From positions 30,238 through 94,237 of the IMG/VR virus record IMGVR_UViG_3300006119_000008: a stretch of DNA of 64,000 nt. One strand, 5' to 3'. Below are positions 1-64,000 of this stretch, in pieces; within the stretch, counting starts at the first letter, position 1, and every line of letters starts with the position of its first letter. This DNA comes from a virus. The translations under genes and the position numbers were made by a program. The notes beneath the pieces are model-generated. The model ran no database searches. It was not told the origin of the DNA and saw only the letters and a list, made by a program, of their open reading frames with translations.

Positions 1-5
1 GCCAT
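1..5 (-). CDS. start codon of the next gene downstream (mostly off window)
   Basis: An ATG on the minus strand at 3-5 lies 8 nt after an AGGAGA ribosome site and just downstream of the sheath stop codon. Only the first codon and part of the second are inside the window. In contractile-tailed phages the gene after the sheath is usually the tail tube, but nothing here can confirm that. Confidence 0.5.
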
Positions 6-13
6 GTGTTCTC

Positions 14-1549
14 CTAGTAGACTACGAAGTTGCTCTGAGCGTTACCATAAACTACTTGACCGGTCTGCGTGTTAAGGCTGACATTGGCCTGGATGTAATT
101 GATTGGGAACGTCGGTGCATATTGGAAGCTGACAGTAATTGTTGTAGGCGTAGCTGGATTGACTGCGAAGCTAAGGTTCTGATAGCCCTGAATCAGGCCA
201 TTGCTCAGAGCATTAGTAAGAGTCGCCTGTACAGTAGCCAGTGCAGCAGCACTTGTATTCTTTGTGAGAGGCCCACCAACCAGATAACTGTTGATCAGGT
301 CAGTCCTTACAAGCTGTGCCAGTCTGTCACCAATTGCACTGATGGAAATCTCTTGTGTCAACCAGTTTTGTACATTGGTGGTTAGCCCATGCAGTACCCA
401 GAAGTTTCCATCTGTCTTCTTGCGAACAACAAGAACTCCATAAGGCAAATAACTTGTCTGTGCATCTGTCAGGTTGATCTGGTTGGGGATGTCATTGAAA
501 CCAAGCACCTGCTTGTTGGTGATTGGCGTGCTGATGTCCGGCTGCTGGCCTACAAACAAACCAGCTAGTGCGGCAGCAACATAGTAACCAGCAATGTTAA
601 TTGTAGCGTTGCTCAAACCGTTTGTGGTGTTAAGACCAGGATTAAAGTTAACTACAGGAGGGTAGATAACGCTAACTCTGGAACTGTTAAAACCATTGGC
701 AAGAGCCTGGTAACTAGCTACTGTGGTCTGAGCATTGGTGCCATCTACACCCAGGAAAGCTCTCTGATAGATACCATTGTTAGCCTGAGTGTTGATGTAA
801 GAGTTGATAGCATAAGCTACAGTACCTGCAGTTACACCGGTGATAACACCACTGGATGTAAGTGAGTTGAGAGGTACAATAACATCAGCAGCAGTGTTGG
901 ACAGGTAGATTGGGTTGCTACCGCTAGTGGCTACAGTCAATGTGTTAGCCCAGTCACTGGGTTGAGCAGAGCCACTGTTCGATACACGAGCTACTGGTAC
1001 GATACTTACAATACTAGCGCCGTTCTGGAACGCTAACTGGCTTGCAAGAACTGCTGGGTTGACGATAGTTGTACCACTGATTGCTGGCCCAATAGCACTG
1101 GATACAGCGTTCTGGCTGGTGTACCTACCGTATGCCCCCCAATTGTGACCGTACTGTAAGGTTAGCGTGCCACTGGGAAGTGCGTTAACTCCAGTTGCTG
1201 TAACACCAACTGTTGTAAGGGTGCTGATGCCGTTAGCAGTACTAATATTAAAGTTGTATCCGTATGTTCCTGTTACAGTCGTACCGCTAATGCCGCTAGC
1301 CCAGGTGAGAGTAAACCCTGAATAGCTAGCATAAGTACCGGTCGATGTGGTGTTTACCGTGGGAACAGTCAACTGACCTAGTGGGATACCACTGGTTGGA
1401 ACTGGTGCATAGAAAGTATCAGTCTGACTACCTGGAGTGGGCTGGTCAGCTACAATAGCGATGCTAAGGCTGGTGGGGCTAACGCTGGTCAGCGCAGATG
1501 TTGTCTGCGTTACATACACACCAGGCACTTGGTAGTTAGAAATAGGCAT
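14..1549 (-). CDS. tail sheath protein (contractile tail)
   Basis: This 511-aa protein is the likely sheath subunit that contracts around the tail tube to drive DNA injection. Seen: an N-terminal PGVYV motif typical of sheath proteins near residue 9, a long Ser/Thr/Gly-rich variable middle, and a C-terminal part from about residue 355 with FNDIPN, then GVLVV, WLTQEISISAIGDRL and a closing ITVSFQYAP strand. That order fits the family's conserved C-terminal domain. The start has an AAGGAG site 5 nt upstream. It follows neck and terminator candidates, the usual myovirus order. The identification rests on motif memory and context, not on an alignment. Confidence 0.82.
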   Translation of the reverse strand: MPISNYQVPGVYVTQTTSALTSVSPTSLSIAIVADQPTPGSQTDTFYAPVPTSGIPLGQLTVPTVNTTSTGTYASYSGFTLTWASGISGTTVTGTYGYNFNISTANGISTLTTVGVTATGVNALPSGTLTLQYGHNWGAYGRYTSQNAVSSAIGPAISGTTIVNPAVLASQLAFQNGASIVSIVPVARVSNSGSAQPSDWANTLTVATSGSNPIYLSNTAADVIVPLNSLTSSGVITGVTAGTVAYAINSYINTQANNGIYQRAFLGVDGTNAQTTVASYQALANGFNSSRVSVIYPPVVNFNPGLNTTNGLSNATINIAGYYVAAALAGLFVGQQPDISTPITNKQVLGFNDIPNQINLTDAQTSYLPYGVLVVRKKTDGNFWVLHGLTTNVQNWLTQEISISAIGDRLAQLVRTDLINSYLVGGPLTKNTSAAALATVQATLTNALSNGLIQGYQNLSFAVNPATPTTITVSFQYAPTFPINYIQANVSLNTQTGQVVYGNAQSNFVVY

Positions 1550-1621
1550 ACAATCTCCTTCAATGCTTTGTACAACAAACAGCTGCTTTTACAGTGTTGG
1601 TTGAGAGATATTTGGTTAAAC

Positions 1622-2290
1622 TTATGATGTAGTCGTCTTGGTAGAGTCGTAAAACAGCTCGCTTGGCACATAGGCAGTGCCGCTTGTAACAACCTCTGTA
1701 ATCTGTGGCACTTGGTAGTCATATTTACTAGTGTAGAAGTCACCAATGCAGCTTATTCTTACGCTAGCCTCATAGGTGATATCATCAGTGCTCCAAGGAG
1801 TACCGCTTGTGATGCTGTCACCCAGCGGGGTATAGGTATCGGGCTGCAGTGTCATACCAACAAGGTCATTGTTGTATATGCTGTTGTAGAATGCTGAGCT
1901 TGCCGGACTGCTACCGTTCATTAGTATAAGGTTTGTTATACTATCCCACAGTCTGTCTCGCTCTTCGCTATGCATGGCCATGATCTGTAGATCTATGCTG
2001 CCTTCAAAATAACCAGTACGAGTTACATTGTCTGCGGGATATGTTTGACCATTGATGACAATTCCATTTGTATCTGTGCTGTATACATCTGGCTGCAGAC
2101 CAGACCACTGGACTTTCCCAGGTCTGAACTGCACAAGCACTGCTGGCCACTGAATAACTTCCAGCGGATAATTAATCGTGATGCTGTTGGGCACAAGATC
2201 CAGGCTGGTATTAACAGGAGAGCTCGCCAGTTGCTGGAACCCAGCATTAAGTGCTTCTACTATTGCTGTTTTAACGGCTGTTACAAACAT
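1622..2290 (-). CDS. putative tail terminator / tail completion protein
   Basis: This 222-aa protein sits directly upstream of the sheath gene and overlaps the stop of the preceding neck gene. The N-terminus (MFVTAVKTAIVEALNAGFQ) looks like an amphipathic helix. A beta-rich region follows, with an FRPGKVQW segment and a central EERDRLWDSITNLIL helix resembling the alpha/beta layout of tail terminators. Position between connector candidates and the sheath is the main support. No catalytic motif or Cys cluster is visible. It could also be another neck component. Confidence 0.45.
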   Translation of the reverse strand: MFVTAVKTAIVEALNAGFQQLASSPVNTSLDLVPNSITINYPLEVIQWPAVLVQFRPGKVQWSGLQPDVYSTDTNGIVINGQTYPADNVTRTGYFEGSIDLQIMAMHSEERDRLWDSITNLILMNGSSPASSAFYNSIYNNDLVGMTLQPDTYTPLGDSITSGTPWSTDDITYEASVRISCIGDFYTSKYDYQVPQITEVVTSGTAYVPSELFYDSTKTTTS

Positions 2291-2811
2291 TAGTAGGTCT
2301 TTCGCCCAGCATTGATAATATTATTAATGGTTTCACCAAGCTTGGTTTCTTGAATAATCCTGACGGGGTCATCCACAGTCATGCCGCGTTCCCACTCTTG
2401 TGTGCTTCTTTCTACAGCACGCTCGATAAAGAATTGACCAGGCTCAGCCTGTTTTATCCATAGTGGCTTGCCATCTGTCAGGCTGCCATCGTCGGCAGAT
2501 CTGGTTATGATGGGTAGCCTACCGACATCATTGCGGTTTATTCTTCTAAACGCCAGGCTGCCATCAGCTTCACGAATAGGAATAACACGATCAGAAACAG
2601 TTGTGATAGGCCGCTCTGGCTCTCCCTGATCGTACTTTAAAATGTACTGTGCGCTCTCTGGCACAACAATATCTACGATGCCATCCTGCCAGCTGGGCAT
2701 GATCTGGTTGACTGCGTTAGCAGTCTTTTTAGGTGCAGTTGTTTTGATGATCTCAACAGCACGCCTGGATATTTTCTGTGTTTCACTGGCTGGTAATGGT
2801 ATGTTGTTCAT
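2290..2811 (-). CDS. putative neck / head-tail connector protein
   Basis: This 173-aa protein has one charged N-terminal helix with KTTAPKK, a middle with many Asp/Arg residues, and a C-terminal helical region (ERAVERSTQEWERGM, IIQETKLGETINNI). It shares stop/start overlaps with both neighbours, so it is translated as part of the neck gene set. The composition recalls small HK97 gp10-like connector proteins, but that is inference from place and size. Confidence 0.4.
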   Translation of the reverse strand: MNNIPLPASETQKISRRAVEIIKTTAPKKTANAVNQIMPSWQDGIVDIVVPESAQYILKYDQGEPERPITTVSDRVIPIREADGSLAFRRINRNDVGRLPIITRSADDGSLTDGKPLWIKQAEPGQFFIERAVERSTQEWERGMTVDDPVRIIQETKLGETINNIINAGRKTY

Positions 2812-3491
2812 ATTATCGGCACGTTATAGTATGGGTGTGTGGTTGGCAGATTGTAAAGCGTAGTGAACTGATTGACTATTTTTGTTGTGTCATAGCTGAT
2901 CCCTGGACCAGTCCTGACAGTTTGAACGTTAACTGAGCTCACTTCAAAACGGTCACCCAGCGCGGTTGGTGTGTCACCATCCCAGGAGAGCACTCTGACC
3001 AGCAGATCGCCAACCCGGATCTCTGGATACCATGACATCTGAACAGTTGGATTGTCTCGCCAGAACTGACCGGTGCTGATGTTGGCGCGGATCTGTGGAG
3101 TATCCGCAGCCAGTGTGTACAGGTGGTAGCAGGTTGTTTTGAAACCACCATTGAATGTGGTGCCATAGCAGTTCGGGCAAAAGCTATTGCCTGACTGCTT
3201 ATAAACATTGCTCACACGAGACTGTACAGAAGCATTGGGATTGGTAGGATCAACACTGTCCTGGCACTGCTGACAGTAGCCAACCAGACCCAGCGCAGCA
3301 TCTTCTGCACGCCAGAGCTGTCTTACAATAATCTGTTCACCGAACCACTGCAGAGTCTCGTCATGAAAGCGCTGCTGATTAATCTCAGCATAGATATCTC
3401 TTTGCTTTACTACAAGCAAAGGGCTTTCTTTCTGGTAGTAAAGATCTCCCTGCTGCACTGGTGGCAGTGGAGATGGGTCAATACCAGACAT
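2808..3491 (-). CDS. putative neck protein with a zinc-ribbon-like Cys4 motif
   Basis: This 227-aa protein carries CQQC near residue 74 and CPNC near residue 107, spaced as in a zinc ribbon. A beta-rich C-terminal half follows (VGDLLVRVLSWDGD, GDRFEVSSVNV). In large actinophages Cys4-bearing neck proteins of this kind sit between connector genes. The start follows a homing endonuclease gene by 3 nt. Before that insertion it probably followed the 296-aa neck gene directly. Confidence 0.45.
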   Translation of the reverse strand: MSGIDPSPLPPVQQGDLYYQKESPLLVVKQRDIYAEINQQRFHDETLQWFGEQIIVRQLWRAEDAALGLVGYCQQCQDSVDPTNPNASVQSRVSNVYKQSGNSFCPNCYGTTFNGGFKTTCYHLYTLAADTPQIRANISTGQFWRDNPTVQMSWYPEIRVGDLLVRVLSWDGDTPTALGDRFEVSSVNVQTVRTGPGISYDTTKIVNQFTTLYNLPTTHPYYNVPII

Positions 3492-3494
3492 TGT

Positions 3495-4121
3495 TTATAC
3501 GCCACCCATGTTAGCTGCGAACTCAGCGACTTCATTTTCCCAAACCACGCGGGCGGACCAACCCTGCTCTGCATACCAATCAATAAGATCTTGCGGGTTC
3601 TCGCCGCGATGCCAGTAGGTTCCCCAAACTTCTACAATCTCACGGGTGTCACGTTTAACATAATCGGGAATATGTACGCCAACTTTAGGGTTACCAATAA
3701 AGTAACGTTTATCCTGTGTGCTAACGTAGCCAAGTGGTTCTAATACCGGCTTTAGAGAAAGCTCTACTTTAGAAGATTTGTTGTTCGAGCCATAGACATT
3801 AAGAAACTTACCTTCCTTATGAAGGCGAACATTCTTTTCAGACATCTTCTTGCGAAAACTATAATCATATTTATGCTTTGCTAGGCGCTTAAGGTTGCGT
3901 GCACGCTGTTCTTCAAACGTAACTGTGCGGATATAATGCCCTGCAACGAAACGATTTTGGCGATACTTATTTGTTCTAACAGTTTCACCACAACCACAAC
4001 CGCATAAAACTTCACGGTCCTGGCATCCTGGGCATGTTTTACGGTCTGGACCACCACGAGTTTTAATCTGTTCTTTTTTTTCTTTACAAACACGGCACAC
4101 ATATTGGAGAGTAACTGGCAT
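3495..4121 (-). CDS. free-standing homing endonuclease, Vsr-like / EDxHD type
   Basis: This 208-aa protein starts at the ATG at 4121, which has GGAGGAG 9 nt upstream inside the tail of the previous gene. Residues 9-45 hold CxxC pairs (CRVC, CPGC) and a CGCGCGE turn followed by a GH-rich knuckle, as in NUMOD-type DNA-binding modules. The last 60 residues read as a Vsr-like nuclease core: IPDY, then IVEVWGTYWH, then a helix, then GWSARVVWENEV. Asp, Glu and His are placed as in very-short-patch-repair folds. It sits alone between two neck genes, a common landing site for mobile endonucleases. The last residues (ANMGGV) echo the end of the upstream gene. Confidence 0.65.
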   Translation of the reverse strand: MPVTLQYVCRVCKEKKEQIKTRGGPDRKTCPGCQDREVLCGCGCGETVRTNKYRQNRFVAGHYIRTVTFEEQRARNLKRLAKHKYDYSFRKKMSEKNVRLHKEGKFLNVYGSNNKSSKVELSLKPVLEPLGYVSTQDKRYFIGNPKVGVHIPDYVKRDTREIVEVWGTYWHRGENPQDLIDWYAEQGWSARVVWENEVAEFAANMGGV

Positions 4122-4122
4122 A

Positions 4123-5013
4123 TTAAACTCCTCCAAGGTTGGCTGAAGCGTACTGAAAATGCGGCCTTGCTGGATTGATAAACATTCGTGGGATAAGACC
4201 ACCAGCAACCAGCAGGCTTCGCTTGCTTCCTACCATGAAGCTACGCTTCATCTGACGCAGCTGCTTGTCAGCGATTTCCTTGTCGAACAGATATAGCTGC
4301 CACCAGCGTTGGTAGTAGTCACGACGATCCATCCAGGCAGCATTCATACCGTTGGGTGTGGGCTGCTCGATGTAGTTACGAGCGATGTGTTTCAGAAAGT
4401 GAGCATAGGTCTGGCTGGCCAGAACGCCGTACCAGTTACTGGGGAAGATCACCGCAGCATTAGCACCTATCTCATAGGCTGGATTGAATACTGGTTGAAA
4501 CTCAAAATTGATATAGTCAATGGCTTCTGTGCTCATTACCATGGCAACTTCTTCGTACATCAAGAAACCACTCTGCTGCATCTCCTGCAGGTAAGGGCCA
4601 CCACTGGTGCTGTCAAAACTTTTGTCCAGTCGGTGTACTATTCCTGCTGCCAGCTGACGCTCATCATAACTCAGATTGCTCCAGTATGGCATCTGATCTG
4701 TTATGACCAGTTGATCAGTGTACTGCCTGTCACTGCCATTCACTGTGTATTGCCAGTTGACGTTATAGTTGCCCTGGATAGCAGTCTGTGAGCTGTCCAA
4801 CATATACTGGAAGGTCCCAGTAGATTCTTGAGTAGCGTATGTGCCACTGGGAACTATTGTCAGACTACCGTCAGTGCTGGTTATGCTCAGACTTACATCA
4901 GGAAAAGTATTACCGCTCACCGTGATAAGATCAGGGTCAGTTAGAACCCCGTTAGAATAGGTCATTATACCAACGGGTTCTACTGCATACTGTGGGAACG
5001 GACGTACTCTCAT
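4123..5013 (-). CDS. putative head-tail connector (neck) protein
   Basis: This 296-aa protein has a beta-sandwich-like N-terminal half with Ser/Thr-rich strands (residues 20-105) and a helical, Trp/Tyr-rich C-terminal half (DRRDYYQRWWQLYLFDKEI). The C-terminus ends ASANLGGV. The two-part build and position between the fibre genes and the neck genes suggest a virion protein at the head-tail joint. Its start overlaps the preceding stop as TGATG. No family is recognised with certainty. Confidence 0.45.
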   Translation of the reverse strand: MRVRPFPQYAVEPVGIMTYSNGVLTDPDLITVSGNTFPDVSLSITSTDGSLTIVPSGTYATQESTGTFQYMLDSSQTAIQGNYNVNWQYTVNGSDRQYTDQLVITDQMPYWSNLSYDERQLAAGIVHRLDKSFDSTSGGPYLQEMQQSGFLMYEEVAMVMSTEAIDYINFEFQPVFNPAYEIGANAAVIFPSNWYGVLASQTYAHFLKHIARNYIEQPTPNGMNAAWMDRRDYYQRWWQLYLFDKEIADKQLRQMKRSFMVGSKRSLLVAGGLIPRMFINPARPHFQYASANLGGV

Positions 5014-5909
5014 CAGCCTATGCCAGTCACTTGTAGAACTGCATATGCTGACCCTATATTGGTAGCAGGTTGACCAGGTGTATTGCTTATAAGAAAGCTA
5101 AACAATACTGGATTTCTAGAACTAGCTATATAAGTAGCCATTTGGCTGTATTCGTTGGCGGTCTGGTAAGTAGTTGCTTGTATTATACTCGGATAAGATG
5201 TGCTAAATGTTATTCCACCAGCCTGTAAAGCTATAGTAGCTACTCCACCGGATGCAGCAGCGAACACAGCTACTCTACCCCATACTTGATAGGTTAGATG
5301 TCCTGACATTGTTATAGTCACGATAGCATTGCTATTTGTTCCAGCATTATTGTTATAAACTGGACCGTTACCATACGCACCAGATGTAGTTATTGATAAA
5401 GGAACTATATTACTGCCACTTATCGCTAGTATCTGACCATCAGCTCCACCAACGATTGAGTTGTTAGCAGCAAAAGTACTGCCACTTATTGTAATTCCAC
5501 TGATAGTGTTGGTGAATGCTGCACCACTGGCGCTAGTACCAACCAATAACTGACCAGATGCTGGAGTGGGGAAATCACCATTGGCGATCTGGTTGCTGAT
5601 GCCAAAGTCACTGGATAGTGGACCAGCGACCCATTGCGTTCCTGCGCTGCCGCTGGTAGCAGTGGTTCCTTCGCGGCCTCTGCCACCGCTGATTGTAATA
5701 ACGTTTACTGTACCAGTGGTGCTGACGTTGGTTACATAAATGATCTCGCCACTAGCAGTAACACCGTTATAACCAGGATTAATAACAACAGGCAGATAGG
5801 TTCCAGTGGTCAGCTGGCTGGGGAAGCCAGTGCCAGTGAATGTAGTCTGAGTGGTGTTGAAACCACTAAGCGTACCGTATAGAAAATTACCGCGATAACG
5901 AGATGCCAT
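5013..5909 (-). CDS. Gly/Ser/Thr-rich structural protein, fibre or decoration-like
   Basis: This 298-aa protein has low-complexity beta-rich sequence (GTLSGFNTTQTTFTGTG, GVTASGEIIYVTNVSTTG) and a C-terminal domain from about residue 190 with alternating hydrophobic strands (VWGRVAVFAAASGG). Composition and place among fibre genes support a surface-exposed virion protein. It has an AGGATA ribosome site. No receptor-binding motif is recognised. Confidence 0.5.
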   Translation of the reverse strand: MASRYRGNFLYGTLSGFNTTQTTFTGTGFPSQLTTGTYLPVVINPGYNGVTASGEIIYVTNVSTTGTVNVITISGGRGREGTTATSGSAGTQWVAGPLSSDFGISNQIANGDFPTPASGQLLVGTSASGAAFTNTISGITISGSTFAANNSIVGGADGQILAISGSNIVPLSITTSGAYGNGPVYNNNAGTNSNAIVTITMSGHLTYQVWGRVAVFAAASGGVATIALQAGGITFSTSYPSIIQATTYQTANEYSQMATYIASSRNPVLFSFLISNTPGQPATNIGSAYAVLQVTGIG

Positions 5910-5917
5910 GCTTTATC

Positions 5918-6424
5918 CTAGGCTAGCTTCCAGGCTGGACGTACTTTTGTTGTGTTGAAACGCAGGAAGGTTTGTGGCTGACGGCCATCTACTCCATAGC
6001 CCTGCTGAGCGGTGTGAACAGGATGGTTTACCCAGGTGTAGCTGGGGTCACCCTGTTGACCGTGGCTGATGGTAAGGATGTCACCGTTGGTGTTGGATAC
6101 AACCAGAGCTACGTGCTCACCGGTTCCAGGACCATATACAACTGCGTCACCCGGCATGGCCTGTGCGGCTGGAACATGAATACCGTGCTGCAATAGTGTG
6201 CCGGTATATCCCCAGCCAGCATAGTTAGCGCCGTTGGGGTCATTGGCTCCTGCACTGTAGTAGCATAGTGTGAAGAAGCCGCTGCAGTCGGTATTGACAG
6301 GCCAGACTGGCTTGCTCAGATGCTCGTAGGCCATACGGCCTGCGCCCTCGGTGTAGTTGAAGTGAGCCTTGTTGGCCAAGAACCACTTGCCATTTTGTAC
6401 GATATCATATCTTGCGTCAGTCAT
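5918..6424 (-). CDS. NlpC/P60-type cysteine peptidase (peptidoglycan hydrolase)
   Basis: This 168-aa protein matches the NlpC/P60 core. The nucleophile Cys47 lies in NTDCSGF, residues 91-99 form the PGDAVVYGP strand, and the catalytic His104 lies in GEHVALVVS. A third polar residue may be His121. Such enzymes cut D-Glu/diaminopimelate or related cross-link bonds in the cell wall. There is no signal peptide. The location inside the structural block suggests either a virion-associated wall-cutting activity or an endolysin expressed late. A holin-like gene is 29 kb away at 35.1 kb. An AGGAGA ribosome site precedes the start. Confidence 0.78.
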   Translation of the reverse strand: MTDARYDIVQNGKWFLANKAHFNYTEGAGRMAYEHLSKPVWPVNTDCSGFFTLCYYSAGANDPNGANYAGWGYTGTLLQHGIHVPAAQAMPGDAVVYGPGTGEHVALVVSNTNGDILTISHGQQGDPSYTWVNHPVHTAQQGYGVDGRQPQTFLRFNTTKVRPAWKLA

Positions 6425-6455
6425 TGTTTTCTCCTGTTTGGTCTGTATTACCTAG

Positions 6456-6478
6456 TGTAAAAGCAACGGGGTTTTACA
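6456..6478 (-). promoter_or_regulatory. hairpin between structural genes
   Basis: A perfect 7-bp stem TGTAAAA / TTTTACA encloses a 9-nt loop in the 55-nt gap upstream of the NlpC/P60 gene. It could attenuate transcription or cut the transcript before the hydrolase. There is no U-run after it. Confidence 0.35.
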
Positions 6479-6479
6479 T

Positions 6480-7004
6480 TCAAGTTGGGACAGTATCCCC
6501 ACCAGCAGGACGATCTGGCTCGGCATAATCCTCTGGCACGGTCATTTCTGGTTCTGACCGCTCTTGCGAATCAGTTATTTGTTCTATTACGTAATCAGCT
6601 GCTGGTTGATCAAACTCATTGGTTATATTACCAACCGTGTCAACATTATTCTGGACTGTATAACCACCAACAGGAACGGCAAGTTTGTAAATGCTTATCG
6701 TTGGGTTGGTAGTACTGATCTTGAATGAGAAGATGACAGTCTTGTTAGCCAGATCAGACAGCTTGAAAAGCTCATTCAGCTTTATATGAAGGCTTGTTCT
6801 AGTTCTAACACTGTCTAGCAGGACTAGTTCATCGCTGGTAAAAGTATGCAAATAATGTATTTTTATAAAGCTGGCAGAGTCAGGCACTGGTATGGTGAAT
6901 CGCTGACCGCCAAGCTTGAATGATCCCAGTCTGGTTAGTCCTACCTGTGGTGTGATAGGTCTGCCACCAGTCAGATAGTCATTAGTTCTTCTGCTAGCAC
7001 TCAT
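6480..7004 (-). CDS. structural protein of unknown role
   Basis: This 174-aa protein has a basic N-terminus, a beta-rich core (residues 25-125) with alternating polar and hydrophobic strands, and an acidic Pro/Glu-rich tail. The tail looks disordered. No domain is recognised. It is in the run of fibre-like genes and precedes the NlpC/P60 hydrolase, so a tail or baseplate accessory role is possible. The start has only a weak GGTAGA ribosome site. Confidence 0.5.
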   Translation of the reverse strand: MSASRRTNDYLTGGRPITPQVGLTRLGSFKLGGQRFTIPVPDSASFIKIHYLHTFTSDELVLLDSVRTRTSLHIKLNELFKLSDLANKTVIFSFKISTTNPTISIYKLAVPVGGYTVQNNVDTVGNITNEFDQPAADYVIEQITDSQERSEPEMTVPEDYAEPDRPAGGDTVPT

Positions 7005-7025
7005 AATTTTCTACCAGAATGACCA

Positions 7026-7229
7026 TTAGTAATTACCAGTTAGAGTCATATAAACTTGGGGCGACCAATCAGATACTGTAAAGCTTGTGCTGAAAGCACC
7101 AAGTGCGGCTCCCGGCAGAGATGAACCAGCACTAGGTGCGCTAGTATATATGCACGAACCAATCGGTGTGCCAGCAGAGTCAAAGTTAGGTATGATTGGA
7201 TCAATACCGGTTAGTGCTGCCACTCTCAT
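7026..7229 (-). CDS. small hypothetical protein
   Basis: A 67-aa reading frame, Ala/Ser/Pro rich, with one Cys (IGSCIYTS). There is no clear ribosome site before the ATG, and an in-frame stop lies 10 codons upstream, so no longer version is possible. Its composition resembles the neighbouring structural proteins. It fills the only gap between two structural genes, which is the chief reason to believe it. Confidence 0.4.
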   Translation of the reverse strand: MRVAALTGIDPIIPNFDSAGTPIGSCIYTSAPSAGSSLPGAALGAFSTSFTVSDWSPQVYMTLTGNY

Positions 7230-7294
7230 GTTAGTTGAAGTTGTTGCTGTGCCATGTCTCTAGCCTAGGTCAGTGGTGGGGTCCGAGGCCATGA

Positions 7295-8830
7295 TTAGTA
7301 CCAGATCTCAATAATGCCAGCGGCACCGGCACCACCGGCTCCACCGGCACCTGAACCTGAGCCACCGTTGTAGGAACCGCCACCGCCGCCACCGCCACCG
7401 CAACCGGGTGTCGTTGCCGTTGCGCCTGTGCCGCCATTGACGGTTGGATTTGAGCCGGGATTTGTTATTTGGTAAGTGACCAATGCAGCATTCGCAGCGG
7501 CTGATGCAAGACCACCAAGACCGCCAGTAGTGGCCGTTGCCGCAGTGCCACCGGAGCCGCCGACTACGCCTTGATTAGGTGGTGCGGAGTTGGTGTTTGA
7601 GGGTCCGCCACTGCCGGGGTTGTTCTGTGACGATGAACTGTTGCCGCCGCTGCTTAGTCCGGCTGCTGCGTACATACCACCATTGGAGTTTGTTGTGGCG
7701 TTGGCGTTGCTTCCCGGTGCCGGTGCACCACCGTTGGCTTGTGCCAGCACTGTCGAAGTATTAGTGTCGGTCAGTTTAGTGGTACTACTACTATTACCAC
7801 CGAACCCACCATTGTTGCCACCAGCAGCACCACCGGCTCCACCGGCTCCACCGGCTCCAATCGTGGCGGTCAACGTATGCCCAGCAGTCACGGCAACGTT
7901 GACGATTTTGACTTCACCGCCACCGCCACCGCCGGCTCCCACTTGGAGAACATTGGTACTCGGTGAGCCGCCACCACCGCCACCGGCTCCACCGCCGACT
8001 AGTCGAACAATGACGTTGCTAATGCCACTCGGGACAACCCATGTGCTACCAGTGGTGGTAAGAGCAACGTAAGCGGTACCGGAAACACCTTGGAACCCTT
8101 GGTTGCCCTGCGTACCCTGCGTCCCCTGATTACCTTGGAAGCCTTGGTTCCCCTGGAAACCTTGAAAGCCTTGGAAACCTTGATAGCCCTGAGTCCCTTG
8201 ATAGCCTTGATTGCCTTGTACTCCCTGGTAACCCTGATATCCCTGATTTCCTTGATAACCTTGGTATCCCTGTGTACCTTTAAGACCTTGATAGCCCTGA
8301 CTGCCCTGGTAACCTTGATTTCCTTGGGTTCCCTGCGGTCCAGGAATAGGCACAAAGATTGCTGTCTTGTCGATATACCAGGTATTGCTAACTGCAGTGA
8401 ACGCAGCTGTCCCAGGCACATAGATCTCACCAATAAGCATGGTGCCAGCCGGTACAGCTGGCTTGACCGGAGGATCAGTGATGCTACCATTGTTCCATCC
8501 AGCCAGTGTTATAGCAGTGCCCTGAACGACTGATACTGTTGTGCCACTGACAACTACAATGTCACGACGGTCTCCCGTGCTAGCAGCAACGGTTGTAAAG
8601 CTTGCTGCTGAGACACTGGTATTTGTTCCACTGATGGAATATGTTCCAGGCGTTAGATTGCCACTGATCACAGTGCCACTGGGGTTGGTCAGGTTCCCTG
8701 ACAGCTGGAAGCCACTGATAACACCGGTTGCCTGGCCGAGCAGGTACAAAGAGCTAAGGTCGGTATTATCCAGTACAGCCTGAGCTGGCCAGGTTGGATT
8801 GTTCTGTGATTCGGGAATGATCAAAGCCAT
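7295..8830 (-). CDS. collagen-like tail fibre protein
   Basis: This 511-aa protein has three parts. Residues 1-160 are beta-rich, ending in IDKTAIFVPIPGP, a virion-attachment type domain. Residues about 163-250 are an uninterrupted collagen-like G-x-y repeat, mostly Gly-Tyr/Asn/Phe-Gln, which should form a trimeric rod. The remainder is a glycine-rich adhesin-like region with GGAGGGGGG runs and a short IIEIWY end. Fibres of this build bind host surface receptors. The repeat is also visible in DNA as a 9-bp periodic tract around 8090-8345. Long frames on the opposite strand here are artefacts of the repeat. Confidence 0.82.
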   Translation of the reverse strand: MALIIPESQNNPTWPAQAVLDNTDLSSLYLLGQATGVISGFQLSGNLTNPSGTVISGNLTPGTYSISGTNTSVSAASFTTVAASTGDRRDIVVVSGTTVSVVQGTAITLAGWNNGSITDPPVKPAVPAGTMLIGEIYVPGTAAFTAVSNTWYIDKTAIFVPIPGPQGTQGNQGYQGSQGYQGLKGTQGYQGYQGNQGYQGYQGVQGNQGYQGTQGYQGFQGFQGFQGNQGFQGNQGTQGTQGNQGFQGVSGTAYVALTTTGSTWVVPSGISNVIVRLVGGGAGGGGGGSPSTNVLQVGAGGGGGGEVKIVNVAVTAGHTLTATIGAGGAGGAGGAAGGNNGGFGGNSSSTTKLTDTNTSTVLAQANGGAPAPGSNANATTNSNGGMYAAAGLSSGGNSSSSQNNPGSGGPSNTNSAPPNQGVVGGSGGTAATATTGGLGGLASAAANAALVTYQITNPGSNPTVNGGTGATATTPGCGGGGGGGGSYNGGSGSGAGGAGGAGAAGIIEIWY

Positions 8831-8832
8831 GG

Positions 8833-9561
8833 TTATGGTCCAGTGATCTGCTCGGTTACTGTTATCTGGTCACCAATCGAGCTCAGTGTAGCACTGGTGC
8901 TAAACGGAGTGGCGAACATAAGCCCGGTATAGCCAGTTCCAGAAACAGTTCCACGTGTATTAAAGATGCCAACACCATTGATGGTCGATGGGATCGTGTC
9001 TGATGCACCAACTGTGAACACACTGGTAAGAGTTACAACAGTGCTACCACTGGTTGCTGTGGTTGTCGGTGCAGCACTGATGGCTACAACACTGGGTTTG
9101 CGCATAAGACCGCTGGTAGTGATCTCACCCGGCAAATTGATAGTGGAGTTGGTAACAGCATTCATGTTGCCACTGCCCAGTGCCATGTACCAACTGGGTG
9201 TTGTACCGGTGAACAGCATGTAGTTGCTAGCTGTTCCTGGAACACTGCCCGGAGTGCTACCATCGGTTCCTGGTGTGTACCACTGGTCTACAGTGACATT
9301 GCATGGACCAAATGCAGCAGCTGGGTTGTTAATAACATTTGCATATACAACTGCACCGGTGCCAGATGTAACTACTACAAGTGTGTAACCTTGTAGTGCT
9401 CCACTGGTAACAACAATGTTATTAATGGTATAGCTGTTAGAGGTTGCGGTGCTACCGGCACCAGCCCATGAAACAGGAGTGCCACCGGATACAGTTGTAC
9501 TCCAGCTACCGGCACCAAACAGGCCACGGGCCCACATCAAACGCCCCTGGTTAACAATCAT
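8833..9561 (-). CDS. fibre-associated structural protein
   Basis: This 242-aa protein is almost entirely short Ser/Thr/Gly beta strands, with MWARGLFGAG near the N-terminus and FNTRGTVSGTGYTGLMFATPF near the C-terminus. It is translated from a GAGGAG site inside the end of the previous gene. The composition matches fibre or baseplate wedge proteins, but no family is identified. Confidence 0.5.
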   Translation of the reverse strand: MIVNQGRLMWARGLFGAGSWSTTVSGGTPVSWAGAGSTATSNSYTINNIVVTSGALQGYTLVVVTSGTGAVVYANVINNPAAAFGPCNVTVDQWYTPGTDGSTPGSVPGTASNYMLFTGTTPSWYMALGSGNMNAVTNSTINLPGEITTSGLMRKPSVVAISAAPTTTATSGSTVVTLTSVFTVGASDTIPSTINGVGIFNTRGTVSGTGYTGLMFATPFSTSATLSSIGDQITVTEQITGP

Positions 9562-9923
9562 TGTTGCTCCTCTGGGATGTCATTAAGCGTGTAGTGGGTC
9601 TGCTCGTAGTCGTCAGGGCGGCCACCAACGCCATAGAAATCTTGTAGCTGCTTTTGCAGGATGGCATTATCGCTCCACACCCAGAGAGGTGTGCCATAGC
9701 CATGAGAGTCCCAAGCACCACTGCCATGAACAACGGCGATAAAGGCCTCGTGACCTGGTAGCTGGGTGATATCCGGACGGCGAGCGAACTCGAGTGCTAT
9801 TTCCCGAACGTCTTCATCAGTGACAGTATAGCTGTCAGGTATGGTTATGTAAGTTACTGTTGGCGCAGAATCGTCAGGGATGGCGGCGAGCTTTGGGTAC
9901 TGATTGCCTAGTTGTACCTGCAT
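9558..9923 (-). CDS. hypothetical protein, likely virion accessory
   Basis: This 121-aa protein is acidic and unlike its beta-rich neighbours. It has an alpha/beta layout with VTYITIPDSYTV, an EDVREIALEFARRP helix and a Trp-rich WVWSDN segment. An AAGGTAA site lies before the ATG, and it overlaps the next gene by 4 nt. The function is not recognised. A chaperone for the adjacent fibre is one possibility, from place only. Confidence 0.5.
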   Translation of the reverse strand: MQVQLGNQYPKLAAIPDDSAPTVTYITIPDSYTVTDEDVREIALEFARRPDITQLPGHEAFIAVVHGSGAWDSHGYGTPLWVWSDNAILQKQLQDFYGVGGRPDDYEQTHYTLNDIPEEQQ

Positions 9924-9931
9924 TTTTTACC

Positions 9932-10552
9932 TTAAATAAACTGGATACTAGCACTTACCAACATCGTATCGCCGGGATTAAGAATCACACCATCAGCAAA
10001 GCTGGACTTCAAGAACATCTTGCCATTCGCAGTGTTGTTCCCACCTACTATGCGAGTTCCAGCGGGTATTACATTGGTACTGATAGGGCTGCCGTTGGCA
10101 TGGCGAGTAATAGTAAGAGTATTCCCCGTGCCAGATACAACTGTCATTACCTCACTGAGCACCTGTACATCAAAAGGATATGTACCAGGAAAAACACTGG
10201 CATCTGAGACACTAACCGTTGTGGCACCAGGATTAAGCTGAGCTGTTAGTACAGTGTCAGCAGAGCTGGTTGATCCGTTAAAAAGCCCCAGGTTGGTTAT
10301 AACCTGTGGGCCACTACTGGTTAGAGCAGCGGTGAGAACCAGAGTATCGTTAGTTGTGAACGTGGTCTGGAAACTACCAGACACCGCAACTCTTGGTCCA
10401 GATGGATTGCTAATGCTTTCATCTGTTCCCAGGGCTGGCGCTGCTCCAGTACCCCATTGCATGTATCTAGGCTGGGCAGCAGAGTATCCGCTCCCAACTA
10501 ACACTGCAGTCAGGTTACTTCTCACCTGACTGGTCAAGGCTGTGGTTATCAT
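9932..10552 (-). CDS. structural protein, tail or head fibre-like
   Basis: About 206 aa if translation starts at the second of two adjacent ATGs, which is better spaced (5 nt) from AAGGA. The N-terminus (TSQVRSNLTAVLVGSG) leads into a YMQWGTG motif near residue 30, then repeated beta strands with PGATTVSVSDASVFPG. Similar 'QWGTG' proteins occur as minor tail or fibre proteins in actinophages. The assignment is tentative. Confidence 0.5.
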   Translation of the reverse strand: MITTALTSQVRSNLTAVLVGSGYSAAQPRYMQWGTGAAPALGTDESISNPSGPRVAVSGSFQTTFTTNDTLVLTAALTSSGPQVITNLGLFNGSTSSADTVLTAQLNPGATTVSVSDASVFPGTYPFDVQVLSEVMTVVSGTGNTLTITRHANGSPISTNVIPAGTRIVGGNNTANGKMFLKSSFADGVILNPGDTMLVSASIQFI

Positions 10553-10655
10553 CATCTTCCTTTGATGAAGTAACGGCACCCAGGAACTCCTGAGTACCGT
10601 CGCTTCTTATTATTTGTATTGATACGACACTTACGTTCGCAATAACTTCGTTCAT
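10515..10655 (-). CDS. small overlapping ORF, 46 aa
   Basis: The ATG overlaps the stop codon of the preceding structural gene as TGATG, a sign of translational coupling. The 46-aa frame then runs into the start of the next gene by 38 nt in another phase. The product starts MNEVIANVSVVSIQII and ends with an acidic tail (SSKEDDDNHSLDQSGEK). Without it a gap of about 100 nt would be left in a very compact operon. No family is recognised. Confidence 0.45.
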   Translation of the reverse strand: MNEVIANVSVVSIQIIRSDGTQEFLGAVTSSKEDDDNHSLDQSGEK

Positions 10656-11398
10656 CAGCTGTTCTGGCGCCAGGTTCTCTTCTGAGCAGTCTGGTACAGG
10701 TTGCCACTGTATGTGGCAAAGTAACCATCATACTCTTGTGTTTCGCTGGGGATGGTGTTGATCTGACGAACCTGCTGCTGCTGTGTGAGCGTGCCAGTGG
10801 TTGTGATCGTGGTGCCACCGGTAAGGATGGTGCTGTTAGAGATCATACCACCAAAGCCAACAGGGTAGTAGTGAACCGTTGCGTCATCGATCCAGTTGGG
10901 AGTAGCGTTAGGCGTGCCTACATAGCTGGGGTAGCTTGTGCCCAGAGCACCGGATAGTGATACAGCCGTAAGAGTTGGAGGAGTACCTGTACCGCTGACC
11001 ACTGATAGAATAATACCGCTGGGTACAATAATGTCAACAACAGCACCACCATTAGCTGCACCGGTGTTACCCTTGAGCAGCTGAGCAGGGCCAGCATTAA
11101 CAAAGAAGTTGCTTGCACTCAGAGGACCAGCAGCAAGAGCAGAAACCAGGTCACTTACCTTGGCTGTTCCAGTGATGGTGGTGGTCTTAACACCGGTACC
11201 AGTACCACTGATGGTGAAGCTGCCAGTACTGAGCACACCGGTCAAGCGCAGGATACCACTGGCCTGAGCAAATGCATTGACCAGGTTGGCCTCGTCAATT
11301 GGAGGGTTAGGGTTTGCAGGAGTAACGCCACCACGTGTTTGAGCACGCAGCGTGGCTTTGTTGGCCTGCTCCTGAGAAACGTTTGGGGTTATTGGCAT
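10655..11398 (-). CDS. structural protein of the capsid/fibre block
   Basis: This 247-aa protein has a polar N-terminal helix (QEQANKATLRAQTRGG), then Ser/Thr/Gly-rich strands (residues 50-190), and a Gln-rich helical C-terminus (QQQQVRQINTIPSETQEYDGY). It lies three genes downstream of the major capsid gene. A role as minor capsid or fibre protein is inferred from context only. Confidence 0.5.
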   Translation of the reverse strand: MPITPNVSQEQANKATLRAQTRGGVTPANPNPPIDEANLVNAFAQASGILRLTGVLSTGSFTISGTGTGVKTTTITGTAKVSDLVSALAAGPLSASNFFVNAGPAQLLKGNTGAANGGAVVDIIVPSGIILSVVSGTGTPPTLTAVSLSGALGTSYPSYVGTPNATPNWIDDATVHYYPVGFGGMISNSTILTGGTTITTTGTLTQQQQVRQINTIPSETQEYDGYFATYSGNLYQTAQKRTWRQNS

Positions 11399-11451
11399 TA
11401 TATGTCACCTATTCTTTTAAAAGATTTACTGGATAGTGAGTGCACAGAACT

Positions 11452-11730
11452 CTAGAAGCCTCTGTTGGTAGTGTTGTACTGGTCGTTCTGGAATACAAAT
11501 CCAGTATTATTCTGACCAGCCCAACCAGTTCCGCTAAGAACTGGGCTTGCAAAGCCGCTTACAACAGCTCCAGGGAATGTTTGTGGTAGCCAGACATTGA
11601 ACCAGGGCTGGTTAGAGTACGTGGTACCGCTAAGCACAGTACCGCTAGGAATTACTGCCTTTAGCGATCCACTGTCGGCAACGAAGGTCTCTTCTACAGG
11701 GGCTGCTGCTTTTTCTGTTTTGTCGCTCAT
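11452..11730 (-). CDS. small structural protein
   Basis: This 92-aa protein has an acidic N-terminus (MSDKTEKAAAPVEETF) and a Trp/Asn/Gly-rich remainder (PWFNVWLPQTFPG, GTGWAGQNNTGFVF). An AAGGAG site lies 8 nt upstream. It resembles a small decoration or cement protein in size, but is not recognised. Confidence 0.5.
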   Translation of the reverse strand: MSDKTEKAAAPVEETFVADSGSLKAVIPSGTVLSGTTYSNQPWFNVWLPQTFPGAVVSGFASPVLSGTGWAGQNNTGFVFQNDQYNTTNRGF

Positions 11731-11769
11731 GCGTGCTCCTTATGATATGTAGAGCAACAGCCCTACTAT

Positions 11770-12336
11770 CTACTTGTTCGGTTTAGGCTTTGGGTTACTA
11801 GTGCTATTATTCCAAACTTGCTCCCAACTCTGGCTTGGGCCCTTGGGCTCTGCCTCGTCTGGAAGATCAATCTTGTACATGCCATTGTTATCGCTAGCAC
11901 CAACAGACAGGCTCTCGCGAAGTCGATCCAGGTGGCTTTCACTAGAATCGCTCTCATCAACGAGAGTTGAGATCTTTTCCATGGCATCATCTTCACTCAG
12001 AAAAGCGATTCTGCCACGTTGTACAGCCCGCAGAACGTATGGGTCCTGACGGATGTCTGCAGAAATAGGTTGAATACTGCCATGATAACCAGCAGCGGAC
12101 AACTTAAAACTGCCCTTATCACTGCGGAAAAGCGTGCTGCCTGTCATCAGGTTCTCAATCCAGTCATTGGTCTGGATGTTCTTGAGTCCCTGAAAGTTTA
12201 CAGCACCACTACTTCTTGCAGCGCTAAGGTCTGATGGATCTGGACGATGCTCTTCAAAGTGACCGCCAAGATCCGTTACCGGAAGGCTGACGCTCTCGCT
12301 GCTGACATCGCTGGATCGTGATACGCTTCTTGCCAT
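11770..12336 (-). CDS. hypothetical protein downstream of major capsid gene
   Basis: This 188-aa polar, Ser-rich protein has a disordered-looking N-terminus and a Pro/Lys-rich tail. The central part (LKNIQTNDWIENLMTG, IRQDPYVLRAVQRGRIAFLSEDDAMEKIS) seems folded and helical. A strong hairpin (12418-12455) separates it from the capsid gene, so it is probably expressed at a lower level. Role unknown; a head-completion protein is possible. Confidence 0.5.
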   Translation of the reverse strand: MARSVSRSSDVSSESVSLPVTDLGGHFEEHRPDPSDLSAARSSGAVNFQGLKNIQTNDWIENLMTGSTLFRSDKGSFKLSAAGYHGSIQPISADIRQDPYVLRAVQRGRIAFLSEDDAMEKISTLVDESDSSESHLDRLRESLSVGASDNNGMYKIDLPDEAEPKGPSQSWEQVWNNSTSNPKPKPNK

Positions 12337-12417
12337 TTTTATTCTCCTTGTTTCAAGGGGCTTGGCTGCCCTAACAGATCTAGGAATTCTAGAAGTGTTT
12401 TATATAACACAGCAAGT

Positions 12418-12455
12418 GCCGGGGCGATTTGCTTTCGCAGGGATCGCTCCCCGGC
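12418..12455 (-). terminator. GC-rich stem-loop after the major capsid gene
   Basis: The stem GCCGGGG..CGAT / ATCG CCCCGGC has an AG bulge. It is capped by an inner TGC-GAAA-GCA hairpin with a GNRA tetraloop. It begins 17 nt past the capsid stop codon on the minus strand. A second small hairpin (GTGTT/AACAC) follows near 12395-12410. No long U-run follows, so it may act as an RNA stabiliser for the capsid message or as a partial terminator. Confidence 0.5.
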
Positions 12456-12472
12456 TAATGCTGCAGGTACTA

Positions 12473-13483
12473 CTAGGCCTTGACGATCTTGCCGAGGCCA
12501 CGTGGGTTAAGAACAATCTCGCTGACGAGCTCATCCATGACCCAACCCTTGTGGAACTTCTCAGGGGTGTTGTTCTCTTCAACGTCGAGGCTGTACATGA
12601 CGGGGAAGACACCGAGGAACTCGGGACTTGGGGTCATGTAAACGGTACCCTGGGGAACCTCGATACTACGCTGAACCTGGAAACCACCGAACTGAACAAT
12701 GCGCTCACCGGCTACAACGCGGTCCTTGAAGGCCCAACCGGTCTGGTTGATGTCCCACTTGTAGAGGTCACGGTAGTCGATGGGATTGAACAGCAGACGG
12801 CTGGCCTCCAACTGGTGGACCTCGATGAGGGCGACCAGGTCGTACATCGAGTCAGGGGTTACGTAACCCGAAAGCTCGTTGACAATGTGGTTTGGGCTGA
12901 CCGTGTGGTTGGGGTCAACGGCGTAGTTGTTGATAGCGGCTTCAAGAACAGTGATAAGACGGGCGTCTTCCTGCATCATGATGGCCTGCTTGCTCATGTC
13001 CTGAGCGTATTCTACGATGTTGACTCTGAGGTACCAGAGGTCTTCCTTCTTGATCTGTGGGAAGGTGGCAATACGGAACAGGCGGACCGGAACCTTCTTA
13101 CCTTCGAAGGGGGTTACGCGAACCTCACCCTCGTTACCCGACAAGATGTAGGCCTGGCCGTACTCGTCAAGGACGTCGTACATGACAGGTACACCAGGGG
13201 TCAATGGGTCTTCCAGTAGAACGTTACGGGTCATACCCTGATAACGAAGCTTGAGCTGGATAGGACCAATCATACCCTGGCCCAGACGGACCATGTAGTT
13301 GTCCTTGTCAGCAAGGATGCCAGCTAGACGACGCTGCTTTTCCTCACGCGTAGCAGTCTTACGACCAGTGGCGGAAGCAAGACGCTCTTGAGCCTCTACG
13401 ATTCCAGAAACATAGTCGTCCGACTTCTTGGCTGTGCGCGGTGCCAGGTGGTCCGCTACAGCGCCATTAGGGGAAATACTCAT
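12473..13483 (-). CDS. major capsid protein (HK97-fold candidate)
   Basis: This 336-aa protein is the shell subunit candidate. Residues 1-50 are polar, with RLASATGRKTAT, and could be a short pro-region for the prohead protease. The rest is a mixed alpha/beta core (LKLRYQGMTRNVLLEDPLTPGVPVMYDVL, a long spine-helix-like SKQAIMMQEDARLITVLEAAI, and a closing VSEIVLNPRGLGKIVKA). It lies just after scaffold and decoration candidates and downstream of the portal and protease, the classical order. Size and composition fit. The antisense frame of 285 codons here is a shadow. Confidence 0.75.
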   Translation of the reverse strand: MSISPNGAVADHLAPRTAKKSDDYVSGIVEAQERLASATGRKTATREEKQRRLAGILADKDNYMVRLGQGMIGPIQLKLRYQGMTRNVLLEDPLTPGVPVMYDVLDEYGQAYILSGNEGEVRVTPFEGKKVPVRLFRIATFPQIKKEDLWYLRVNIVEYAQDMSKQAIMMQEDARLITVLEAAINNYAVDPNHTVSPNHIVNELSGYVTPDSMYDLVALIEVHQLEASRLLFNPIDYRDLYKWDINQTGWAFKDRVVAGERIVQFGGFQVQRSIEVPQGTVYMTPSPEFLGVFPVMYSLDVEENNTPEKFHKGWVMDELVSEIVLNPRGLGKIVKA

Positions 13484-13504
13484 GATTAATTTACCTTTCC
13501 TTAA

Positions 13505-14023
13505 CTAGTTGGCCAAGCCAGCGGCTAGACGGACAACAATTTGTGTTGGGCTGACAACATCGATCAGCTCAGCGACTGGAACGGATGCTAGTGTGCCTGC
13601 AGCACCACTGGTTGTGGTAAGCTGGCCAGTGCCACTAGTTGTGTACAGAATTGTACGGGTACCGTTCGTTGGGACCGTGTAAGACTGAGTGGTGTCAAAG
13701 GCAGGAGCCGTGATGGTGAAGAAGGCGTTAACGCCACCCAGCCATACGGCCCAGGCATTGATACCAACCTGGGTTACGTCATCAATGTTAGGGTTACGGT
13801 CAAGAGCACTCAAACCGAAAGGCTTGGCATTGGCCGTACTGGTAGCACTACCAGCGTTGGCAACCGTGTCAGGTCCACTGCGGTACATAACCATGCCCGA
13901 GTAGATGTTGGTCGTGTCACTGGGGTCCAGGAACGTGTTGTATGGAGTAGCCTCATACTTTTCGTACAGTGGGGTGCACGTACGGTGGACCCCAACATTA
14001 GCTACGCTATTGAGTTGCAGCAT
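13505..14023 (-). CDS. putative capsid decoration protein
   Basis: This 172-aa protein has a GVNAFFTITAPAF beta strand and a C-terminal SVPVAELIDVVSPTQIVVRLAAGL segment. Small beta-rich proteins just upstream of the capsid gene are usually head-decoration or cement proteins that stabilise the expanded shell. An AAGGAG site precedes it, and 21 nt separates it from the capsid gene. Confidence 0.55.
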   Translation of the reverse strand: MLQLNSVANVGVHRTCTPLYEKYEATPYNTFLDPSDTTNIYSGMVMYRSGPDTVANAGSATSTANAKPFGLSALDRNPNIDDVTQVGINAWAVWLGGVNAFFTITAPAFDTTQSYTVPTNGTRTILYTTSGTGQLTTTSGAAGTLASVPVAELIDVVSPTQIVVRLAAGLAN

Positions 14024-14050
14024 CTTTCTTTCTCCTTGTAGGGGATTCTG

Positions 14051-15493
14051 TTAAAGTGTCATCAGCCAGTCGTCAGCAGAAAGCTGCTCACGGCTAGTTG
14101 TTGAGGCCGTTGTCAACCGACCCATCTCTGGCAGGCGGCTGTTACCACTTGCCACTTTTTGGCTCCGGGGTTGACGTGCCCCAGATTCTTCGAGCATGTC
14201 CAGGCTGGCTACAAAACCTGCTAGCTTAGCACTGTCCATTTGCTCAAACTTGGCGAGGTGCTTGGCACGGTCATCCTCGTTGACCATACCCAGCTTCTCA
14301 AGGCGCTCTACGATAGCCAGGCTCTCGAAGATCTTTTCACGGCTGGCCTGTACTGCACCCAGCGCATTCTGGTAAGGAACAAATGCCGGGTTGCTGGCAT
14401 CCATGGGGAAAACCTCCTGCTTGTGTGGCTCTTGACCAGGAACAATTCCGGTCTCAGCACCATCGTTGTAGTAGTTGACATAGCCAGCATCTTCAGCGTT
14501 GATCTGCTCGGCCTCTAGTGGATTGGTGGTGTAGTCAGGCGTCATGACTCGAGCGCGGTCCCAGACACCAGCCTGGTCATCAAGGTCACGAACATCAACA
14601 GTTACACCAGTCTCCTGGCGACCGTTGGTGGCTTCCTTCTTGCCCTTGCCCTTCTTCTTCTTGTCCTTGCCCTTGCCCTTGAGCCAGGATGGCTTGCCAT
14701 CATCCTCTTCGTCGTCTTTTTCGTCGTCGCCCTTTTCTTCCTTCTCGCAGTCCTTGCAACCCTTGCCCTTGCAGCTCTTGCAGTTCTTCTTGGCGGCGAA
14801 CTTGTTGATCTCATCCAGCAGGTTCTCAAGTTCCTTGAGGTTGCTGCTGGCCTGCTTGTAGTCACTGGTGTTGATCAGGTCGTTCTCAATGTCAAGAACG
14901 ATGGCTGCAACGGTACCGACAACATCATTAACATCAGTGTCGGTGTTAGCAAACTTGCTAACGGTGGCTGCCTCGTTACTGGCAGTGATCAGACGAGAAA
15001 AGTCAAAATCAACCTGCTCATCAATGGCGTTACGAATGTCACGGCTGGCCTTGTAAACCTGGTACAGGCTCTCATCGATAGGGTCAACGCTTGCAGCCTT
15101 CTGGCCAGCGCCCAGGCTGCCTGGAGGAAGTGCACCAATATTGCCACCAAAACCGGTGCTGGGAGCCAGTGTTCCTGGCATGCTTGCGGGGTCTGGGCCA
15201 CCGAGTGCGTAAACCTGACTCATACCTGGCATACCAACAATCTCTCCTGGTTGACCGCCAGCTGGGTCAGCGGCGTCAAGGTCGGTAACCTGAATCATTC
15301 TGGTTACTGGACGGTTAGCAGAGGTGTTTGCCATCTGCTCTACAACTGGTACTTCAGCTGGAACAAGCGCATCAGCGTAAGGCTGAACACCCTGAAGGTG
15401 TGGGATCTGGCGAGGTGTAGCTGGCCCTGGGAGACCACTGCTGCTCCAAGCATTCTCTGCCTGCTTGATTAGCTCATTATCGAAACGACTCAT
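14051..15493 (-). CDS. putative scaffolding protein with Cys-rich and Lys/Glu-rich insert
   Basis: This 480-aa protein is largely helical and highly charged. The centre holds a CKSCKGKGCKDC knuckle like one repeat of a DnaJ zinc motif, followed by alternating acidic and Lys/Gly-rich low-complexity sequence to about residue 295. The C-terminal third has helices (RAKHLAKFEQMDSAKLAGFVASLDMLEE) and ends with VASGNS and TTASTTSRE, possible protease sites. Position between protease and capsid genes, charge and length suggest a scaffold that is digested during maturation. The zinc knuckle is unusual for a scaffold. Confidence 0.5.
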   Translation of the reverse strand: MSRFDNELIKQAENAWSSSGLPGPATPRQIPHLQGVQPYADALVPAEVPVVEQMANTSANRPVTRMIQVTDLDAADPAGGQPGEIVGMPGMSQVYALGGPDPASMPGTLAPSTGFGGNIGALPPGSLGAGQKAASVDPIDESLYQVYKASRDIRNAIDEQVDFDFSRLITASNEAATVSKFANTDTDVNDVVGTVAAIVLDIENDLINTSDYKQASSNLKELENLLDEINKFAAKKNCKSCKGKGCKDCEKEEKGDDEKDDEEDDGKPSWLKGKGKDKKKKGKGKKEATNGRQETGVTVDVRDLDDQAGVWDRARVMTPDYTTNPLEAEQINAEDAGYVNYYNDGAETGIVPGQEPHKQEVFPMDASNPAFVPYQNALGAVQASREKIFESLAIVERLEKLGMVNEDDRAKHLAKFEQMDSAKLAGFVASLDMLEESGARQPRSQKVASGNSRLPEMGRLTTASTTSREQLSADDWLMTL

Positions 15494-16263
15494 TGTAGCT
15501 CCTCGCTAGTATTCTTGTCGGTGTTGTTTTGATCCATAGCAGCATTAAATGGTTTTTCTGATTTCATGGTTGCATCAAGCTGTAGTGCTTCTTGCATACG
15601 TACCACTGGCTGCTTTGGTAGAATCATGCTGCTATCTAAAAACATTCCAGGGCTTACCGGCATCTGTTGCTGCTTGTCTGCAGCTTCAATCCTGCTGGCC
15701 ACTGCTTTTATTTTTTTCGTAGGCTTCTTGCTATCTTCTGGCTTCTGCTTTTTTCTGCTATTAAATACTTCAAAGGTTGGTAGAAAACGTGGGCCCTTGT
15801 TCTTAACAGTTTTTTCGTTGATGCCGGTAAATTTTGAGCTAGGTGTTCTCAGCCCTTCTGGTGGCAAAGAGCCATAACAGCCCTGTGTTTCACAGCTACC
15901 ATTTACTATACTCATGTTACGGCATACATTACATTTATCTTTTTTAACTTTTTCTGAGTTTTGTGAGAACTGATCAATTATGGCAACAGGTGTCTGACCT
16001 TCAGCAGATGCACTTTTCTTCGTAGGAGCAGCTTTATCAGCCATGGCCTGCTGTTGAACCATTGTGGCCATGCTGTATTCTTGATAGGCTGCTTCAAGCT
16101 TGGGATCAAGAAAGCCACATGTAGCATTCTGGCAGATACCATCACGGTAACCACCAACACCACACTGTGGGCAGTTGTCAATTGGCTGACTGACAACAGG
16201 TATACGCATCCCGCTATAGCCCTGCTTGTGCTCTAGAGTTTCGCTGACTTTTAAGATGGGCAT
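15490..16263 (-). CDS. hypothetical protein with two Cys4 zinc-ribbon motifs
   Basis: This 257-aa protein has a first Cys cluster near residues 31-50 (CPQCG, then CQNATCG) and a second near 111-130 (CNVC, then CETQGC). A Lys/Pro-rich linker and a helical Met/Gln-rich C-terminus follow. It overlaps the protease gene by TAATG and the scaffold gene by 4 nt, so all three are coupled. An assembly or scaffold partner is likely from place. The Cys motifs suggest nucleic-acid or protein binding. Confidence 0.5.
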   Translation of the reverse strand: MPILKVSETLEHKQGYSGMRIPVVSQPIDNCPQCGVGGYRDGICQNATCGFLDPKLEAAYQEYSMATMVQQQAMADKAAPTKKSASAEGQTPVAIIDQFSQNSEKVKKDKCNVCRNMSIVNGSCETQGCYGSLPPEGLRTPSSKFTGINEKTVKNKGPRFLPTFEVFNSRKKQKPEDSKKPTKKIKAVASRIEAADKQQQMPVSPGMFLDSSMILPKQPVVRMQEALQLDATMKSEKPFNAAMDQNNTDKNTSEELQ

Positions 16264-16934
16264 TAGTAGCGCCTCTTGTCAGTGAGCCAGGCACTCTCGT
16301 CAGCTGGATCAAATACAAAACTCAATTCGAAAAAGTTAGGGCGTATGCAGCTCTCGAATACCAAGCTCTCAGTGCGCTTACCCTCTTTGTAAACAGTAAC
16401 CGTGCGCCCCTTCATGCGAGGAATGTGCACACAGTACTCGCTAGGCTTGCTGGCGTACTTACCACAAGCACTGCACTGGGTTCCATCAACGTCAGCACCC
16501 ATGCTGACAGCCTTGAGCTTGCCATCCATTATTGCCCCAGCAAGTTTGGGGAAGGTTTCTGCATCGACTTCCATCAGGCAGTAAACACTGGCATCGATAA
16601 CACCGCTAGCCAGTTTTGATTCTTTGTAGACAGCATCCAGGATCACACCACGAGCACGCTCGGGGTCACTGTTGTTGTGCTCTACATAAATAGGACGACC
16701 AACAAATGTCTTGTAGCTCTTCTTGATCTGGTCTACAGGCCAGCCATCGTAGTTGGCATTAACACGGCTGCTGATAGCACGGCTAGCCGCATAAACATAC
16801 CCCTTCTCTGGATTGAAGTTGGGGAAGTCTTCCAGCTTTACTGGGGAGATCTCGATAGGTTGCGTACGGGTAGACAAAGACATAAGACTGTTACGTCCCA
16901 TGAGTCCAACTGTTGGTGCGCTATACTTTATCAT
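16263..16934 (-). CDS. prohead (capsid maturation) protease
   Basis: This 223-aa protein, from the ATG at 16934, matches the prohead serine protease layout. VGRPIYVEHNN places a candidate catalytic His86. KLKAVSMGADV places the nucleophile Ser144. A CSACG...YCVH zinc knuckle at 154-170 interrupts the domain, as in several large myophage proteases. FFELSFVFDPADESA forms the conserved end. The enzyme would cleave scaffold and capsid pro-regions inside the prohead. It lies between portal and scaffold genes. A TTG two codons earlier is an alternative start. Confidence 0.72.
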   Translation of the reverse strand: MIKYSAPTVGLMGRNSLMSLSTRTQPIEISPVKLEDFPNFNPEKGYVYAASRAISSRVNANYDGWPVDQIKKSYKTFVGRPIYVEHNNSDPERARGVILDAVYKESKLASGVIDASVYCLMEVDAETFPKLAGAIMDGKLKAVSMGADVDGTQCSACGKYASKPSEYCVHIPRMKGRTVTVYKEGKRTESLVFESCIRPNFFELSFVFDPADESAWLTDKRRY

Positions 16935-16982
16935 ATTCAACGCCTAGTTTATCCAGTACTGCTTTTTACATCATCTTAATAT

Positions 16983-17375
16983 TTATTTTGTGTTAATTAG
17001 TTTTCGCTTGAGCAGTTCATTTAGTTCATTCAGCATAATTCTGTGCTCTTCACTGACTTCCAGGTGATACTCTGCAAGTTCAGCAGATATACGATCAGCA
17101 CGCTTGGCAGCTATAAGAAGAATAGCTCCCTGCAGGCCAGCCAGAGTAGAAAGACACAGATTAAGCAGGATATAAGGATAAGGATCAAAAGGCTTGCTTG
17201 AGGATACGTTGTACCACATCCAAGCTGCCATAAAGCAGCAAAAACTAAAGACAAAAGGCCAACTGCCCATACTACGCCGCATAACATCAGCACTTTTTTC
17301 TCCGAATGTCCTCTGGTCTCCACTACGGACCTTTGGGTGAAAGTCCCAGTGGCTTACCTTTTTGATGGCACGCAT
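16983..17375 (-). CDS. DUF1003-family membrane protein
   Basis: This 130-aa protein carries the DUF1003 signature: a GSWPFVFSF segment at 37-45, FDPYPYILLNLCLSTLAGLQ at 63-82, and a charged C-terminal helix (KRADRISAELAEYHLEVSEEH). Two membrane spans are evident at about 40-57 and 66-90. The family is common in bacteria with no established biochemical role. In this phage it lies between portal and protease genes and overlaps the neighbour stop as TGATG. GGAGAAG precedes the ATG. A lysis or membrane-association function is conceivable but unproven. Confidence 0.8.
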   Translation of the reverse strand: MRAIKKVSHWDFHPKVRSGDQRTFGEKSADVMRRSMGSWPFVFSFCCFMAAWMWYNVSSSKPFDPYPYILLNLCLSTLAGLQGAILLIAAKRADRISAELAEYHLEVSEEHRIMLNELNELLKRKLINTK

Positions 17376-17731
17376 CAAACTTCTCCGTCTATTAGACCTC
17401 TGTGATAACCTTTGTGCTCAGCAAAATCTTCTTTGATAGCATCAATACGCATGTGCAGGACATCCTGTCCCTGCTTTAGTTCTGTCAGTCCATTTTCCAT
17501 TCGGTTCAGCTGGTCTTTACCGCTACTACCACCATTGGGTCTCCACTGTGATAGCAACTGCTCAAACTTGTCATCGATGTCTTCTTTGATTACATCAATT
17601 TTATTATCGCTGTGCTTGATAACAAGTTTGTAGATAAAGCGTGCTATTGCGCCGAACCCGGCAGCTGCAAAAAAGAAGTTTGCTATATATCCAAACCAGG
17701 CATTGCTAGTGTCGAAGAAGCTGGCAACCAT
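17375..17731 (-). CDS. membrane-anchored coiled-coil protein
   Basis: About 118 aa from the ATG that follows the previous stop by one base; a start 4 codons upstream (17743) is also possible. One hydrophobic span lies near residues 12-38 (WFGYIANFFFAAAGFGAIARFIYKL, seen in two pieces). A heptad-rich charged segment follows (IDVIKEDIDDKFEQLL, RMENGLTELKQGQDVLHMRIDAIKED). The build resembles XhlA-like or spanin/holin-accessory proteins. Coupled to the DUF1003 gene by overlapping codons, so the two may form one membrane complex. Confidence 0.55.
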   Translation of the reverse strand: MVASFFDTSNAWFGYIANFFFAAAGFGAIARFIYKLVIKHSDNKIDVIKEDIDDKFEQLLSQWRPNGGSSGKDQLNRMENGLTELKQGQDVLHMRIDAIKEDFAEHKGYHRGLIDGEV

Positions 17732-17732
17732 A

Positions 17733-17927
17733 TCAATCGTCATCCTCGAGCTTCTCGTAGATACTGTTCTCAAGGTTCAGTTTGTTAGCATTGCGTGCTG
17801 TAAGCCCTTCGCCCTCTTTGATAATATCTATCTTGACCAGTGGGCTAACAATATCCAGGAAGCTGCTCTTGTTAAAAGATGTCTTTGGCAGGATTCTGGG
17901 TGAACGATCATCAAATAATCTGCTCAT
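17733..17927 (-). CDS. small hypothetical protein coupled to portal
   Basis: A 64-aa protein whose ATG overlaps the portal stop as ATGA. It is polar, with a SFLDIVSPLVKIDIIKEGEGL centre and an acidic LEDDD end. No domain is recognised. Translational coupling on both sides supports it as a real gene. Confidence 0.55.
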   Translation of the reverse strand: MSRLFDDRSPRILPKTSFNKSSFLDIVSPLVKIDIIKEGEGLTARNANKLNLENSIYEKLEDDD

Positions 17928-20900
17928 ATGTTTTCCTCTTTAGTAGGATCGATCTGTCGTCGTGCTGGTTGATTCATTCCACCCTCGCCATCGCTATGGT
18001 GATCAAGATCAGTTGGCTCAGGAATCATTGGGTCTTCACTAGCTTCTATGAGCGCCGCAAGGTGCGATTTAAATTGATCTTCATCAAACTTTTCATAGCT
18101 GTCATCAAGAGTTACCTTGATGCCACTGGCCAGCTTCATCTTCCTGCGCTTACGGCTCTCCAGAGGTGTTGCGAACTTCATTCTGCCACCGTACTCAACA
18201 CGTTCATTGATAACGCTGCCATCACCAAAACTGGTTGTTAGCTCTTCGTCATCAACACCAGCTGTCTTTTTCTGTGGCCCATTCTTGGGGCCCTTCTTGC
18301 TGGGCTTTGGCTGTGTTTTCTTTTGATCGTATGATTCAGCTGGACGCTTGCGTTCTGTACCACGCTGTGTCTGGGTCTGCTGCTGTGCTTCCTGGTTGAT
18401 CATTGGGTACAGCTGAGCACCCAGTGCAGCATCACTATTTTGTGCTGGCACGCCGGTCATGTTGGGAGCAGCTGGTGGTGTAACAAGTCCAGCAATTGCA
18501 CCTGGTGCTAGCTGTGCAGCTATTGCTGGGTTCTCCATCATTGCAAGATAGGCCTGGTATTCCTGAATGTATTCTGGTGGGATTGGTAGTTGTTGCACCA
18601 ACAGCTGCTGGAAGAGCTCTCGCTTGAACTGCTGTTCAGCTACAACGCTCTTTACCTTCTCTTCACGACGAGTCTCTAGCTCGTCATCAAAGTCAATCGG
18701 GATGTTGACCGCAAGAGTGCCCAGACTGATGGGAAAGCCTGCAGCCATCAGGTTCTGCAGGAAGCCTCGCTCAATGGTTTCATCACGCAGGTTCATGCTG
18801 CGGAAACGCACTTCTGGGATGGCCAGCTTGGGTCGCTCTTCGATGTACTCAGCACCGGTCTCTTCATCCACCATGAGAACAGTTTCCATGATTGGCAGTG
18901 TCCTACCATTCACTGTACGCATCTCATAGTGGCCCTGACGCTCTGCGACAGGCTCCATACGGCTGCGAATAAAGCCCTCTATCTTGTGCTGATAGGTACT
19001 AAGCATCTGTGTGATCAGTTCGCGGTTAAGTGCACCACTAGCGTATGTACCACCATGGCCACCCTGCAGCAGGTCAGAGCCAATGCCGAACACCTGCATG
19101 ATCTTGCTCTCAACACGCATGAAGTCAGCATCCAGTCGTGGCATGCTCTCACGACCAAAGGCATTCTGAATTTGTAGTCCATGGTGATAGGTCATCAATC
19201 GGAAGTCCGAGTTGATTGCCATGCTCAGGTCATCTCTCAGGCTCTGGAGCTCAGTAGCATCAGGGATCCATGGTCCGTCCTGGTCTACGTCAGGAAGACC
19301 CAGAGTAGCAAGTATGAGAGGGCTATATAGGCGATCAGCAATTGCATCTTGAGCAGCGTTGAGAGACTCCTCAAGCATAAGCATGCGAAAAGCACGAAGC
19401 AGAATAGGAGTACCATGCTCACTCCAGGGGTTAGTATTGTGCGTTACAAGGCCAGCAGTAATGTGGGTATGGTGCTCATCAATTCCAATGGCCATTGTTT
19501 CTTCATCAATACCCATTTCAATTTTTACAATTTGATCATATGGGAATTTAGATGGGCGTGTATTTCTAATAGGCGTAGTGTTAGGAACTTGCTTTCTTGA
19601 ACAAAGCGGTTGCACATAATGAGATAGCAAAGACTTAGCCTCTTGCTTGCCAACAATGAGACGGTGACCATAACCAGAATCCGGTGCATAGTCATATTTA
19701 GGCACGTCATAGATTCTTGATTCTACTCCAAGGAATGACAACAATGTTTGACAATCTTCAAGCAGTGAACGGTTCATACTAGTCCATACAACCATGCCAT
19801 TTGAGTCAACATGACCATCAGTATCTAGATAACCAGCAAGAAAAGCTCCCCAAACTTCAGGCCCACCATCCCAAATACAAGACGGGACTCTCTTTGTATA
19901 AGTAGTTTGCCCCTTGATACCAGCATCTACGATTAATTTCTTGATTAAATTAGGATTTTTTGTTTGTTCACCCTGTGAAATAACGAATGATATCTCACGG
20001 TCACCGGCTTGCGATAGTTTGCAACCATATCCGGCAACGAATTCATTCATCCAATTTAGTATTTCTTTGTCTTCATTGTGGAAAATAATCGTTTTATGGC
20101 CATAGCTACCATCACCAACCATTAAACCAAAGAATCTTGCTTCATCGGTCGATACATTGCTGGTCATCTCAGGATTATACGAATGGCCGACCAACAAATT
20201 TGTTCCGATAGAAAGATCGGCAGCTTCTACCCAGCCATTATCAGTAAGGAATGGGTGCTCCGAGTTAACACCAATCTTTCGACCTTGCTTAGTCGTGATC
20301 CAATAGATTGGTTCTGGTTCATTAATACCTTGGTGACTAACGGTGCTGCGAACAATCTTATTCGTAGTCTCATCCCATGCGAGCACTTCATCGCCAACAG
20401 CAAGGTCTCTTGCCTGGACAGGACCAGTTGGGGTCATTATATCAGTAGAACCAACAACGCACTTGAACTTGATCTGTTTCATGATCACGTCACTGACAGG
20501 GATCTCTTTGTCCTGACGTGCCCAGGCAACAACGTCTGGATACATCTGCATGAGCATCTGATATTCCTGTGAAGGGTCACGAGTCTCAATAAGCTTTTTG
20601 ATCTCCTGAGGTACCTTTACATGGTACTGATAGGTGCGTAGCGCTCGGTTCTTTGCAACGATAACGTCATTTGGATTGATGATTTCATCATCTTCCCAGG
20701 CACCAATACCATCGTGCCAGCTGCCCATGGCAAACACTTCACCAACGGTCCAGTGTTCACGGCCCAGGTCAAACAGGAACTCCTGATAGTTTAGACCATC
20801 AAAGAACATCTCGTTGTAGAAGTCACTGATGCGCTTGTCGTGATGGACGAGCTCAATGTCAAGGAGTGGGAAACGCGTGTAGATATCAATAAGACCTGGT

Positions 20901-21307
20901 ACCAGGTAGTGTGTGGTGTAAAGCAGGCGAGTCCAGTCACGGATTTTACGTGTTTGTTCGTCGGGGTCCTCCATGTTGAACCACCAGGTACGCTCACGCC
21001 AGTATTCGAATGGGTCGTGAAGCTTGGGCCAGGCCCACTGAGCATCACTCCCAGTGGCAGCAGCAGTACGGCCAAGAGTACGGGATACACCGCCCTCCAT
21101 GTTAACCCTGCCACCCATCGTATTGAGTCGCTCACGGCCTTCCGTAGGCATTCTGGCAACATCACTAGCGAAAGATCCTCCGGTACGAACATTGCGTAGC
21201 AGCTCTTGCGTTTCAAGGCGATTGCGCACGGGGTTGCTAGAGCCAGTAATACCGGCTTTGCGCATGTTGTTAAGCTCCGCTGAGGCGCTCCAGTCTTTGG
21301 ATGGCAT
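17924..21307 (-). CDS. portal protein precursor containing an intein
   Basis: The 1127-aa product is a 785-aa portal protein once a 342-aa intein (residues 283-624) is removed. The N-extein has a Trp-rich wing (FEYWRERTWWFNMEDPDEQ) and FYNEMFFDGLNYQEFLFDLGREHWTVGEVFA. The C-extein has PWSEHGTPILLRAFRMLMLEE, a stem/crown helical run with FGIGSDLL, and a long Pro/Gln/Lys-rich tail. A portal forms the dodecameric DNA gate of the capsid. Gene order (portal, protease, scaffold, capsid) and length fit. No terminase is nearby. The C-terminal tail is polar and probably disordered. Confidence 0.72.
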   Translation of the reverse strand: MPSKDWSASAELNNMRKAGITGSSNPVRNRLETQELLRNVRTGGSFASDVARMPTEGRERLNTMGGRVNMEGGVSRTLGRTAAATGSDAQWAWPKLHDPFEYWRERTWWFNMEDPDEQTRKIRDWTRLLYTTHYLVPGLIDIYTRFPLLDIELVHHDKRISDFYNEMFFDGLNYQEFLFDLGREHWTVGEVFAMGSWHDGIGAWEDDEIINPNDVIVAKNRALRTYQYHVKVPQEIKKLIETRDPSQEYQMLMQMYPDVVAWARQDKEIPVSDVIMKQIKFKCVVGSTDIMTPTGPVQARDLAVGDEVLAWDETTNKIVRSTVSHQGINEPEPIYWITTKQGRKIGVNSEHPFLTDNGWVEAADLSIGTNLLVGHSYNPEMTSNVSTDEARFFGLMVGDGSYGHKTIIFHNEDKEILNWMNEFVAGYGCKLSQAGDREISFVISQGEQTKNPNLIKKLIVDAGIKGQTTYTKRVPSCIWDGGPEVWGAFLAGYLDTDGHVDSNGMVVWTSMNRSLLEDCQTLLSFLGVESRIYDVPKYDYAPDSGYGHRLIVGKQEAKSLLSHYVQPLCSRKQVPNTTPIRNTRPSKFPYDQIVKIEMGIDEETMAIGIDEHHTHITAGLVTHNTNPWSEHGTPILLRAFRMLMLEESLNAAQDAIADRLYSPLILATLGLPDVDQDGPWIPDATELQSLRDDLSMAINSDFRLMTYHHGLQIQNAFGRESMPRLDADFMRVESKIMQVFGIGSDLLQGGHGGTYASGALNRELITQMLSTYQHKIEGFIRSRMEPVAERQGHYEMRTVNGRTLPIMETVLMVDEETGAEYIEERPKLAIPEVRFRSMNLRDETIERGFLQNLMAAGFPISLGTLAVNIPIDFDDELETRREEKVKSVVAEQQFKRELFQQLLVQQLPIPPEYIQEYQAYLAMMENPAIAAQLAPGAIAGLVTPPAAPNMTGVPAQNSDAALGAQLYPMINQEAQQQTQTQRGTERKRPAESYDQKKTQPKPSKKGPKNGPQKKTAGVDDEELTTSFGDGSVINERVEYGGRMKFATPLESRKRRKMKLASGIKVTLDDSYEKFDEDQFKSHLAALIEASEDPMIPEPTDLDHHSDGEGGMNQPARRQIDPTKEENI
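19436..20461 (-). mobile_element. intein with LAGLIDADG homing endonuclease, in the portal gene
   Basis: The splicing domain starts at Cys283 (CVVGSTDIMTPTG, block A) with a block B-like segment (NSEHPFLTDNGW). It ends HITAGLVTHN followed by Thr625, so the +1 nucleophile is Thr. Between the splicing blocks are two dodecapeptide motifs, FGLMVGDGSYG (about 392-402) and FLAGYLDTDGHV (about 489-500), the catalytic Asp pair of a LAGLIDADG endonuclease. All residues needed for protein splicing and DNA cleavage appear present, so the element looks active. The intein falls between a lysine-rich strand and the NPWSEHG segment of the portal. Confidence 0.92.
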
Positions 21308-21317
21308 TAATTATTCC

Positions 21318-21509
21318 TTAGAAGGTTGTACAGCTGCAGAAGTCAACTCCACCGCCAACTTTTTGGTGACCACATGCATAGAACTCGAGGCTGTTACTGA
21401 AGCGGATAACTCCGCCACCATCGTTCTGGTCAATAGGGTTACCATTGAAATCAAAGTTAGCACCAACGCGACGAGTGCGAGCTAATCTTATATTCTGTTG
21501 TCTTTCCAT
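21318..21509 (-). CDS. small hypothetical protein upstream of portal
   Basis: A 63-aa protein with an Arg-rich N-terminus (RLARTRRVG) and a Gly/Cys-rich C-terminus (ACGHQKVGGGVDFCSCTTF). An AAGGAG site lies 7 nt before the ATG. The CxH and CSC pattern could bind a metal. Function unknown. It sits in a 200-nt slot between two large structural genes. Confidence 0.55.
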   Translation of the reverse strand: MERQQNIRLARTRRVGANFDFNGNPIDQNDGGGVIRFSNSLEFYACGHQKVGGGVDFCSCTTF

Positions 21510-21518
21510 GTCAACTCC

Positions 21519-24500
21519 TTATGCCTGTGGTTCAATCCATGAGATACGGCCCAACAACTGCACGCCTACACCGTTAAGGTTCTGAGCGACCAGTGTCAAT
21601 GTGTCAGGACCATCTGGGTAGATGTTCTTGTCTGGTGTTGCCAGTGCTGCAGTGGTAGCAGTACCGCCGTTGAGGATGCTGTTACCGAGGTCACGAACAC
21701 CAGCAACGTTAACTTCCTGTGTGGTGTCTACGAAGAAACCACCGGTAACTTCACCAGCAGCCAAACCACTAGCAACCGTAACACCATTGGGTACAGAAGA
21801 GTAGTCAGCAATCTGGCTAAGCGATGAGTTCGGGCTGTTTGCACCAGCGACGACGTTTGTCCACTGTGGCAATGTTCCACCACTGATAAGCTGTGGCACG
21901 CTATTCAAGTAAGCCTTGATAAGCACGTTACCGGCACCAACCCCCTGTGTACCAGTAACTGTAACCGATACGTCAAGTGTCTGCAGCTGCAGCTGTACAC
22001 GGTTAGCCAGTTCGTGCGATCCAAGGATAGAACTTGTTTGGCCATTGTCAACGCTAGGAGCAATACGAATCGACATCAGAGACTTGGTCTGACCAGAAGC
22101 CAACGTAATTGGAGTAGTCTGACCATAGGTGAACAAAAGGTTGGCGTCAGGCGAGAAACCACCATCCATTGTTACTGCAGTACCCCAGTGGCTAAAGTAT
22201 GGGCTGTGCGTAGGCATTGCCAACTCAACCGTAGTTGGTGCGGTAGCAGAGTATGAGAATGCAGTTCCTGCAAGTCCCATAGCCTGCACTGGAACCGTTG
22301 CGCTGGCGTTAGTCGATACAGAAGCATTGCTAAACGTAATGAAGTTACCGCTGATGGAAGTAACGTATGTGTTGTCGGGGAACAACGTCGGTGCAGTAAC
22401 CTTAGAACCAATTGCAACACCGGTAATAGTTCCGCTACCAATTGGGCTACCAGACGTTAAAGAAAGCGTCAGGGAAGCAGGGGTAGCAATACCACGTGTC
22501 AAACCACCGAAGCTGTTAGCAGTTACAGTTGTGTAATTAACGTATTCAACACCAGTCGTGGCGTTCTTGATCGCAAGAGTGCCTGATGCAGGGAATGCGC
22601 TATTGCCAGCTGGATTCAGCGTATTGTTAACATAGATTGTGGTGTCTGTTGCACCGATGCCAGATGTGGTAGTGGTAATTGGTGGGATCGTAGATGTTTC
22701 GTAACGACCCGGCAAGTTACCAGAGCGCATGTAGGCAGTGGTGTTGATGTTGTTGTTAGCCAGCTTGTGGCAGAACAGGATGTTACCATCAGTAGTTCTC
22801 AGGCCCCAACGCACGAAACCAGCTCCGTACCACGAGTAGTCAAGGTACCACATCTGCATCTTGGTAATGTCAAGCTTGTAACCGCTGGGTCCAGTTCCAT
22901 CAAGTTTGTCAATGTTCCATTGCGACTGTGGCATACGGTTGTCGACAGTGGCTGTAACAGTCACGTAGTTGGCAGTAATACCACGGTAAGCAGGGCTAAT
23001 GGTGATCTGCGTATCGCTAGTGATATCAGTAACACGGTAAGAGCTACCACGGATAACAATGTACTGACCAGGGGTCAGCTGCTTGCTAAAGATGGTTGGG
23101 AAATTGCCATCGGTTGCAGTAACCGTTGTGCTACCGTTTGTTACAGTTACACGACCAGCAATCTGCTTAATTGAGCTACGAAGAACAGCGTAAAGCTGCT
23201 GACCATCGTACTCGAAGAACATGCCGTTCTCTTGGTTGAAAAGACCCATTCTCTGTACAGCACCGTACCAACCATTAACTGTGCAAATAAAGTTTGCAGG
23301 ATAATCAGATGGTGAAGTATTGCCAAGAGTACCAGTAGCAGTAATAGTGAACTGAGTGGCATTAAGAATGTTGGCAATAGGGTATGTGCCGTTGTAACCA
23401 CTAGTAATTACACCAGCGATATTTACACTTGTACCAGGAGTAAGGTTGTGCTGTTCACGAGTTGTTACGGTGATCGTCGAACCAGGAGTTGTGCCAGTGG
23501 CAGAAATACCATCAACGGTAAAAGCAGTGTTGAGGATCGTACCGGTGGCCATTTCAATACCCTTACCAGACTGGTAGTGGAAGTTACGACGAGTTTGACG
23601 AATCGCAGATTGGTGGTTGCTCAAGCTTTGTGGTCCGAACAGCACACCACCGTCAAATGGACGCTGAGCGAACAAAGATTGGTTGCGAGGAGTGATTAAA
23701 CCACCGGTAGGAGTACCACCAGGTGCGCTCAATGCATAGTAGGTAAAACTGCTAGCACTGGTAATACCAGTTACATAGAAGTTACCATTCGCAGCAGCTT
23801 GGCTAGTACCGCTAACGCTAATTTCATTACCAATGCTCAGGCCATGAGGAACGGTTGTCGTTACAGTAATCAAGTTACCTGAGTTGGTAAACGTTGGTGT
23901 ACCGCCGATAGCAGCACCGGTGTAGTACTGCTGCTGCCAGACCTGAGTCTTAAATGTGTCAAAGAAACCCGAAGTACCACTAGGAGTACCAAATGTGTTT
24001 ACTGTCTTGGCAGAGTAAGTGAACGAGTTTGTGCCGCTTGTTTCTACGATGAAGTTACCGTTGGCTGGAGCGAAGAAAGCATCTTGCACAGAGAATGGTG
24101 TGCCTGGGGCAAGACTGCCACCACTTGTAAGAACAGTCACTGTCTTGCTGTTGGCACTCATAGTCATACCAGTTACGGTAAGACCAATAGTAGCCAGCGA
24201 AATTGGTGGGTACATGTTATAACCAGCAGGGTGCCAGTTAGTTGTGCCGAGAGCTTCCCACTTAGAAGTCTGGTTACCATACTCAAAGTCGGTGTCAATC
24301 ATCGACTGAGGTGTAGAAACGCGCTGCTTACCTACTGGGTCGTAGAGTTCTTCTACAGGAACCGTACGTTGAGCATATTCATCAACCGTGATGGTGATCT
24401 TGTCTGTAGCAAGCATGCCGTTTGTGACTGCATTAAATACAACCGTAGTTACACCCTTGCTGGAGGATGTGGGAAGGTTTGTGGCACTAGAGATTTGGTT

Positions 24501-24683
24501 GCTAACTGTAGCTGTGAAGTTAGCAAGCGTAAAAACAGGGTCACCGACCTTGAACAACGTTATGCCACGAGTAGTGTTTACCACCGAAACAAGACGCTCT
24601 TGTGGAATGTATTGGTTAATTACGAGGGTCGCTGTTGCAGGTGTAAATACGTAATTATCGTAGTACGATGTTGTCTGTGCCAT
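21519..24683 (-). CDS. large beta-rich virion structural protein
   Basis: This 1054-aa protein contains several related modules of about 60-80 residues. Each has a VPHGLSIGNEISVSGTS-type strand pair, then ANGNFYVTGI and a TSFTYYALS-type strand (for example near residues 270-330, with a shorter version near 200-230 and another near 400-450). Such repeats occur in baseplate, neck whisker and fibre proteins of large myophages. The N-terminus (MAQTTSYYDNYVFTPATATL) may be the assembly domain. It lies beside the portal gene, so a structural role is secure but the exact place is not. Confidence 0.6.
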   Translation of the reverse strand: MAQTTSYYDNYVFTPATATLVINQYIPQERLVSVVNTTRGITLFKVGDPVFTLANFTATVSNQISSATNLPTSSSKGVTTVVFNAVTNGMLATDKITITVDEYAQRTVPVEELYDPVGKQRVSTPQSMIDTDFEYGNQTSKWEALGTTNWHPAGYNMYPPISLATIGLTVTGMTMSANSKTVTVLTSGGSLAPGTPFSVQDAFFAPANGNFIVETSGTNSFTYSAKTVNTFGTPSGTSGFFDTFKTQVWQQQYYTGAAIGGTPTFTNSGNLITVTTTVPHGLSIGNEISVSGTSQAAANGNFYVTGITSASSFTYYALSAPGGTPTGGLITPRNQSLFAQRPFDGGVLFGPQSLSNHQSAIRQTRRNFHYQSGKGIEMATGTILNTAFTVDGISATGTTPGSTITVTTREQHNLTPGTSVNIAGVITSGYNGTYPIANILNATQFTITATGTLGNTSPSDYPANFICTVNGWYGAVQRMGLFNQENGMFFEYDGQQLYAVLRSSIKQIAGRVTVTNGSTTVTATDGNFPTIFSKQLTPGQYIVIRGSSYRVTDITSDTQITISPAYRGITANYVTVTATVDNRMPQSQWNIDKLDGTGPSGYKLDITKMQMWYLDYSWYGAGFVRWGLRTTDGNILFCHKLANNNINTTAYMRSGNLPGRYETSTIPPITTTTSGIGATDTTIYVNNTLNPAGNSAFPASGTLAIKNATTGVEYVNYTTVTANSFGGLTRGIATPASLTLSLTSGSPIGSGTITGVAIGSKVTAPTLFPDNTYVTSISGNFITFSNASVSTNASATVPVQAMGLAGTAFSYSATAPTTVELAMPTHSPYFSHWGTAVTMDGGFSPDANLLFTYGQTTPITLASGQTKSLMSIRIAPSVDNGQTSSILGSHELANRVQLQLQTLDVSVTVTGTQGVGAGNVLIKAYLNSVPQLISGGTLPQWTNVVAGANSPNSSLSQIADYSSVPNGVTVASGLAAGEVTGGFFVDTTQEVNVAGVRDLGNSILNGGTATTAALATPDKNIYPDGPDTLTLVAQNLNGVGVQLLGRISWIEPQA

Positions 24684-24694
24684 TATTTATTTCC

Positions 24695-25450
24695 TTAACC
24701 GAAGTAGTCGTGGTTGTTGTCAACACCTGAGAATGGTGTTGGGTTCTCGTTGTAGTTAGTAACAACGCCACCAGAAATGGTAAGCATATCAGAGTCAGCA
24801 ATATTAAGTTGACCGATGCTACCATCAACCCAAGTAGCTTCTTGGCCAACTTGCATAGCACTAAAGTCAGCAAACAATCCAGGCAGTACCCAGTCAATAA
24901 TACCCGTACCACCTGACGCTGTCAATCTATAAGCAGTATAAAATAAACCATCTGTAATCGGGATAGAAATCAGTGTTGGTGTGGAGGCGGCAGCAATGGT
25001 TGCTGTGGCCAAAGTCGCCCAGTTCGTCGAGTTGTATAAACTAGCTGACGATGTGTAGTAAGCATTAGGCGTGTAACGGTCATATGTGCCTTGCAGTCTT
25101 ACTGTCGCTGTGCCTGTCCAACCAGATTCTGCATTCAAAAGAGCTGTGATTGATTGGATGTCCTGCAGAGAAACAGAGGAATCAGGTGCGCAAATGATAC
25201 TAACATCGACTGCGCCATTGCCATTAACGTTGAGATTAAGGCCGGGGTTAACTGAACCAGGTTGTGCATAAGCAATGTTGCCACTGGTTGTCATATAACC
25301 AACACCACTGCTAGTAAATTGTTGCCCATATGCTACTGCTGGAGGGTATACCGATCCTGGCGTTCCATCATTGCCGTAGTTGGTAACGAACTTACCTAAT
25401 GGCCATGTCTTCTTTGTTTGCTTTGGGCCTTTGCCTTCTGCGATGTTCAT
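24695..25450 (-). CDS. structural protein, beta-rich
   Basis: This 251-aa protein has a short basic leader (KGPKQTKKTWPLG), then beta strands with LNVNGNGAVDVSIICAPDSSV and FYTAYRLTASGGTGIIDWVLPG. It resembles a single fibre or baseplate domain and follows the 1054-aa structural gene's operon order. An AGGAGA ribosome site lies upstream. Not assigned to a family. Confidence 0.5.
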   Translation of the reverse strand: MNIAEGKGPKQTKKTWPLGKFVTNYGNDGTPGSVYPPAVAYGQQFTSSGVGYMTTSGNIAYAQPGSVNPGLNLNVNGNGAVDVSIICAPDSSVSLQDIQSITALLNAESGWTGTATVRLQGTYDRYTPNAYYTSSASLYNSTNWATLATATIAAASTPTLISIPITDGLFYTAYRLTASGGTGIIDWVLPGLFADFSAMQVGQEATWVDGSIGQLNIADSDMLTISGGVVTNYNENPTPFSGVDNNHDYFG

Positions 25451-25458
25451 AATGTCTC

Positions 25459-26043
25459 CTATAGACTCATGTAATCAATGCCAAGATCCGGCGTGCTTGA
25501 CTGCTGTAAGAATCTAAGTGCATTGGCGCTAATATCATCATCTGCCACGCTTATGATTGGTGAATCACTGACAGGTGCGGATTGAACCACCTGTAGCCTT
25601 GGAGCCTGCTGTTGTGGTGCAGGTGCTGGCTTGTTGTTCACTTTATTTTCTAATGATTTGATAGAACTAACAACTGGTGCTAGTGCTACTTTCAACGCTT
25701 CTGCTATTTTTAATTCAACAGGTATTTCTGTTTGTTTTGGTTCTGGTCTGATCCAGTACTTATTGAGAACCAGACTGCACAACTCCCATATCAAGCTATC
25801 AATTTTATATCCCGATAGACTGTTGATACGCTTCAGTTTCTTATCCCAAACGTATTCATACTCATTGCCAGAAGTATCTGTGAGAACACCATAGGCAACG
25901 CTCTCATCTTGATTTATTATAGATAGCTGTTCAATATTATATACAGTCTGTGGTTCTGGCTCTTCTATGATTTCTTGAGCAACAACCTCAAGGATCTCTT
26001 CAGCTGGAGCCGAAACGATCTTGGTTCTGCGTGTTTTAAACAT
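25459..26043 (-). CDS. hypothetical protein
   Basis: About 194 aa from the ATG at 26043, just after the preceding stop; the frame is open further upstream but overlaps that gene. It has an acidic stretch (APAEEILEVVAQEIIEEPEPQ), a folded-looking centre (YEYVWDKKLKRINSLSGYKIDSLIWELCSLV), a helix, and a Pro/Gln-rich linker. Polar linkers joining short helices suggest an assembly adaptor. No domain is recognised. Confidence 0.5.
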   Translation of the reverse strand: MFKTRRTKIVSAPAEEILEVVAQEIIEEPEPQTVYNIEQLSIINQDESVAYGVLTDTSGNEYEYVWDKKLKRINSLSGYKIDSLIWELCSLVLNKYWIRPEPKQTEIPVELKIAEALKVALAPVVSSIKSLENKVNNKPAPAPQQQAPRLQVVQSAPVSDSPIISVADDDISANALRFLQQSSTPDLGIDYMSL

Positions 26044-26047
26044 ATCT

Positions 26048-26623
26048 TTACTCGGCAAATACCAGTTCGTAGTCGGCCTTGCGCTCAACGCTAGCAGTGC
26101 GGTCGTCCCAGATAACTGCGAACTCACTGTCACCAACTGCTAGAACAGTTCCAGCGATCTTGGTATTTGGCGTCTCAACAACCACTCGAGACTGTACCAG
26201 GGTGCCTGAGTTGATATTGGCTACAACGCCCATAGTGAAATCAGTACGTGCCTGAGCGGTATTGAAACCACCGGCCTGCTTTTTAATCTTGTTCGCAGCT
26301 CTTTGCAACTGTGGATTAACGTTGGCTTCACCAAGGTCTGGTGAACCAGCTACCTCTGGCTCCATGACCATCAGAGCATAGTCTTGAGCAGGGTTTGGTG
26401 TTCCACTGAACCCAATGTTCTGAACGTTATCGTCAAGGTGAGCTCCGATGCCTTCACGCTGCTCCATGTAAGCTTTCATGTTGCGATCAAAGTCATTGCC
26501 CTCGTTGATGTAGTCACCAACCCACTGCTCACCTGGCTGAATAAAGTTAGGGTCTGCAGGCATCTCGTTGCCCTCTGCGGCTTCGAAGATCTGAGAGATT
26601 TTAATGTTTAAACGGGGTTCCAT
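26048..26623 (-). CDS. hypothetical protein with a C-terminal SH3/KOW-like tail
   Basis: This 191-aa protein, from the ATG with AGGAG 6 nt upstream, is mostly helical and acidic. It ends with GTVLAVGDSEFAVIWDDRTASVE, a five-strand barrel-like pattern as in KOW or SH3 modules. The role is unknown. It sits among virion proteins. Confidence 0.5.
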   Translation of the reverse strand: MEPRLNIKISQIFEAAEGNEMPADPNFIQPGEQWVGDYINEGNDFDRNMKAYMEQREGIGAHLDDNVQNIGFSGTPNPAQDYALMVMEPEVAGSPDLGEANVNPQLQRAANKIKKQAGGFNTAQARTDFTMGVVANINSGTLVQSRVVVETPNTKIAGTVLAVGDSEFAVIWDDRTASVERKADYELVFAE

Positions 26624-26680
26624 AGTTACTCCTGTTATCAAGTACATACACTACTGTATATACAGTCTATTATTACATTG

Positions 26681-27112
26681 TCAGGGTGTCGAGAAAGGCT
26701 GAGGCGGTAGTGGTGCTCCGTCCTTGCTCTTCTGATTTACATCTGTTGTGACTGCTGGCTCTTCTTTTGGCATATCTGCGCTGGGGAATGTCTCTTGCAC
26801 AGTGGGTGTCATCTCATCTGTGCCAGATGCAGCTGTGTAGTACTTGAACTTGCTGGCGAAAGCCCAGATGTTTTCCTGGCTGGCAGACCTAGCAGCAGCT
26901 GGCCTGTACAGGTTATCAAAGTTAGGGCCTTTTACCGTTGTGACAAACTGCAGGCAACGTTCATGCACATCAATAGGCTGACCATTATCTGGGCGCCTGC
27001 CTACAGTTAGTAAAGGACCACGATCACCAGTGCTGGTAACGTTTTCGCATATGATGCAAACGTGTTTGTTGGGTGCTACTTCCTTTGGTTCGGGATAGTG
27101 TTGTTGTTCCAT
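26681..27112 (-). CDS. hypothetical protein with a CxxC motif
   Basis: About 143 aa starting one base after the 741-aa gene's stop codon. HVCIICENVTSTGDRG near residue 20 and HERCLQFV about 30 residues later could complete a Cys3His or Cys4 metal site, as in short treble-clef proteins. The C-terminal half is Pro-rich and disordered-looking. Function unknown. Confidence 0.5.
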   Translation of the reverse strand: MEQQHYPEPKEVAPNKHVCIICENVTSTGDRGPLLTVGRRPDNGQPIDVHERCLQFVTTVKGPNFDNLYRPAAARSASQENIWAFASKFKYYTAASGTDEMTPTVQETFPSADMPKEEPAVTTDVNQKSKDGAPLPPQPFSTP

Positions 27113-27113
27113 G

Positions 27114-29339
27114 TTATTCTCTTTCCCAGATCGGTATGTCATCGTCACCAATGTCTGGGCGATCTATACTATTACCAGCATCAGGATTAATACTCAAATG
27201 AGCTTGGTGAAGATCACCAGTAGCTCTAAATGCGTTGATCGCATCACCTATCTTGTCGTTTGGAATTTTTCCACCAATGTGTCCTTCTATAAGAGACTGG
27301 GCATCTTCATCTGGTAGAGATTTAAATACCGCTTCAGCGCTAGGTGGAGCAGGCATAACCAGTGGGTGGTAACCTTCATTGATCATCTTTTGTTGTGTGC
27401 TGACGCTGGGTGGTTCAGCCAGTTCGGTCTTCTTGCCACCGCCATCAACATCTCTGGTAAGATAGTATGGATCAATATCTGCAGCAGCACTGCGAGGAAG
27501 CAGATTCAATGGGTGATTAAAATCTGGTACGCTTGAGTTTACCGAGCTGCTTGGCACTCCATTTCTTTTGTTAAGGCGTAACAAAAGCTTATGCATGATG
27601 GCTTTATGACCAGTTGGAAGAACATTATAAACTTTTTCCAGGCCCTCATCATCCCAGGTGTTGCTATCACGATATTGTACTACTGCTCTCTCACTGCTAT
27701 TCAGAGTGCTTTCTGCGTAATCATCACCAGTTCGTTTTTTTAGCGTTGATTTTAAGTGATCAACGATATCACGGAATTTTACTGTTTGATATATCTGACC
27801 CATGTATGCAAGATGTGGTCGAACAGTTGGATTGGTTTTTACCACATGCGTTGGGTCAATGCTCGAGAGATATACTACATCTGTTGGTGAACGATCAGCT
27901 ATTGATCTATGACCACCACCAATTGCTCTCGCTCTGTTTACAACATCTGCTGTGCTGTCTCGGTCATCATTTTTCCAACTTATATCTTCCTTACGGCAAT
28001 CACATGGGCTACCATCTTCTTTGGTATATTCATATTCACCATCACAGGTTTTGCAATCTTTTTTAGGAAAAATACTATAATTGGTACTGTATTCTACAGT
28101 ACTAAATCCATCACGTTCATGACCAAGTTCGAGATCAAGAGTTAGAGCAGACACGCCATTCGTGTTTGTTTGACGGGCACGTTCTTTTCTATCTTCTATC
28201 TCTCCCTGCATCCTGTCTTTATTTTTTCTGTCTACAAAACCTCTATAGGTTCCATCGTCATTGGTTCCCTCAATGAGCACAGTAGCATTAGGATCAAACA
28301 GATAAGATCCTGGCAAATTGTTGACGGATGGATTCCTGTCATCGGAACCATACCAGCTAACAATGTCTCCTTCACCAATTATACCTGTTGCAGCACCTTG
28401 GACATTGTTCTTGCCAGCAATAGCACGAAGACCAGCAGTTGTGTCCTTCCACTTGTCTTTAACCGCTCTGTATGCACTTTTCCTTGCAACGTCTTCTTTT
28501 ATAGCAGGATCAAAGCCAGCTTGGACCTTGATCATGTGGTCAGGTGCTGATGAGAACCCAAGATCTTTGTGTGCTTGTCTTATGGGGTCAAAAATCTCCT
28601 TTAATAAACACCCATTAATGCAACGAGATCCAGAGCAAAACTGATTGTGATTGTGTGCTGAACGGTTCCATACACCAGATGAGTAAGCAATATCCGCATA
28701 CTCACCGGGCATGGTTGGGTCTAGAACAATATTGCCATAACCATTGCAGCCCTCACATTGCTTTCCATCTACCAGGCCCTTGCCATGGCATTCTTCATGC
28801 GAGTCACCGCCCATTGATGCAATAAGGTTAGCGGCAGTTGTATAGGCTTGAATCAGTGCAGTATCTGTTTTTGGTGTGTTCTTTCTGAGGTTTTTTGGAG
28901 ATAGTCTGCTAGCACGCTCTTCTTTAGAAGGTGTTGGGACGATCCCACCGCGGTAGGCAGGCTGCCAGGGGGTACCAAAACTCTCTGGCTCAAGAGTCTC
29001 ACCACGCAGCTTTGCTTGCTGTTCTCTTTCTTTTTTAAGACTGTCTATTCTATTTTTTTCTTCTTGCGAGTAGCTACGCAGCACATAGTAGTTACCAACT
29101 GGTTGAGTCCTGTCTTCTTCACCACGTGAATTGATTCGAAAACGGTTGTCCTCTAGGTCTTTTTGGCTGTTGGTAAGAATAATACTTTCAATGTGCTTGC
29201 TATCGATACCTTCTGGCAAGTGTTGCCAGTTGGGAATTCTATTGCCACCTATTGGACCTGATTCTATATCATCGTCTTCAGAGGTAAGCCTTTTATCAAA
29301 ATCTGAAGCATACTTGGCATTAAATGTTGTTCTCAGCAT
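27114..29339 (-). CDS. large Cys-rich protein with RYAS-type N-terminal leader
   Basis: This 741-aa polar protein begins MLRTTFNAKYASDFDKR, matching the F/W-N-x-R/K-Y-A-S leader found in other genes of this arm. Two zinc knuckles are visible: ECHGKG...CEGCNGYG near residue 180, DnaJ-like, and CKTCDG...CDC near residue 430. A third set, near 235, has CSGSRCINGC. The rest alternates between charged helices and Pro/Ser linkers. There is no enzymatic signature. An internal head or assembly protein is possible from location and composition. Confidence 0.55.
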   Translation of the reverse strand: MLRTTFNAKYASDFDKRLTSEDDDIESGPIGGNRIPNWQHLPEGIDSKHIESIILTNSQKDLEDNRFRINSRGEEDRTQPVGNYYVLRSYSQEEKNRIDSLKKEREQQAKLRGETLEPESFGTPWQPAYRGGIVPTPSKEERASRLSPKNLRKNTPKTDTALIQAYTTAANLIASMGGDSHEECHGKGLVDGKQCEGCNGYGNIVLDPTMPGEYADIAYSSGVWNRSAHNHNQFCSGSRCINGCLLKEIFDPIRQAHKDLGFSSAPDHMIKVQAGFDPAIKEDVARKSAYRAVKDKWKDTTAGLRAIAGKNNVQGAATGIIGEGDIVSWYGSDDRNPSVNNLPGSYLFDPNATVLIEGTNDDGTYRGFVDRKNKDRMQGEIEDRKERARQTNTNGVSALTLDLELGHERDGFSTVEYSTNYSIFPKKDCKTCDGEYEYTKEDGSPCDCRKEDISWKNDDRDSTADVVNRARAIGGGHRSIADRSPTDVVYLSSIDPTHVVKTNPTVRPHLAYMGQIYQTVKFRDIVDHLKSTLKKRTGDDYAESTLNSSERAVVQYRDSNTWDDEGLEKVYNVLPTGHKAIMHKLLLRLNKRNGVPSSSVNSSVPDFNHPLNLLPRSAAADIDPYYLTRDVDGGGKKTELAEPPSVSTQQKMINEGYHPLVMPAPPSAEAVFKSLPDEDAQSLIEGHIGGKIPNDKIGDAINAFRATGDLHQAHLSINPDAGNSIDRPDIGDDDIPIWERE

Positions 29340-29348
29340 TGTATTTTT

Positions 29349-31970
29349 CTATCTCGTAAGTCTGCTTGATTGTGGGAGGTATGGGAAGGTCATGTTCAAA
29401 ACATCTGGCATTACTGCATTCAAACTGCTTTTTCCATAGTTTTGTGCGATATGACCAGCAAGCTGCGCCACTGAATGGTTGAGCCTATCACTTTTTTCAT
29501 CCAGTAAACCACCGCCAGCGCTACTGTACAGATCATTAACAATATCTGATGTTGCTCCATATATGTTTGTAAGATGATTCGTTAGTTCATGATCATCAGA
29601 TCGCAATATACCTTGAGATTTTAGTTGATCGATCTTACGATTAATGTGTACAACATTGGGCATAACGTCTTCATGGATACCTGCAAATCTTTCCATGTTG
29701 CTAGCCTGGGCCAGCTCAGCTGCATGTACCTGTCTCAGGTTCTCTTGTAATGGAATTGTTCCACGAGTGATAGGTGGTTTATCAGCACCAGCGGATGGAG
29801 ACATTCTGGTAATGTTTTCTCTTAGCCAGTCAGTGGTGTATTTGAGCATTTGTGCTGGGCCCAACTCTTTAGCATTGGGGCCACTCATGATCTCTTTATA
29901 CTTAGCAGCGTGCTGAGCTTTATCAGATTGGCTAAAGAACACACCATTGGTGAGAATAGATGAAGTTCTTTGCTGCTCATCTTCACTGAGTGCACGACTG
30001 CCATCACCATTGACAAAGTGTGAAAATACTCCAAGACGGCCTCTGAGTCGTGTTATGCCACGCTTTTTACCGGCAGTATCTCTGAATGGCCTCAACAGGA
30101 AAGAACCTTTTCTGTATTCATCATCAGTGATTATTTTTTCGTTTTCAACATCTGGTATATCTGTTACACGACCTATTCTGGTGATCTTAAATTTTTCCGT
30201 TGTTCGTGGATCTGAACCTTCGCCAAAAACCTGACGGTGAACTTTTGCATGGCTCTCATTGATTATTTTTTCCATCAATGGAACCGGTACACGCATGTTT
30301 CCATCTTCGGTAAGAGCGAGTGGCATGCCAGGAATAGGAACTGGATTATCAAGATCTATACTGTTGCTGGGGTTGGCAACAGTGCAACCGCAAGGCTTGC
30401 CATCTTGTTGGTGAGCAGTGCTACCATGGCAATTGGAGCACGATGGATCAGGCATCTGTCGTGCAATGGCATTAGTTGGTTCTACCGTGTGCACTGTTAC
30501 AGGGTTACCAGGAATATGTTGTACAGTCTGGTACGCCATTCTGTTCTCGGGATTAACGCCTGCTGGCTTTGCAGGAGTGAACAAGTAACCAGGCTTTTCT
30601 GCCATCATTTTGAACACTTGCTCTGTGCTAAGAGTGTCACCACCCATCTCTGCTAGCTCTGAAGGTTTGAATCTTCTGGGGTCACAATCAGGGCATACAT
30701 TATCCTGTGTCCCTCGTATAGCCCATCCAGCTTCATCAGAATTCTGGTTTGCCTCTAGCGTCAGCTCACCAGTAACAGGATCAGTAACCATCTTGGCTGT
30801 TACAAAGCCTGGAACTGCTTGATCATTAATGGCAACACCTTCACGTGCACTGTTAATTTTTGCTGAACCTCTGCAGGTACCACATTTTTTATTCATGTGA
30901 GCAGGGCGAGCTTCTACTTTAATGTCTTGTTCTCCACCACGAAGGGTCAGAGTTTTGTGGTTATAATAACGCTCATGAAACTGTGGTTGATCACTGATGT
31001 TAACTATACCAACAGAGTTATCCTGGTCATACTGCCAATCTGTGCTGTAATCTCTACCAGTCTTTTGACGGTAAGAAAGAGCAGAAATATCAGTAGGCTC
31101 AGGGAACTGTCGCAGTGGTGACAGCCTGCTGCGCTCAGTGTTTCCGTCTATGAAACTACCACCTGCACCTGGAATAACTCCAGGAATGAACTCGTGATTA
31201 GCCGAACCATCACGGTGCTTGTCACGCTTGTTACCACAGCCAGCACAGTATTCAGCTCCAAGGTCCGAGTCTAGCGTAGGAGTTTCATTGGTATAGAAAC
31301 CATCAATGGCTTCTTGCAGACCATTCTGGCGCGTTAGGATCCTCATCTTTGGATCGTTGATGTCACTTGTAGCAGATGGGAAAACATAACCAGCTTCTGC
31401 TGCCTTGGCCAGAGCACTACGCATCTCTTTATAATTAGTATATAGAGTGAATGAAGTACGGTTTTGATTGATACGAGATGCTATGTCTTTGCTCAAGTAG
31501 ATGGGTATGTGAGTCATTCCAGACTTACGCATCCATCGAGTGACTCTGGGCTTGTCACTGAACTTGGCCATTGGCCAGTGTTCCTTGGTGTACTCACCAC
31601 TGGCAACTTTGCCTTCCATAACACGCATGTATGTTTTTAGCTCTTGTCTGCCGATTTCATCTCGGTCTTCAACACCATCACCATCAGCATCACTAGGGAC
31701 CAGGTGTATATGCCCTTTCGCAAGCCCAGGGTATTCATCGGTGTGTGGCACATGGTCATCAAGAACGTAAAAACCCACAATTGATGGACGGTGTTTGATG
31801 TCAGAGCGCTGTTGTGTTACTTGGGTTGCGTTCTCAACTATCTGCTTGGCCTGTTGCGATGCAGCAGCCAGATCTTCTTCAAAGGCTGGGTTGGTAGCAA
31901 AACCATTTGAAGCTGACTTAATAACACTGGCTACTCTAGTGCGTGATTTTCTGCTATTAAAAGTAAACAT
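29349..31970 (-). CDS. large Cys-rich protein, 873 aa
   Basis: The start at 31970 overlaps the previous stop as TAATG; an upstream ATG exists 5 codons earlier. It begins MFTFNSRKSRTRVAS, a variant of the arm's leader. Zinc-knuckle pairs occur at about 240 (YCAGCG), 360 (KCGTCRG), 430 (VCPDCD) and 510 (CSNCHG...CGC). A DSDADGDGVEDRDEIG-like calcium loop appears near residue 100 (SDADGDGVEDRDE). The N-terminal part, with VGFYVLDDHVPHTDE and HIHLVPSDADG, looks globular. Function unknown. Its pattern of Cys knuckles pairs it with the neighbouring 741-aa protein. Confidence 0.55.
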   Translation of the reverse strand: MFTFNSRKSRTRVASVIKSASNGFATNPAFEEDLAAASQQAKQIVENATQVTQQRSDIKHRPSIVGFYVLDDHVPHTDEYPGLAKGHIHLVPSDADGDGVEDRDEIGRQELKTYMRVMEGKVASGEYTKEHWPMAKFSDKPRVTRWMRKSGMTHIPIYLSKDIASRINQNRTSFTLYTNYKEMRSALAKAAEAGYVFPSATSDINDPKMRILTRQNGLQEAIDGFYTNETPTLDSDLGAEYCAGCGNKRDKHRDGSANHEFIPGVIPGAGGSFIDGNTERSRLSPLRQFPEPTDISALSYRQKTGRDYSTDWQYDQDNSVGIVNISDQPQFHERYYNHKTLTLRGGEQDIKVEARPAHMNKKCGTCRGSAKINSAREGVAINDQAVPGFVTAKMVTDPVTGELTLEANQNSDEAGWAIRGTQDNVCPDCDPRRFKPSELAEMGGDTLSTEQVFKMMAEKPGYLFTPAKPAGVNPENRMAYQTVQHIPGNPVTVHTVEPTNAIARQMPDPSCSNCHGSTAHQQDGKPCGCTVANPSNSIDLDNPVPIPGMPLALTEDGNMRVPVPLMEKIINESHAKVHRQVFGEGSDPRTTEKFKITRIGRVTDIPDVENEKIITDDEYRKGSFLLRPFRDTAGKKRGITRLRGRLGVFSHFVNGDGSRALSEDEQQRTSSILTNGVFFSQSDKAQHAAKYKEIMSGPNAKELGPAQMLKYTTDWLRENITRMSPSAGADKPPITRGTIPLQENLRQVHAAELAQASNMERFAGIHEDVMPNVVHINRKIDQLKSQGILRSDDHELTNHLTNIYGATSDIVNDLYSSAGGGLLDEKSDRLNHSVAQLAGHIAQNYGKSSLNAVMPDVLNMTFPYLPQSSRLTR

Positions 31971-32656
31971 TACAAACCTTGCCAATAGTCAGGATCTGTT
32001 CCTTGCAAGCGAATCATGCCAGGATTAAACTGCTCTAGATCTACTGCTTGAACAACATCAGCGGATGGAAATACTTGTTCTGGGCCAGCAACAGGTGTGT
32101 TCTTTTTCTTCAAGAAGTTTTTACGTGTTTTCATTACTTTGCCAATGAAGTCTTTTGTAAACTCATATTGTGATCTTTTCTCTTCTTGATCATAAGGTAT
32201 AATACCATCGCAAAGAAGATGAAACAATCTATGGTTTCTAATGTATTCTGCTCGGTGATGCTCGCAGTTGCATGAAACCGGACCACTGCTTATATTGCTT
32301 ATAACCATTCTGCTTTTATCAAAAACACTCTTGATCTTTTTATTGACAATACCTGCACCGCCACCACCACCAAAGTTTTCTTCGTGCGCACCAAGGTTCA
32401 GATCTTTTTCTGGGACTATGTTCTCAGGAGTGATCTGATTGGTACCATCCATAAAGTTGCCATCTTCGTCAACAATTTCTGAGTTAGGCCCAAGGTTAGA
32501 GTAGCAAGGCAACAGATCTTCATTGTGGTTAGGCCCCATGATCTGTTCAAATCGTTCTGGCTTGTTATTCATAAACTCTAGCAAGCGGTTGCCAAAGCAG
32601 TGAAGGCCTTCACTGCTGATACCTCTACCTGATCCTGAATTTTCTTGTAACGGCAC
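31970..32656 (-). CDS. hypothetical protein with CNCEHH motif
   Basis: This 228-aa protein has a helical N-terminus, a Gly-rich hinge (FGGGGGAGIVNKKIK), then VSCNCEHHRAEYIRNHRLFHLLCDG, which could bind a metal. The C-terminal helix is Lys-rich. Tail and head of the gene overlap or nearly touch both neighbours. Function unknown. Confidence 0.5.
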   Translation of the reverse strand: MPLQENSGSGRGISSEGLHCFGNRLLEFMNNKPERFEQIMGPNHNEDLLPCYSNLGPNSEIVDEDGNFMDGTNQITPENIVPEKDLNLGAHEENFGGGGGAGIVNKKIKSVFDKSRMVISNISSGPVSCNCEHHRAEYIRNHRLFHLLCDGIIPYDQEEKRSQYEFTKDFIGKVMKTRKNFLKKKNTPVAGPEQVFPSADVVQAVDLEQFNPGMIRLQGTDPDYWQGL

Positions 32657-32659
32657 TTA

Positions 32660-34111
32660 TTAGACCTGACCTTCTTGTGCGTCTGGGCATTTAAGGAACT
32701 CTCGATTGATCTGCTCAAGAGCTGGTTGTAATGCTGTCTCTGTATCGTAATCAAATATCTTTTTCAATTTTACCAGTGTATCTATGCGATTTCTAGCATC
32801 AGATATAGCTTTTAGATATGGAGCACTGGTCTGTATCTTTTGACGTAGGTCTGCACCACTTTGGCTTCTTGCACCTATGAGAGATCCATTGTTACACTTG
32901 TATTGGCACTTGTGATGATATGTCGCTGGTGCAGATATTCTTTCTGCAGGTGGGGACTTTGGCAGATCAGTTTCAGTTTTATCTTCATCAGGCTTAGATT
33001 GATCTGGCGTATCTGTGATGCTGTCAGGGTCAAGAGTCTCTGGGTCGTCAAATTCTGCTGCACCTAGTTCATGACGCTTGGGCAGGTTATCAATAGCACT
33101 CATGAATCTACTATTGGTGATGCTTGTACCATCATTGCCCCAACTGTTAACCATTGGCTGAGCATCACCAACAATATTTTCATATTGTGGACCAGCGTTA
33201 ATCTGTGCTGCTATTTCATTGATCAGGTTAGAACGTGGGTCATAAACCTTTGTTTCTAGAGCTGCTTGCTGTGCAGTAAGGTCTCCAGATCTGCCACAGG
33301 TTGGGCACTTCTGCCCTTTCATCATTGGAAGATCTTCACAGCTTGCGCATACTTTATGGTCTGCACCACAACGTCTGGGGCCATACCTTGGGTCTTGAGA
33401 ATAGTCATATTTATAACCCATTGCTGCAGTTTCGTCTTCTACAGCATGACGGCAGTCATCATGTGGACATTCTATTCTGCTTCCAGGTGCAGGTTCAGAA
33501 GAGCTAACAGTCTCCCATGGACCATTTGGAGTCAGCCTGACGACATGATTGTTTTGATCTATACCATGTGTTCTTAGTATGGTATTGATATTTTCACTGT
33601 CAAAGTTAGTTGGTTCTTCAAGAGCTGCACGCTCGTCCTCACCCGCAAGGTCACCAGGTTCTAAGTAACCTCCCTCTAGCTCTGGGACTCTGTCTCTGAA
33701 CCCGAATTGTGCATCTTCATTCATATCACCGAATTCAGATTTAGCAGCATTGAACAGTTTTCTACTGTACTTAGAACGTTCAATAGATCTCTTCTTGACT
33801 CTAGCATCTGGGCTGCTAAGGCTGAGAATCTGTAAGATATAGTTTTTGATAAGCGGAGAAGACTCTACCTCATCCAAGAAAGATTCTACGGTTGTAGTGT
33901 CATTAAAGCGTGGAGTAACAGAGAGATCTTGCCCTGTAGCTTTATCAAACTTTTCCGATGGGGTATAGCCAGCATCGTCAGCAGTCATAGCAGGTTCAAC
34001 AACGGCTTTTTGCCCTTGATCACAAGAGTCAGTATGAATCAAATGATAGTTGTTGCACTTACTACAGAATGCAGAAGTTTTGATTATCCCACTATTAAAT
34101 TTATTTGCCAT
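32660..34111 (-). CDS. Cys-rich protein, 483 aa
   Basis: Starting at the ATG at 34111 (a TTG 4 codons upstream is an alternative), it begins MANKFNSGIIKTSAFCSKC, again with FNS near the N-terminus. Cys sets are FCSKC near 16, a CPHDDCRH set near 210, and CASCED...CPTCGRSGD near 255. Long acidic linkers and a helical C-terminus follow. It follows the same pattern as the two larger Cys-rich proteins downstream. Role not recognised. Confidence 0.55.
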   Translation of the reverse strand: MANKFNSGIIKTSAFCSKCNNYHLIHTDSCDQGQKAVVEPAMTADDAGYTPSEKFDKATGQDLSVTPRFNDTTTVESFLDEVESSPLIKNYILQILSLSSPDARVKKRSIERSKYSRKLFNAAKSEFGDMNEDAQFGFRDRVPELEGGYLEPGDLAGEDERAALEEPTNFDSENINTILRTHGIDQNNHVVRLTPNGPWETVSSSEPAPGSRIECPHDDCRHAVEDETAAMGYKYDYSQDPRYGPRRCGADHKVCASCEDLPMMKGQKCPTCGRSGDLTAQQAALETKVYDPRSNLINEIAAQINAGPQYENIVGDAQPMVNSWGNDGTSITNSRFMSAIDNLPKRHELGAAEFDDPETLDPDSITDTPDQSKPDEDKTETDLPKSPPAERISAPATYHHKCQYKCNNGSLIGARSQSGADLRQKIQTSAPYLKAISDARNRIDTLVKLKKIFDYDTETALQPALEQINREFLKCPDAQEGQV

Positions 34112-34132
34112 GGTATCAATCAATACAGCAAA

Positions 34133-34564
34133 TTAATTCATCGTACCGTTTTGAGACTTTATTTCTGTTCTGTGCTTGTCTTGGCAGGTTGGGCCACAGT
34201 ATTTTTCGCTTGACTTAACTGGGTTATCACAGCCAGGGCCCATGCACTTTGTTTCTGACTGAACAGACTTAGCAGCCTTACACATCTCGCAGCTGGCGTG
34301 GCGAAGCTGCCACTCATCATACGCAGCGTGAACCAGCTTGGCCTTGCTGTCACTCATGCTGGCCAGACGACGGAAAGCAACGCCTTCGATGTCCTGTTCA
34401 ACCATCTGGCATCGCAGGGCGAACTCACGGTCGCTGTGTGCCATGAATAGGAACTCACCAGTTCGATTAAGCAGTTCATGCTTGGCAGCTACCAGGCTCT
34501 TGCCTGCCTGCTTGGCGTTGTACGCCAGGTTGACCGAGTCATCGTAATCAAACATCGAGGTCAT
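34133..34564 (-). CDS. hypothetical protein with C-terminal zinc finger
   Basis: This 143-aa protein is helical (residues 1-90), then has CEMC, CMGPGCD and KYCGPTCQDKH. The last is the treble-clef type 'C....C.....YC...C' found in many small zinc proteins. A GGAGAT ribosome site precedes the ATG. It is the first coding gene after the tRNA cluster in transcription order. A nucleic-acid-binding role is plausible but unproven. Confidence 0.55.
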   Translation of the reverse strand: MTSMFDYDDSVNLAYNAKQAGKSLVAAKHELLNRTGEFLFMAHSDREFALRCQMVEQDIEGVAFRRLASMSDSKAKLVHAAYDEWQLRHASCEMCKAAKSVQSETKCMGPGCDNPVKSSEKYCGPTCQDKHRTEIKSQNGTMN

Positions 34565-34600
34565 AACTATCTCCGTATTCTGCCACCAGGGCGCTGGACA

Positions 34601-34616
34601 TGTAGGGAACCCTACA
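34601..34616 (-). terminator. short perfect hairpin upstream of the zinc-finger gene
   Basis: A 7-bp perfect stem TGTAGGG / CCCTACA with a 2-nt loop lies between the tRNA remnants and the next gene. It may mark the end of the processed tRNA transcript or a pause site. No U-run follows. Confidence 0.35.
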
Positions 34617-34646
34617 CTATCTAGGTGGTACCAGAGATGTTTTAAA

Positions 34647-34692
34647 TGGTCCGGAGAACAGGAATTGAACCTGTGTACCGTATTTAGTACGG
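34647..34692 (-). pseudogene. 3' half of a class II tRNA, with CCA
   Basis: The sequence has a variable-arm-like hairpin (CCGTA/TACGG), a perfect T-arm (ACAGG-TTCAATT-CCTGT), an acceptor 3' strand TCTCCGG, a discriminator A and an encoded CCA. The matching 5' acceptor strand CCGGAGA, D-arm and anticodon arm are absent. The first 5 nt are shared with the 3' end of the tRNA-Ile gene. It is best read as the remains of a Leu- or Ser-type tRNA. Confidence 0.6.
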
Positions 34693-34761
34693 CGAGTAGG
34701 AGTTGAACCTACTAGTCAAAAAGATATAAGCTTTTCCGCGTAACCGTCTGCGTCTCGCCGC
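34688..34761 (-). tRNA. tRNA-Ile (anticodon UAU)
   Basis: A 74-nt cloverleaf: acceptor GCGGCGA / TCGCCGT with one G-U pair, D-arm CGC...GCG with GG in its loop, anticodon stem AAAAG/CTTTT with loop CTTATAT (U33, anticodon UAU), and T-arm GTAGG-TTCAACT-CCTAC. CCA is not encoded. It would read AUA, a rare codon in GC-rich actinobacteria, a usual reason for phages to carry such a tRNA. The 3' end overlaps a tRNA fragment and the 5' part overlaps a nuclease remnant. Confidence 0.7.
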
Positions 34762-34973
34762 TCGTTTTGTATTTTAAGGTATTGCACTACAGATGTTTTG
34801 TTTCTTTCTAACCATCCAATCTTAACATTACAGCTCAAGCAAAGCAAGCCTATTATCTTACCAGTGGCATGATCATGATCTATAGCAAAATTGTTACCAG
34901 TAGTGCACTTATGTTTTAAATCATAGGAAGGAGTCAGCACCCTGTTTGTAGAGGTCTCCTGCGCATTGATCAA
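34716..34973 (-). pseudogene. remnant of an endonuclease VII-type (His-Me) homing endonuclease
   Basis: The frame encodes FAIDHDHATGKIIGLLCLSCN, the diagnostic core of recombination endonuclease VII-like proteins (DHDHxTGxxxGLLCxxCN). The usual first CxxC and N-terminal part are missing. Its open frame only survives by running from a TTG in a structured non-coding stretch through to a stop inside the tRNA-Ile gene. I read it as a decayed mobile endonuclease that entered the tRNA cluster. Confidence 0.65.
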
Positions 34974-35010
34974 ACAGACTCCCTATCCTTACGGGTAAGG
35001 GCATCCTTCC
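34926..35010 (-). ncRNA. tRNA-sized fold lacking a T-arm (candidate degenerate tRNA or small RNA)
   Basis: 85 nt with a perfect 7-bp terminal helix GGAAGGA / TCCTTCC, a D-arm-like hairpin (CCCT...AGGG with a GG-containing loop) and a 7-bp hairpin CTGTTTG / CAAACAG. Size and spacing (5 nt from tRNA-Asn) are tRNA-like, and GGAAGGATGCCC resembles the 5' end of serine tRNAs. There is no TTCGA T-loop or clear anticodon loop. Confidence 0.35.
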
Positions 35011-35015
35011 TAAAG

Positions 35016-35088
35016 CTCCCCAGCCTGGACTCGAACCAGGAACCCGCTGATTAACAGTCAGCTGCTCTGCCAATTGAGCTACCAGGGA
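35016..35088 (-). tRNA. tRNA-Asn (anticodon GUU)
   Basis: A complete 73-nt cloverleaf: acceptor TCCCTGG / CTGGGGA (two G-U pairs), D-arm TAGCTCAATTGGCAGAGCA, anticodon stem GCTGA/TCAGC with loop CTGTTAA (anticodon GUU), T-arm CCTGG-TTCGAGT-CCAGG, discriminator G. CCA is not encoded. It lies 7 nt after the holin-like gene in transcription order. Confidence 0.95.
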
Positions 35089-35095
35089 AAAACTA

Positions 35096-35455
35096 CTACT
35101 TCTTTGGTGCAGCCTTTTTTGCTGCAGGTGCCTTCTTGGCCACTGGGTCATTCTCCTTAACAGGGACTGGTGCTGGCTCTGGAGCAGGTGCAGGCGTTGG
35201 CACTACAACCTCTGGCTTGTTTGGCAGAACACCCAACAGCCAACCCAGTTGTGGGTACTTGCCCTCCAACAGGTGAATCAGACCAAAGTATGCGCTCGAG
35301 AATACTGGAACAAGGTAAGACAGGCTACTAGTGCTCAGGCTGGCCCACTTGGTGGTCCCCCAGGCTACTAGTGCGCCTACCGCGCTGGAAACTGCTCCGC
35401 GAACAACATTACGAACAGTTGTGGTCTGAAACAGACGGTTTACATTCAATGACAT
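35096..35455 (-). CDS. holin-like membrane protein
   Basis: This 119-aa protein has two predicted membrane spans (about residues 19-38, RGAVSSAVGALVAWGTTKW, and 45-63, LSYLVPVFSSAYFGLIHLL). A Pro/Ala-rich hinge and a Lys-rich C-terminal tail (KKAPAAKKAAPKK) follow. This two-helix plus basic-tail build is typical of actinophage holins, which open the membrane for lysis. A strong AAGGAG site precedes it. No endolysin is adjacent except the permuted NlpC-like protein two genes upstream. Confidence 0.6.
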   Translation of the reverse strand: MSLNVNRLFQTTTVRNVVRGAVSSAVGALVAWGTTKWASLSTSSLSYLVPVFSSAYFGLIHLLEGKYPQLGWLLGVLPNKPEVVVPTPAPAPEPAPVPVKENDPVAKKAPAAKKAAPKK

Positions 35456-35464
35456 ATTATCTCC

Positions 35465-35656
35465 TTAGTTTTGTGACTTCAATGTAAAGTTTTGGAACTT
35501 TACGGTTACTTGAGCATTGTTTACCTGAGTGCGCAAGCTATTCATCAGACCACTGATGGTTTCATTGATCTCTTGACTGGCCAGTTCATCACTTTGGATG
35601 TTTAATGCATCGTAGCTAATAACTACAGTTATCTTGTTTTTCATGATTTTCATCAT
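35465..35656 (-). CDS. small hypothetical protein
   Basis: A 63-aa protein with beta strands KITVVISYDAL and AQVTVKFQNFTL flanking a helix (ASQEINETISGLMNSLRTQ). No clear ribosome site; the ATG follows the upstream stop by 3 nt, suggesting coupling. Function unknown; it lies between the holin-like gene and the permuted NlpC-like gene. Confidence 0.45.
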   Translation of the reverse strand: MMKIMKNKITVVISYDALNIQSDELASQEINETISGLMNSLRTQVNNAQVTVKFQNFTLKSQN

Positions 35657-35659
35657 AAT

Positions 35660-36220
35660 TCAAGAATTTGGCGTAGTCAAGCTTTCTTCAAGTTTTATGT
35701 TGAACGCACATGCCAGGTCTGCTGGCATCATCTGATAGGGGTTGGTATCAAAGATGATACCACCAGCCCACAGGCTCTGTCCTACTACTGCGCTACAGAT
35801 CATGGTGTTGGATTGTGTTAGCTGCACCTTGACACCTGTAAGTAGTTCTATTGCGATACTAAAGATGGTGATCCAAGAATACTTGTCTTTTAAGAAGCTG
35901 TTAGCTGCAGCTACAACCTGATCACGGCTCTGCTTGTTCAGCTTGGTGCTGACATAATAGTACTCTACATTATCGTAGTCGTGGATGTTGCTGGTGATCA
36001 CTCCACGCCCAACTGCCTCTACTATATCACCAGACTCACTAACCACCATGGCAGTGTGATTCCAGTGAGAAAATGGTCGCATCTTACCATGGTATCTGAT
36101 GAACTGACCAAACCTGATGAGCCTGGCCAGAACACCATTGGTTGATACCAGGATAAAGTCACCCGGCACAAACTTGCTAGGTGCTTGGCCACATTCATAT
36201 CTTTTAAAAATCGTCGCCAT
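35660..36220 (-). CDS. permuted NlpC/P60-like (YiiX/LRAT-type) cysteine hydrolase
   Basis: This 186-aa protein starts at the ATG with AGGTGA upstream. It has the circularly permuted papain layout: GDFILVSTNG strand, HWNHTAMVV with the His first (about residue 59), VEAVGRGV, then MICSAVVGQSLW with the Cys nucleophile (about residue 144). Families of this fold act on amide or ester bonds in lipids or cell wall. Next to a holin-like gene it may be a lysis or envelope enzyme; the target cannot be told. Confidence 0.6.
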   Translation of the reverse strand: MATIFKRYECGQAPSKFVPGDFILVSTNGVLARLIRFGQFIRYHGKMRPFSHWNHTAMVVSESGDIVEAVGRGVITSNIHDYDNVEYYYVSTKLNKQSRDQVVAAANSFLKDKYSWITIFSIAIELLTGVKVQLTQSNTMICSAVVGQSLWAGGIIFDTNPYQMMPADLACAFNIKLEESLTTPNS

Positions 36221-37247
36221 CTGAATCACCTAGATAGTCATATGTTTCGTTTAAACCAAAGTTACTAGCGTACCAGCCCTCTACCTGACCACCGTCAGGA
36301 ACAGCCTGCCCGCCACCTCTTGCTTGTGGCAATTCAACAGCACTGATAACATCTTCTTCTTCTGGGCGCTGCATATGTTCTTTCGCACTAGCGGCAAACG
36401 ACAATGGTGCTGAGGTTGCTTCATCCCCACGAGACTCTGTTTCAACACCTGTCCTGGTGCCGCGCTCATTATTAATATCTGTATTATAGAAGTTACCGCG
36501 TGGAAGCATTGCTAGATCTTGATTGGTTTTTTGCAAGGTATGGACTTCATTGATATCAGAACCATACTGATTGGGTTTGGTCATGGTGAAACTGCCACCA
36601 GTATCGCTTTCAAATGCGATCACTCTGAATCCATGGATCCTTTTGCCACTTTCCAGGGCATCAGCAGGCTCGGTCTGTAGCTGTGTTGCTTTGCTATCCA
36701 GACCTTCTGGTGTCAGACCTTTTACAAAAGCCTGATCCTCAGACATTATGTCAGTAGGATCAGCGTATTTTACACCAGCAGTATTACCAAATATCTTTGG
36801 ATCAGCTCCACCATCAATAACATATTTTGCTGGATGTTCCTGATGTACGTTCAGCTTTTCATCCACATGGGTATCACCAGTTACTGGATCAACATCTGGA
36901 CCAAATCCACCAACGCTGCCCTGGCCTTCAATCCTGCCACCAAAATCCATCAGCCCAGCTTGTGGTAGTCTGATGATCTGTATCTTGCGGATACTGTCCT
37001 GTGTGGTCACACGCTCAATAAAACGGTTCCACAGAATCTTGTCACGCACAGCACGGTCTGTTAGCTCAGAGCTCAGATCAAGAGAGATAACAAATCCTCT
37101 ATCGATCAGTGTTACCTCTGGGTTAGCAAAATAACCCTGGAACTGTGAAATGACTGATTGAACAACTGCATCACGATTTTCATCAGTGATGTAATCATTA
37201 AAAACACACTTGAAGTTTTTGCGCCTAGAGTTTTTTGCAGTATCCAT
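36204..37247 (-). CDS. hypothetical protein, 347 aa
   Basis: The N-terminal 100 residues look folded, alternating helix and strand (FNDYITDENRDAVVQSVISQF, GFVISLDLSSELT). The rest is Gly/Asp/Glu-rich, polar and probably disordered, ending GDSDGDDF. This two-part build with a long acidic tail recalls internal or scaffolding proteins. The stop region overlaps the next gene by 17 nt. Not recognised. Confidence 0.5.
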   Translation of the reverse strand: MDTAKNSRRKNFKCVFNDYITDENRDAVVQSVISQFQGYFANPEVTLIDRGFVISLDLSSELTDRAVRDKILWNRFIERVTTQDSIRKIQIIRLPQAGLMDFGGRIEGQGSVGGFGPDVDPVTGDTHVDEKLNVHQEHPAKYVIDGGADPKIFGNTAGVKYADPTDIMSEDQAFVKGLTPEGLDSKATQLQTEPADALESGKRIHGFRVIAFESDTGGSFTMTKPNQYGSDINEVHTLQKTNQDLAMLPRGNFYNTDINNERGTRTGVETESRGDEATSAPLSFAASAKEHMQRPEEEDVISAVELPQARGGGQAVPDGGQVEGWYASNFGLNETYDYLGDSDGDDF

Positions 37248-37250
37248 ATA

Positions 37251-38084
37251 CTACATATGTGGATACTTGAGCTTTTTAAACCGTTCCAGGCTGGTTCCCT
37301 CATAGCGTCTGCACAGATAATCCAAGCTAACAAACATGGGATCATAGCTGCCATCGATCACCTGGTGCTTGACAATAATTCCACGCCAGTGAGCGTTGCC
37401 CTGTGGACCCTTATAGTCTTCATCATGCAGGTAACATGCACCAGCAACCAGACCGTGCTGACTCTTGCCAGCTACAAATCTCAGACCGTACATCAGGGTC
37501 TGTTGGTGACCCATTGTGAAAGTATGGCCTACAGTCTTTAGGCGTGTCTCAATGTTGCCACCGTATGGCATTCCTGTCATGGGGTTGTAAAAGAAGTGGC
37601 TGTAAGCTACCCCATCCAGCCAGAGGATCTCCTTGAATGGAGATACTTTCCAACCAGTATGAGCATAGTCCAGATCATCTGTGCTGAACAGGCCATCAAT
37701 TTGTGCATCGCTCTCGGTTGCACGATTAATACGGTCTTCATGGTTCCCCAACAAGATGTGTCGCTCAGGGTTCCAGATGGAATGCTTGGTCCTGCGACGG
37801 TTATCATTGTAGTCGTACAACGGCTGATTCAAGATCTCCCAGGCCAGATTAGCGGCCTCGATATCAGCCTTTACTCTACGACCTTCCATGCTCTTCTTGC
37901 CTTTGTCATACATAGACAGGCTGGGCATGTCAGCGTGATCACCCAGGTGAATGATCTTGATATTCTTGTTGTGATACTCATCAACAATATACCGACCAAT
38001 CCAGGTCAGGTGATCTGTTGGCACACCATCTTTAGCCTGTGTATCAGGAATTACGATGTGTACTACTGGCTGTTCCTCGGCCAC
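37251..38084 (-). CDS. calcineurin-like metallophosphoesterase
   Basis: This 277-aa protein has metallophosphoesterase motifs: HIVIPDTQ (residues 9-16), HLGDHAD (46-52), LLGNHEDR (111-118), then VGHTFTMGHQQT near residue 190 and further His residues. The first motif reads D-T-Q instead of the common D-x-H, a variant seen in some family members. It would hydrolyse a phosphomono- or diester with two metal ions; the substrate is unknown. Translation starts at GTG with AAAGGA 7 nt upstream. Confidence 0.78.
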   Translation of the reverse strand: MAEEQPVVHIVIPDTQAKDGVPTDHLTWIGRYIVDEYHNKNIKIIHLGDHADMPSLSMYDKGKKSMEGRRVKADIEAANLAWEILNQPLYDYNDNRRRTKHSIWNPERHILLGNHEDRINRATESDAQIDGLFSTDDLDYAHTGWKVSPFKEILWLDGVAYSHFFYNPMTGMPYGGNIETRLKTVGHTFTMGHQQTLMYGLRFVAGKSQHGLVAGACYLHDEDYKGPQGNAHWRGIIVKHQVIDGSYDPMFVSLDYLCRRYEGTSLERFKKLKYPHM

Positions 38085-38100
38085 TATTATCCTTTAGTTG

Positions 38101-38238
38101 TCAGGTGTTCTCATCGTCTGCATCAAGATCAAGAGCATCAGCTTCTTGTGCATGACCATCTTTTGTCTTGATGGGTGATGTTGGACTGTTCGTAATAGCT
38201 TTTGCCCCAGCTGAGGGGTTCGTGCTGTACTTAATCAT
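38101..38238 (-). CDS. small acidic-tailed protein, 45 aa
   Basis: A 45-aa frame starting inside the end of the preceding gene (ATGATTAA overlap) and ending 16 nt before the metallophosphoesterase GTG. It reads MIKYSTNPSAGAKAITNS then a Thr/Lys linker and an acidic end (DALDLDADDENT). Codon-phase overlap and lack of other coding content in the slot support it. No family recognised. Confidence 0.5.
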   Translation of the reverse strand: MIKYSTNPSAGAKAITNSPTSPIKTKDGHAQEADALDLDADDENT

Positions 38239-38542
38239 TGTGCATCATCTTTCTGTGCGTGTCAATCTTTTTCAATAGTGCTTCATTCAACAGCTTGACA
38301 GATCGCACTCTATCCTTGGGCATAGATGTCTTCCATGCAGATGAACTGTTACCAACCACTCTGATAACACCTTCATTTTTACCACTGGCAAATTTTACAA
38401 GTACGCTTTCAAAAGCAATGCTACAATTTTGGCAACTGGTACTATTAATTACTTCTTCTTCAAGATCAAGAACAATATTTTCGTTCTTTGTGGTATTCAA
38501 ACTGATACCATTTGGCAATGACAATGATTCTTCAGTATTCAT
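38231..38542 (-). CDS. hypothetical protein with CxxC
   Basis: This 103-aa protein carries SCQNCSIAFESVLVKF near residue 37, then VIRVVGNSSSAWKTSMP and a basic C-terminal helix. One CxxC alone is not enough for a zinc site in a monomer, so dimer or redox roles are possible. It overlaps both neighbours. Confidence 0.5.
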   Translation of the reverse strand: MNTEESLSLPNGISLNTTKNENIVLDLEEEVINSTSCQNCSIAFESVLVKFASGKNEGVIRVVGNSSSAWKTSMPKDRVRSVKLLNEALLKKIDTHRKMMHND

Positions 38543-38774
38543 TTTTAAATGCTAATCTGCCAAGCTCTTGCAGGTAAAAATCTATTGATATTCCAGTTGA
38601 TTCAGAAAGCCTGTTGAGTATTGCCAAAAGCACTCCTGTTATTGCACTAAACAGATCAATGGGATCCGATTCAAGTACCATCTCATAAGCAATATCTTCT
38701 TGATTGCTTCTTATAGCTGTTAGTAGCGCAACAACCTGAGAAATACCTGCTGCAGTTGAATCCATAGCTTTCAT
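38532..38774 (-). CDS. small helical protein
   Basis: About 80 aa from an ATG overlapping the Dps-like gene's stop (ATGA). It is all helix, with mixed hydrophobic stretches (ISQVVALLTAIRSN, IDLFSAITGVLLAILNRLSE). It may be a partner of the ferritin-like protein by coupling, or a membrane-peripheral protein. Not recognised. Confidence 0.5.
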   Translation of the reverse strand: MKAMDSTAAGISQVVALLTAIRSNQEDIAYEMVLESDPIDLFSAITGVLLAILNRLSESTGISIDFYLQELGRLAFKNEY

Positions 38775-39298
38775 CCCGCTGACGCCTCTAAGAACCACTG
38801 CCACTTTTGGTGTGAATCAATGCGCTCAGCAATAAAGTTAGCTACGCCTTGTTCATTAACACTATTAGCTTTATCAAACGTAGATTTAAGTATATCAATA
38901 ATTTTTTTATTCAAACTACCCAGAGTAGCTGCTAGTGCTACTGCATTATCTGTTTTTATATCATTATCTGGTAGTGTTGCTTGCTTGAACAGTTCTGACA
39001 TTCTGTATGCTGGCTTTGCTCCAAGCTTACGGATATTTTCCGCAATAGGATCAATGCTATCATACACGTCACTAACGATCTCGTCAAAGAATTTGTGGTA
39101 CTGATAAAAATCATTACCAGTTACGTTCCAGTGAGCCTCATGCACAACATGATAGAACGTAGCTACATCAGCTAGCAGTTTTTGTAGAGCGCCGGTTAGA
39201 TCAGTGTTGTCATCCTGCTCTACTGGCTCTTGCTCGATAGACCCAACAAATCTAAACTGCTTGAGGCTGGAGACATCTAGTTTTTCAAGTTCAGACAT
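38771..39298 (-). CDS. Dps-like ferritin family protein
   Basis: This 175-aa protein has the Dps core: HWNVTGNDFYQYHKFFDEI (56-74) and DPIAENIRKLGAKP (83-96). All five ferroxidase ligands of E. coli Dps have equivalents at matching spacing: His56, His68, Asp72, Asp83 and Glu87. Dps dodecamers store iron and protect or compact DNA. A polar 35-residue N-terminal extension precedes the four-helix bundle, as in DNA-binding Dps types, though it is acidic here. It is embedded in the unknown-protein block of the late arm. Confidence 0.85.
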   Translation of the reverse strand: MSELEKLDVSSLKQFRFVGSIEQEPVEQDDNTDLTGALQKLLADVATFYHVVHEAHWNVTGNDFYQYHKFFDEIVSDVYDSIDPIAENIRKLGAKPAYRMSELFKQATLPDNDIKTDNAVALAATLGSLNKKIIDILKSTFDKANSVNEQGVANFIAERIDSHQKWQWFLEASAG

Positions 39299-39299
39299 A

Positions 39300-40010
39300 T
39301 CAGAACCAGTTTACACTGTCCCCAAACGAGTCTTCAAGGGCATCGTCTATAAAACTTGTCTTGAGCTTGCTAGCACTAGCGGTTTTTGCTGAACGAAAGC
39401 TGTTCCCAGCTACTTTTGTGCGACGACAGATCTCTACATTGTCAACAAAGTTATCAATGATGGCAGCACGCTTGGTTACATCCAGGATGGGAAGGGTTTT
39501 CTTTTCTACATAGAAAACAGCTGCTTCTCTGGTATTTAACTGGCTGTCCAACAGGTGATGCGACTGATCCTCAGTCCATAGCTCAGCACCAGCTGTTACA
39601 AAGTTAATCCAGTCAGCGTCATCGTACTCAGACTGAACAGCGGATGCTGTTTTGAACAACAGACTACCATCATCTTCACCAATGTCGTATGTACCAGCAC
39701 TGCTAAGCCTGTACTCTTTAGCAACTGTCCCACCTGGCAAGCTGTTCAGATAGTCTTCAACATCAAAGTCAACATATTCACTAGCCAGCTTTTCCAACTG
39801 CTCTTTTTCTGTGGCCAACTCAGTGATTGTGCTAGCAAAACGTTCTAGGTCACCGTCATTAACATTTGGGTTGCTTGCAGCAGTGCGTGCCTTGCCCAAC
39901 AGCTCTTCCAACAGGTCTAGCCTGTTAAAGATGCTTTCTGATGTGCCATTGAACCATGAAGTGTTCGATGCAGCTGTTCTTATTTGTGATTCAAAGCTCT
40001 CGTATGTCAT
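39300..40010 (-). CDS. hypothetical helical protein
   Basis: This 236-aa protein has a helical N-terminal part with a coiled-coil-like stretch (ITELATEKEQLEKLASEYVDF) and several Ala-Ser motifs (RTAASN, KTASAVQ, KTASASK). The C-terminal region VAGNSFRSAKTASASKLK resembles the leader-like A-S sites of neighbours. It ends 1 nt before the Dps-like start. Function unknown. Confidence 0.5.
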   Translation of the reverse strand: MTYESFESQIRTAASNTSWFNGTSESIFNRLDLLEELLGKARTAASNPNVNDGDLERFASTITELATEKEQLEKLASEYVDFDVEDYLNSLPGGTVAKEYRLSSAGTYDIGEDDGSLLFKTASAVQSEYDDADWINFVTAGAELWTEDQSHHLLDSQLNTREAAVFYVEKKTLPILDVTKRAAIIDNFVDNVEICRRTKVAGNSFRSAKTASASKLKTSFIDDALEDSFGDSVNWF

Positions 40011-40035
40011 AGTACATTCTTTCTGTTACTAGTTA

Positions 40036-40725
40036 CTAATACGGTTTGGTTGATGTTTTACATGGGCCATGATGCCGTGAATCACAAATAGTGCAGAGTG
40101 GTTCACCCATATAGTCACCAAGTTCACGACTGTTTGGATCAAGTTCTTGAAGCAGTGCTAGTACTGACTTGCCAGCTGTTGTGCCACTGCCTAATGAGTT
40201 AGCATTCTGGTTACTGTTAGGTTGTAATCCACCAGGAGCTGTAGCTTCAACAGGGCTTTCTTTTCTGTTCATTGAGCCATGCTCTGCTGCCTGCGTTGGC
40301 CCGCCAGATCCACTCTGGAGTGTGGCTGGTGAACCAGTGCCTTCTCGAGGCTGACCGATCAAATTATATCCGGGATCATTCAGAGTGAAACCACTGGTAG
40401 CATTAATTATCTTTGATGCTCCCTTACGGTGCTGTGAGCTATATGCAGAGTTCTTTGCTCTTTGATAAGCAGTGTCTTTTTGCTGGTCATCACCTGGGTC
40501 ATAAAGATGGCACTTGGCACGTGCTCCAGGACCTTTGTAACCTGGGCGTGGATCATTGTCAGGCCCCTTGCATTCTTCTACGCCTTCGTCACCACTAGCA
40601 GCAAATTTAAAGGCAAGAGTAGCACTAACAATGATACGACGACACTTTTCACAGAAAGTTTCTTCGCCAGCACTACTGATCTTTGTAATCAGATTGCCAT
40701 CATCACAGACAGGACAATTACTCAT
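40036..40725 (-). CDS. hypothetical protein with N- and C-terminal zinc motifs
   Basis: This 229-aa protein begins with a zinc ribbon (CPVC at 4-7, CEKC at 25-28) and ends with CTICDSRHHGPC. Between them is a Gly/Pro/Ser/Asn-rich disordered region. AFKFAASGDEG near residue 38 has the A-S element common in this arm. A GGTATAA-type weak ribosome site precedes it. Confidence 0.5.
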   Translation of the reverse strand: MSNCPVCDDGNLITKISSAGEETFCEKCRRIIVSATLAFKFAASGDEGVEECKGPDNDPRPGYKGPGARAKCHLYDPGDDQQKDTAYQRAKNSAYSSQHRKGASKIINATSGFTLNDPGYNLIGQPREGTGSPATLQSGSGGPTQAAEHGSMNRKESPVEATAPGGLQPNSNQNANSLGSGTTAGKSVLALLQELDPNSRELGDYMGEPLCTICDSRHHGPCKTSTKPY

Positions 40726-40727
40726 TA

Positions 40728-41621
40728 TTATACCTCAAAGAATTTTTCAACTACATCAATTGGGAAAGGCAACTTGCCAGCGATTGCTGCTCTTCCAATA
40801 CCATCAGTAAGTTGCAGTGGGCCTGCATCAACACGCTCTGGAGTAAGAACATTATCCCAGTTTCTAGGAATTAGATTGCTATTTGGCTTGATGTCATATA
40901 ACTTTTGTCCACTGCTCTGTTGAGCTGGTTTGTTATAAAACTTGTACTGCTCATAACCGTTATAGTAATCATCACTAAGCAGTGCTAGGTCTTCGTCCAG
41001 TTCTTGCCCGTTCATGGCATCATTATACCCACGGTAGTAGTTATCACTGTCTGTAGCTATTTTTTTATTGAAAAGATTGATGTAATCATCAGTCGTGTTT
41101 AATTCTACTGCAGCTGTATGAGTTGTCTTGATGATATCCTTACCAGCATCTTCGTCTGATACTGTTGGTCCTTCTACATGCTCTAGATCGCCACAACGGG
41201 TACAGGCTATCTTGCCAATGCTGGTTGGCAGGTAGTAGTCTTCACAACGGTTACAGAATGGTTGACCGTTCTCCATGACGTATGCAATTCTTGCAGACAA
41301 GCTCATTTTTTTTCCTTCATTTATTATTGGAGATAGTGACCCAGGACTAACACTACTCAGGCCTTCATTATTTACAACACCGGGTTCTTTTGTAACATCT
41401 ATAGTTGATGTACCAGTTGGTGCAGTTACTTCTGTGGGATTACCATCTTGAGTAGATATATTAGCTAGTAGTGTTTTAGCAGGAACTCGTGAACTGCCTG
41501 GAAGCAGATCCTCTTCGGTAGCATCCAGATCGGCATCCATACCATGGTTGCCAGTTCCTGTTTCAGTAGCGTATCTCATCAGTATCTCATGCGACTCGTA
41601 ATGGTTTTTAGTTATACCCAT
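40728..41621 (-). CDS. hypothetical protein with zinc ribbon
   Basis: This 297-aa protein has an N-terminal segment with MRYATETGTGN, an acidic linker, then a Cys4 ribbon (FCNRCEDYY...ACTRCGDLEHVEG, about 123-145). A helical Tyr/Asn/Gly-rich part follows (FNKKIATDSDNYYRGYNDAM). It overlaps the previous gene by 10 nt. Not recognised. Confidence 0.5.
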   Translation of the reverse strand: MGITKNHYESHEILMRYATETGTGNHGMDADLDATEEDLLPGSSRVPAKTLLANISTQDGNPTEVTAPTGTSTIDVTKEPGVVNNEGLSSVSPGSLSPIINEGKKMSLSARIAYVMENGQPFCNRCEDYYLPTSIGKIACTRCGDLEHVEGPTVSDEDAGKDIIKTTHTAAVELNTTDDYINLFNKKIATDSDNYYRGYNDAMNGQELDEDLALLSDDYYNGYEQYKFYNKPAQQSSGQKLYDIKPNSNLIPRNWDNVLTPERVDAGPLQLTDGIGRAAIAGKLPFPIDVVEKFFEV

Positions 41622-42757
41622 GTTGTTAAACTACGCTTGATATCTTCTGGATGCAGTCCAAATTCCTCTACAAGATCCATTATTTTATTACCAGTAATAA
41701 CTAGTGGATTAGATTGTTGAGTTGGTGTGGCAGCTACACCAGGGATACCTTGAGCAGGCCCTGTTGGGTTAAGATCAATCTGTCTCATCGGCTGAACTGG
41801 GATTGTCCCCTGTGGTTGTGGTGTTACAGCATTTTGTATATTATTTAATGTGTCTTGCATCTGCGAAGTGTCTGGCTGCATCATTTGGCCAGCAGCAGCA
41901 GCAGGTACAGTGGCTTTTGCTACACCCTTAGCCATATCCAAACCTTTGCTTAGCATGCTTTGGGTATCTTCAGTAGCAGCTTCAGTAGCAGTAGATGATA
42001 TTGGACTACCGTCTGCGCCTACGAGCCCACTGTCTCCTGTAGCAGGTTTTGATGCTTCTTCACTGGATTTACCGATACCTTGCATAAAGCTTTTTGCTTT
42101 ATCCATCAGGCTGGTACCCTTACTAGTAGCACTAGCGGTATCTTCAGCAGCACTAGAGCTATCTTCTGTCATTGTGCTTGCTCGTTCTAAGCCTTTTTCC
42201 AAAGAGCTTTTTAGAGTAGTTCCTGCAGCATCTTCAGCAGCTCCAGCAGCTCCTTCAGCTCCTTCAGCTCCTGCGGCTGCTCCTTCAGCTCCTGCGGCAG
42301 CTCCTTCAGCTCCTGCGGCAGCTGCTTCAGCCCCAACAGTTGTAGCTTCTGCCGCTGTAGCAGCAGTATCAGCCAAGAGGGCAGCGTCAGCAACCTCACC
42401 CACTCCTGGGATGGCATTTAGTGCTAGTAGCCCTGCTCCAAGTGCTATTTCACCGGCGTGATTCTTTACAAAGTTACCAGTGGCTTTAGCAGCCTGGCCA
42501 ACATCGTGCAAGCCTTCTTGACCGGCTTTACCAGCAGCTTGAGCAGCTTGTCCCAGATCTTTACCTACTGAGTTAAATGTTGACGTGCCTGCTCTCTCAG
42601 CAGCACCAATATTACCGGTAGAAAGATCACCTACAACTTTACCAGCGCCTTCTACTCCCTGGACAATGCCTTTACCAACACTACTAACTGCATTCCAGGC
42701 ATCTCCCCAGAATCCTGCCTCTTTGAGCAGCTCTTCTGTTCTCTGTGGTATTGGCAT
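41612..42757 (-). CDS. Ala/Gly-rich helical protein with heptapeptide repeat
   Basis: This 381-aa protein is dominated by Ala, Gly, Glu and Lys. Residues 30-110 form amphipathic helices (VGKGIVQGVEGAGKVVGDL). About 145-170 is a GAEGAAA repeat of 7 residues. The end has GNKIMDLVEEFGLHPEDIKRSL. A hydrophobic stretch (IALGAGLLALNAIPGVG, about 104-120) might enter a membrane. Composition resembles ejected internal or tape-related proteins that cross envelopes, but it is short for a tape measure. Confidence 0.5.
   Translation of the reverse strand: MPIPQRTEELLKEAGFWGDAWNAVSSVGKGIVQGVEGAGKVVGDLSTGNIGAAERAGTSTFNSVGKDLGQAAQAAGKAGQEGLHDVGQAAKATGNFVKNHAGEIALGAGLLALNAIPGVGEVADAALLADTAATAAEATTVGAEAAAAGAEGAAAGAEGAAAGAEGAEGAAGAAEDAAGTTLKSSLEKGLERASTMTEDSSSAAEDTASATSKGTSLMDKAKSFMQGIGKSSEEASKPATGDSGLVGADGSPISSTATEAATEDTQSMLSKGLDMAKGVAKATVPAAAAGQMMQPDTSQMQDTLNNIQNAVTPQPQGTIPVQPMRQIDLNPTGPAQGIPGVAATPTQQSNPLVITGNKIMDLVEEFGLHPEDIKRSLTTWV
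42259..42321 (-). repeat. three tandem 21-bp units in the Ala-rich gene
   Basis: Units at 42259-42279, 42280-42300 and 42301-42321 are identical except at the last two bases of the first. They encode a 7-residue Gly/Ala/Glu repeat. The near-identity suggests recent slippage expansion. Confidence 0.8.
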
Positions 42758-43485
42758 TAGAGTTTCTCCAGATCTGTGTATAGGTCAGCAATACGCATCT
42801 GACCATATCTTCCAGCAGTTACAAGTTCTGGAGTTATAAGAGCCCAGCTCTCTTCCATATAGATTTTTAGCCAGTCCCAGGCTATTGGTTGCACCCTACC
42901 CCAAGAAATACAGTAGGCATAGTTGGCATCGTAGCCAGCAAGGATCACGCAATGGCCTCCTTCGATCTGTTGATCGGCAGGAGTGCCGGTTAGAGCCCAG
43001 GGTTGGTTGTTAATGAACTGTTGCTGATAAGTTACAGGCAGTTGAACGCCAATATATGCAAAACCATAGCTGGCAATCACACTCTTGAGTTCATCCAGGT
43101 CAGCGTGGTCAGTTGGGGCAAAAGCAGCCAATTTACTACCAAAAAGCTCATTTTGTTGCCAGTATTTGAGCAGATCTACCTCAACAGCCCCAGAATCCTG
43201 ACCATTGGTGTAAGCAAGGTATGCCTGCACTATTTCATCATCTGTTGGCCAGTTTTCCGTAATACCCAGTACTGCACTGTTAGCCATCCTGGCATGAACG
43301 ATACCAGCAAAGGTGCAGTCACCATATTTGTCATTTGCAAGAATGCGCCAGTCACTTACATTTGGTACAGCAACACTTTCAGGAGCAACAGGGAGAGGAT
43401 TCGTCTGATAGAAGGCCAGCATGTGCAGACCATCCGGGCGAACCGGACCCAGTTTACCTAATTTACCAGGAATCCTGTCAGTCAT
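42757..43485 (-). CDS. papain-like cysteine peptidase (C1/C39 fold)
   Basis: This 242-aa protein contains NDKYGDCTFAGIVHA (Cys57 nucleophile) and IEGGHCVILAGYD (His178), then YCISWG (about 191-196), the three blocks of papain-like folds. A conserved VPNVSDWRIL segment precedes the Cys. The family occurs in several actinophages with no tested role. No signal peptide is present, so it likely acts in the cell or the virion. It overlaps both neighbours by 1-4 nt. Confidence 0.68.
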   Translation of the reverse strand: MTDRIPGKLGKLGPVRPDGLHMLAFYQTNPLPVAPESVAVPNVSDWRILANDKYGDCTFAGIVHARMANSAVLGITENWPTDDEIVQAYLAYTNGQDSGAVEVDLLKYWQQNELFGSKLAAFAPTDHADLDELKSVIASYGFAYIGVQLPVTYQQQFINNQPWALTGTPADQQIEGGHCVILAGYDANYAYCISWGRVQPIAWDWLKIYMEESWALITPELVTAGRYGQMRIADLYTDLEKL

Positions 43486-43901
43486 CTGTCTTCAGCCTCT
43501 TTTTTATCTTGTTGGTTGTGAAAAGTATCCCACGGCCCAGTTTCTCGATCAACTTTGCCTATCCAGCAGATGGGTTTGCGTTCTAGCTGCTCATAAGCTA
43601 TAAACCTATGATGTCCATCAATAATAATATACTTTTTATTCTTGGGAGTCTTAACCAATACTATTGGTATTACCTTCCCCTTCTTGATGCGCTTCTTGCG
43701 TGCCTTTACACGGTCAGGTTCATGACTGGCTGCCCATTCATGCCTGTTATGCTGATCGATATCTGCAGGATCCACTTCAACTGGGCCAGACCAGTCAGCT
43801 TTTTTGATCCAGCCCAGGTCTTTTTCAGGAAAATCATCAGTAAGCTGGTCAAGCACACGCTTTTTCACATTAGAGCTGGCATAGCGTGTGTTCCAGTTCA
43901 T
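43482..43901 (-). CDS. ParB/Srx-fold protein with RYAS leader
   Basis: This 139-aa protein begins MNWNTRYASS. Its core is a ParB N-terminal-like (sulfiredoxin-fold) domain: VDPADIDQHNR, a Lys-rich helix, VIPIVLVKTP, and IIIDGHHRFIAYEQL with GHHR at 96-99. It lacks the helix-turn-helix and dimer domains of chromosome-partition ParB, so it should not bind parS specifically. Members may be nucleases or nucleotide-dependent modifiers. The gene is coupled to the papain-like gene. Confidence 0.72.
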   Translation of the reverse strand: MNWNTRYASSNVKKRVLDQLTDDFPEKDLGWIKKADWSGPVEVDPADIDQHNRHEWAASHEPDRVKARKKRIKKGKVIPIVLVKTPKNKKYIIIDGHHRFIAYEQLERKPICWIGKVDRETGPWDTFHNQQDKKEAEDR

Positions 43902-44086
43902 ATTATCAAACTATTGATACCATTGATATATTCATGAGTTGAGCTGGGGCGGATGGCTGACTTGACATCAGCTTCTGCCTCGGCATTCTCTCTGGTGGTA
44001 GGTTCAGCGCACTTGCATTGCAGTTCTAGATTGCCACAGTGTGGGCAACGCCTGCGCTCACCAGCGTATCGGGAGTTCCAGTTCAT
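43898..44086 (-). CDS. small zinc-knuckle protein with RYA leader
   Basis: A 62-aa protein starting MNWNSRYAGERRR. CPHCGNLELQCKC forms a short Cys4 knuckle at about 14-26, then a Glu/Ala-rich helix and a hydrophobic end (INGINSLII). The start overlaps the ParB-like gene's ATG region in a coupled array. Role unknown; the shared leader with three neighbours is the striking point. Confidence 0.6.
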   Translation of the reverse strand: MNWNSRYAGERRRCPHCGNLELQCKCAEPTTRENAEAEADVKSAIRPSSTHEYINGINSLII

Positions 44087-44091
44087 AATTG

Positions 44092-44427
44092 TTACCTAAC
44101 TTTTATATAGTGTTCAGGATGCATCATTTCTATGCTGTCCTGTAATCTGTCAGCTGCCTCTGATAGTGCTATAGCTCTGGCACTGTATATTAAAGCTCTA
44201 GGGTTATCTGTATCATGAGCAGTTACTGCTAATCCATGAGCATTGATAGCTTGTCCATGCGCTTGCTCTGCCAGCGATGCTAGGTCATGCAGCGGATGTC
44301 CTGGCTCTAGATTCTGAAGAGCTACTACATTTCTACCAATTGATTGGCCATGCTGTTGTATATGATAATTATGACCACGAGTGGTACGATCATCATCTTC
44401 GCTGGCGTATCTGTGATTCCAGTTCAT
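44092..44427 (-). CDS. hypothetical helical protein with RYAS leader
   Basis: About 111 aa from the ATG giving MNWNHRYASEDDD; an ATG three codons upstream is possible, but the leader homology favours this one. The rest is a His/Ala-rich set of helices (LHDLASLAEQAHGQAINAHGLAVTAH, read in pieces) like a four-helix bundle. There is no enzyme motif. In the same coupled array as other leader genes. Confidence 0.55.
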   Translation of the reverse strand: MNWNHRYASEDDDRTTRGHNYHIQQHGQSIGRNVVALQNLEPGHPLHDLASLAEQAHGQAINAHGLAVTAHDTDNPRALIYSARAIALSEAADRLQDSIEMMHPEHYIKVR

Positions 44428-44437
44428 CGCATTCAAC

Positions 44438-44623
44438 CTAACAGTTCAAACAGCCATAATCGGTAAGTTCATTAGCTGCTACAAGAGTGTCACAACTTTT
44501 GCATCTTCTGGCAACAGGATTATTTTTAACTGCTCGTTCAGAGTTGGGATTATTTAACATAAATCCACGAATCTTTTCTTGCAAGTCTTCTGCTGTAGCA
44601 GCGTAACGTTCACTCCAGTTCAT
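44438..44623 (-). CDS. small zinc-knuckle protein with RYA leader
   Basis: A 61-aa protein starting MNWSERYAATAEDL, then a helix and RCKSCDTLV...GCLNC, a complete Cys4 ribbon ending at the C-terminus. The ATG overlaps the HNH gene stop (ATGA). Probably translated with the three downstream leader genes. Function unknown. Confidence 0.6.
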   Translation of the reverse strand: MNWSERYAATAEDLQEKIRGFMLNNPNSERAVKNNPVARRCKSCDTLVAANELTDYGCLNC

Positions 44624-45150
44624 GAGATGAACTTTCTAACGTATTTTTCTGCTTCATAGTCGCTGGCACTAGCAACATGCACACCACCATGTCCACGGTG
44701 ATGAAAGAAACACAACCAGACCAGGTTTTGGGCACTCTCTACCCACTTGCCAACGCTATCGGGGTCACTCACACCGGGATAATCGGCTTCCAACCACTTG
44801 AGATCCACTCCATTCTGGAGTGCGAACTCTATATGAGCGTGATGAAGCTCGAGTGGCCGGTCAAGAGCGCACTCAGAAAAGTCATTATGATGAAGGCCAA
44901 CGGCACACTGAGCGGTCGCATGAGTTTTTCTGCGATAAGCATTAAAGTCGACATAGTTTGGGTCTCCTTCTCGTGGTTCATGCTCTGGAAAGTGAGCTGT
45001 ATAGCTGTGAGTCTCTTTTTGATCGTGAGCAGGAGTGGTTTCAGCCGGTTTTTGGGCAGAATCCTGCTTAAACCCAGGGATAACATCAATTTTTTCTGAT
45101 TTTTTGCAGTTTTTATCGGTTTTACAGCTGCAATCACACTTGTTTTGCAT
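44620..45150 (-). CDS. HNH-like endonuclease
   Basis: This 176-aa protein has a Cys/Lys-rich N-terminus (CDCSC, KNCKK) and an HNH-type core in the last 75 residues: LELHHAHIEF (His103-His104), NLVWLCFFHHRGHGGVH with Asn142, Cys147, His150-151 and His158. The spacing fits beta-beta-alpha-metal nucleases. It is the first gene after a strong promoter, so it may be a mobile endonuclease or a packaging-associated HNH. No terminase is beside it here. Confidence 0.68.
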   Translation of the reverse strand: MQNKCDCSCKTDKNCKKSEKIDVIPGFKQDSAQKPAETTPAHDQKETHSYTAHFPEHEPREGDPNYVDFNAYRRKTHATAQCAVGLHHNDFSECALDRPLELHHAHIEFALQNGVDLKWLEADYPGVSDPDSVGKWVESAQNLVWLCFFHHRGHGGVHVASASDYEAEKYVRKFIS

Positions 45151-45168
45151 GATTATCCTTAATGTTTA

Positions 45169-45198
45169 ATAATATAAGCAGATTTTTTCGTCTGTCAA
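45169..45198 (-). promoter_or_regulatory. sigma-70-type promoter upstream of the HNH gene
   Basis: On the minus strand a perfect TTGACA (45193-45198) is followed by 18 nt and TATTAT (45169-45174), or by 16 nt and TATATT (45171-45176). The ATG lies 18 nt further on, after AAGGAT. The surroundings are AT-rich in contrast to flanking genes. It would drive the HNH gene and the leader-bearing array. Confidence 0.7.
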
Positions 45199-45242
45199 GC
45201 TCATTTTGTTAACGAAATGTGAAATATTCCGTAGTTATCAGT

Positions 45243-46697
45243 CTAGAACGGGTAGTCCTTGACTGTAGGTACGTCTTCATTCCTTGCTCCTGGTGGTCTG
45301 ACCAATCTTTCACCACTGGATTTCCAGATCCGCATGATTCTTTCCCTGGTACTGCTGTCAAGATCCTGTTCAAACGGCAACAACAGCTTGGTTGAACGGG
45401 TATTATTGCCAGACATGATGATAAACTGCCGTTTTGCATCAGCAATTGCCGCCTGATTAGCACCATGAGGGTGAGCTGAAGAGGGAGCCCAGGCAAATTT
45501 ACCAATAGCCAGGCGACTTCTGTCGGCTACATCATCAAATTTAATGTCATCAACGCCCGCTGGGTTGGATCCGTAGTATTTTCTCACCAGATTTCTGATG
45601 TTTTCATTGGAACTGTTGGCTGCAGACATAACATGCTGGTAGTCACGAGCCATGAAATAGGGATCACCCTGGTGTGCTATCATGTTGATGGGTGATGCAT
45701 CAACAACAATCTTTGCAGTGGGTGCCCAGCTGCACAACTGTTGGTCCCATGCATGCTGCCCGGCGTGTATCTGTGGGTTGGTTCGTCGGTCATCCAGCAT
45801 CAAGTTGCTGGTAACTCTGCTAGGGTGCACACTGGGGTCGTGTGCTTCATAGATATTTGCCAGGGTTCTTTCTACTGCATAGTGCAGCGGAACACTGTTA
45901 CGCATAAAAGGGTCTTCACTGCTGGCGTTGTGAGGCTCCCAGCCAACATGCTGTCCACTTTGGAACACCGGCTTGGGCTCAAAGAAGTGACTGAGTGCAC
46001 TGCTGGCGGCGTGGTAGCGTCTGCCAATGGTGCTGGGGGTAACATTACTACTGGCGATCTCTCTCATCAGGGCATCAATATGGTAGTGATGCATCATGGA
46101 GATGTGCTCTTCTGGGTCAAGCAGGCGGCTCATGAATGCCGATTCCACACTGGTGTCGCCGGGATGACGGTATGAACCGGCACTCATATCAAAATTGTGC
46201 TCTGGGTGCCTGCCAATCCAGAGTTGTGGGTTTCTGAACCAGTGTGCTACACTGGCGTCCTGAGCGCCAAACGGGATGGATTGACCGTGTTCATCGGTTC
46301 GGTCACGGTGGCGGAAAGGCTGGGTAAGATACTCGTGTAGTGCTGGCAGGTGTACCAGCAGACCCTTGTTCACATCAAAAGCATGCTTGCCGGTGTCGGG
46401 GTCTCGTTCACCGGTAAATCCCAGATACTTGACCGCTTCTTCATCTGGAGCCTGACCGGTCTGGTGCAGATAGTCCTGATGCTCTGTGGCAATCATTCTG
46501 GGGATCTGAGTGATCAGGTCACCGGGATTATAGGGGTTACCACGCAGTCCAAATTGACCGGTGGGAGACTGCAACAGCTGAACGCCGTTAACGTTATCGT
46601 CCAGATCTTTACGAGTAAAACTCTCCAGGTCACTGGCCAGACGGCTGTTAAACCTGCTGCCAGTGGATAGAGCTGTTTTGCTATTAAACTTTGTCAT
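45243..46697 (-). CDS. large protein with RLAS-type leader
   Basis: This 484-aa protein begins with FNSKTALSTGSRFNSRLASDLES, two tandem leader-like elements. Later parts are His/Asn/Trp-rich and look globular (YLGFTGERDPDTGKHAFDV, RNPQLWIGRHPEHNFDM, VVDASPINMIAHQGDP). No known catalytic pattern was recognised. It follows its own AGGTAC ribosome site and ends just before the promoter of the next operon. Confidence 0.55.
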   Translation of the reverse strand: MTKFNSKTALSTGSRFNSRLASDLESFTRKDLDDNVNGVQLLQSPTGQFGLRGNPYNPGDLITQIPRMIATEHQDYLHQTGQAPDEEAVKYLGFTGERDPDTGKHAFDVNKGLLVHLPALHEYLTQPFRHRDRTDEHGQSIPFGAQDASVAHWFRNPQLWIGRHPEHNFDMSAGSYRHPGDTSVESAFMSRLLDPEEHISMMHHYHIDALMREIASSNVTPSTIGRRYHAASSALSHFFEPKPVFQSGQHVGWEPHNASSEDPFMRNSVPLHYAVERTLANIYEAHDPSVHPSRVTSNLMLDDRRTNPQIHAGQHAWDQQLCSWAPTAKIVVDASPINMIAHQGDPYFMARDYQHVMSAANSSNENIRNLVRKYYGSNPAGVDDIKFDDVADRSRLAIGKFAWAPSSAHPHGANQAAIADAKRQFIIMSGNNTRSTKLLLPFEQDLDSSTRERIMRIWKSSGERLVRPPGARNEDVPTVKDYPF

Positions 46698-46845
46698 CAG
46701 GTACCTGTCGTGCGTTATACTCCTAATAACTTGTGCAATTACAGCAGCTTTTTACAGCCCATAGGCCCACGGGGCCGTGAAAAAAATTTCCACAGGGTGC
46801 GCTATTCGCCCGAAACGTGCGCCGAACTGGTCAAAGACCAAAAAA
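46698..46845 (-). other. 148-nt intergenic stretch with inverted repeats
   Basis: On the minus strand it carries TGGTC-TTT-GACCA, a CACGGCCCCGTG palindrome, then AT-rich sequence with a possible -10 TATAAC close to the next gene's ribosome site. No convincing -35 at normal spacing is seen. It may end one transcript and start another. Confidence 0.35.
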
Positions 46846-47241
46846 CTAGTGGAAGACCCTTACACCAGCCGGACGCAGCATGTTAGAGCCCAGGCTGATA
46901 CCGGGAACCAGTATTTCTACCAGGTGACGCTGGGTACAGTTGCCACTGTCACAGGTTGTTTGGATGGCGTCATGCAAGCCGGGATCAAACTCTGCTCCGT
47001 GCTGATCGTGCAGGGTTACTCCACTGCCGCCCAGTCCGGTTTTCAATTGGTCGTACACACCCCGGAGCCCCTGATGGTGCTCAGGGTTGCCCCGCGCGCC
47101 CTCATTCTGTCTCATGCCCATCCACAGGCTGGTTATAGCCGGTGACAGATCATTCACCAGCTGTTCTACTGCCCGGTTCCGGCCCTCATCGGCATATCTA
47201 TCACTAAAACTTGCCAGTTTAAAAAAATTAGAATAGCGCAT
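46846..47241 (-). CDS. hypothetical protein with RYAD leader
   Basis: This 131-aa protein begins MRYSNFFKLASFSDRYADEG, another version of the arm's leader. Then come a helix (RAVEQLVNDLSPAITSLWMG) and a His/Gly/Cys-containing part (CDSGNCTQRHLVEILVPGISLG). The CxxxxC could bind metal. It overlaps the previous gene by one base. Unknown function. Confidence 0.55.
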   Translation of the reverse strand: MRYSNFFKLASFSDRYADEGRNRAVEQLVNDLSPAITSLWMGMRQNEGARGNPEHHQGLRGVYDQLKTGLGGSGVTLHDQHGAEFDPGLHDAIQTTCDSGNCTQRHLVEILVPGISLGSNMLRPAGVRVFH

Positions 47242-48068
47242 TACTTTTCCTGCATTTTGGGCTTGTTGCCGTGTTCCATGAACTCAGCCATCTCCTTGCT
47301 CCGTGTGTGGTCCCGGCTGTTCACTCCAGAGTCCATGCTCTCACTGGTGTAGCGTGAGCTCCAACTGCTGCCCAGCTTTTTGGTGCGAGCATTGGGATAG
47401 GCGGCACGTAGCTCTTCTTTTGTGGGAGTGCGCATGTTCTGACTGATAAACTCCTGCTCGGCAGGGCTGGTGATTCCCGGCAGGCCCATGTTGAGTCGTG
47501 CACCTTCTTCCATCATGCTGCTGCTGTGTTCCCAGTCCCGTTTGTCCTTTACCAGTGGACGCAGCTGATTAAAGGCCTGTGATGCTTGGTCACGGCACTC
47601 TTGATGCGCACCTCTACCGCCGGGGTTTTCTTTCATGCAGATGCCACATAACTCGCCACCGCTAAAATTCTCGCCACCGCTAAAATTAAAGTTTATTTCA
47701 GGACTGTCGGTCTTCCCCCAACTGGAGAAGGGTACTTGGTGGTTATCGAGTTCTGGCCGCAGTCTATCATGGGCATCAGAGTGAGCATGCATACAAGCTC
47801 GGTGTCGTAGATGTGCCGGTGCTCCATCGAACATTGCACTGCCATGCGCAAGACTAGCGCCGACGTGTAGAAATATCAAATCTTCCATGGCTCTTTGCAC
47901 GTCTTCATTATGTTTGGGGAATTCCGGGTGATCGGGTTCGTACAGGCTGCGATGGTCCAGCAGGCTTGTGAGTGTTCTTTCAGCTGTTCGAATTTCGGGG
48001 CCCTTCCCACAGGGGCAGTCCTCAACTCCCGCGGTTCTTTGCGAGAGTATATCTGGTATCCAGCCCAT
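47241..48068 (-). CDS. first gene of the left arm, zinc-motif protein
   Basis: This 275-aa protein has CPCGKG near residue 18 and LCGICMKENPGGRGAHQECRD near 137-155. The His-rich middle contains HLRHRACMHAHSDAHDRL. Near the C-terminus SSWSSRYTSES resembles the N-terminal leaders of other proteins. A strong AAGGAG site lies before the ATG. As the promoter-proximal gene of the whole minus arm it may be highly expressed. Function unknown. Confidence 0.55.
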   Translation of the reverse strand: MGWIPDILSQRTAGVEDCPCGKGPEIRTAERTLTSLLDHRSLYEPDHPEFPKHNEDVQRAMEDLIFLHVGASLAHGSAMFDGAPAHLRHRACMHAHSDAHDRLRPELDNHQVPFSSWGKTDSPEINFNFSGGENFSGGELCGICMKENPGGRGAHQECRDQASQAFNQLRPLVKDKRDWEHSSSMMEEGARLNMGLPGITSPAEQEFISQNMRTPTKEELRAAYPNARTKKLGSSWSSRYTSESMDSGVNSRDHTRSKEMAEFMEHGNKPKMQEK

Positions 48069-48485
48069 AATTTATTTCTCCTTAAAAAGTGCTATCACAT
48101 TCTTGTGCGTTCTACTAGAACTTTTAAAACCCCAGCCTTTCAGAAAATGGCCAGGGGCCCCGCCAGTTTTTTTCAAGAGCATCTTTCCCCCTGAATTGGG
48201 TCCCATCTAGGGTTAAAAGCGGTTGTCATTAGCCCGTTTAATGTGCGACAGGTTTAACATTACCCCCCCCCATTAAGAACACTGTAGTTCAGAAAACCCC
48301 CCGGCCCCTGTCCCGTTTTTAAGCCTTAGATGAGTCCGTGAGTTTAAGGCCCGCGAGGGTTTTGAACTTGTACGGGGATCTCCCCACGGGCTCAGGTGGA
48401 ATCAACAAACTCGGTAACACCAGTCACCGAGACTCAAGCCGGGTGAGCCAGTGCTTGGTTCGCTCAAGTCAGGAAGGAGCACACA
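48069..48485. other. divergent switch region, non-coding, rich in inverted repeats
   Basis: About 417 nt separate the minus and plus arms. Seen: a perfect 13-bp palindrome GTTCTACTAGAAC (48109-48121), an 8-bp GGGGCCCC core near 48155, a run of nine C near 48263, GGGGA-TC-TCCCC near 48375, and CTCGGT/ACCGAG near 48410-48431. Interleaved stems close to the first plus gene include TGAGC/GCTCA. Divergent promoters must lie here, but no clear -35/-10 pair was found. No coding frame with a ribosome site was found. Confidence 0.6.
48109..48121. promoter_or_regulatory. 13-bp perfect palindrome, operator candidate
   Basis: GTTCTA-C-TAGAAC lies about 45 nt upstream of the first minus-arm start. Its CTACTAG core recurs before three plus-arm genes (49432, 49621, 54136). 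A dimeric regulator could bind, but none is identified. Confidence 0.4.
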
Positions 48486-48608
48486 ATGTGCACGCCAATA
48501 CCAGAAATGCCCGGGTCGTATCATCTGTGCGACGATGAGGGCTGCGAGGTCTGGGATCGCATGGTGTACGCAGCCGAAGCAGCGCACGAACGTTTGTCAG
48601 AACGTTAG
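48486..48608 (+). CDS. small Cys-containing protein, 40 aa
   Basis: The first plus-strand gene. It has an AGGAAGGAG ribosome site and encodes MCTPIPEMPGSYHLCDDEG, CEVWDRMVYA and a helical end. Three Cys and one His could form a small metal knuckle. It follows the hairpin-rich switch region. No family is recognised. Confidence 0.6.
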   Translation: MCTPIPEMPGSYHLCDDEGCEVWDRMVYAAEAAHERLSER

Positions 48609-48659
48609 TCATGGAAAAATCGCCCTGTCCAAACTCAACCTTGAAAGGAGGTGATAACA

Positions 48660-48833
48660 ATGGCCATCATCGCAAAAGCACTCGAGGCAGACGAGCTGGT
48701 GATCGTTCGCCGCGCATTAAAGCGTGAGCTTGACACCATGCGTGCTAACGGCGTGTCCGAAGAGGACGACGAGCTCAACTGCGTGTACGACCTGGTCCTC
48801 ATGGTCGACGGCAATCCTGGCGAAGGCAACTAA
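48660..48833 (+). CDS. small hypothetical protein, 57 aa
   Basis: Starts at the ATG 8 nt after AAAGGAGG, a near-perfect ribosome site, in preference to a GTG that overlaps that site. It is helical and acidic: ADELVIVRRALKRELDTMRANG, then a DDELNCVYDLVLMVDG segment. High expression is likely. Function unknown. Confidence 0.65.
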   Translation: MAIIAKALEADELVIVRRALKRELDTMRANGVSEEDDELNCVYDLVLMVDGNPGEGN

Positions 48834-48879
48834 CGCCAGTCGATATCACTCGATAACTACACCTGAAAGGAGGTGAAAC

Positions 48880-49053
48880 ATGCAAATCTCTGGTGGAAAG
48901 TGGACGATGATCCTGCTCCATAACAATGAGGAGCTGGCACATCTTCGCAACCTGCTGGACGTTGCAGTCCACGAGGACTTCAGCGGTCCAGAGGCACACG
49001 AGTTCGGCAAGCAGATGCTTGCTGAGCTGCCCATGGATGAACTGCCCGAATAA
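48880..49053 (+). CDS. small hypothetical protein, 57 aa
   Basis: An AAAGGAGG site lies 7 nt before the ATG. The product starts MQISGGKWTMILLHNN, then a helical acidic part (ELAHLRNLLDVAVHEDFSG). Its length, ribosome site and place match the preceding gene, suggesting a tandem of small early proteins. Not recognised. Confidence 0.62.
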   Translation: MQISGGKWTMILLHNNEELAHLRNLLDVAVHEDFSGPEAHEFGKQMLAELPMDELPE

Positions 49054-49087
49054 CGGGTAGTGCCCACTCACCCAACAGGGTGGGTGG

Positions 49088-49135
49088 TGTAGGGGTCACA
49101 GGCTAACTCCTCCCCCAGGTCTGTGGCTCCTACAC
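49088..49135 (+). ncRNA. two-tier hairpin in a leader
   Basis: GGTGTAGG pairs with CCTACACC (8 bp), and inside it GTCACAG pairs with CTGTGGC (one G-U). A smaller CCATCC/GGATGG hairpin follows at about 49136-49151, before the next ribosome site. Candidate leader regulator. Confidence 0.45.
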
Positions 49136-49178
49136 CATCCATCAGGATGGTAGTCAATCCCACAAGGAGATGATAGTC

Positions 49179-49415
49179 ATGCCAATCAAGGCAAACAAGT
49201 GCGTCAACTGCATGGCTGAGTTCTACACTCAGCGCAGGTTGACCGATCTGCAGTTCTGCCTGAGCTGCGTGCAGTTCCAGGTGCAGAACCAGAGCGAGGC
49301 GACGGATCGGGCACGCGACAAGTACCGAGAGGCACGTCGAGAGCTGCGCCGGTTCAAGAGTCAGCTGCGTCGCAACCTGAACCGTCCTCGGTTGCTCCGA
49401 GGCATCCGCGGCTAA
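49179..49415 (+). CDS. small zinc-ribbon protein with basic C-terminus
   Basis: A 78-aa protein from the ATG 10 nt after AAGGAG. CVNC (8-11) and CLSC (27-30) form a zinc ribbon, followed by a long Arg-rich helix (REARRELRRFKSQLRRNLNR). The combination suggests nucleic-acid binding. An earlier in-frame ATG lies too close to the ribosome site. Confidence 0.62.
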   Translation: MPIKANKCVNCMAEFYTQRRLTDLQFCLSCVQFQVQNQSEATDRARDKYREARRELRRFKSQLRRNLNRPRLLRGIRG

Positions 49416-49438
49416 CTCATTCGTCCTGTCCCTACTAG
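49416..49438 (+). repeat. 23-bp leader repeat, copy 1
   Basis: Starts right after the stop of the zinc-ribbon gene and ends in CCCTACTAG. It matches copy 2 (49605-49627) at 20 of 23 bases and occupies the same place relative to stop and next start. It overlaps a CTACTAGTAG palindrome. Confidence 0.55.
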
Positions 49439-49457
49439 TAGAAAGGAGGTGGTAGTC

Positions 49458-49604
49458 ATGCACAAGTGCACCTACTACGACAAGCGTCTCGAGCGTGGTT
49501 GTCAGAATGATGGCGAGATCTGTCGTCCATCGTTCGCTGGCACCATGCACGAGCGTGTGTGCGCTGAGCACTACTTCTTGGCTGAGCCAGTCAAGAACAA
49601 GTAG
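49458..49604 (+). CDS. small Cys/His protein, 48 aa
   Basis: An AAAGGAGG site lies before the ATG. The product reads MHKCTYYDKRLERGCQNDG, ICRPSFAGTMHERVCAEHYF, with Cys4/His residues spaced for a metal-binding knuckle. Flanked by both copies of the 23-bp leader repeat. No family identified. Confidence 0.62.
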   Translation: MHKCTYYDKRLERGCQNDGEICRPSFAGTMHERVCAEHYFLAEPVKNK

Positions 49605-49627
49605 CTCATTCATTCTATCCCTACTAG
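49605..49627 (+). repeat. 23-bp leader repeat, copy 2
   Basis: Directly follows the 48-aa gene's stop and shares CTCATTC and TCCCTACTAG with copy 1. The likely meaning is a repeated promoter or operator between small genes. Confidence 0.55.
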
Positions 49628-49685
49628 AGACACTCATGCAGTTCCGTCGTGGACTGGTGAGCCGGAGGAGGTGAAACAGAAACAT

Positions 49686-49925
49686 ATGTCAAAGCCACCT
49701 ATCATTCACACTGTCAGCGAGACCAGTGATGCCTGGGGCCGTCAACTCTTGAGCAAGATCGATCAGCCGGTCGAAGCCAAGAGCCGTCGCCAGGGCAACG
49801 CTGCTCGTGAGCAGAAGATGAACGCAACCCTGCAAGACCTCGCAGAGTTCAAGCAGCGTTCCTTGGAGATGCAGGTCAGCAACAACAGCATGGCTGCAGC
49901 TCTTCAATCTGCTGGGCTCATCTGA
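49686..49925 (+). CDS. small hypothetical protein, 79 aa
   Basis: Starts at the ATG at 49686, after GGAGGAGG. A GTG that overlaps the ribosome site is less likely. The protein has a polar N-terminus (PPIIHTVSETSDAWGRQLL), basic middle (AKSRRQGNAAREQKM) and a C-terminal helix. It could bind nucleic acid. Not recognised. Confidence 0.6.
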   Translation: MSKPPIIHTVSETSDAWGRQLLSKIDQPVEAKSRRQGNAAREQKMNATLQDLAEFKQRSLEMQVSNNSMAAALQSAGLI

Positions 49926-49945
49926 TGCCCCACCGTCACATCAAG

Positions 49946-49990
49946 CAGTGGAGTAGCTAGAGACCTAGCACCGGGGTACTCCACCCCTGC
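49946..49990 (+). ncRNA. nested hairpin in a leader
   Basis: TGGAGTA pairs with TACTCCA (7 bp, perfect), with an inner GCTAG-AGAC-CTAGC stem. It lies between two small genes and ends about 30 nt before the next ribosome site. Confidence 0.4.
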
Positions 49991-50019
49991 AGTATCCATC
50001 TAGTCCCTGAGGAGGGAAC

Positions 50020-50271
50020 ATGAGCAACGATGCTTACCGCAAGCAGCGCAGCGGCACATTACCCAATAGCCACCGCAAGATGCGCCGTGGTCGGCCCTAC
50101 ATCAAGGGGGTGTTCGACTGCATGTGGTGCTACAGCCTGGGCGAAGCACCTGCCATCAAGCGCAGTGCCCGCAATGGGAAGAACTGGAAGCGTATCAGCA
50201 GCAAGATCGAACGCACTCACAACAAGTGGGAACTGCGTGAAGAGATCGCAAGCCTTTACTTTGAAGACTAG
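50020..50271 (+). CDS. basic protein with CxxC, 83 aa
   Basis: GAGGAGG lies 6 nt upstream of the ATG. The product is strongly basic (RKMRRGRPYIKGVFDCMWC, KRSARNGKNWKRISSKIERTH), with one CMWC pair and a helical end. It resembles small nucleic-acid-binding phage proteins. Function unknown. Confidence 0.62.
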   Translation: MSNDAYRKQRSGTLPNSHRKMRRGRPYIKGVFDCMWCYSLGEAPAIKRSARNGKNWKRISSKIERTHNKWELREEIASLYFED

Positions 50272-50284
50272 CTCTCGTGGTGTA

Positions 50285-50460
50285 CACACTAGCTGATCAT
50301 GGGCTCAGTCCGTGGTCAGTCATGTGCGTATAGCACACCAGTCTTCCTGCCTGTGCACAGGTTGGGAGAGACGCTGAATGCTGGGAAGCATGCAGTGCAG
50401 TACCGCCACAAGTGTGGCATTGGCGCATCAGCACTCTGATGCACGATCAGGAGTCATACA
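50285..50460 (+). ncRNA. chain of hairpins before the 296-aa gene
   Basis: About 180 nt of non-coding sequence contains at least six consecutive stems. They include CTGATCATGG/CCGTGGTCAG (10 bp, two G-U), TGTGC/GCACA, a CCTGTGCACAGG palindrome, ATGCT/AGCAT, GCCAC/GTGGC and GCATCA/TGATGC. The last ends 15 nt before an AGGAG ribosome site and the TTG start. A structured leader is likely; the signal is unknown. Confidence 0.5.
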
Positions 50461-51351
50461 TTGACGAACGGTCAGCCTTCGGGCACCCGGAACGGAAGCA
50501 CGATTGCTTCCACTGACTCGGCAGCCACCGAGAGCATCCGCGCAATGGTCGCAGAGAGCAACGCTTTCTACGACTCACTGCGTCAGCAGTTCAGCGACAG
50601 CTCGAACTCAGTCCGAGAGGGACAGGTCCTCATCGACCCAGTCCAGCTCATGGCTGTGGACGGCATCAGCTACCACCGCATTGCTGTCGAAAGCATTGCG
50701 CAGGTTGACGCCGTGGGTCTGGTCAAGGGCCAGGTCTACGAGATGTTCACCAGCGAGCAGAACAGTTACGCGCGCGTGGTTCACAACCACATGCTCGATC
50801 TGCTCGAAGGCAAGCAGGTCACCGATGCCTTTGTGACCAAGCAGCCCTACCAGAAGCGTCGCAAGCTGGTGCGGATCATGAGTGATCTCACCACCAACGC
50901 CGATGGCAAGCAGGGCTACTACGTGCACACTGGCTTGCTCGACCCCATCACTCCTCTCTCGGAGCCGGTGTGGACCGAGCAGGACCGGGCCGGTGGTCAG
51001 TTCGCTGAGATCTTCATGTACACCAAGCAGATGGTGACGCGTGATGGTACTCCGACGACCGTGTACACCATGTACAACAAGGGCGTCGAGAGCGTGGTCC
51101 GGTTGGGACTCAGCAAGCACGTGAGCGACACTCTCGCACGCGTGATCGAGAGCGACAACTGGAAGCTGTTCCAGCAGGTTGGTGCCACAGAGCCCAGCTT
51201 GCGTCGTGACAGCATCCGCCGCAGCCCCGGTGGACAGCTGGTGTTCTGGCAGGCCATGCGTGTGTGCCTGGATCTTCCCAAGATCGCAGAGCTGCTCACT
51301 GCACCAGCCCAGCTGGACGACCAGTCTTCTGACGAGTCATCTGCTAACTAG
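50461..51351 (+). CDS. hypothetical protein, 296 aa, TTG start
   Basis: Uses TTG, 7 nt after CAGGAG; no ATG fits. The first 50 residues are Ser/Thr-rich. A folded alpha/beta part follows (LIDPVQLMAVDGISYHRIAVESIAQVD, and GYYVHTGLLDPIT...VWTEQDRAGGQFAEIFMYTKQM in pieces). The GC-rich third-position pattern is stronger than in the left arm. It is preceded by a structured leader and followed by the pseudoknot and parS region. Not recognised; perhaps an early regulator. Confidence 0.62.
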   Translation: MTNGQPSGTRNGSTIASTDSAATESIRAMVAESNAFYDSLRQQFSDSSNSVREGQVLIDPVQLMAVDGISYHRIAVESIAQVDAVGLVKGQVYEMFTSEQNSYARVVHNHMLDLLEGKQVTDAFVTKQPYQKRRKLVRIMSDLTTNADGKQGYYVHTGLLDPITPLSEPVWTEQDRAGGQFAEIFMYTKQMVTRDGTPTTVYTMYNKGVESVVRLGLSKHVSDTLARVIESDNWKLFQQVGATEPSLRRDSIRRSPGGQLVFWQAMRVCLDLPKIAELLTAPAQLDDQSSDESSAN

Positions 51352-51390
51352 GTTAGCTCCGTATCCCTGTAACGGGTAACAGCAACAGGG

Positions 51391-51418
51391 CGTGCTGGGC
51401 ATCACGTTAAACTGCCCA
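51391..51418 (+). ncRNA. small H-type pseudoknot element, copy 1
   Basis: CGTG (51391-51394) pairs with CACG (51403-51406). The enclosed loop CTGGGCAT offers TGGGCA, which is complementary to TGCCCA at 51413-51418. A CCCTGT/ACAGGG stem lies just upstream. Copy 2 at 59897-59928 keeps the same fold with GGTG/CACC, a compensatory change. It lies 76 nt before the next ATG. Confidence 0.5.
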
Positions 51419-51441
51419 CCCATCAATAAGTTATTCATACC

Positions 51442-51461
51442 TGTGGATAACTTGTGGACAA
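51442..51461 (-). other. two DnaA boxes one helical turn apart
   Basis: On the minus strand are TTATCCACA (51442-51450), a perfect DnaA box, and TTGTCCACA (51453-51461), the common actinobacterial form. They are offset by 11 bp, and a weaker TTATTCATA lies at 51431 on the other strand. They end 2 bp from the first parS site. Confidence 0.7.
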
Positions 51462-51463
51462 CA

Positions 51464-51479
51464 TGTTTCACGTGAAACA
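51464..51479. other. parS site 1
   Basis: A perfect TGTTTCACGTGAAACA palindrome, identical to the chromosomal ParB-binding consensus. With flanking A/T it extends to 18 bp. It lies between the DnaA boxes and the ribosome site of the 85-aa gene. Confidence 0.85.
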
Positions 51480-51493
51480 TAGAGAGGAATATC

Positions 51494-51751
51494 ATGCAAG
51501 TGAAAGCCTGGAACAGGTACTACCTGAGCGTGGATCACAGTGACTGGTACCTGGTGGATGCTGATGCCAGTACCGTTACCCACAGCACACAGGGCATACC
51601 AACCGTGTACAAGTACCTGGAGATGCGTACTGTGCTGAACGAGCAGGGCTACATGCACCTGGAGTTCAAGCTCAGTGAGAATCTCATGCTGTGCACAGGA
51701 ACTGTGCTCATGCGCTGGGAACCGGTGTATGAATCCGTCCAACCCGAGTGA
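51494..51751 (+). CDS. hypothetical protein, 85 aa, in the parS region
   Basis: GAGG lies 6 nt before the ATG. The protein is a compact alpha/beta type (QVKAWNRYYLSVDHSDWYLVD, LEMRTVLNEQGYMHLEFKL), like a small single-domain fold. It lies between parS sites 1 and 2. No ParA or ParB similarity is seen. Function unknown. Confidence 0.6.
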   Translation: MQVKAWNRYYLSVDHSDWYLVDADASTVTHSTQGIPTVYKYLEMRTVLNEQGYMHLEFKLSENLMLCTGTVLMRWEPVYESVQPE

Positions 51752-51757
51752 TATGAA

Positions 51758-51773
51758 TGTTTCACGTGAAACA
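51758..51773. other. parS site 2
   Basis: A perfect TGTTTCACGTGAAACA, 7 nt after the stop of the 85-aa gene. It is 18 bp before site 3, both flanked on the right by AATTG. Confidence 0.85.
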
Positions 51774-51783
51774 ATTGAGCCCC

Positions 51784-51942
51784 ATGAGTAATGTTTCACG
51801 TGAAACAATTGCCCGCTGGTGTGAACTGTGTGACCACCCTGTTGAGTGGCACGTGGAGCCATGTACCAGCTGGTTGTGTGCATGTGTACGCACACATGTT
51901 TCACGTGAAACATCTGAGGAGGGTCAACATGAGTATCCCTGA
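51784..51942 (+). CDS. small Cys-rich protein containing two parS sites in its coding sequence
   Basis: Reads MSNVSRETIARWCELCDHP, VEWHVEPCTSWLCACVR, then HVSRETSE: 52 aa. Each VSRET is the translation of a parS site in this frame. The Cys set WCELC...PCTSWLC could bind zinc. A close relative of the module forms the C-terminus of the next gene's product. The ribosome site is weak and an upstream ATG (51757) is possible. It may be a real gene or a relic of module duplication. Confidence 0.45.
   Translation: MSNVSRETIARWCELCDHPVEWHVEPCTSWLCACVRTHVSRETSEEGQHEYP
51792..51807. other. parS site 3
   Basis: A perfect TGTTTCACGTGAAACA, overlapping codons 3-8 of the small Cys-rich frame. It begins a roughly 100-bp module repeated in decayed form at 52345. 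Confidence 0.85.
51897..51912. other. parS site 4
   Basis: A perfect TGTTTCACGTGAAACA. Its right end lies 4 nt before the GAGGAGG ribosome site of the next gene, so bound ParB could affect that gene's transcription. Confidence 0.85.
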
Positions 51943-52492
51943 AGAACTGGAACGGGAATACAATCGGCTGTTGAAAAAGTATCGACGCGCCGAGCGTGCC
52001 TGGCTGCGAGCCATCAGGAGTATCCCTGAGTATCAGGCGGAAGAACAGGCATCACAGGCCTGGGTCGAAGCCATGAGACGGCATTCACATCTGGATCATG
52101 AACAGCGTTCTGCTGCCACCAGATCAGAGAGAGAAGCTTTCGTTCAGGCAGCTGCTGAGTACCGTGCTGCTTGCAAGCTGGTACCCGAACGGGAACGGTA
52201 TCGCGCTGCAGAAAGAGAGTATGGTCCAGTTGCATTCAAGATGAGTGTGGCCAGGGACCGGGAGCAGGGCATCGATGTAACTTATCGTGGCCCAGCGATC
52301 TTTGATTGGACATTCCCCGATGGTAAACAGGTAAAGGTACTCATGGTTCCCCCTGAAACAATTGTGAACTGGTGCTATCTTTGTAGTCATCCGGGTGAGT
52401 GGCACGTGGAACCCTGTACAACCAGCTTGTGTGAGTGTGTGCCCAATGATCTACCAGTGCAGACAATTGATGAGGAGGATGACATGACTTAA
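51929..52492 (+). CDS. coiled-coil protein with C-terminal Cys module
   Basis: A 187-aa protein with a GAGGAGG site 7 nt upstream. Residues 1-120 are charged and helical (EELEREYNRLLKKYRRAERAW, AACKLVPERERYRAAEREYG in pieces), probably a long coiled coil. The C-terminal part (PPETIVNWCYLCSHPGEWHV, EPCTTSLCECVP) duplicates the preceding Cys-rich protein. The matching DNA still shows a worn parS (52345-52360). A structural or DNA-bridging role near parS is an attractive guess only. Confidence 0.6.
   Translation: MSIPEELEREYNRLLKKYRRAERAWLRAIRSIPEYQAEEQASQAWVEAMRRHSHLDHEQRSAATRSEREAFVQAAAEYRAACKLVPERERYRAAEREYGPVAFKMSVARDREQGIDVTYRGPAIFDWTFPDGKQVKVLMVPPETIVNWCYLCSHPGEWHVEPCTTSLCECVPNDLPVQTIDEEDDMT
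52345..52360. other. degenerate parS-like site
   Basis: GGTTCCCCCTGAAACA matches parS at 12 of 16 positions with the right half intact. It aligns with site 3 in the duplicated module and is likely a decayed copy without function. Confidence 0.4.
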
Positions 52493-52504
52493 GCTAATCG
52501 GGTC

Positions 52505-52525
52505 CTTGTTTATTACATAAACAAG
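52505..52525 (+). terminator. perfect 9-bp hairpin after the parS-region operon
   Basis: CTTGTTTAT-TAC-ATAAACAAG lies 13 nt after the stop codon. It is AT-rich with no U-run, so it is a weak terminator or RNA 3' end. Further stems (GTGAT/ATCAC near 52572) follow in the 185-nt gap. Confidence 0.45.
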
Positions 52526-52635
52526 TCCAAGATCCTGGCTAGCAGATTTAAGTTAGCCTCATATATGTCCTGTGATAACTAATCACTGGATGCAGTACAT
52601 TCCTGCAGTCATATGCTGCCTGAGTGTGGGCCTGT

Positions 52636-52648
52636 GTGAACCGTTCAC
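52636..52648. promoter_or_regulatory. 13-bp perfect palindrome upstream of next gene
   Basis: GTGAAC-C-GTTCAC lies 30 nt before the start of the 161-aa gene. It is a candidate operator; size and symmetry suit a dimeric helix-turn-helix protein. It is not a parS variant. Confidence 0.35.
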
Positions 52649-52677
52649 TTGGTCCAGTTGATACCTGGAGGTGTCAG

Positions 52678-53163
52678 ATGAGTAAGCAACCTGTAGTACC
52701 CATGGATATCCCCGTGTGGGATGGTATGGTTGATTGCTGGCAGGGTTACACTGCTGGTGCACTGGAGCGACAGGCCGCAGGTCAGCCCGTGCTCTACGGT
52801 GCGGGTCGTATTCATATCCACTGGGGGGTATTGTGGGGTTCCCGCCCACGTTTCTTCCAGCTGGAGCAGGTTACCAGTGCTCGTGGTTCTAACGACTGGA
52901 CTCGCACACAGTGGGTTGATCTTGACCCCTGCCTGCCCAGTGCTTGGACTCCCGACAACTGGCAGACCATTCTTCCACTATACGATCTGTTGACCGAGCA
53001 GTGGGCTGTTATCGATGAGCACCTCACGCAGCAGGAATGGGTTGTTGAGCCCTTCAAGCTGCGCGATGGTACCAGCATTGATCGTGTGTGCAATCACCAG
53101 CGCATCACCCGCAGCCTTGCTCACCTGTTCGAGACACATCGAGTGCCAATGGAGGTACTGTAA
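52678..53163 (+). CDS. hypothetical protein, 161 aa
   Basis: A GGAGG site lies 6 nt before the ATG. The protein is Trp/Pro/Gln-rich with WDGMVDCWQGYTAG and LPLYDLLTEQWAVIDEHLTQQ. It ends with CNHQRITRSLAHLFETHRVP, a helical basic tail. Its stop overlaps the next ATG (TAATG). Not recognised. Confidence 0.6.
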   Translation: MSKQPVVPMDIPVWDGMVDCWQGYTAGALERQAAGQPVLYGAGRIHIHWGVLWGSRPRFFQLEQVTSARGSNDWTRTQWVDLDPCLPSAWTPDNWQTILPLYDLLTEQWAVIDEHLTQQEWVVEPFKLRDGTSIDRVCNHQRITRSLAHLFETHRVPMEVL

Positions 53164-53573
53164 TGACCCAACAGATGCCCAGCCCAACAACTATTGATGA
53201 ACTGTTGTGGCACCTGAGCAGAGATCATCCCTATCAGAACAAGCTGGACCTGCAGGCTGGCTTCAACGAACAGCAGATCTTTTTCACCTACAAGTTGAAT
53301 CTGCGGGAGGAAGCACGAGAGCTGTGCGAGGATTATCCTGAATCACCCTGCAAGCAGTCCGGCGGGCACACCGATGAATGCCCGGGGCTTGACCTGGCTG
53401 TAGAAATGATGTTCACCATGCACGACATGGTTCATGGCATTACACATGAGCTGGACTACGCAGATATCCTGTGGATCAACAGCAACTTCGATGAGACCGT
53501 AGTACAGGTCAACGCTCACCACACCCACACCAGCACGGTTCCAGACACCCTGGAAGAACTGCTGGGCAACTGA
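53163..53573 (+). CDS. hypothetical protein, 136 aa
   Basis: Coupled to the previous gene. Its helical, acidic sequence has LREEARELCEDYPESPCKQSGG, HTDECPGLDLAVEMMF and HDMVHGITHELD. Cys/His spacing (C..C.....H...C) could hold a metal. Many His near the C-terminus. Not recognised. Confidence 0.6.
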   Translation: MTQQMPSPTTIDELLWHLSRDHPYQNKLDLQAGFNEQQIFFTYKLNLREEARELCEDYPESPCKQSGGHTDECPGLDLAVEMMFTMHDMVHGITHELDYADILWINSNFDETVVQVNAHHTHTSTVPDTLEELLGN

Positions 53574-53639
53574 TGCAGCAGGGGTTTGGCAGTACACCTG
53601 CCTGACCTCAAGCATCACACCAACAACAGGAGACAACCA

Positions 53640-54113
53640 ATGACTGATCAGAACATCTATCTGGCAACACTGCAGGGTGACTGTGAACCCGACCCCGTTG
53701 ACTGGGGCCGTGCCAGCAACCTACTCAAGCACGAGCTGGGAGCCTTTGCCAGTGCGGCTGCTGCAAAACTTGCCATTACCAGTGCGGTTCCCGAGCTCAC
53801 ACGGTTCAGCAGCTGTGATGAGTGGGTTGAAACTCTTGACACCACCATCTGGCGGGTGAACCACCCGGATCCTCACGATCTGGCGGTGGGCTGGCCAGTT
53901 GACCCTGACACTGGTAAGCCACTGCCTGTAGAGGTTGTGAGCCCGGATGGTGAGGTCACGATTGATCGCAGCCCTCACATCTGGACCTGTCGATTTCACA
54001 CCAACAGCATCAACACTGCCAGGGTCACTGATGAATGGGGCGATCTTGAGATCTGGTACGATGTGCGAGGTTACATCTACCTGTTCACCCTGCAACATGG
54101 AATCGCAGTGTAA
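53640..54113 (+). CDS. hypothetical protein, 157 aa
   Basis: An AGGAGA site precedes the ATG. The helical N-terminus (WGRASNLLKHELGAFASAAAAKLAI) is followed by a beta-rich part with DLAVGWPVDPDTGKPLPVEV and GDLEIWYDVRGYIYLFTL. The product is acidic. No known domain; a small two-domain accessory protein. Confidence 0.6.
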   Translation: MTDQNIYLATLQGDCEPDPVDWGRASNLLKHELGAFASAAAAKLAITSAVPELTRFSSCDEWVETLDTTIWRVNHPDPHDLAVGWPVDPDTGKPLPVEVVSPDGEVTIDRSPHIWTCRFHTNSINTARVTDEWGDLEIWYDVRGYIYLFTLQHGIAV

Positions 54114-54154
54114 CAACTGTGATGCTGCCCAGTGACTACTAGAAAGGAACAGCG

Positions 54155-54409
54155 ATGACAGAACTAGAAACCATCTGGGAGTTTGCTGACCGGCTCATGG
54201 CTGGCATGCAGATCCCCGAGAGCCGTCGCCGTGATCACGAGTGGATCTTACGCAATGCCGGGATCAACCGTGCCGACAGCCCAGATCTCTTGTCACTAGA
54301 GATGTGCATGCACGCTGTTCGCATCCTTGAATCAGAGCGCGGACCCTCAAACGAACAGATGCAGCTGATGATGGATTGCCTGCTTGGCGCACAGATTCCG
54401 CGGATCTGA
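54155..54409 (+). CDS. small helical protein, 84 aa
   Basis: The leader has CTACTAG and an AAAGGA site. The protein is helical (ETIWEFADRLMAGMQIPESRR, MCMHAVRILESERGPSNEQ) with an acid-base balance near neutral. Function unknown. Confidence 0.58.
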   Translation: MTELETIWEFADRLMAGMQIPESRRRDHEWILRNAGINRADSPDLLSLEMCMHAVRILESERGPSNEQMQLMMDCLLGAQIPRI

Positions 54410-54491
54410 TTGAACTGACGCCGAAAAATTTTTTTATGCCCTGGCTACATGTATAGCCTGGGAATCAACCAACCCAACAAGGGAGAGCAAC

Positions 54492-54827
54492 ATGAGCAAC
54501 AATGACACACTCTGCTACAGAGAGTACTACGATTGCCACTGTCACGGTCACGTACTGACTGTTGACATTGAAGCTTATGACAATGAGTTTTATGTGTCAC
54601 TGGTGATGTACGAGCAGAGCTATCGAGATGCTGGACGCCTGGTTCGTGCCTGGCGTGCCTTGCGTGGTAAGGATCAGCTAGTGAGTGATTTCGTGCTTGA
54701 CTCTATGAGTTCAGCAGCTCTTGCCAATCAGATCCAAGAAGCCCTGCGAATTGCCAACAGTAACAATGGCCTGACCGGTGAAGGTCTGGCCTACATCCAC
54801 AAGTACCCTGACATCGAACCCATCTAG
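54492..54827 (+). CDS. hypothetical protein, 111 aa
   Basis: GGGAGAG precedes the ATG. It has a Cys/His N-terminus (TLCYREYYDCHCHGHVLTVD) and a helical C-terminus (LANQIQEALRIANSNN). An 82-nt leader with GGCTA/TAGCC hairpin lies upstream. Not recognised. Confidence 0.58.
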   Translation: MSNNDTLCYREYYDCHCHGHVLTVDIEAYDNEFYVSLVMYEQSYRDAGRLVRAWRALRGKDQLVSDFVLDSMSSAALANQIQEALRIANSNNGLTGEGLAYIHKYPDIEPI

Positions 54828-54834
54828 GAGACAT

Positions 54835-54996
54835 ATGCAGAGATACTTCTATCGATTCTTGCAGTTCTGGTTGGTATTGAGCCTGGTTGCAGTATGTTTG
54901 GACCTGGCTCACCGCAAGTATGTTAACGCTGCATGCTTGTGTCTGGCAACAATAGGGATGGGTTTTTTTACCTATCTGATGAAAGATGAGGAATAA
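54835..54996 (+). CDS. small membrane protein, 53 aa
   Basis: Begins MQRYFYRFLQFWLVLSLVAV after a TAGGAGA site that overlaps the previous stop. It has two short hydrophobic spans (about 8-22 and 30-47) with Cys residues and a KDEE tail. Possible membrane effector acting on the host. Not recognised. Confidence 0.55.
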   Translation: MQRYFYRFLQFWLVLSLVAVCLDLAHRKYVNAACLCLATIGMGFFTYLMKDEE

Positions 54997-54997
54997 C

Positions 54998-55408
54998 ATG
55001 AAAGCTGTTATCATCCGCGCCAACAACTCCCGTGAACTGGTTGAGTTCACCAAGGAGACCAGCTACGGCATGATCAAAGCTGCTGTTGATGGCATCTTTG
55101 ACTGTGTTAGTCTGCCCAACTACGGGGTTGACATGTGGTGTAACGATGAGGGTCATATCATTGGCCTGGATCCCAACGAGTTCGCCTCGGATCTGTACCT
55201 CAAGCACTACCCCTGGTTGCTCAAAGGGCTCAGCCCCAGCATCTATCAGTACGCTATCCGTGGTGACGTGATCATCACCGGCATGGGTGATGAAGAGGGT
55301 TACACCATGGGCTTGACCGATCAGCAGGCTGAAATGCTGTTGAAGGGTGACGACAAATCCTTCTTCGAGCAGGGTCAAGAAGAAGTCCTGGAACGAGAGG
55401 AGTGCTGA
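54998..55408 (+). CDS. DUF3846-like protein, 136 aa
   Basis: VDMWCNDEGHIIGLDPNEFAS (about 46-66, in pieces), then YAIRGDVIITGMGDEEGYTMGLTDQQAEML, fit the pattern of DUF3846 proteins (small alpha/beta domain with N-E-G and G-D-x-x-I-x-G elements). This family is common in phages and plasmids of actinobacteria and firmicutes; its role is unknown. A DUF3846-like call is from motif memory. It starts 2 nt after the membrane-protein gene. Confidence 0.6.
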   Translation: MKAVIIRANNSRELVEFTKETSYGMIKAAVDGIFDCVSLPNYGVDMWCNDEGHIIGLDPNEFASDLYLKHYPWLLKGLSPSIYQYAIRGDVIITGMGDEEGYTMGLTDQQAEMLLKGDDKSFFEQGQEEVLEREEC

Positions 55409-55446
55409 TGGTATACTAAGAGTTCACGGATTGTTCACCAACAATC
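55408..55446 (+). promoter_or_regulatory. extended -10 promoter candidate and hairpin
   Basis: TG-G-TATACT (about 55409-55416) matches an extended -10. It is followed by a perfect 7-bp hairpin GATTGTT-CACC-AACAATC (55429-55446). The AAAGGA ribosome site comes 20-30 nt later. No good -35 is seen. It would give the secreted hydrolase its own transcript. Confidence 0.45.
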
Positions 55447-55475
55447 TACCGAAAGGACAGAGAGTGAGATAGCCT

Positions 55476-55988
55476 ATGACTATCAACTGGGGGCGTGTTT
55501 TTAATCGAGGATCATTCGTACTGATTGTGATGTGGGCTTGGATGAGCCTGGCTGGCAACAGCCCGGTAGCATCAAGCACAGATCATCCAACTACTACCAG
55601 TGAGGCAGTTGTTGTTGTCAGTAGTGTGGTTCACCACCCTGTTCCGCCCAGGTCATTGACCCGGTGGGACACACGCTCAACCGATCCACTTGCTAGTTGG
55701 CCCAGCAAGTATGACCCTATGTGGAGAGAACCATTCAGGGTACAGCTGGTGTTCGCATGCATCAGGTGGACAGAGTCACGCAACCACAGCACTGTCGTTG
55801 AACCGCACAGTCATGCTGGTGGTTGGTATCAGATCATGCCGCACGAATGGTGGTATGCCAGAAATAATATAGCTGGCTTACCTGCTAGTGCTGCACAAGC
55901 CACTGGAGATCAACAGAGTACCGTTGCTCTCTGGTACTATCACAGAAACCATGGCTTCAGACCAGAGTGGTCTGACGGCTGCAAGTAA
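55476..55988 (+). CDS. secreted lysozyme/transglycosylase-like protein
   Basis: A 170-aa protein with an N-terminal membrane or signal segment (about 12-28, GSFVLIVMWAWMSLAG) and a Thr/Ser/Pro linker. From residue 94 comes a lytic-transglycosylase or Rpf-like domain: ACIRWTESRNHS with catalytic Glu100, HAGGWYQIMPHEWW, then AQATGDQQSTVALWYYHRNHG and a final Cys169 able to pair with Cys95. It would cleave peptidoglycan glycan strands outside the membrane. Its placement among early-type genes rather than lysis genes is unusual. Confidence 0.72.
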   Translation: MTINWGRVFNRGSFVLIVMWAWMSLAGNSPVASSTDHPTTTSEAVVVVSSVVHHPVPPRSLTRWDTRSTDPLASWPSKYDPMWREPFRVQLVFACIRWTESRNHSTVVEPHSHAGGWYQIMPHEWWYARNNIAGLPASAAQATGDQQSTVALWYYHRNHGFRPEWSDGCK

Positions 55989-56000
55989 GAGGAGAAATCC

Positions 56001-56489
56001 ATGAGTAAGATCACCGACACCATCAAAAAGGTACAGGCCGCTACTGAAGCAGTGCTTGGCCGTGAGGTCAACACCGACGAGGTTCTCCAGACCATTGAAG
56101 CTATCGAGGTCTTGGTGAGTGCCAAAAAGCAGGCGGAGCAGCCTCAGCCTATCCCTACCACCTACGTGGTGACCAAGGGAATGCCTCAGCCTGCTGTTGT
56201 TGAGCCAGTGATTGAGCATCCAGTTGTCAAGAAGGCTAACAGGTCTCGAAACCGTTCTTACACCAATCCGGTCCGTATCATTGATTGGAAAGAACACCAG
56301 GAGTTTCTTGACCTGGTTCTCAACGGTCAGGTTCACGTGCTCAGCAACGACAGGCTGGCTGATGTCATGACCAACACCACTCAGTTTGCTACCAAGCTGC
56401 GCAAGGAAGCCAGCCTGCGTGGTTACAAGATGGTTAACATCTGGAATGACAAGAAGAAGCGCACGGTGCGCATCCACGCAGTCAAGTAG
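56001..56489 (+). CDS. hypothetical protein, 162 aa
   Basis: GGAGAA lies before the ATG. A helical N-terminus (KITDTIKKVQAATEAVLGREV), a Pro/Gln linker and a basic C-terminal domain (VRIIDWKEHQEFLDLVLNGQV, LRKEASLRGYKMVNIWNDKKK) are visible. The C-terminal part resembles a small nucleic-acid-binding fold. Possibly a regulator of the adjacent ATPase operon; unproven. Confidence 0.58.
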   Translation: MSKITDTIKKVQAATEAVLGREVNTDEVLQTIEAIEVLVSAKKQAEQPQPIPTTYVVTKGMPQPAVVEPVIEHPVVKKANRSRNRSYTNPVRIIDWKEHQEFLDLVLNGQVHVLSNDRLADVMTNTTQFATKLRKEASLRGYKMVNIWNDKKKRTVRIHAVK

Positions 56490-56502
56490 TACTGCGCAGT
56501 AC
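56489..56502. promoter_or_regulatory. 14-bp perfect palindrome before the MoxR leader
   Basis: GTACTGCGCAGTAC overlaps the end of the 162-aa gene's stop codon. Candidate operator or RNA hairpin in the 117-nt gap before the ATPase gene. Confidence 0.35.
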
Positions 56503-56549
56503 CAGTAAATTTCAACGCATTGGAGCAGTGAGCCGCCTGTGCATTGAAT

Positions 56550-56570
56550 CTGGTACCACTCCGGTACCAG
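56550..56570 (+). promoter_or_regulatory. 8-bp hairpin in the MoxR leader
   Basis: CTGGTACC-ACTCC-GGTACCAG, perfect, 37 nt upstream of the start. Together with the next hairpin it makes a two-stem leader. Confidence 0.45.
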
Positions 56571-56587
56571 TGGGGCACCACCCTTAT

Positions 56588-56605
56588 ATTATCCTGGAGG
56601 ATAAT
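56588..56605 (+). promoter_or_regulatory. hairpin burying the MoxR ribosome site
   Basis: ATTATCC-TGGA-GGATAAT is a perfect 7-bp stem that includes the GGAGG ribosome site in loop and 3' strand. It ends 1 nt before the ATG. Folded, it should block initiation; a melting event or a bound factor would turn translation on. Confidence 0.55.
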
Positions 56606-56606
56606 C

Positions 56607-57557
56607 ATGGCTGACAACAACACTCCCAACGAGTTGTTGCAAGAGTTCCTCGCTAACCCTTTGGGTATCAGCAAGGACACCGCTCAGGCAACTGAGCAAG
56701 CAGTGCCAGAATCCGTCTCGACGCACACCGCCGTGACGGCAGCCCCAACCACCCCTACCAAGGAGTACACCATGGAGCGCATCTCCTACAACCCCGACGA
56801 CTTCGGCGGTATCCCCGAGCCCGAGTGCTGGCGTGACCTGCGTGACATCATGAACGCAGGTGTCAACAAGGTCTTCCTCTCAGGCCCCCCAGGAATCGGT
56901 AAGTCCTTCGCTGGCATGTACTTCGGTGATGTCAGCCGTGGTGTCGAGCGCATGAGCTGCACCGAGGACATGACCAGTGCCGACGTTGACGGCTTCATGG
57001 GCATCACCAAGGACGGCACCTTCGACTGGCGTTACGGTGCTGCTAGCCGTGCCTGGATCAACGGCAGCCGTCTCATCATCGATGAGATCGACAAGGCTGG
57101 TAGCGATGTGCTCGCCAAGCTGTTGGCGTTCACCGACTCAGCTATGTCAGCTCGGTTTGTGATCGTTGCCACCGGCGAGACCATCGTGCCTGCACCTGGT
57201 TTCTCCGTGGTGATGACCGCCAACATCACCAACATTGACGAGCTTGACTCGGACGCGCTCAAGGACCGTTTCCCTGCGCACATCCAGATCAACGCTCCTC
57301 ACCCGTCAGCTCTCATGCAGTTCCCTGAGAGACAGCGGATGTTGGCTGCCACGCTGATCAGCTCTCGTGCTGGTAACCTCAACGGTTACAGTCAGCGTGT
57401 GTCGCTGCGCAAGTTCGAGTACTTCAACCAGCTTCTTGCTGACCCGGCATTCGACCTTGACCGTGCTGCTGCGCTTGCGTTCGGTCCTCAGCTTGCTGAG
57501 GAGATCGTCCGTCACCTGCGCCTCGGCCTGCTCAACACCGGCGAAGTCAGCTTCTAG
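56607..57557 (+). CDS. MoxR-family AAA+ ATPase
   Basis: A 316-aa protein with a polar 55-residue extension, then the AAA+ core: Walker A GPPGIGKS (93-100), Walker B LIIDEID (156-162), sensor 1 in VVMTANIT (201-208), and Arg finger candidate R221 in LKDRFPAH. MoxR ATPases act with VWA-domain partners as chaperones that remodel or insert metal into protein targets. The next gene is such a partner. The leader has an SD-hiding hairpin. Confidence 0.88.
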   Translation: MADNNTPNELLQEFLANPLGISKDTAQATEQAVPESVSTHTAVTAAPTTPTKEYTMERISYNPDDFGGIPEPECWRDLRDIMNAGVNKVFLSGPPGIGKSFAGMYFGDVSRGVERMSCTEDMTSADVDGFMGITKDGTFDWRYGAASRAWINGSRLIIDEIDKAGSDVLAKLLAFTDSAMSARFVIVATGETIVPAPGFSVVMTANITNIDELDSDALKDRFPAHIQINAPHPSALMQFPERQRMLAATLISSRAGNLNGYSQRVSLRKFEYFNQLLADPAFDLDRAAALAFGPQLAEEIVRHLRLGLLNTGEVSF

Positions 57558-57559
57558 TC

Positions 57560-59089
57560 ATGGCTAGCGAATCTAACCCGCAAGAGCCTCGGATCACGCC
57601 ACTACCCAACGTAGTTGCGTCATACCGTGAGGATCTTGACCCGTCACTGCAGTGGGAAGTTGTTCCCAGTGTAGGTGACTTCAACACCGGTGTAGACTTC
57701 GCTAAGGGAATTGTGTCTGTCCCCCTCTCGGGGGACGACCATTCCCGGCTGGTTCGGCTGCGTGAGATGGTGCGTCTTCGTATCGCACCCACTGACGACA
57801 AGCTGTTCAAGCACATTGCAAGTAAGCATGGGGGTATCGTTACTGAGCACACGCTACGGCTTGCTGACCTCGGTCGTATCAACGCTGTCACTCGTCAGTA
57901 TGCTGAAGCATTCGAGATTCCAATCGAGCCTGACGGCAGCGAGAAAGTTCTTGGCAAGCGGTTGGCTACCACCAACACGCCTCAAGCCTGGAACAAGTGC
58001 GTCGAGTTCACCGCTCAATACTTTGGCACCAAGGCGTTCGACAGCTTTGCTTCTGGCGTGCGCAGTGTCAACAGTGACTGGAGCAGTGGCTTGCGCAAGC
58101 TAGCCAAGGAGCTCAGTAGCTCATTCGATGACGACGTTGAGTCCATCGGTAACACTAAGCGTTTGAACTACGGGGATGATGTCTACGGTCCTAGTGGTTT
58201 CAATCACTCAGTGTACGCAGCCAGTAGTATTGCCAACTACATGGCTGATGGTTATCGTGCTCCGCAACAGATCCGTCAGGAACTTGCTGAGAGCGAGGAC
58301 AACCGTGCTAAGAACTACGGTGAACAGGATCCGGAAGAGATCCTGCGTGGTTACGAGCGCATTGATCCCGAGAGCCAGCTTGACACCAGTGACCTGCCTG
58401 ATGACTTTGAGTTCATAACAGATCCTGATGAAGATGAAGACAGCGGCGACATATTCGGCCCTCTCATCTTCAATCACGAGCTGCCTCTCACCGTCGAGGT
58501 CAAGGGCTACATGGCACGCAAGCGCCGCGCCAACATCATTGGTCGCAGCATTGTGTACCCCAGCCGTCGTTACACTGACCCTGAGATGCGCATGTTTGCT
58601 AACAAGATGCGTACAAAGGGTGGTATCTACCTGCTGGATGTCAGTGGTAGTATGCACGTGGATCAGGATGACATTGAGGCTATCGTTGATGTTGCGCCTG
58701 CAGCTCTCATCATGGCTTACAGTGATCCTGACAACGGCGGCGGCCTGCCAAATGCACACATCCTGGCCAAGCGTGGCTGGCGTGTTAAGGGCTTCAAGGA
58801 CGTGCAGCGTGGTGGCAACGGTGTCGATGGCACTGCTCTTACCTGGGCTATCCGTCACAAGAAGCCTGGCGAGGACATCGTCTGGGTTACTGACGGCCAG
58901 GTGTTCGGCATCCAGGGTTACGGTGGTCACGACCTGTCCATCCAGTGTGCCAAGCTGGTCAAGAAGCACCGGATCATCATGATCCCCAGCATGCGCGAGG
59001 CCATCGCTGCTTGCAGGACTGGTAAGCCAATGCGTCAGTTCAACAAGCCATCTGGTCGCGTGCGCGACGCCCTGCTCGGCAAGTACTAA
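57560..59089 (+). CDS. VWA-domain protein, MoxR partner
   Basis: A 509-aa protein starting 2 nt after the ATPase stop. The first 340 residues are a family-specific helical region with an acidic patch near residue 285-300 (DPDEDEDSGD). The C-terminal von Willebrand A domain has the metal-ion site DVSGSM (360-365), later Thr in DGTALTWA and Asp445 in WVTDGQV. It is expected to bind the ATPase and a client protein. Codon use is GC-rich like the ATPase. Confidence 0.85.
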   Translation: MASESNPQEPRITPLPNVVASYREDLDPSLQWEVVPSVGDFNTGVDFAKGIVSVPLSGDDHSRLVRLREMVRLRIAPTDDKLFKHIASKHGGIVTEHTLRLADLGRINAVTRQYAEAFEIPIEPDGSEKVLGKRLATTNTPQAWNKCVEFTAQYFGTKAFDSFASGVRSVNSDWSSGLRKLAKELSSSFDDDVESIGNTKRLNYGDDVYGPSGFNHSVYAASSIANYMADGYRAPQQIRQELAESEDNRAKNYGEQDPEEILRGYERIDPESQLDTSDLPDDFEFITDPDEDEDSGDIFGPLIFNHELPLTVEVKGYMARKRRANIIGRSIVYPSRRYTDPEMRMFANKMRTKGGIYLLDVSGSMHVDQDDIEAIVDVAPAALIMAYSDPDNGGGLPNAHILAKRGWRVKGFKDVQRGGNGVDGTALTWAIRHKKPGEDIVWVTDGQVFGIQGYGGHDLSIQCAKLVKKHRIIMIPSMREAIAACRTGKPMRQFNKPSGRVRDALLGKY

Positions 59090-59095
59090 CAACCA

Positions 59096-59139
59096 GTACC
59101 CAGTGGGCCTGCAGCAATAACTGTTGGCTCACTGGGTAC
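59096..59139 (+). terminator. 13-bp inverted repeat after the VWA gene
   Basis: TACCCAGTGGGCC and GGCTCACTGGGTA pair with one G-U over a 16-nt loop containing GCAGCAATAACTG. It begins 7 nt after the stop. No U-run, so either a terminator of unusual type or a leader hairpin for the next gene, whose ribosome site is 7 nt downstream. Confidence 0.5.
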
Positions 59140-59159
59140 ACAACCCGAAAGGTAACATC

Positions 59160-59456
59160 ATGACCACAAGCAAGCAAGACTTCATTCGCATTGCTCAGGA
59201 AAAGATCGATGCTCACACTGACATCGAACAGCTGCGTGACTTGACAACCAAGTTGGTTACGCTGCTCGGTATTCAGGATGAGATGATCGAAGCCAACGAC
59301 AAGGTTGTTACTCAGCTCAATAACCTGATCGACATGCAGAATACCATGATCAACAAGATGATTGGTCTGTGTGAGAGTTACGATGTTCCATTGCCTGACA
59401 GCACACGGAACATTGCTAAGATGATCGCAGATCGTCCCAAGCAACCACAGCATTGA
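59160..59456 (+). CDS. coiled-coil-like protein, 98 aa
   Basis: From the ATG after GAAAGG. The sequence is nearly all helix with heptads (LRDLTTKLVTLLGIQDEMIE, KVVTQLNNLIDMQNTMINKM). It probably oligomerises. Function unknown. The long structured non-coding region begins directly after its stop. Confidence 0.58.
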   Translation: MTTSKQDFIRIAQEKIDAHTDIEQLRDLTTKLVTLLGIQDEMIEANDKVVTQLNNLIDMQNTMINKMIGLCESYDVPLPDSTRNIAKMIADRPKQPQH

Positions 59457-59951
59457 GGTCAAGTGTCTTTGAGCCCAGACACTCACAAAACATGGCTCAC
59501 ACTCACCATCAGGGGAAGCTGATGGAGGTATCCAATACCTACGTACAACATTGGGGCATCTTGTGGCCGGTACAAGAAGGTGTGATCCTTTCTCACTAAT
59601 ACTTCCTAGTTGGTATGATACAAAGGAACTAGGGTCGCTCTGAGCATAGCGACTGGAATCCTGCTTGAGGTTATGCATCATTCGTTTGGTGCATAACCCC
59701 TGCTGTATCAGCTAGGCAACCAATATGCCCGCAAGTATGGGTTATCACAACCATCGACGCCGCTCTACGGCTCTGCCTAGTTGTTACACACTCAACACCA
59801 GGGGAAGCTGGTGTAGGCTAACTGTTCCTTTATACAGATCCCAGCGGAGGGTGAGAAGCTAATCTTGTCAGTTGGATGAGACATGAGAACTGACTAGGTG
59901 CTGGGCATCACCGAAGATAAACTGCCCACCCCTACAACCAGGAGGTTAGCA
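59457..59951 (+). ncRNA. highly structured non-coding region (about 490 nt)
   Basis: No coding frame with a ribosome site is present. Perfect stems follow each other: AGTGTCT/AGACACT, CCATCAG/CTGATGG, AGGTAT/ATACCT, CCTAGTT/AACTAGG, GTCGCT/AGCGAC, GGTTATGCA/TGCATAACC, a 10-bp CAGCTAGGCA/TGCCTAGTTG enclosing smaller stems, ACACCAG/CTGGTGT, and GTCAGTT/AACTGAC. The pseudoknot copy 2 ends it. Stems 2 and 8 share a GGGAAG loop and CAG/CTG closing pairs, with different outer pairs. This looks like a large phage RNA or a very long 5' leader of the 172-aa gene. Confidence 0.6.
59897..59928 (+). ncRNA. small H-type pseudoknot element, copy 2
   Basis: GGTG (59897-59900) pairs with CACC (59909-59912). 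Loop TGGGCA (59902-59907) pairs with TGCCCA (59923-59928). It ends 12 nt before the AGGAGG ribosome site of the next gene, a position suited to translation control. Copy 1 is at 51391. Confidence 0.55.
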
Positions 59952-60470
59952 ATGGCTGATGACTTCAGCGACCTTAACCTTGACATGGATGAAGCCTTTA
60001 CTGTTCGCACACAGTTTGGCATTCACCTTGGCAAGCTCAAGGATTGGATTGTTATGATGGGTCAGTTGCCCATGGCAATTAACGACATGATGGGTGGATG
60101 CATGAAAGATGGCATCGATGGCATGAAGCCATGGACCAATGAAGAAGTTGTGTCTACCTTCTCAGACATGTATGACAATCTTACCAGAGGACTCGAGGTG
60201 CTTGCTGCGATGCTTCAGCAGTCAGCCGTCGATCTGTACGGTGAACCATTCTCAACCGATTCATTTGTGATCCCTGCCCTTGGCATTGGTCTCACAGTGG
60301 GTGGGCTTGAGCTCAGCGTCGACATGGACATCGACAAGGCTATCAATGATCTGCCTGAGGAAGTTCGTGACGCTGCAATTCGTGCACTCCGTGATGTGGT
60401 TGGCGATGATCGCCTGCCAGAGGAGTTTCGCGAGCGTATCCAACAGTTCCTTCGAGAGCAAGGAGAGTAA
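59952..60470 (+). CDS. hypothetical protein, 172 aa, behind the structured leader
   Basis: A CAGGAGG site lies 6 nt before the ATG. Residues 1-100 are acidic and helical with many Met (VMMGQLPMAINDMMGGCMKDG). Residues 105-160 have a hydrophobic hairpin (VIPALGIGLTVGGLELSVD) and helices. Not recognised. As the gene directly under a large structured leader it is probably tightly regulated. Confidence 0.6.
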   Translation: MADDFSDLNLDMDEAFTVRTQFGIHLGKLKDWIVMMGQLPMAINDMMGGCMKDGIDGMKPWTNEEVVSTFSDMYDNLTRGLEVLAAMLQQSAVDLYGEPFSTDSFVIPALGIGLTVGGLELSVDMDIDKAINDLPEEVRDAAIRALRDVVGDDRLPEEFRERIQQFLREQGE

Positions 60471-60472
60471 CA

Positions 60473-60907
60473 ATGGAAGAGATGAACCAAGAGCAGTTCG
60501 AGCAGATGCTTGGGTCTGAGTCAATTGATCATATGCAGTACATCGATCTGTTTGAACAATCACGCAAGCATGTCACCATGGATGCCGTGGTTGGACTCAT
60601 GCTGCTTCGTACCATTCACGATCTCAATGATCTGTTTGATAAAATGGGTAAAGAGAAAGGGCTGGACATACTTGAAAGATTGCTGCGAGCGATCACTGCG
60701 ATGCACATGTCAGTGAGCAAAGACTTTGCTAGCAATGTGATCACAGAACACTTCAAGTATCTAAATCAGAATGAGATTACTGTGGAAGACATGCTGCGAC
60801 CTGGTGATCGTGAGCTGATCAACAGTGAGTTCAAGCGGCTCCTAGGCTGGGATGCCATGGCACTGTTTGACATGTTGATGGAAGAATCAGACGAGGAGGA
60901 AGAATAG
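60473..60907 (+). CDS. hypothetical acidic protein, 144 aa
   Basis: AGGAGAG precedes the ATG, 2 nt after the previous stop. All-helical and acidic, with long Met-rich helices (VVGLMLLRTIHDLNDLFDKMG) and an ESDEEEE end. It likely acts with the preceding protein of similar composition. No domain recognised. Confidence 0.58.
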   Translation: MEEMNQEQFEQMLGSESIDHMQYIDLFEQSRKHVTMDAVVGLMLLRTIHDLNDLFDKMGKEKGLDILERLLRAITAMHMSVSKDFASNVITEHFKYLNQNEITVEDMLRPGDRELINSEFKRLLGWDAMALFDMLMEESDEEEE

Positions 60908-60908
60908 T

Positions 60909-61334
60909 ATGAGACTGGTAGGTTGGCGTAGGGTAGATGACGGTTGGACAACACGTACCAACCGCATCTTCAACTACACTACACGCAAGCGTGATAGTGT
61001 TGACATTGCTTTCTACTTACAAGAGGGCAATGAACTGGGTTTGCGCATCAAGTATCCTGTGCTCAATGTTGTTGGCATCAAAAATGACAGGATCAATCGC
61101 AATGATATCTTGATGAGTATCAATTGCAGAAGCAGTTGGCATGCTAAGGAACTGGTTGATTGCATGATGATGCTGGCTGTCCAACTTCAGACTAATGGCA
61201 TTTCGGAAGAAGATGTCAGAAAGTGGGTGAATGTTCAACTCAAGTTGATGGATACTAGTATCAGTCATAGGGACAGGGAGCCAGCAGAATCCATTAATGC
61301 TACGCATAATCGTCGCTACTCAAGAACCTTCTAG
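60909..61334 (+). CDS. hypothetical protein, 141 aa
   Basis: Starts 1 nt after the previous stop. A beta-rich N-terminal half (WRRVDDGWTTRTNRIFNYTT, LGLRIKYPVLNVVGI) and a helical C-terminal half (LVDCMMMLAVQLQTNGISEED) with a basic tail. AGGAGGAA within the upstream gene end supplies the ribosome site. Not recognised. Confidence 0.58.
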   Translation: MRLVGWRRVDDGWTTRTNRIFNYTTRKRDSVDIAFYLQEGNELGLRIKYPVLNVVGIKNDRINRNDILMSINCRSSWHAKELVDCMMMLAVQLQTNGISEEDVRKWVNVQLKLMDTSISHRDREPAESINATHNRRYSRTF

Positions 61335-61343
61335 GAGGAACAC

Positions 61344-61628
61344 ATGACTACAAGCATTGACAAGGATTTGATCAGGCCTCTGCTTGATTACAATCCTGGA
61401 GACTGGCGGGATCAAGCAGCCTGCAAAAACATGGACACAAATCTGTTCTTCACCGATACTGGTGATGGCGGTCAGGACCTGGACAAGATGCGCATTGCCC
61501 TGGAAGCCTGCCGCAACTGCCCTGTTGTAGCAGAGTGTTTGAAGTTTGGTCAGTCCAATGATCTCAGGTATGGTATCTACGGTGGTCACCGTCGTACCCG
61601 CCGTGGTCAGTGGGTCAGCCTGATCTAA
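61344..61628 (+). CDS. WhiB-family iron-sulfur regulator
   Basis: A 94-aa protein with the WhiB signature: DWRDQAACKNMD (Cys27), then CRNC (Cys56, Cys59) and AECLKFG (Cys65), which bind a [4Fe-4S] cluster. The GIYGG turn (77-81) and a basic RRTRRG tail follow. WhiB proteins bind the primary sigma factor and steer transcription in actinobacteria. Phage versions can repress host WhiB targets. It is strong evidence for an actinobacterial host. AGGAGGA precedes the ATG. Confidence 0.93.
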   Translation: MTTSIDKDLIRPLLDYNPGDWRDQAACKNMDTNLFFTDTGDGGQDLDKMRIALEACRNCPVVAECLKFGQSNDLRYGIYGGHRRTRRGQWVSLI

Positions 61629-61698
61629 TAACAACAATCAAGATCCCTGAGTCAGTGAGCCTCTGGGTATCTGTGCAGTACCAGATGAAAGGAAAATC

Positions 61699-61899
61699 AT
61701 GAACACACTGTTGCCACTCGTGGACCAGCTCATTGCTTATGAGTCTGGTGAACTCGAGTTCTCAGATACTATCAAACTGTTTCAAGAGTTGATCGATACC
61801 GGTCACGCTTGGACCCTACAAGGTCACTACGGTCGTACAGCCATGCGACTGATTGAAGATGGGCTTTGCCATCACCCAGTGCAAGAAGAGGAAGAGTAA
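61699..61899 (+). CDS. small hypothetical protein, 66 aa
   Basis: AAAGGA lies before the ATG, after a 70-nt gap. Helical sequence ([40 protein letters not shown]). The motif 'LIAYESGEL' with 'RLIEDGLC' resembles small phage proteins of the DUF7417 kind known from actinophages. Function unknown; assignment is tentative. Confidence 0.6.
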
Positions 61900-61900
61900 C

Positions 61901-62107
61901 ATGACATACCGTACAGCTATATACATCGAAGCAGACACCAGTCAGTTCTGGTGTGAAGCTTGCGTGAACCAGCGTGAGCAAAGTAATGTAGATGCGGATG
62001 GCTATCCAGTCGATGAATTGTTCTGGACCATCGGTTATCTTACCAACGGTGACAGCATCAACTGCACCCAGTGTGAAAGTGTGGTTGTAGATGAACTCCT
62101 CAGCTGA
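61901..62107 (+). CDS. small zinc-ribbon protein, 68 aa
   Basis: Starts 1 nt after the previous stop. FWCEAC (about 17-21) and INCTQC (about 54-58) form a Cys4 ribbon around a VDELFWTIGYLTNGD segment. Likely binds nucleic acid or protein. In a compact run of small Cys-rich genes. Confidence 0.62.
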   Translation: MTYRTAIYIEADTSQFWCEACVNQREQSNVDADGYPVDELFWTIGYLTNGDSINCTQCESVVVDELLS

Positions 62108-62252
62108 TAGCAAAACCTGCCCGTTGTGCGGTTTAGAATACTCTGGGACTGGCGCCCTGAGTAGAACCGATAACACCACAGAGATCTGTAGCATCTGTGG
62201 TGTTGAGCAAGGGCTCAAGAGTTTCATCATGAACTACAAAGGAGAGCGATGA
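62091..62252 (+). CDS. small zinc-ribbon protein, 53 aa, overlapping gene
   Basis: Starts inside the end of the previous gene and encodes KTCPLCGLEYSGTGAL, then EICSICGVEQGLKSF: a classic two-CxxC ribbon of the kind very common in phage early regions. A GGAGAG motif near its end serves the next gene. Reading-frame overlap with two neighbours supports it. Confidence 0.68.
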   Translation: MNSSADSKTCPLCGLEYSGTGALSRTDNTTEICSICGVEQGLKSFIMNYKGER

Positions 62253-62419
62253 AAAACAAATACAAGCTCAAGCGTGCATACCTGTACAAGGTAACTGACC
62301 GACGCTTTCTGTTGCCATGCCTGCGCAAGTATGACAATGATGGTTGGGTACTGGATGGCGTACTGTTTGGATGGTGCTTTGTATACAACTTCAGAGGTGG
62401 ATACGATGATCATCGATAA
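62249..62419 (+). CDS. small basic protein, 56 aa
   Basis: ATGA overlap with the ribbon gene. It reads KYKLKRAYLYKVTDRRFLLP, then a Gly/Asp/Trp-rich part (DGWVLDGVLFGWCFVYNFRG). It overlaps the next gene's start by 14 nt. Basic N-terminus, hydrophobic end. Function unknown. Confidence 0.52.
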   Translation: MKNKYKLKRAYLYKVTDRRFLLPCLRKYDNDGWVLDGVLFGWCFVYNFRGGYDDHR

Positions 62420-62669
62420 TAAGTTTAGAGTCGGAGACAAGGTACGGATCATTGGTGAACCTGATTGGGGTACCTTTACCGTGACGCAAGTAGATACTGT
62501 GTGCACCATTATTGATTCTGTAGGCGTTGATGATGTTATGCTTGCGCATCAGCTGGCGTTCGCACCAGTATGTGGTCACATTGATGGTGGAGAAATCCTT
62601 GATCCTGATGAAGGTACTAACATCTGGGTGAATTTCAAATACTGTCCAGAGTGTGGAGAGGCAATATAA
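62406..62669 (+). CDS. zinc-motif protein with SH3-like N-terminus, 87 aa
   Basis: AGAGGTGG precedes the ATG. FRVGDKVRIIGEPDWGTFTV looks like a KOW/SH3 barrel. The C-terminal part has CGHIDGGE...YCPECGEAI, a Cys4-type site. The stop overlaps the next ATG as TAATG. Possibly RNA-binding; not proven. Confidence 0.6.
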   Translation: MIIDNKFRVGDKVRIIGEPDWGTFTVTQVDTVCTIIDSVGVDDVMLAHQLAFAPVCGHIDGGEILDPDEGTNIWVNFKYCPECGEAI

Positions 62670-62830
62670 TGGGATACTACTCTGAAAGAACCTGCCCTGA
62701 ATGTCTGAGCATACCCTGCGCCTGGTACTGTGGTGTTGAGTGCGAGTGCTCTGATGGCAATGAAGGAATTGATCACGATGAATGCACCGACGATGAGTGC
62801 GAGTGCCGACTACACGGAGATGGAGAATGA
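62669..62830 (+). CDS. very Cys-rich acidic protein, 53 aa
   Basis: Coupled by TAATG. The sequence has ten Cys in 53 residues (TCPECLSIPCAWYCGVECEC, then ECTDDECECRLHG), nearly all as CxC or CxxC. It may bind two or more zinc ions. No family recognised. Confidence 0.58.
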   Translation: MGYYSERTCPECLSIPCAWYCGVECECSDGNEGIDHDECTDDECECRLHGDGE

Positions 62831-63213
62831 ATCAGTATTCAAGAGACGCACTGCGTCGTGAGCATCATCTGTTTGTCTATGAAGACAGGATGACAGGTGA
62901 TGATGTAGAAGCCTGCGATGTATGTGGTGATGGCTATCCCTGCGATGTTATCTTTGTACTGGATGCTTGGGAGGCAGAGAAGCCACAAGAGAATGAGTCA
63001 GCACCCAAGTACTATCGTTGGGATGATGCCAAGCAGCTTACCGGCATTATGCCTGTGTTTGAAGCATACGAACGTGGTGAGCCAATCAATTTGGGCAACG
63101 GCGCAACACTTGTGAAGTGCGACCACGCCGACTGGACCAGCAATGCCTATTCTGAAGACATCTACGCTGACATGGGTTATCGCTACTGCCCCAAGTGTGG
63201 AGAGAAACTATGA
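62827..63213 (+). CDS. zinc-motif protein, 128 aa, paralog of the last gene
   Basis: ATGA overlap with the Cys-rich gene. The N-terminus MNQYSRDALRREHH is followed by ACDVCGDGYPCDVIFVLD, and the end has VKCDHADW...YCPKCGEKL. The first motif C-x2-C-x2-G-x-PCD-x-I recurs in the gene at 63776. Such 'GWPCD' proteins are common in actinophages with unknown role. Confidence 0.62.
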   Translation: MNQYSRDALRREHHLFVYEDRMTGDDVEACDVCGDGYPCDVIFVLDAWEAEKPQENESAPKYYRWDDAKQLTGIMPVFEAYERGEPINLGNGATLVKCDHADWTSNAYSEDIYADMGYRYCPKCGEKL

Positions 63214-63776
63214 ACAACATCATCAGAAACAAGCCCTACTACAAGGGTGTCACAAAAGACCTGAAGTCACCAACACAGGCCAACAAACTTACCTACACGC
63301 CGGGAACGATTGTCGAAGCCGATGACCTCAACCTTGACCCAGACAAGGACTGCGGTGCAGGTATCAACTTCTGCTCAACCCTTGCCGGTGCGTTGAGGTG
63401 GGCTAGGTGTGGAACTGTGGTCACAGTGACGGTGCCGGACGGTGAACCCATCGTGGACACTGGCGACAAGTTGCGAGCCAAGCGAGTTCTCGTTGGCGAA
63501 GTGGTGAGCCTCAGTGGCGCATACCTCGTTGGCGCAGACCTCACGGACGCAGACCTCAGGGACGCAGACCTCAGTGGCGCAGACCTCACGGACGCAAACC
63601 TCAGGGACGCATACCTCACGGTCGCAGACCTCACGGACGCAAACCTCTGGGACGCAAACCTCGTTGGCGCATACCTCAGGGACGCAGACCTCAGGAACGC
63701 ACGTGGCAACGACCGCACCATTCTTCCTAAGGGCTACAAGGTTGTAGATGGCTATGTCGTGAGGGAGGCAGAGTGA
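63210..63776 (+). CDS. pentapeptide-repeat protein
   Basis: A 188-aa protein. The first 95 residues are a separate domain (YYKGVTKDLKSPTQANKLTY, CSTLAGALRWARCGTVVTV) resembling DUF7666-like phage domains. Residues about 98-165 are at least thirteen A(D/N/Y)LxxA pentapeptides (for example ADLTDADLRDADLSGADL), which form a right-handed square beta-helix. Such helices can mimic DNA and act on gyrase, but other roles exist. The DNA shows a 15-bp period, which creates long false frames on other strands. Confidence 0.82.
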   Translation: MNNIIRNKPYYKGVTKDLKSPTQANKLTYTPGTIVEADDLNLDPDKDCGAGINFCSTLAGALRWARCGTVVTVTVPDGEPIVDTGDKLRAKRVLVGEVVSLSGAYLVGADLTDADLRDADLSGADLTDANLRDAYLTVADLTDANLWDANLVGAYLRDADLRNARGNDRTILPKGYKVVDGYVVREAE

Positions 63777-64000
63777 TGAACCAGCAAGAGCGAGATGCCC
63801 TGCGAGAGAAACACCGTTGCCTTGAGAGCAAGGTTGGCCCGTGGTGTCGTTCCTGTATGCACGGTTGGCCCTGCGACACCATCCACGCACTCAACCTCTA
63901 CGACGACCTCGTGGACAACGCTCGGTTCATGCTCAAAGAGGTCACGCCTAGCGAATACGGTTCCGCCTACGCACACGGCTACCGAGTGGCACTCCAAGAC
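63776..64000 (+). CDS. zinc-motif protein (partial, runs off window)
   Basis: ATGA overlap with the pentapeptide gene. At least 75 aa: MNQQERDALREKHRCLESKV, then WCRSCMHGWPCDTIHALNLYD. It aligns with the protein at 62827 through the N-terminus and the Cys motif. A GGGAGG ribosome site precedes it. The 3' end is beyond the window. Confidence 0.68.
   Translation, partial: MNQQERDALREKHRCLESKVGPWCRSCMHGWPCDTIHALNLYDDLVDNARFMLKEVTPSEYGSAYAHGYRVALQD

Follow-up and report, generated by a model that had tools for sequence, protein, structure and literature searches.

The locus described here lies in a window of 64,000 nucleotides of viral DNA, which forms part of a 94,237-bp contig. Four exact copies of the 16-bp parS palindrome TGTTTCACGTGAAACA start at positions 51464, 51758, 51792 and 51897 and span 449 bp. 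Directly to the left of the first copy two DnaA boxes are found, both exact and both on the minus strand, namely TTATCCACA (51442-51450) and, 11 bp from it and in the same orientation, TTGTCCACA (51453-51461). Site 1 (51464-51479) lies in the leader of the gene for an 85-aa protein (51494-51751, plus strand) and ends 14 nt before its ATG at 51494; this protein has no assigned function and matches neither Pfam nor PHROG families. Site 2 (51758-51773) ends 10 nt before the ATG at 51784 of a gene encoding a 52-aa cysteine-rich, zinc-ribbon-like protein (51784-51942, plus strand; MSNVSRET...VSRET...). Sites 3 (51792-51807, in codons close to the gene start) and 4 (51897-51912, at the 3' end) are located inside this gene, and each is translated as Val-Ser-Arg-Glu-Thr (VSRET). 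The next ATG, at 51929, follows the end of site 4 after 16 nt and starts the gene for a 187-aa protein (51929-52492, plus strand). At its C-terminus this protein repeats the 52-aa protein in diverged form (approximately 52343-52470), and in this paralogous copy the parS is decayed to GGTTCCCCCTGAAACA with four mismatches (52343-52364). Since the paralog has lost its parS, the intact sites are not due to the protein sequence alone.

Further parS sites with up to three mismatches occur neither in the window nor in the whole contig, and none with up to two mismatches was found in the additional 42 kb of this genome described below. An earlier note on this DNA had reported four exact copies within 450 bp, had called chance negligible and had placed a perfect and an actinobacterial DnaA box, 11 bp apart, to the left of site 1. 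All of this is borne out: a first-order model expects 4e-5 exact parS copies per contig, and none of 100 shuffled windows contained four or more parS-like sites (at most three mismatches). The number of DnaA boxes is unremarkable, since the contig contains two exact TTRTCCACA words where 2.5 are expected by chance, and when up to one mismatch is allowed, the window shows no excess of boxes (26 versus 37.6 expected). Their position, by contrast, is remarkable, as at least two exact boxes within 40 bp of parS sites have a probability of about 2e-5 (a post hoc figure). In bacterial origins parS adjoining DnaA boxes is an established feature, and the segment is found near the divergence of both transcription arms, at the end of the plateau of the GC-skew minimum. 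The likeness to the arrangement of oriC and parAB in bacteria, which the earlier note had asserted, stands as an analogy but not in the strict sense: the box-box-parS word of the window gave no match in 84,980 genomes, so that no donor chromosome was found.

The IMG/VR record G012 (105,159 bp) overlaps the contig twice, each time with 100% identity: it matches window positions 54381-64000, extends about 42 kb beyond them and then runs into the left end of the 94,237-bp contig. With these two overlaps, from which a length of about 136 kb was calculated, the phage genome is closed and fully covered, in keeping with circular or circularly permuted DNA. It belongs to a large myovirus with a portal about 37-40% identical to the portal of Mycobacterium cluster C phages, and tail sheath, baseplate and major head proteins are encoded on the contig. 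The portal relatives together with the TTGTCCACA box make an actinobacterial host likely. The portal gene (window 17924-21307) contains an intein with a LAGLIDADG endonuclease domain, and two tRNA genes, tRNA-Ile (anticodon tat) and tRNA-Asn, are present at window positions 34687-35088. Genes of replication and recombination comprise Pol III alpha, a DnaB-type helicase, an IstB/DnaC-like ATPase, a Toprim primase, RecA and endonuclease VII. While the phage encodes a helicase loader, its genes yielded no recognisable initiator, and the combination of a DnaC/IstB-like loader with a DnaB-type helicase would suit an origin marked by DnaA. In the numbering of L327 these two phage genes lie side by side (15498-16298 and 14215-15498). 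A tyrosine integrase was found neither in G000 or G001 nor among the ORFs of at least 200 aa in the DNA present in G012 only, and classic lysogenic segregation is therefore unlikely. For a phage that looks virulent and brings its own replisome, stable maintenance as an episome is just one option.

The earlier note had seen a single ParB-fold protein in the window and had denied it a helix-turn-helix. The ORF is real (43482-43901, minus strand) and encodes 139 aa with a GxxRxxA motif (GHHRFIA); it matches Pfam ParB_N (E=0.007) and PHROG 1033 (E=1e-6) but scores below the curated cut-offs, and far under the cut-off in the case of TIGR00180. As a helix-turn-helix is indeed absent, this protein cannot be what reads parS. 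The closest relative encodes an equally short homologue of it with 59% identity, and in the window its gene is unlinked to the parS sites, being located 7.5 kb off on the opposite strand. An AlphaFold prediction with two sequences reached a pLDDT of 39 and was unusable. The 139-aa protein is not a partition ParB. TIGR00180, representing canonical ParB with its helix-turn-helix, never scored above cut-off in G000 or G001; the weak match of the 139-aa protein is the sole one to ParB_N in the genome, with none in G012. Matches to AAA_31 or CbiA, which would indicate ParA, are absent from G000 and G001, and no ParA was detected among the ORFs of at least 200 aa scanned by Pfam in the other 42 kb. 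Extended to the rest of the genome, as the earlier note had asked, the search thus agrees with that note, as neither a full-length ParB nor a ParA was present among the proteins examined. The phage appears to be without a partition system of its own, and the parS-type centromere seems to be carried while the cognate parAB is absent.

The sites are conserved in the closest relative, locus L127 (a 58.5-kb record), which has kept both DnaA boxes and three of the four parS sites (1, 3 and 4). The comparison with related phages, the other check called for in the earlier note, thus likewise favours its interpretation. Site 2 is missing there and a different 70-aa gene is found in its place. The 85-aa protein is 98% identical in both phages and the 52-aa protein 91% over 44 aa, while gene content between the sites differs. 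Immediately beyond the boxes on one side and beyond site 4 on the other the similarity of the two sequences drops abruptly, and the next upstream gene is 43% identical. Searches with the neighbouring proteins revealed no relatives beyond this one record, and a DNA-level search of the region among cultured phages gave no matches. Among 80 loci selected by distant AAA-ATPase homologues (1.2 Mb, many loci incomplete) no parS was detected except in the distant relative L063, which means that the wider group did not inherit the parS element from its common ancestor. In L063 one parS is located about 1.1 kb upstream of a DUF3846-type gene, and the same type of gene is found about 3.1 kb downstream of the parS cluster of the window. 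The cassettes swapped around the sites between the window and L127, and a site 2 that only one of them possesses, could reflect neutral capture of an ori-proximal host fragment, or the spread of parS as a word marking the boundaries at which phage gene cassettes recombine. We disfavour this explanation and regard it as very improbable: the sites are perfect even where the flanking DNA falls to 53-68% identity in two other lineages, they occur in host-matched versions with a bias for intergenic positions, and the decayed copy at 52343-52364 demonstrates what an unselected copy looks like. The failure to retrieve the box-box-parS word from any of the 84,980 genomes also speaks against it.

The same palindrome is found in many other phages. 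In INPHARED 315 of 50,697 records of cultured or deposited phages match 16-18 nt of the 18-bp palindrome ATGTTTCACGTGAAACAT. Near-identical records (Listeria, Microbacterium) inflate this count, and some of the Listeria and gut records are possibly prophage or host fragments; two dinucleotide-matched palindromes used as controls gave no record each. In IMG/VR at least 120 stretches contain the parS 16-mer versus 11 for the control, and in 40 stretches two exact copies lie no more than 50 bp apart (start to start). The carriers belong to unrelated groups and comprise myo- and siphophages of actinobacteria, Lactobacillus, Bacillus and Ruegeria, besides phi29-like phages, filamentous phages and microviruses. 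When the annotation was checked site by site, 25 of 33 exact sites turned out to be intergenic, in genomes that are mostly coding. A canonical ParB (TIGR00180 above cut-off) is encoded by none of 23 annotated carrier phages. Two loci of a third group (L020 and L047, with SU10-like portal or terminase genes) possess five parS each near the terminase, and their DNA apart from parS is 53% identical. The filamentous bajarodino virus 3 (L151, 6,183 bp) contains six exact parS, four of them intergenic, and is an attractive small test system. Cultured carriers include Arthrobacter phage Huntingdon with one intergenic site, Gordonia phage Woes with two sites and Bacillus phage vB_BcoS-136 with four. 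In the Microbacterium phages KaiHaiDragon, Quhwah and their relatives parS is located within the gene of a helix-turn-helix DNA-binding protein and has been kept in many isolates; KaiHaiDragon encodes a separate ParB_N protein besides the parS-bearing gene.

The position of the sites relative to genes is the basis of the main rival explanation, in which host ParB, bound to parS or spreading from it, would repress or time small early genes with sites in their leaders and segregation would play no part. Three sites of the window are located in leaders or at gene ends in an operator-like manner, which is a counterpoint to the reading as a centromere, and the distances of 10-16 nt between sites 1, 2 and 4 and the following start codons fit transcription control. 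In other phages many sites fill short gaps right before genes, and the parS of L063 abuts a promoter-like repeat. In Pseudomonas aeruginosa ParB is known to repress promoters that adjoin parS3 and parS4 (PMC5521831), and the parS of SGI1 appears to influence the SGI1 rep operon (PMC10954446). On the other hand, the genes adjoining parS differ between carriers, and some sites serve no single promoter, since they are situated at convergent gene ends (Lana, XD2), in coding sequence or in arrays of DnaA boxes. We therefore consider control of transcription as the only function of the sites to be possible but rather unlikely, and local gene repression by ParB need not exclude a role in segregation.

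Which protein reads the sites is indicated by the parS version that a phage carries. The version found in Pseudomonas chromosomes is TGTTCCACGTGGAACA. It occurs in 58 phage records, with Pseudomonas phages contributing most of any group (17), and among the annotated Pseudomonas-phage records it is located outside genes in 14 of 16. Five Pseudomonas phages were inspected closely: TGTTCCACGTGGAACA is intergenic in all five, and four of them contain extra sites of the same type. Ten records of Klebsiella phages contain TGTTCCACGTGGAACA as well, and Klebsiella is not known to have a ParB of the Pseudomonas type. Here, the word is intragenic in all eight annotated records and intergenic in none, as chance would give. 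No other single argument speaks as strongly as this host matching for the ParB of the host, rather than a phage protein, as the reader. A phage-encoded DNA-binding protein unrelated to ParB, for which the same palindrome would be the operator of a phage regulator, has in its favour that most phage genes here are without assigned function and that some Microbacterium phage sites are found within a helix-turn-helix protein gene. Nevertheless, tailed dsDNA phages, phi29-like phages, filamentous phages and microviruses have no regulator in common and yet all contain the exact 16-bp consensus of the host, and the Pseudomonas-specific version is found in phages of Pseudomonas, so that we assign to such a regulator the smallest probability of all explanations. 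Binding of host ParB to the phage parS is very likely. The recurrence of host-fitting parS versions in many unrelated phages suggests that phages commonly recruit the host segregation protein, and the recruitment of host ParB proposed in the earlier note gains support from these independent phages with the same feature.

A second, unrelated phage group joins parS to whole arrays of DnaA boxes. In seven IMG/VR loci (L213, L216, L220, L222, L226, L228 and L231) five to eight boxes surround one parS ahead of the terminase-side genes. The four longest invariant words of this group (CCTGTGGATAACTTATGCACA, GTGTTTCACGTGAAACAT, ACCTGTGGATAACCCC and CCTGTGGATAACTTA) are three DnaA-box words and parS, and they span pairs as low as 63% identical. 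That these loci represent misfiled host oriC DNA is ruled out by the terminase, capsid and primase-helicase genes of L220. The region 6400-6700 of L220 and its homologues resembles a full bacterial oriC with up to eight DnaA boxes, one parS and AT-rich repeats, followed by an HTH-type gene. Locus L227 contains two DnaA boxes and parS, while most parS carriers have no adjoining DnaA boxes.

From this distribution we conclude that the phage parS copies are probably selected loading sites for host ParB, which in the window are joined to a putative DnaA-dependent origin. The segment at 51.44-51.91 kb would act in cis as a putative combination of an origin with a stolen centromere. Its four parS sites would load the CTP-clamp of the host chromosomal ParB onto the phage DNA, and the pair of boxes would allow host DnaA to mark or open the origin and to hand over to the phage's own DnaC/IstB-like loader, DnaB-type helicase, primase and Pol III alpha. 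Most likely the loaded ParB would then place, separate and condense the replicating phage genomes via host ParA and SMC, either during infection or in a carrier state. Both the binding of ParB and DnaA and the effect of loaded ParB, i.e., positioning, segregation or SMC loading as opposed to gene control, are what we infer from sequence. With two boxes, fewer than the normal complement of an oriC, the putative origin has its own counterpoint, and the reading as a whole, including recruitment of ParB and DnaA, is regarded as probable with considerable reservation. A further possibility is a decoy, in which the phage copies would titrate host ParB (and DnaA), block segregation or initiation in the host and free the cell machinery. 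Four sites per genome multiplied by the copy number of a replicating phage exceed the parS set of a chromosome, and SGI1 parS copies destabilise the helper plasmid through titration (PMC10954446). A single site, as present in many carriers, is however a weak sponge, the whole contig has just two DnaA boxes, and hosts often tolerate the loss of ParB, which makes the gain for the phage doubtful; a decoy is accordingly seen as improbable. For the wider proposal the chances appear evenly balanced: host parS without ParB may be a general and convergent strategy of tailed, filamentous and microvirus phages of ParABS bacteria, and in some lineages its fusion with DnaA-box arrays may give the phage genome the guise of a second chromosome origin that recruits ParB, SMC and DnaA during infection.

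If this is true, the chromosome-segregation machinery of the host is a routinely exploited phage resource that is visible in hundreds of sequenced phages. The action of the ParB clamp on viral DNA and of SMC condensin on phage genomes would become testable in cultured phages, as would the persistence of integrase-less phages in dividing cells and the use of host DnaA at an oriC look-alike. The carriers offer natural minimal parS and oriC modules, and the rule that the parS version equals the host version may aid host prediction.

In the literature searched no report of phages stealing host parS was found, the nearest cases being parABS of the RedRock type, orphan phage ParB and hijacking by SGI1. 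Stand-alone phage proteins of the ParB-CTPase fold have been surveyed (PMC12704722) and share the ParB_N core motif with the 139-aa protein of the window, which in turn has no helix-turn-helix and is unlinked to the parS sites. RedRock and its relatives are mycobacteriophages with extrachromosomal prophages; both ParA and ParB are phage-encoded there, and the partition locus relies on arrays of 8-bp direct repeats (PMC7157519). They resemble the window phage as actinophage genomes with a partition locus near a putative origin but differ from it, since here ParA, ParB and the 8-bp repeat arrays are all absent. With chromosomal ParABS of actinobacteria, Bacillus, Pseudomonas and others the phage shares the identical 16-bp parS and the clustering of several sites, yet it has the site alone, without parA and without an HTH-bearing parB. 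In P. aeruginosa a single oriC-proximal parS suffices (PMC4368675). The tandem DnaA boxes 11 bp apart that adjoin parS in the window, and the five to eight boxes of the L220 group, are reminiscent of a bacterial oriC, from which the window phage differs by having two boxes and no dnaA or dnaN genes. The closest precedent is the theft of IncC parS by SGI1, which lacks parAB, carries copies of the IncC plasmid parS, binds IncC ParB and gains stability, as demonstrated by EMSA and loss assays (PMC10954446). In both cases a mobile element without parAB carries the parS of another replicon; SGI1, however, is integrative and its parS is of the plasmid type, whereas here phages, some of them with DnaA boxes, carry the chromosomal parS of their hosts.
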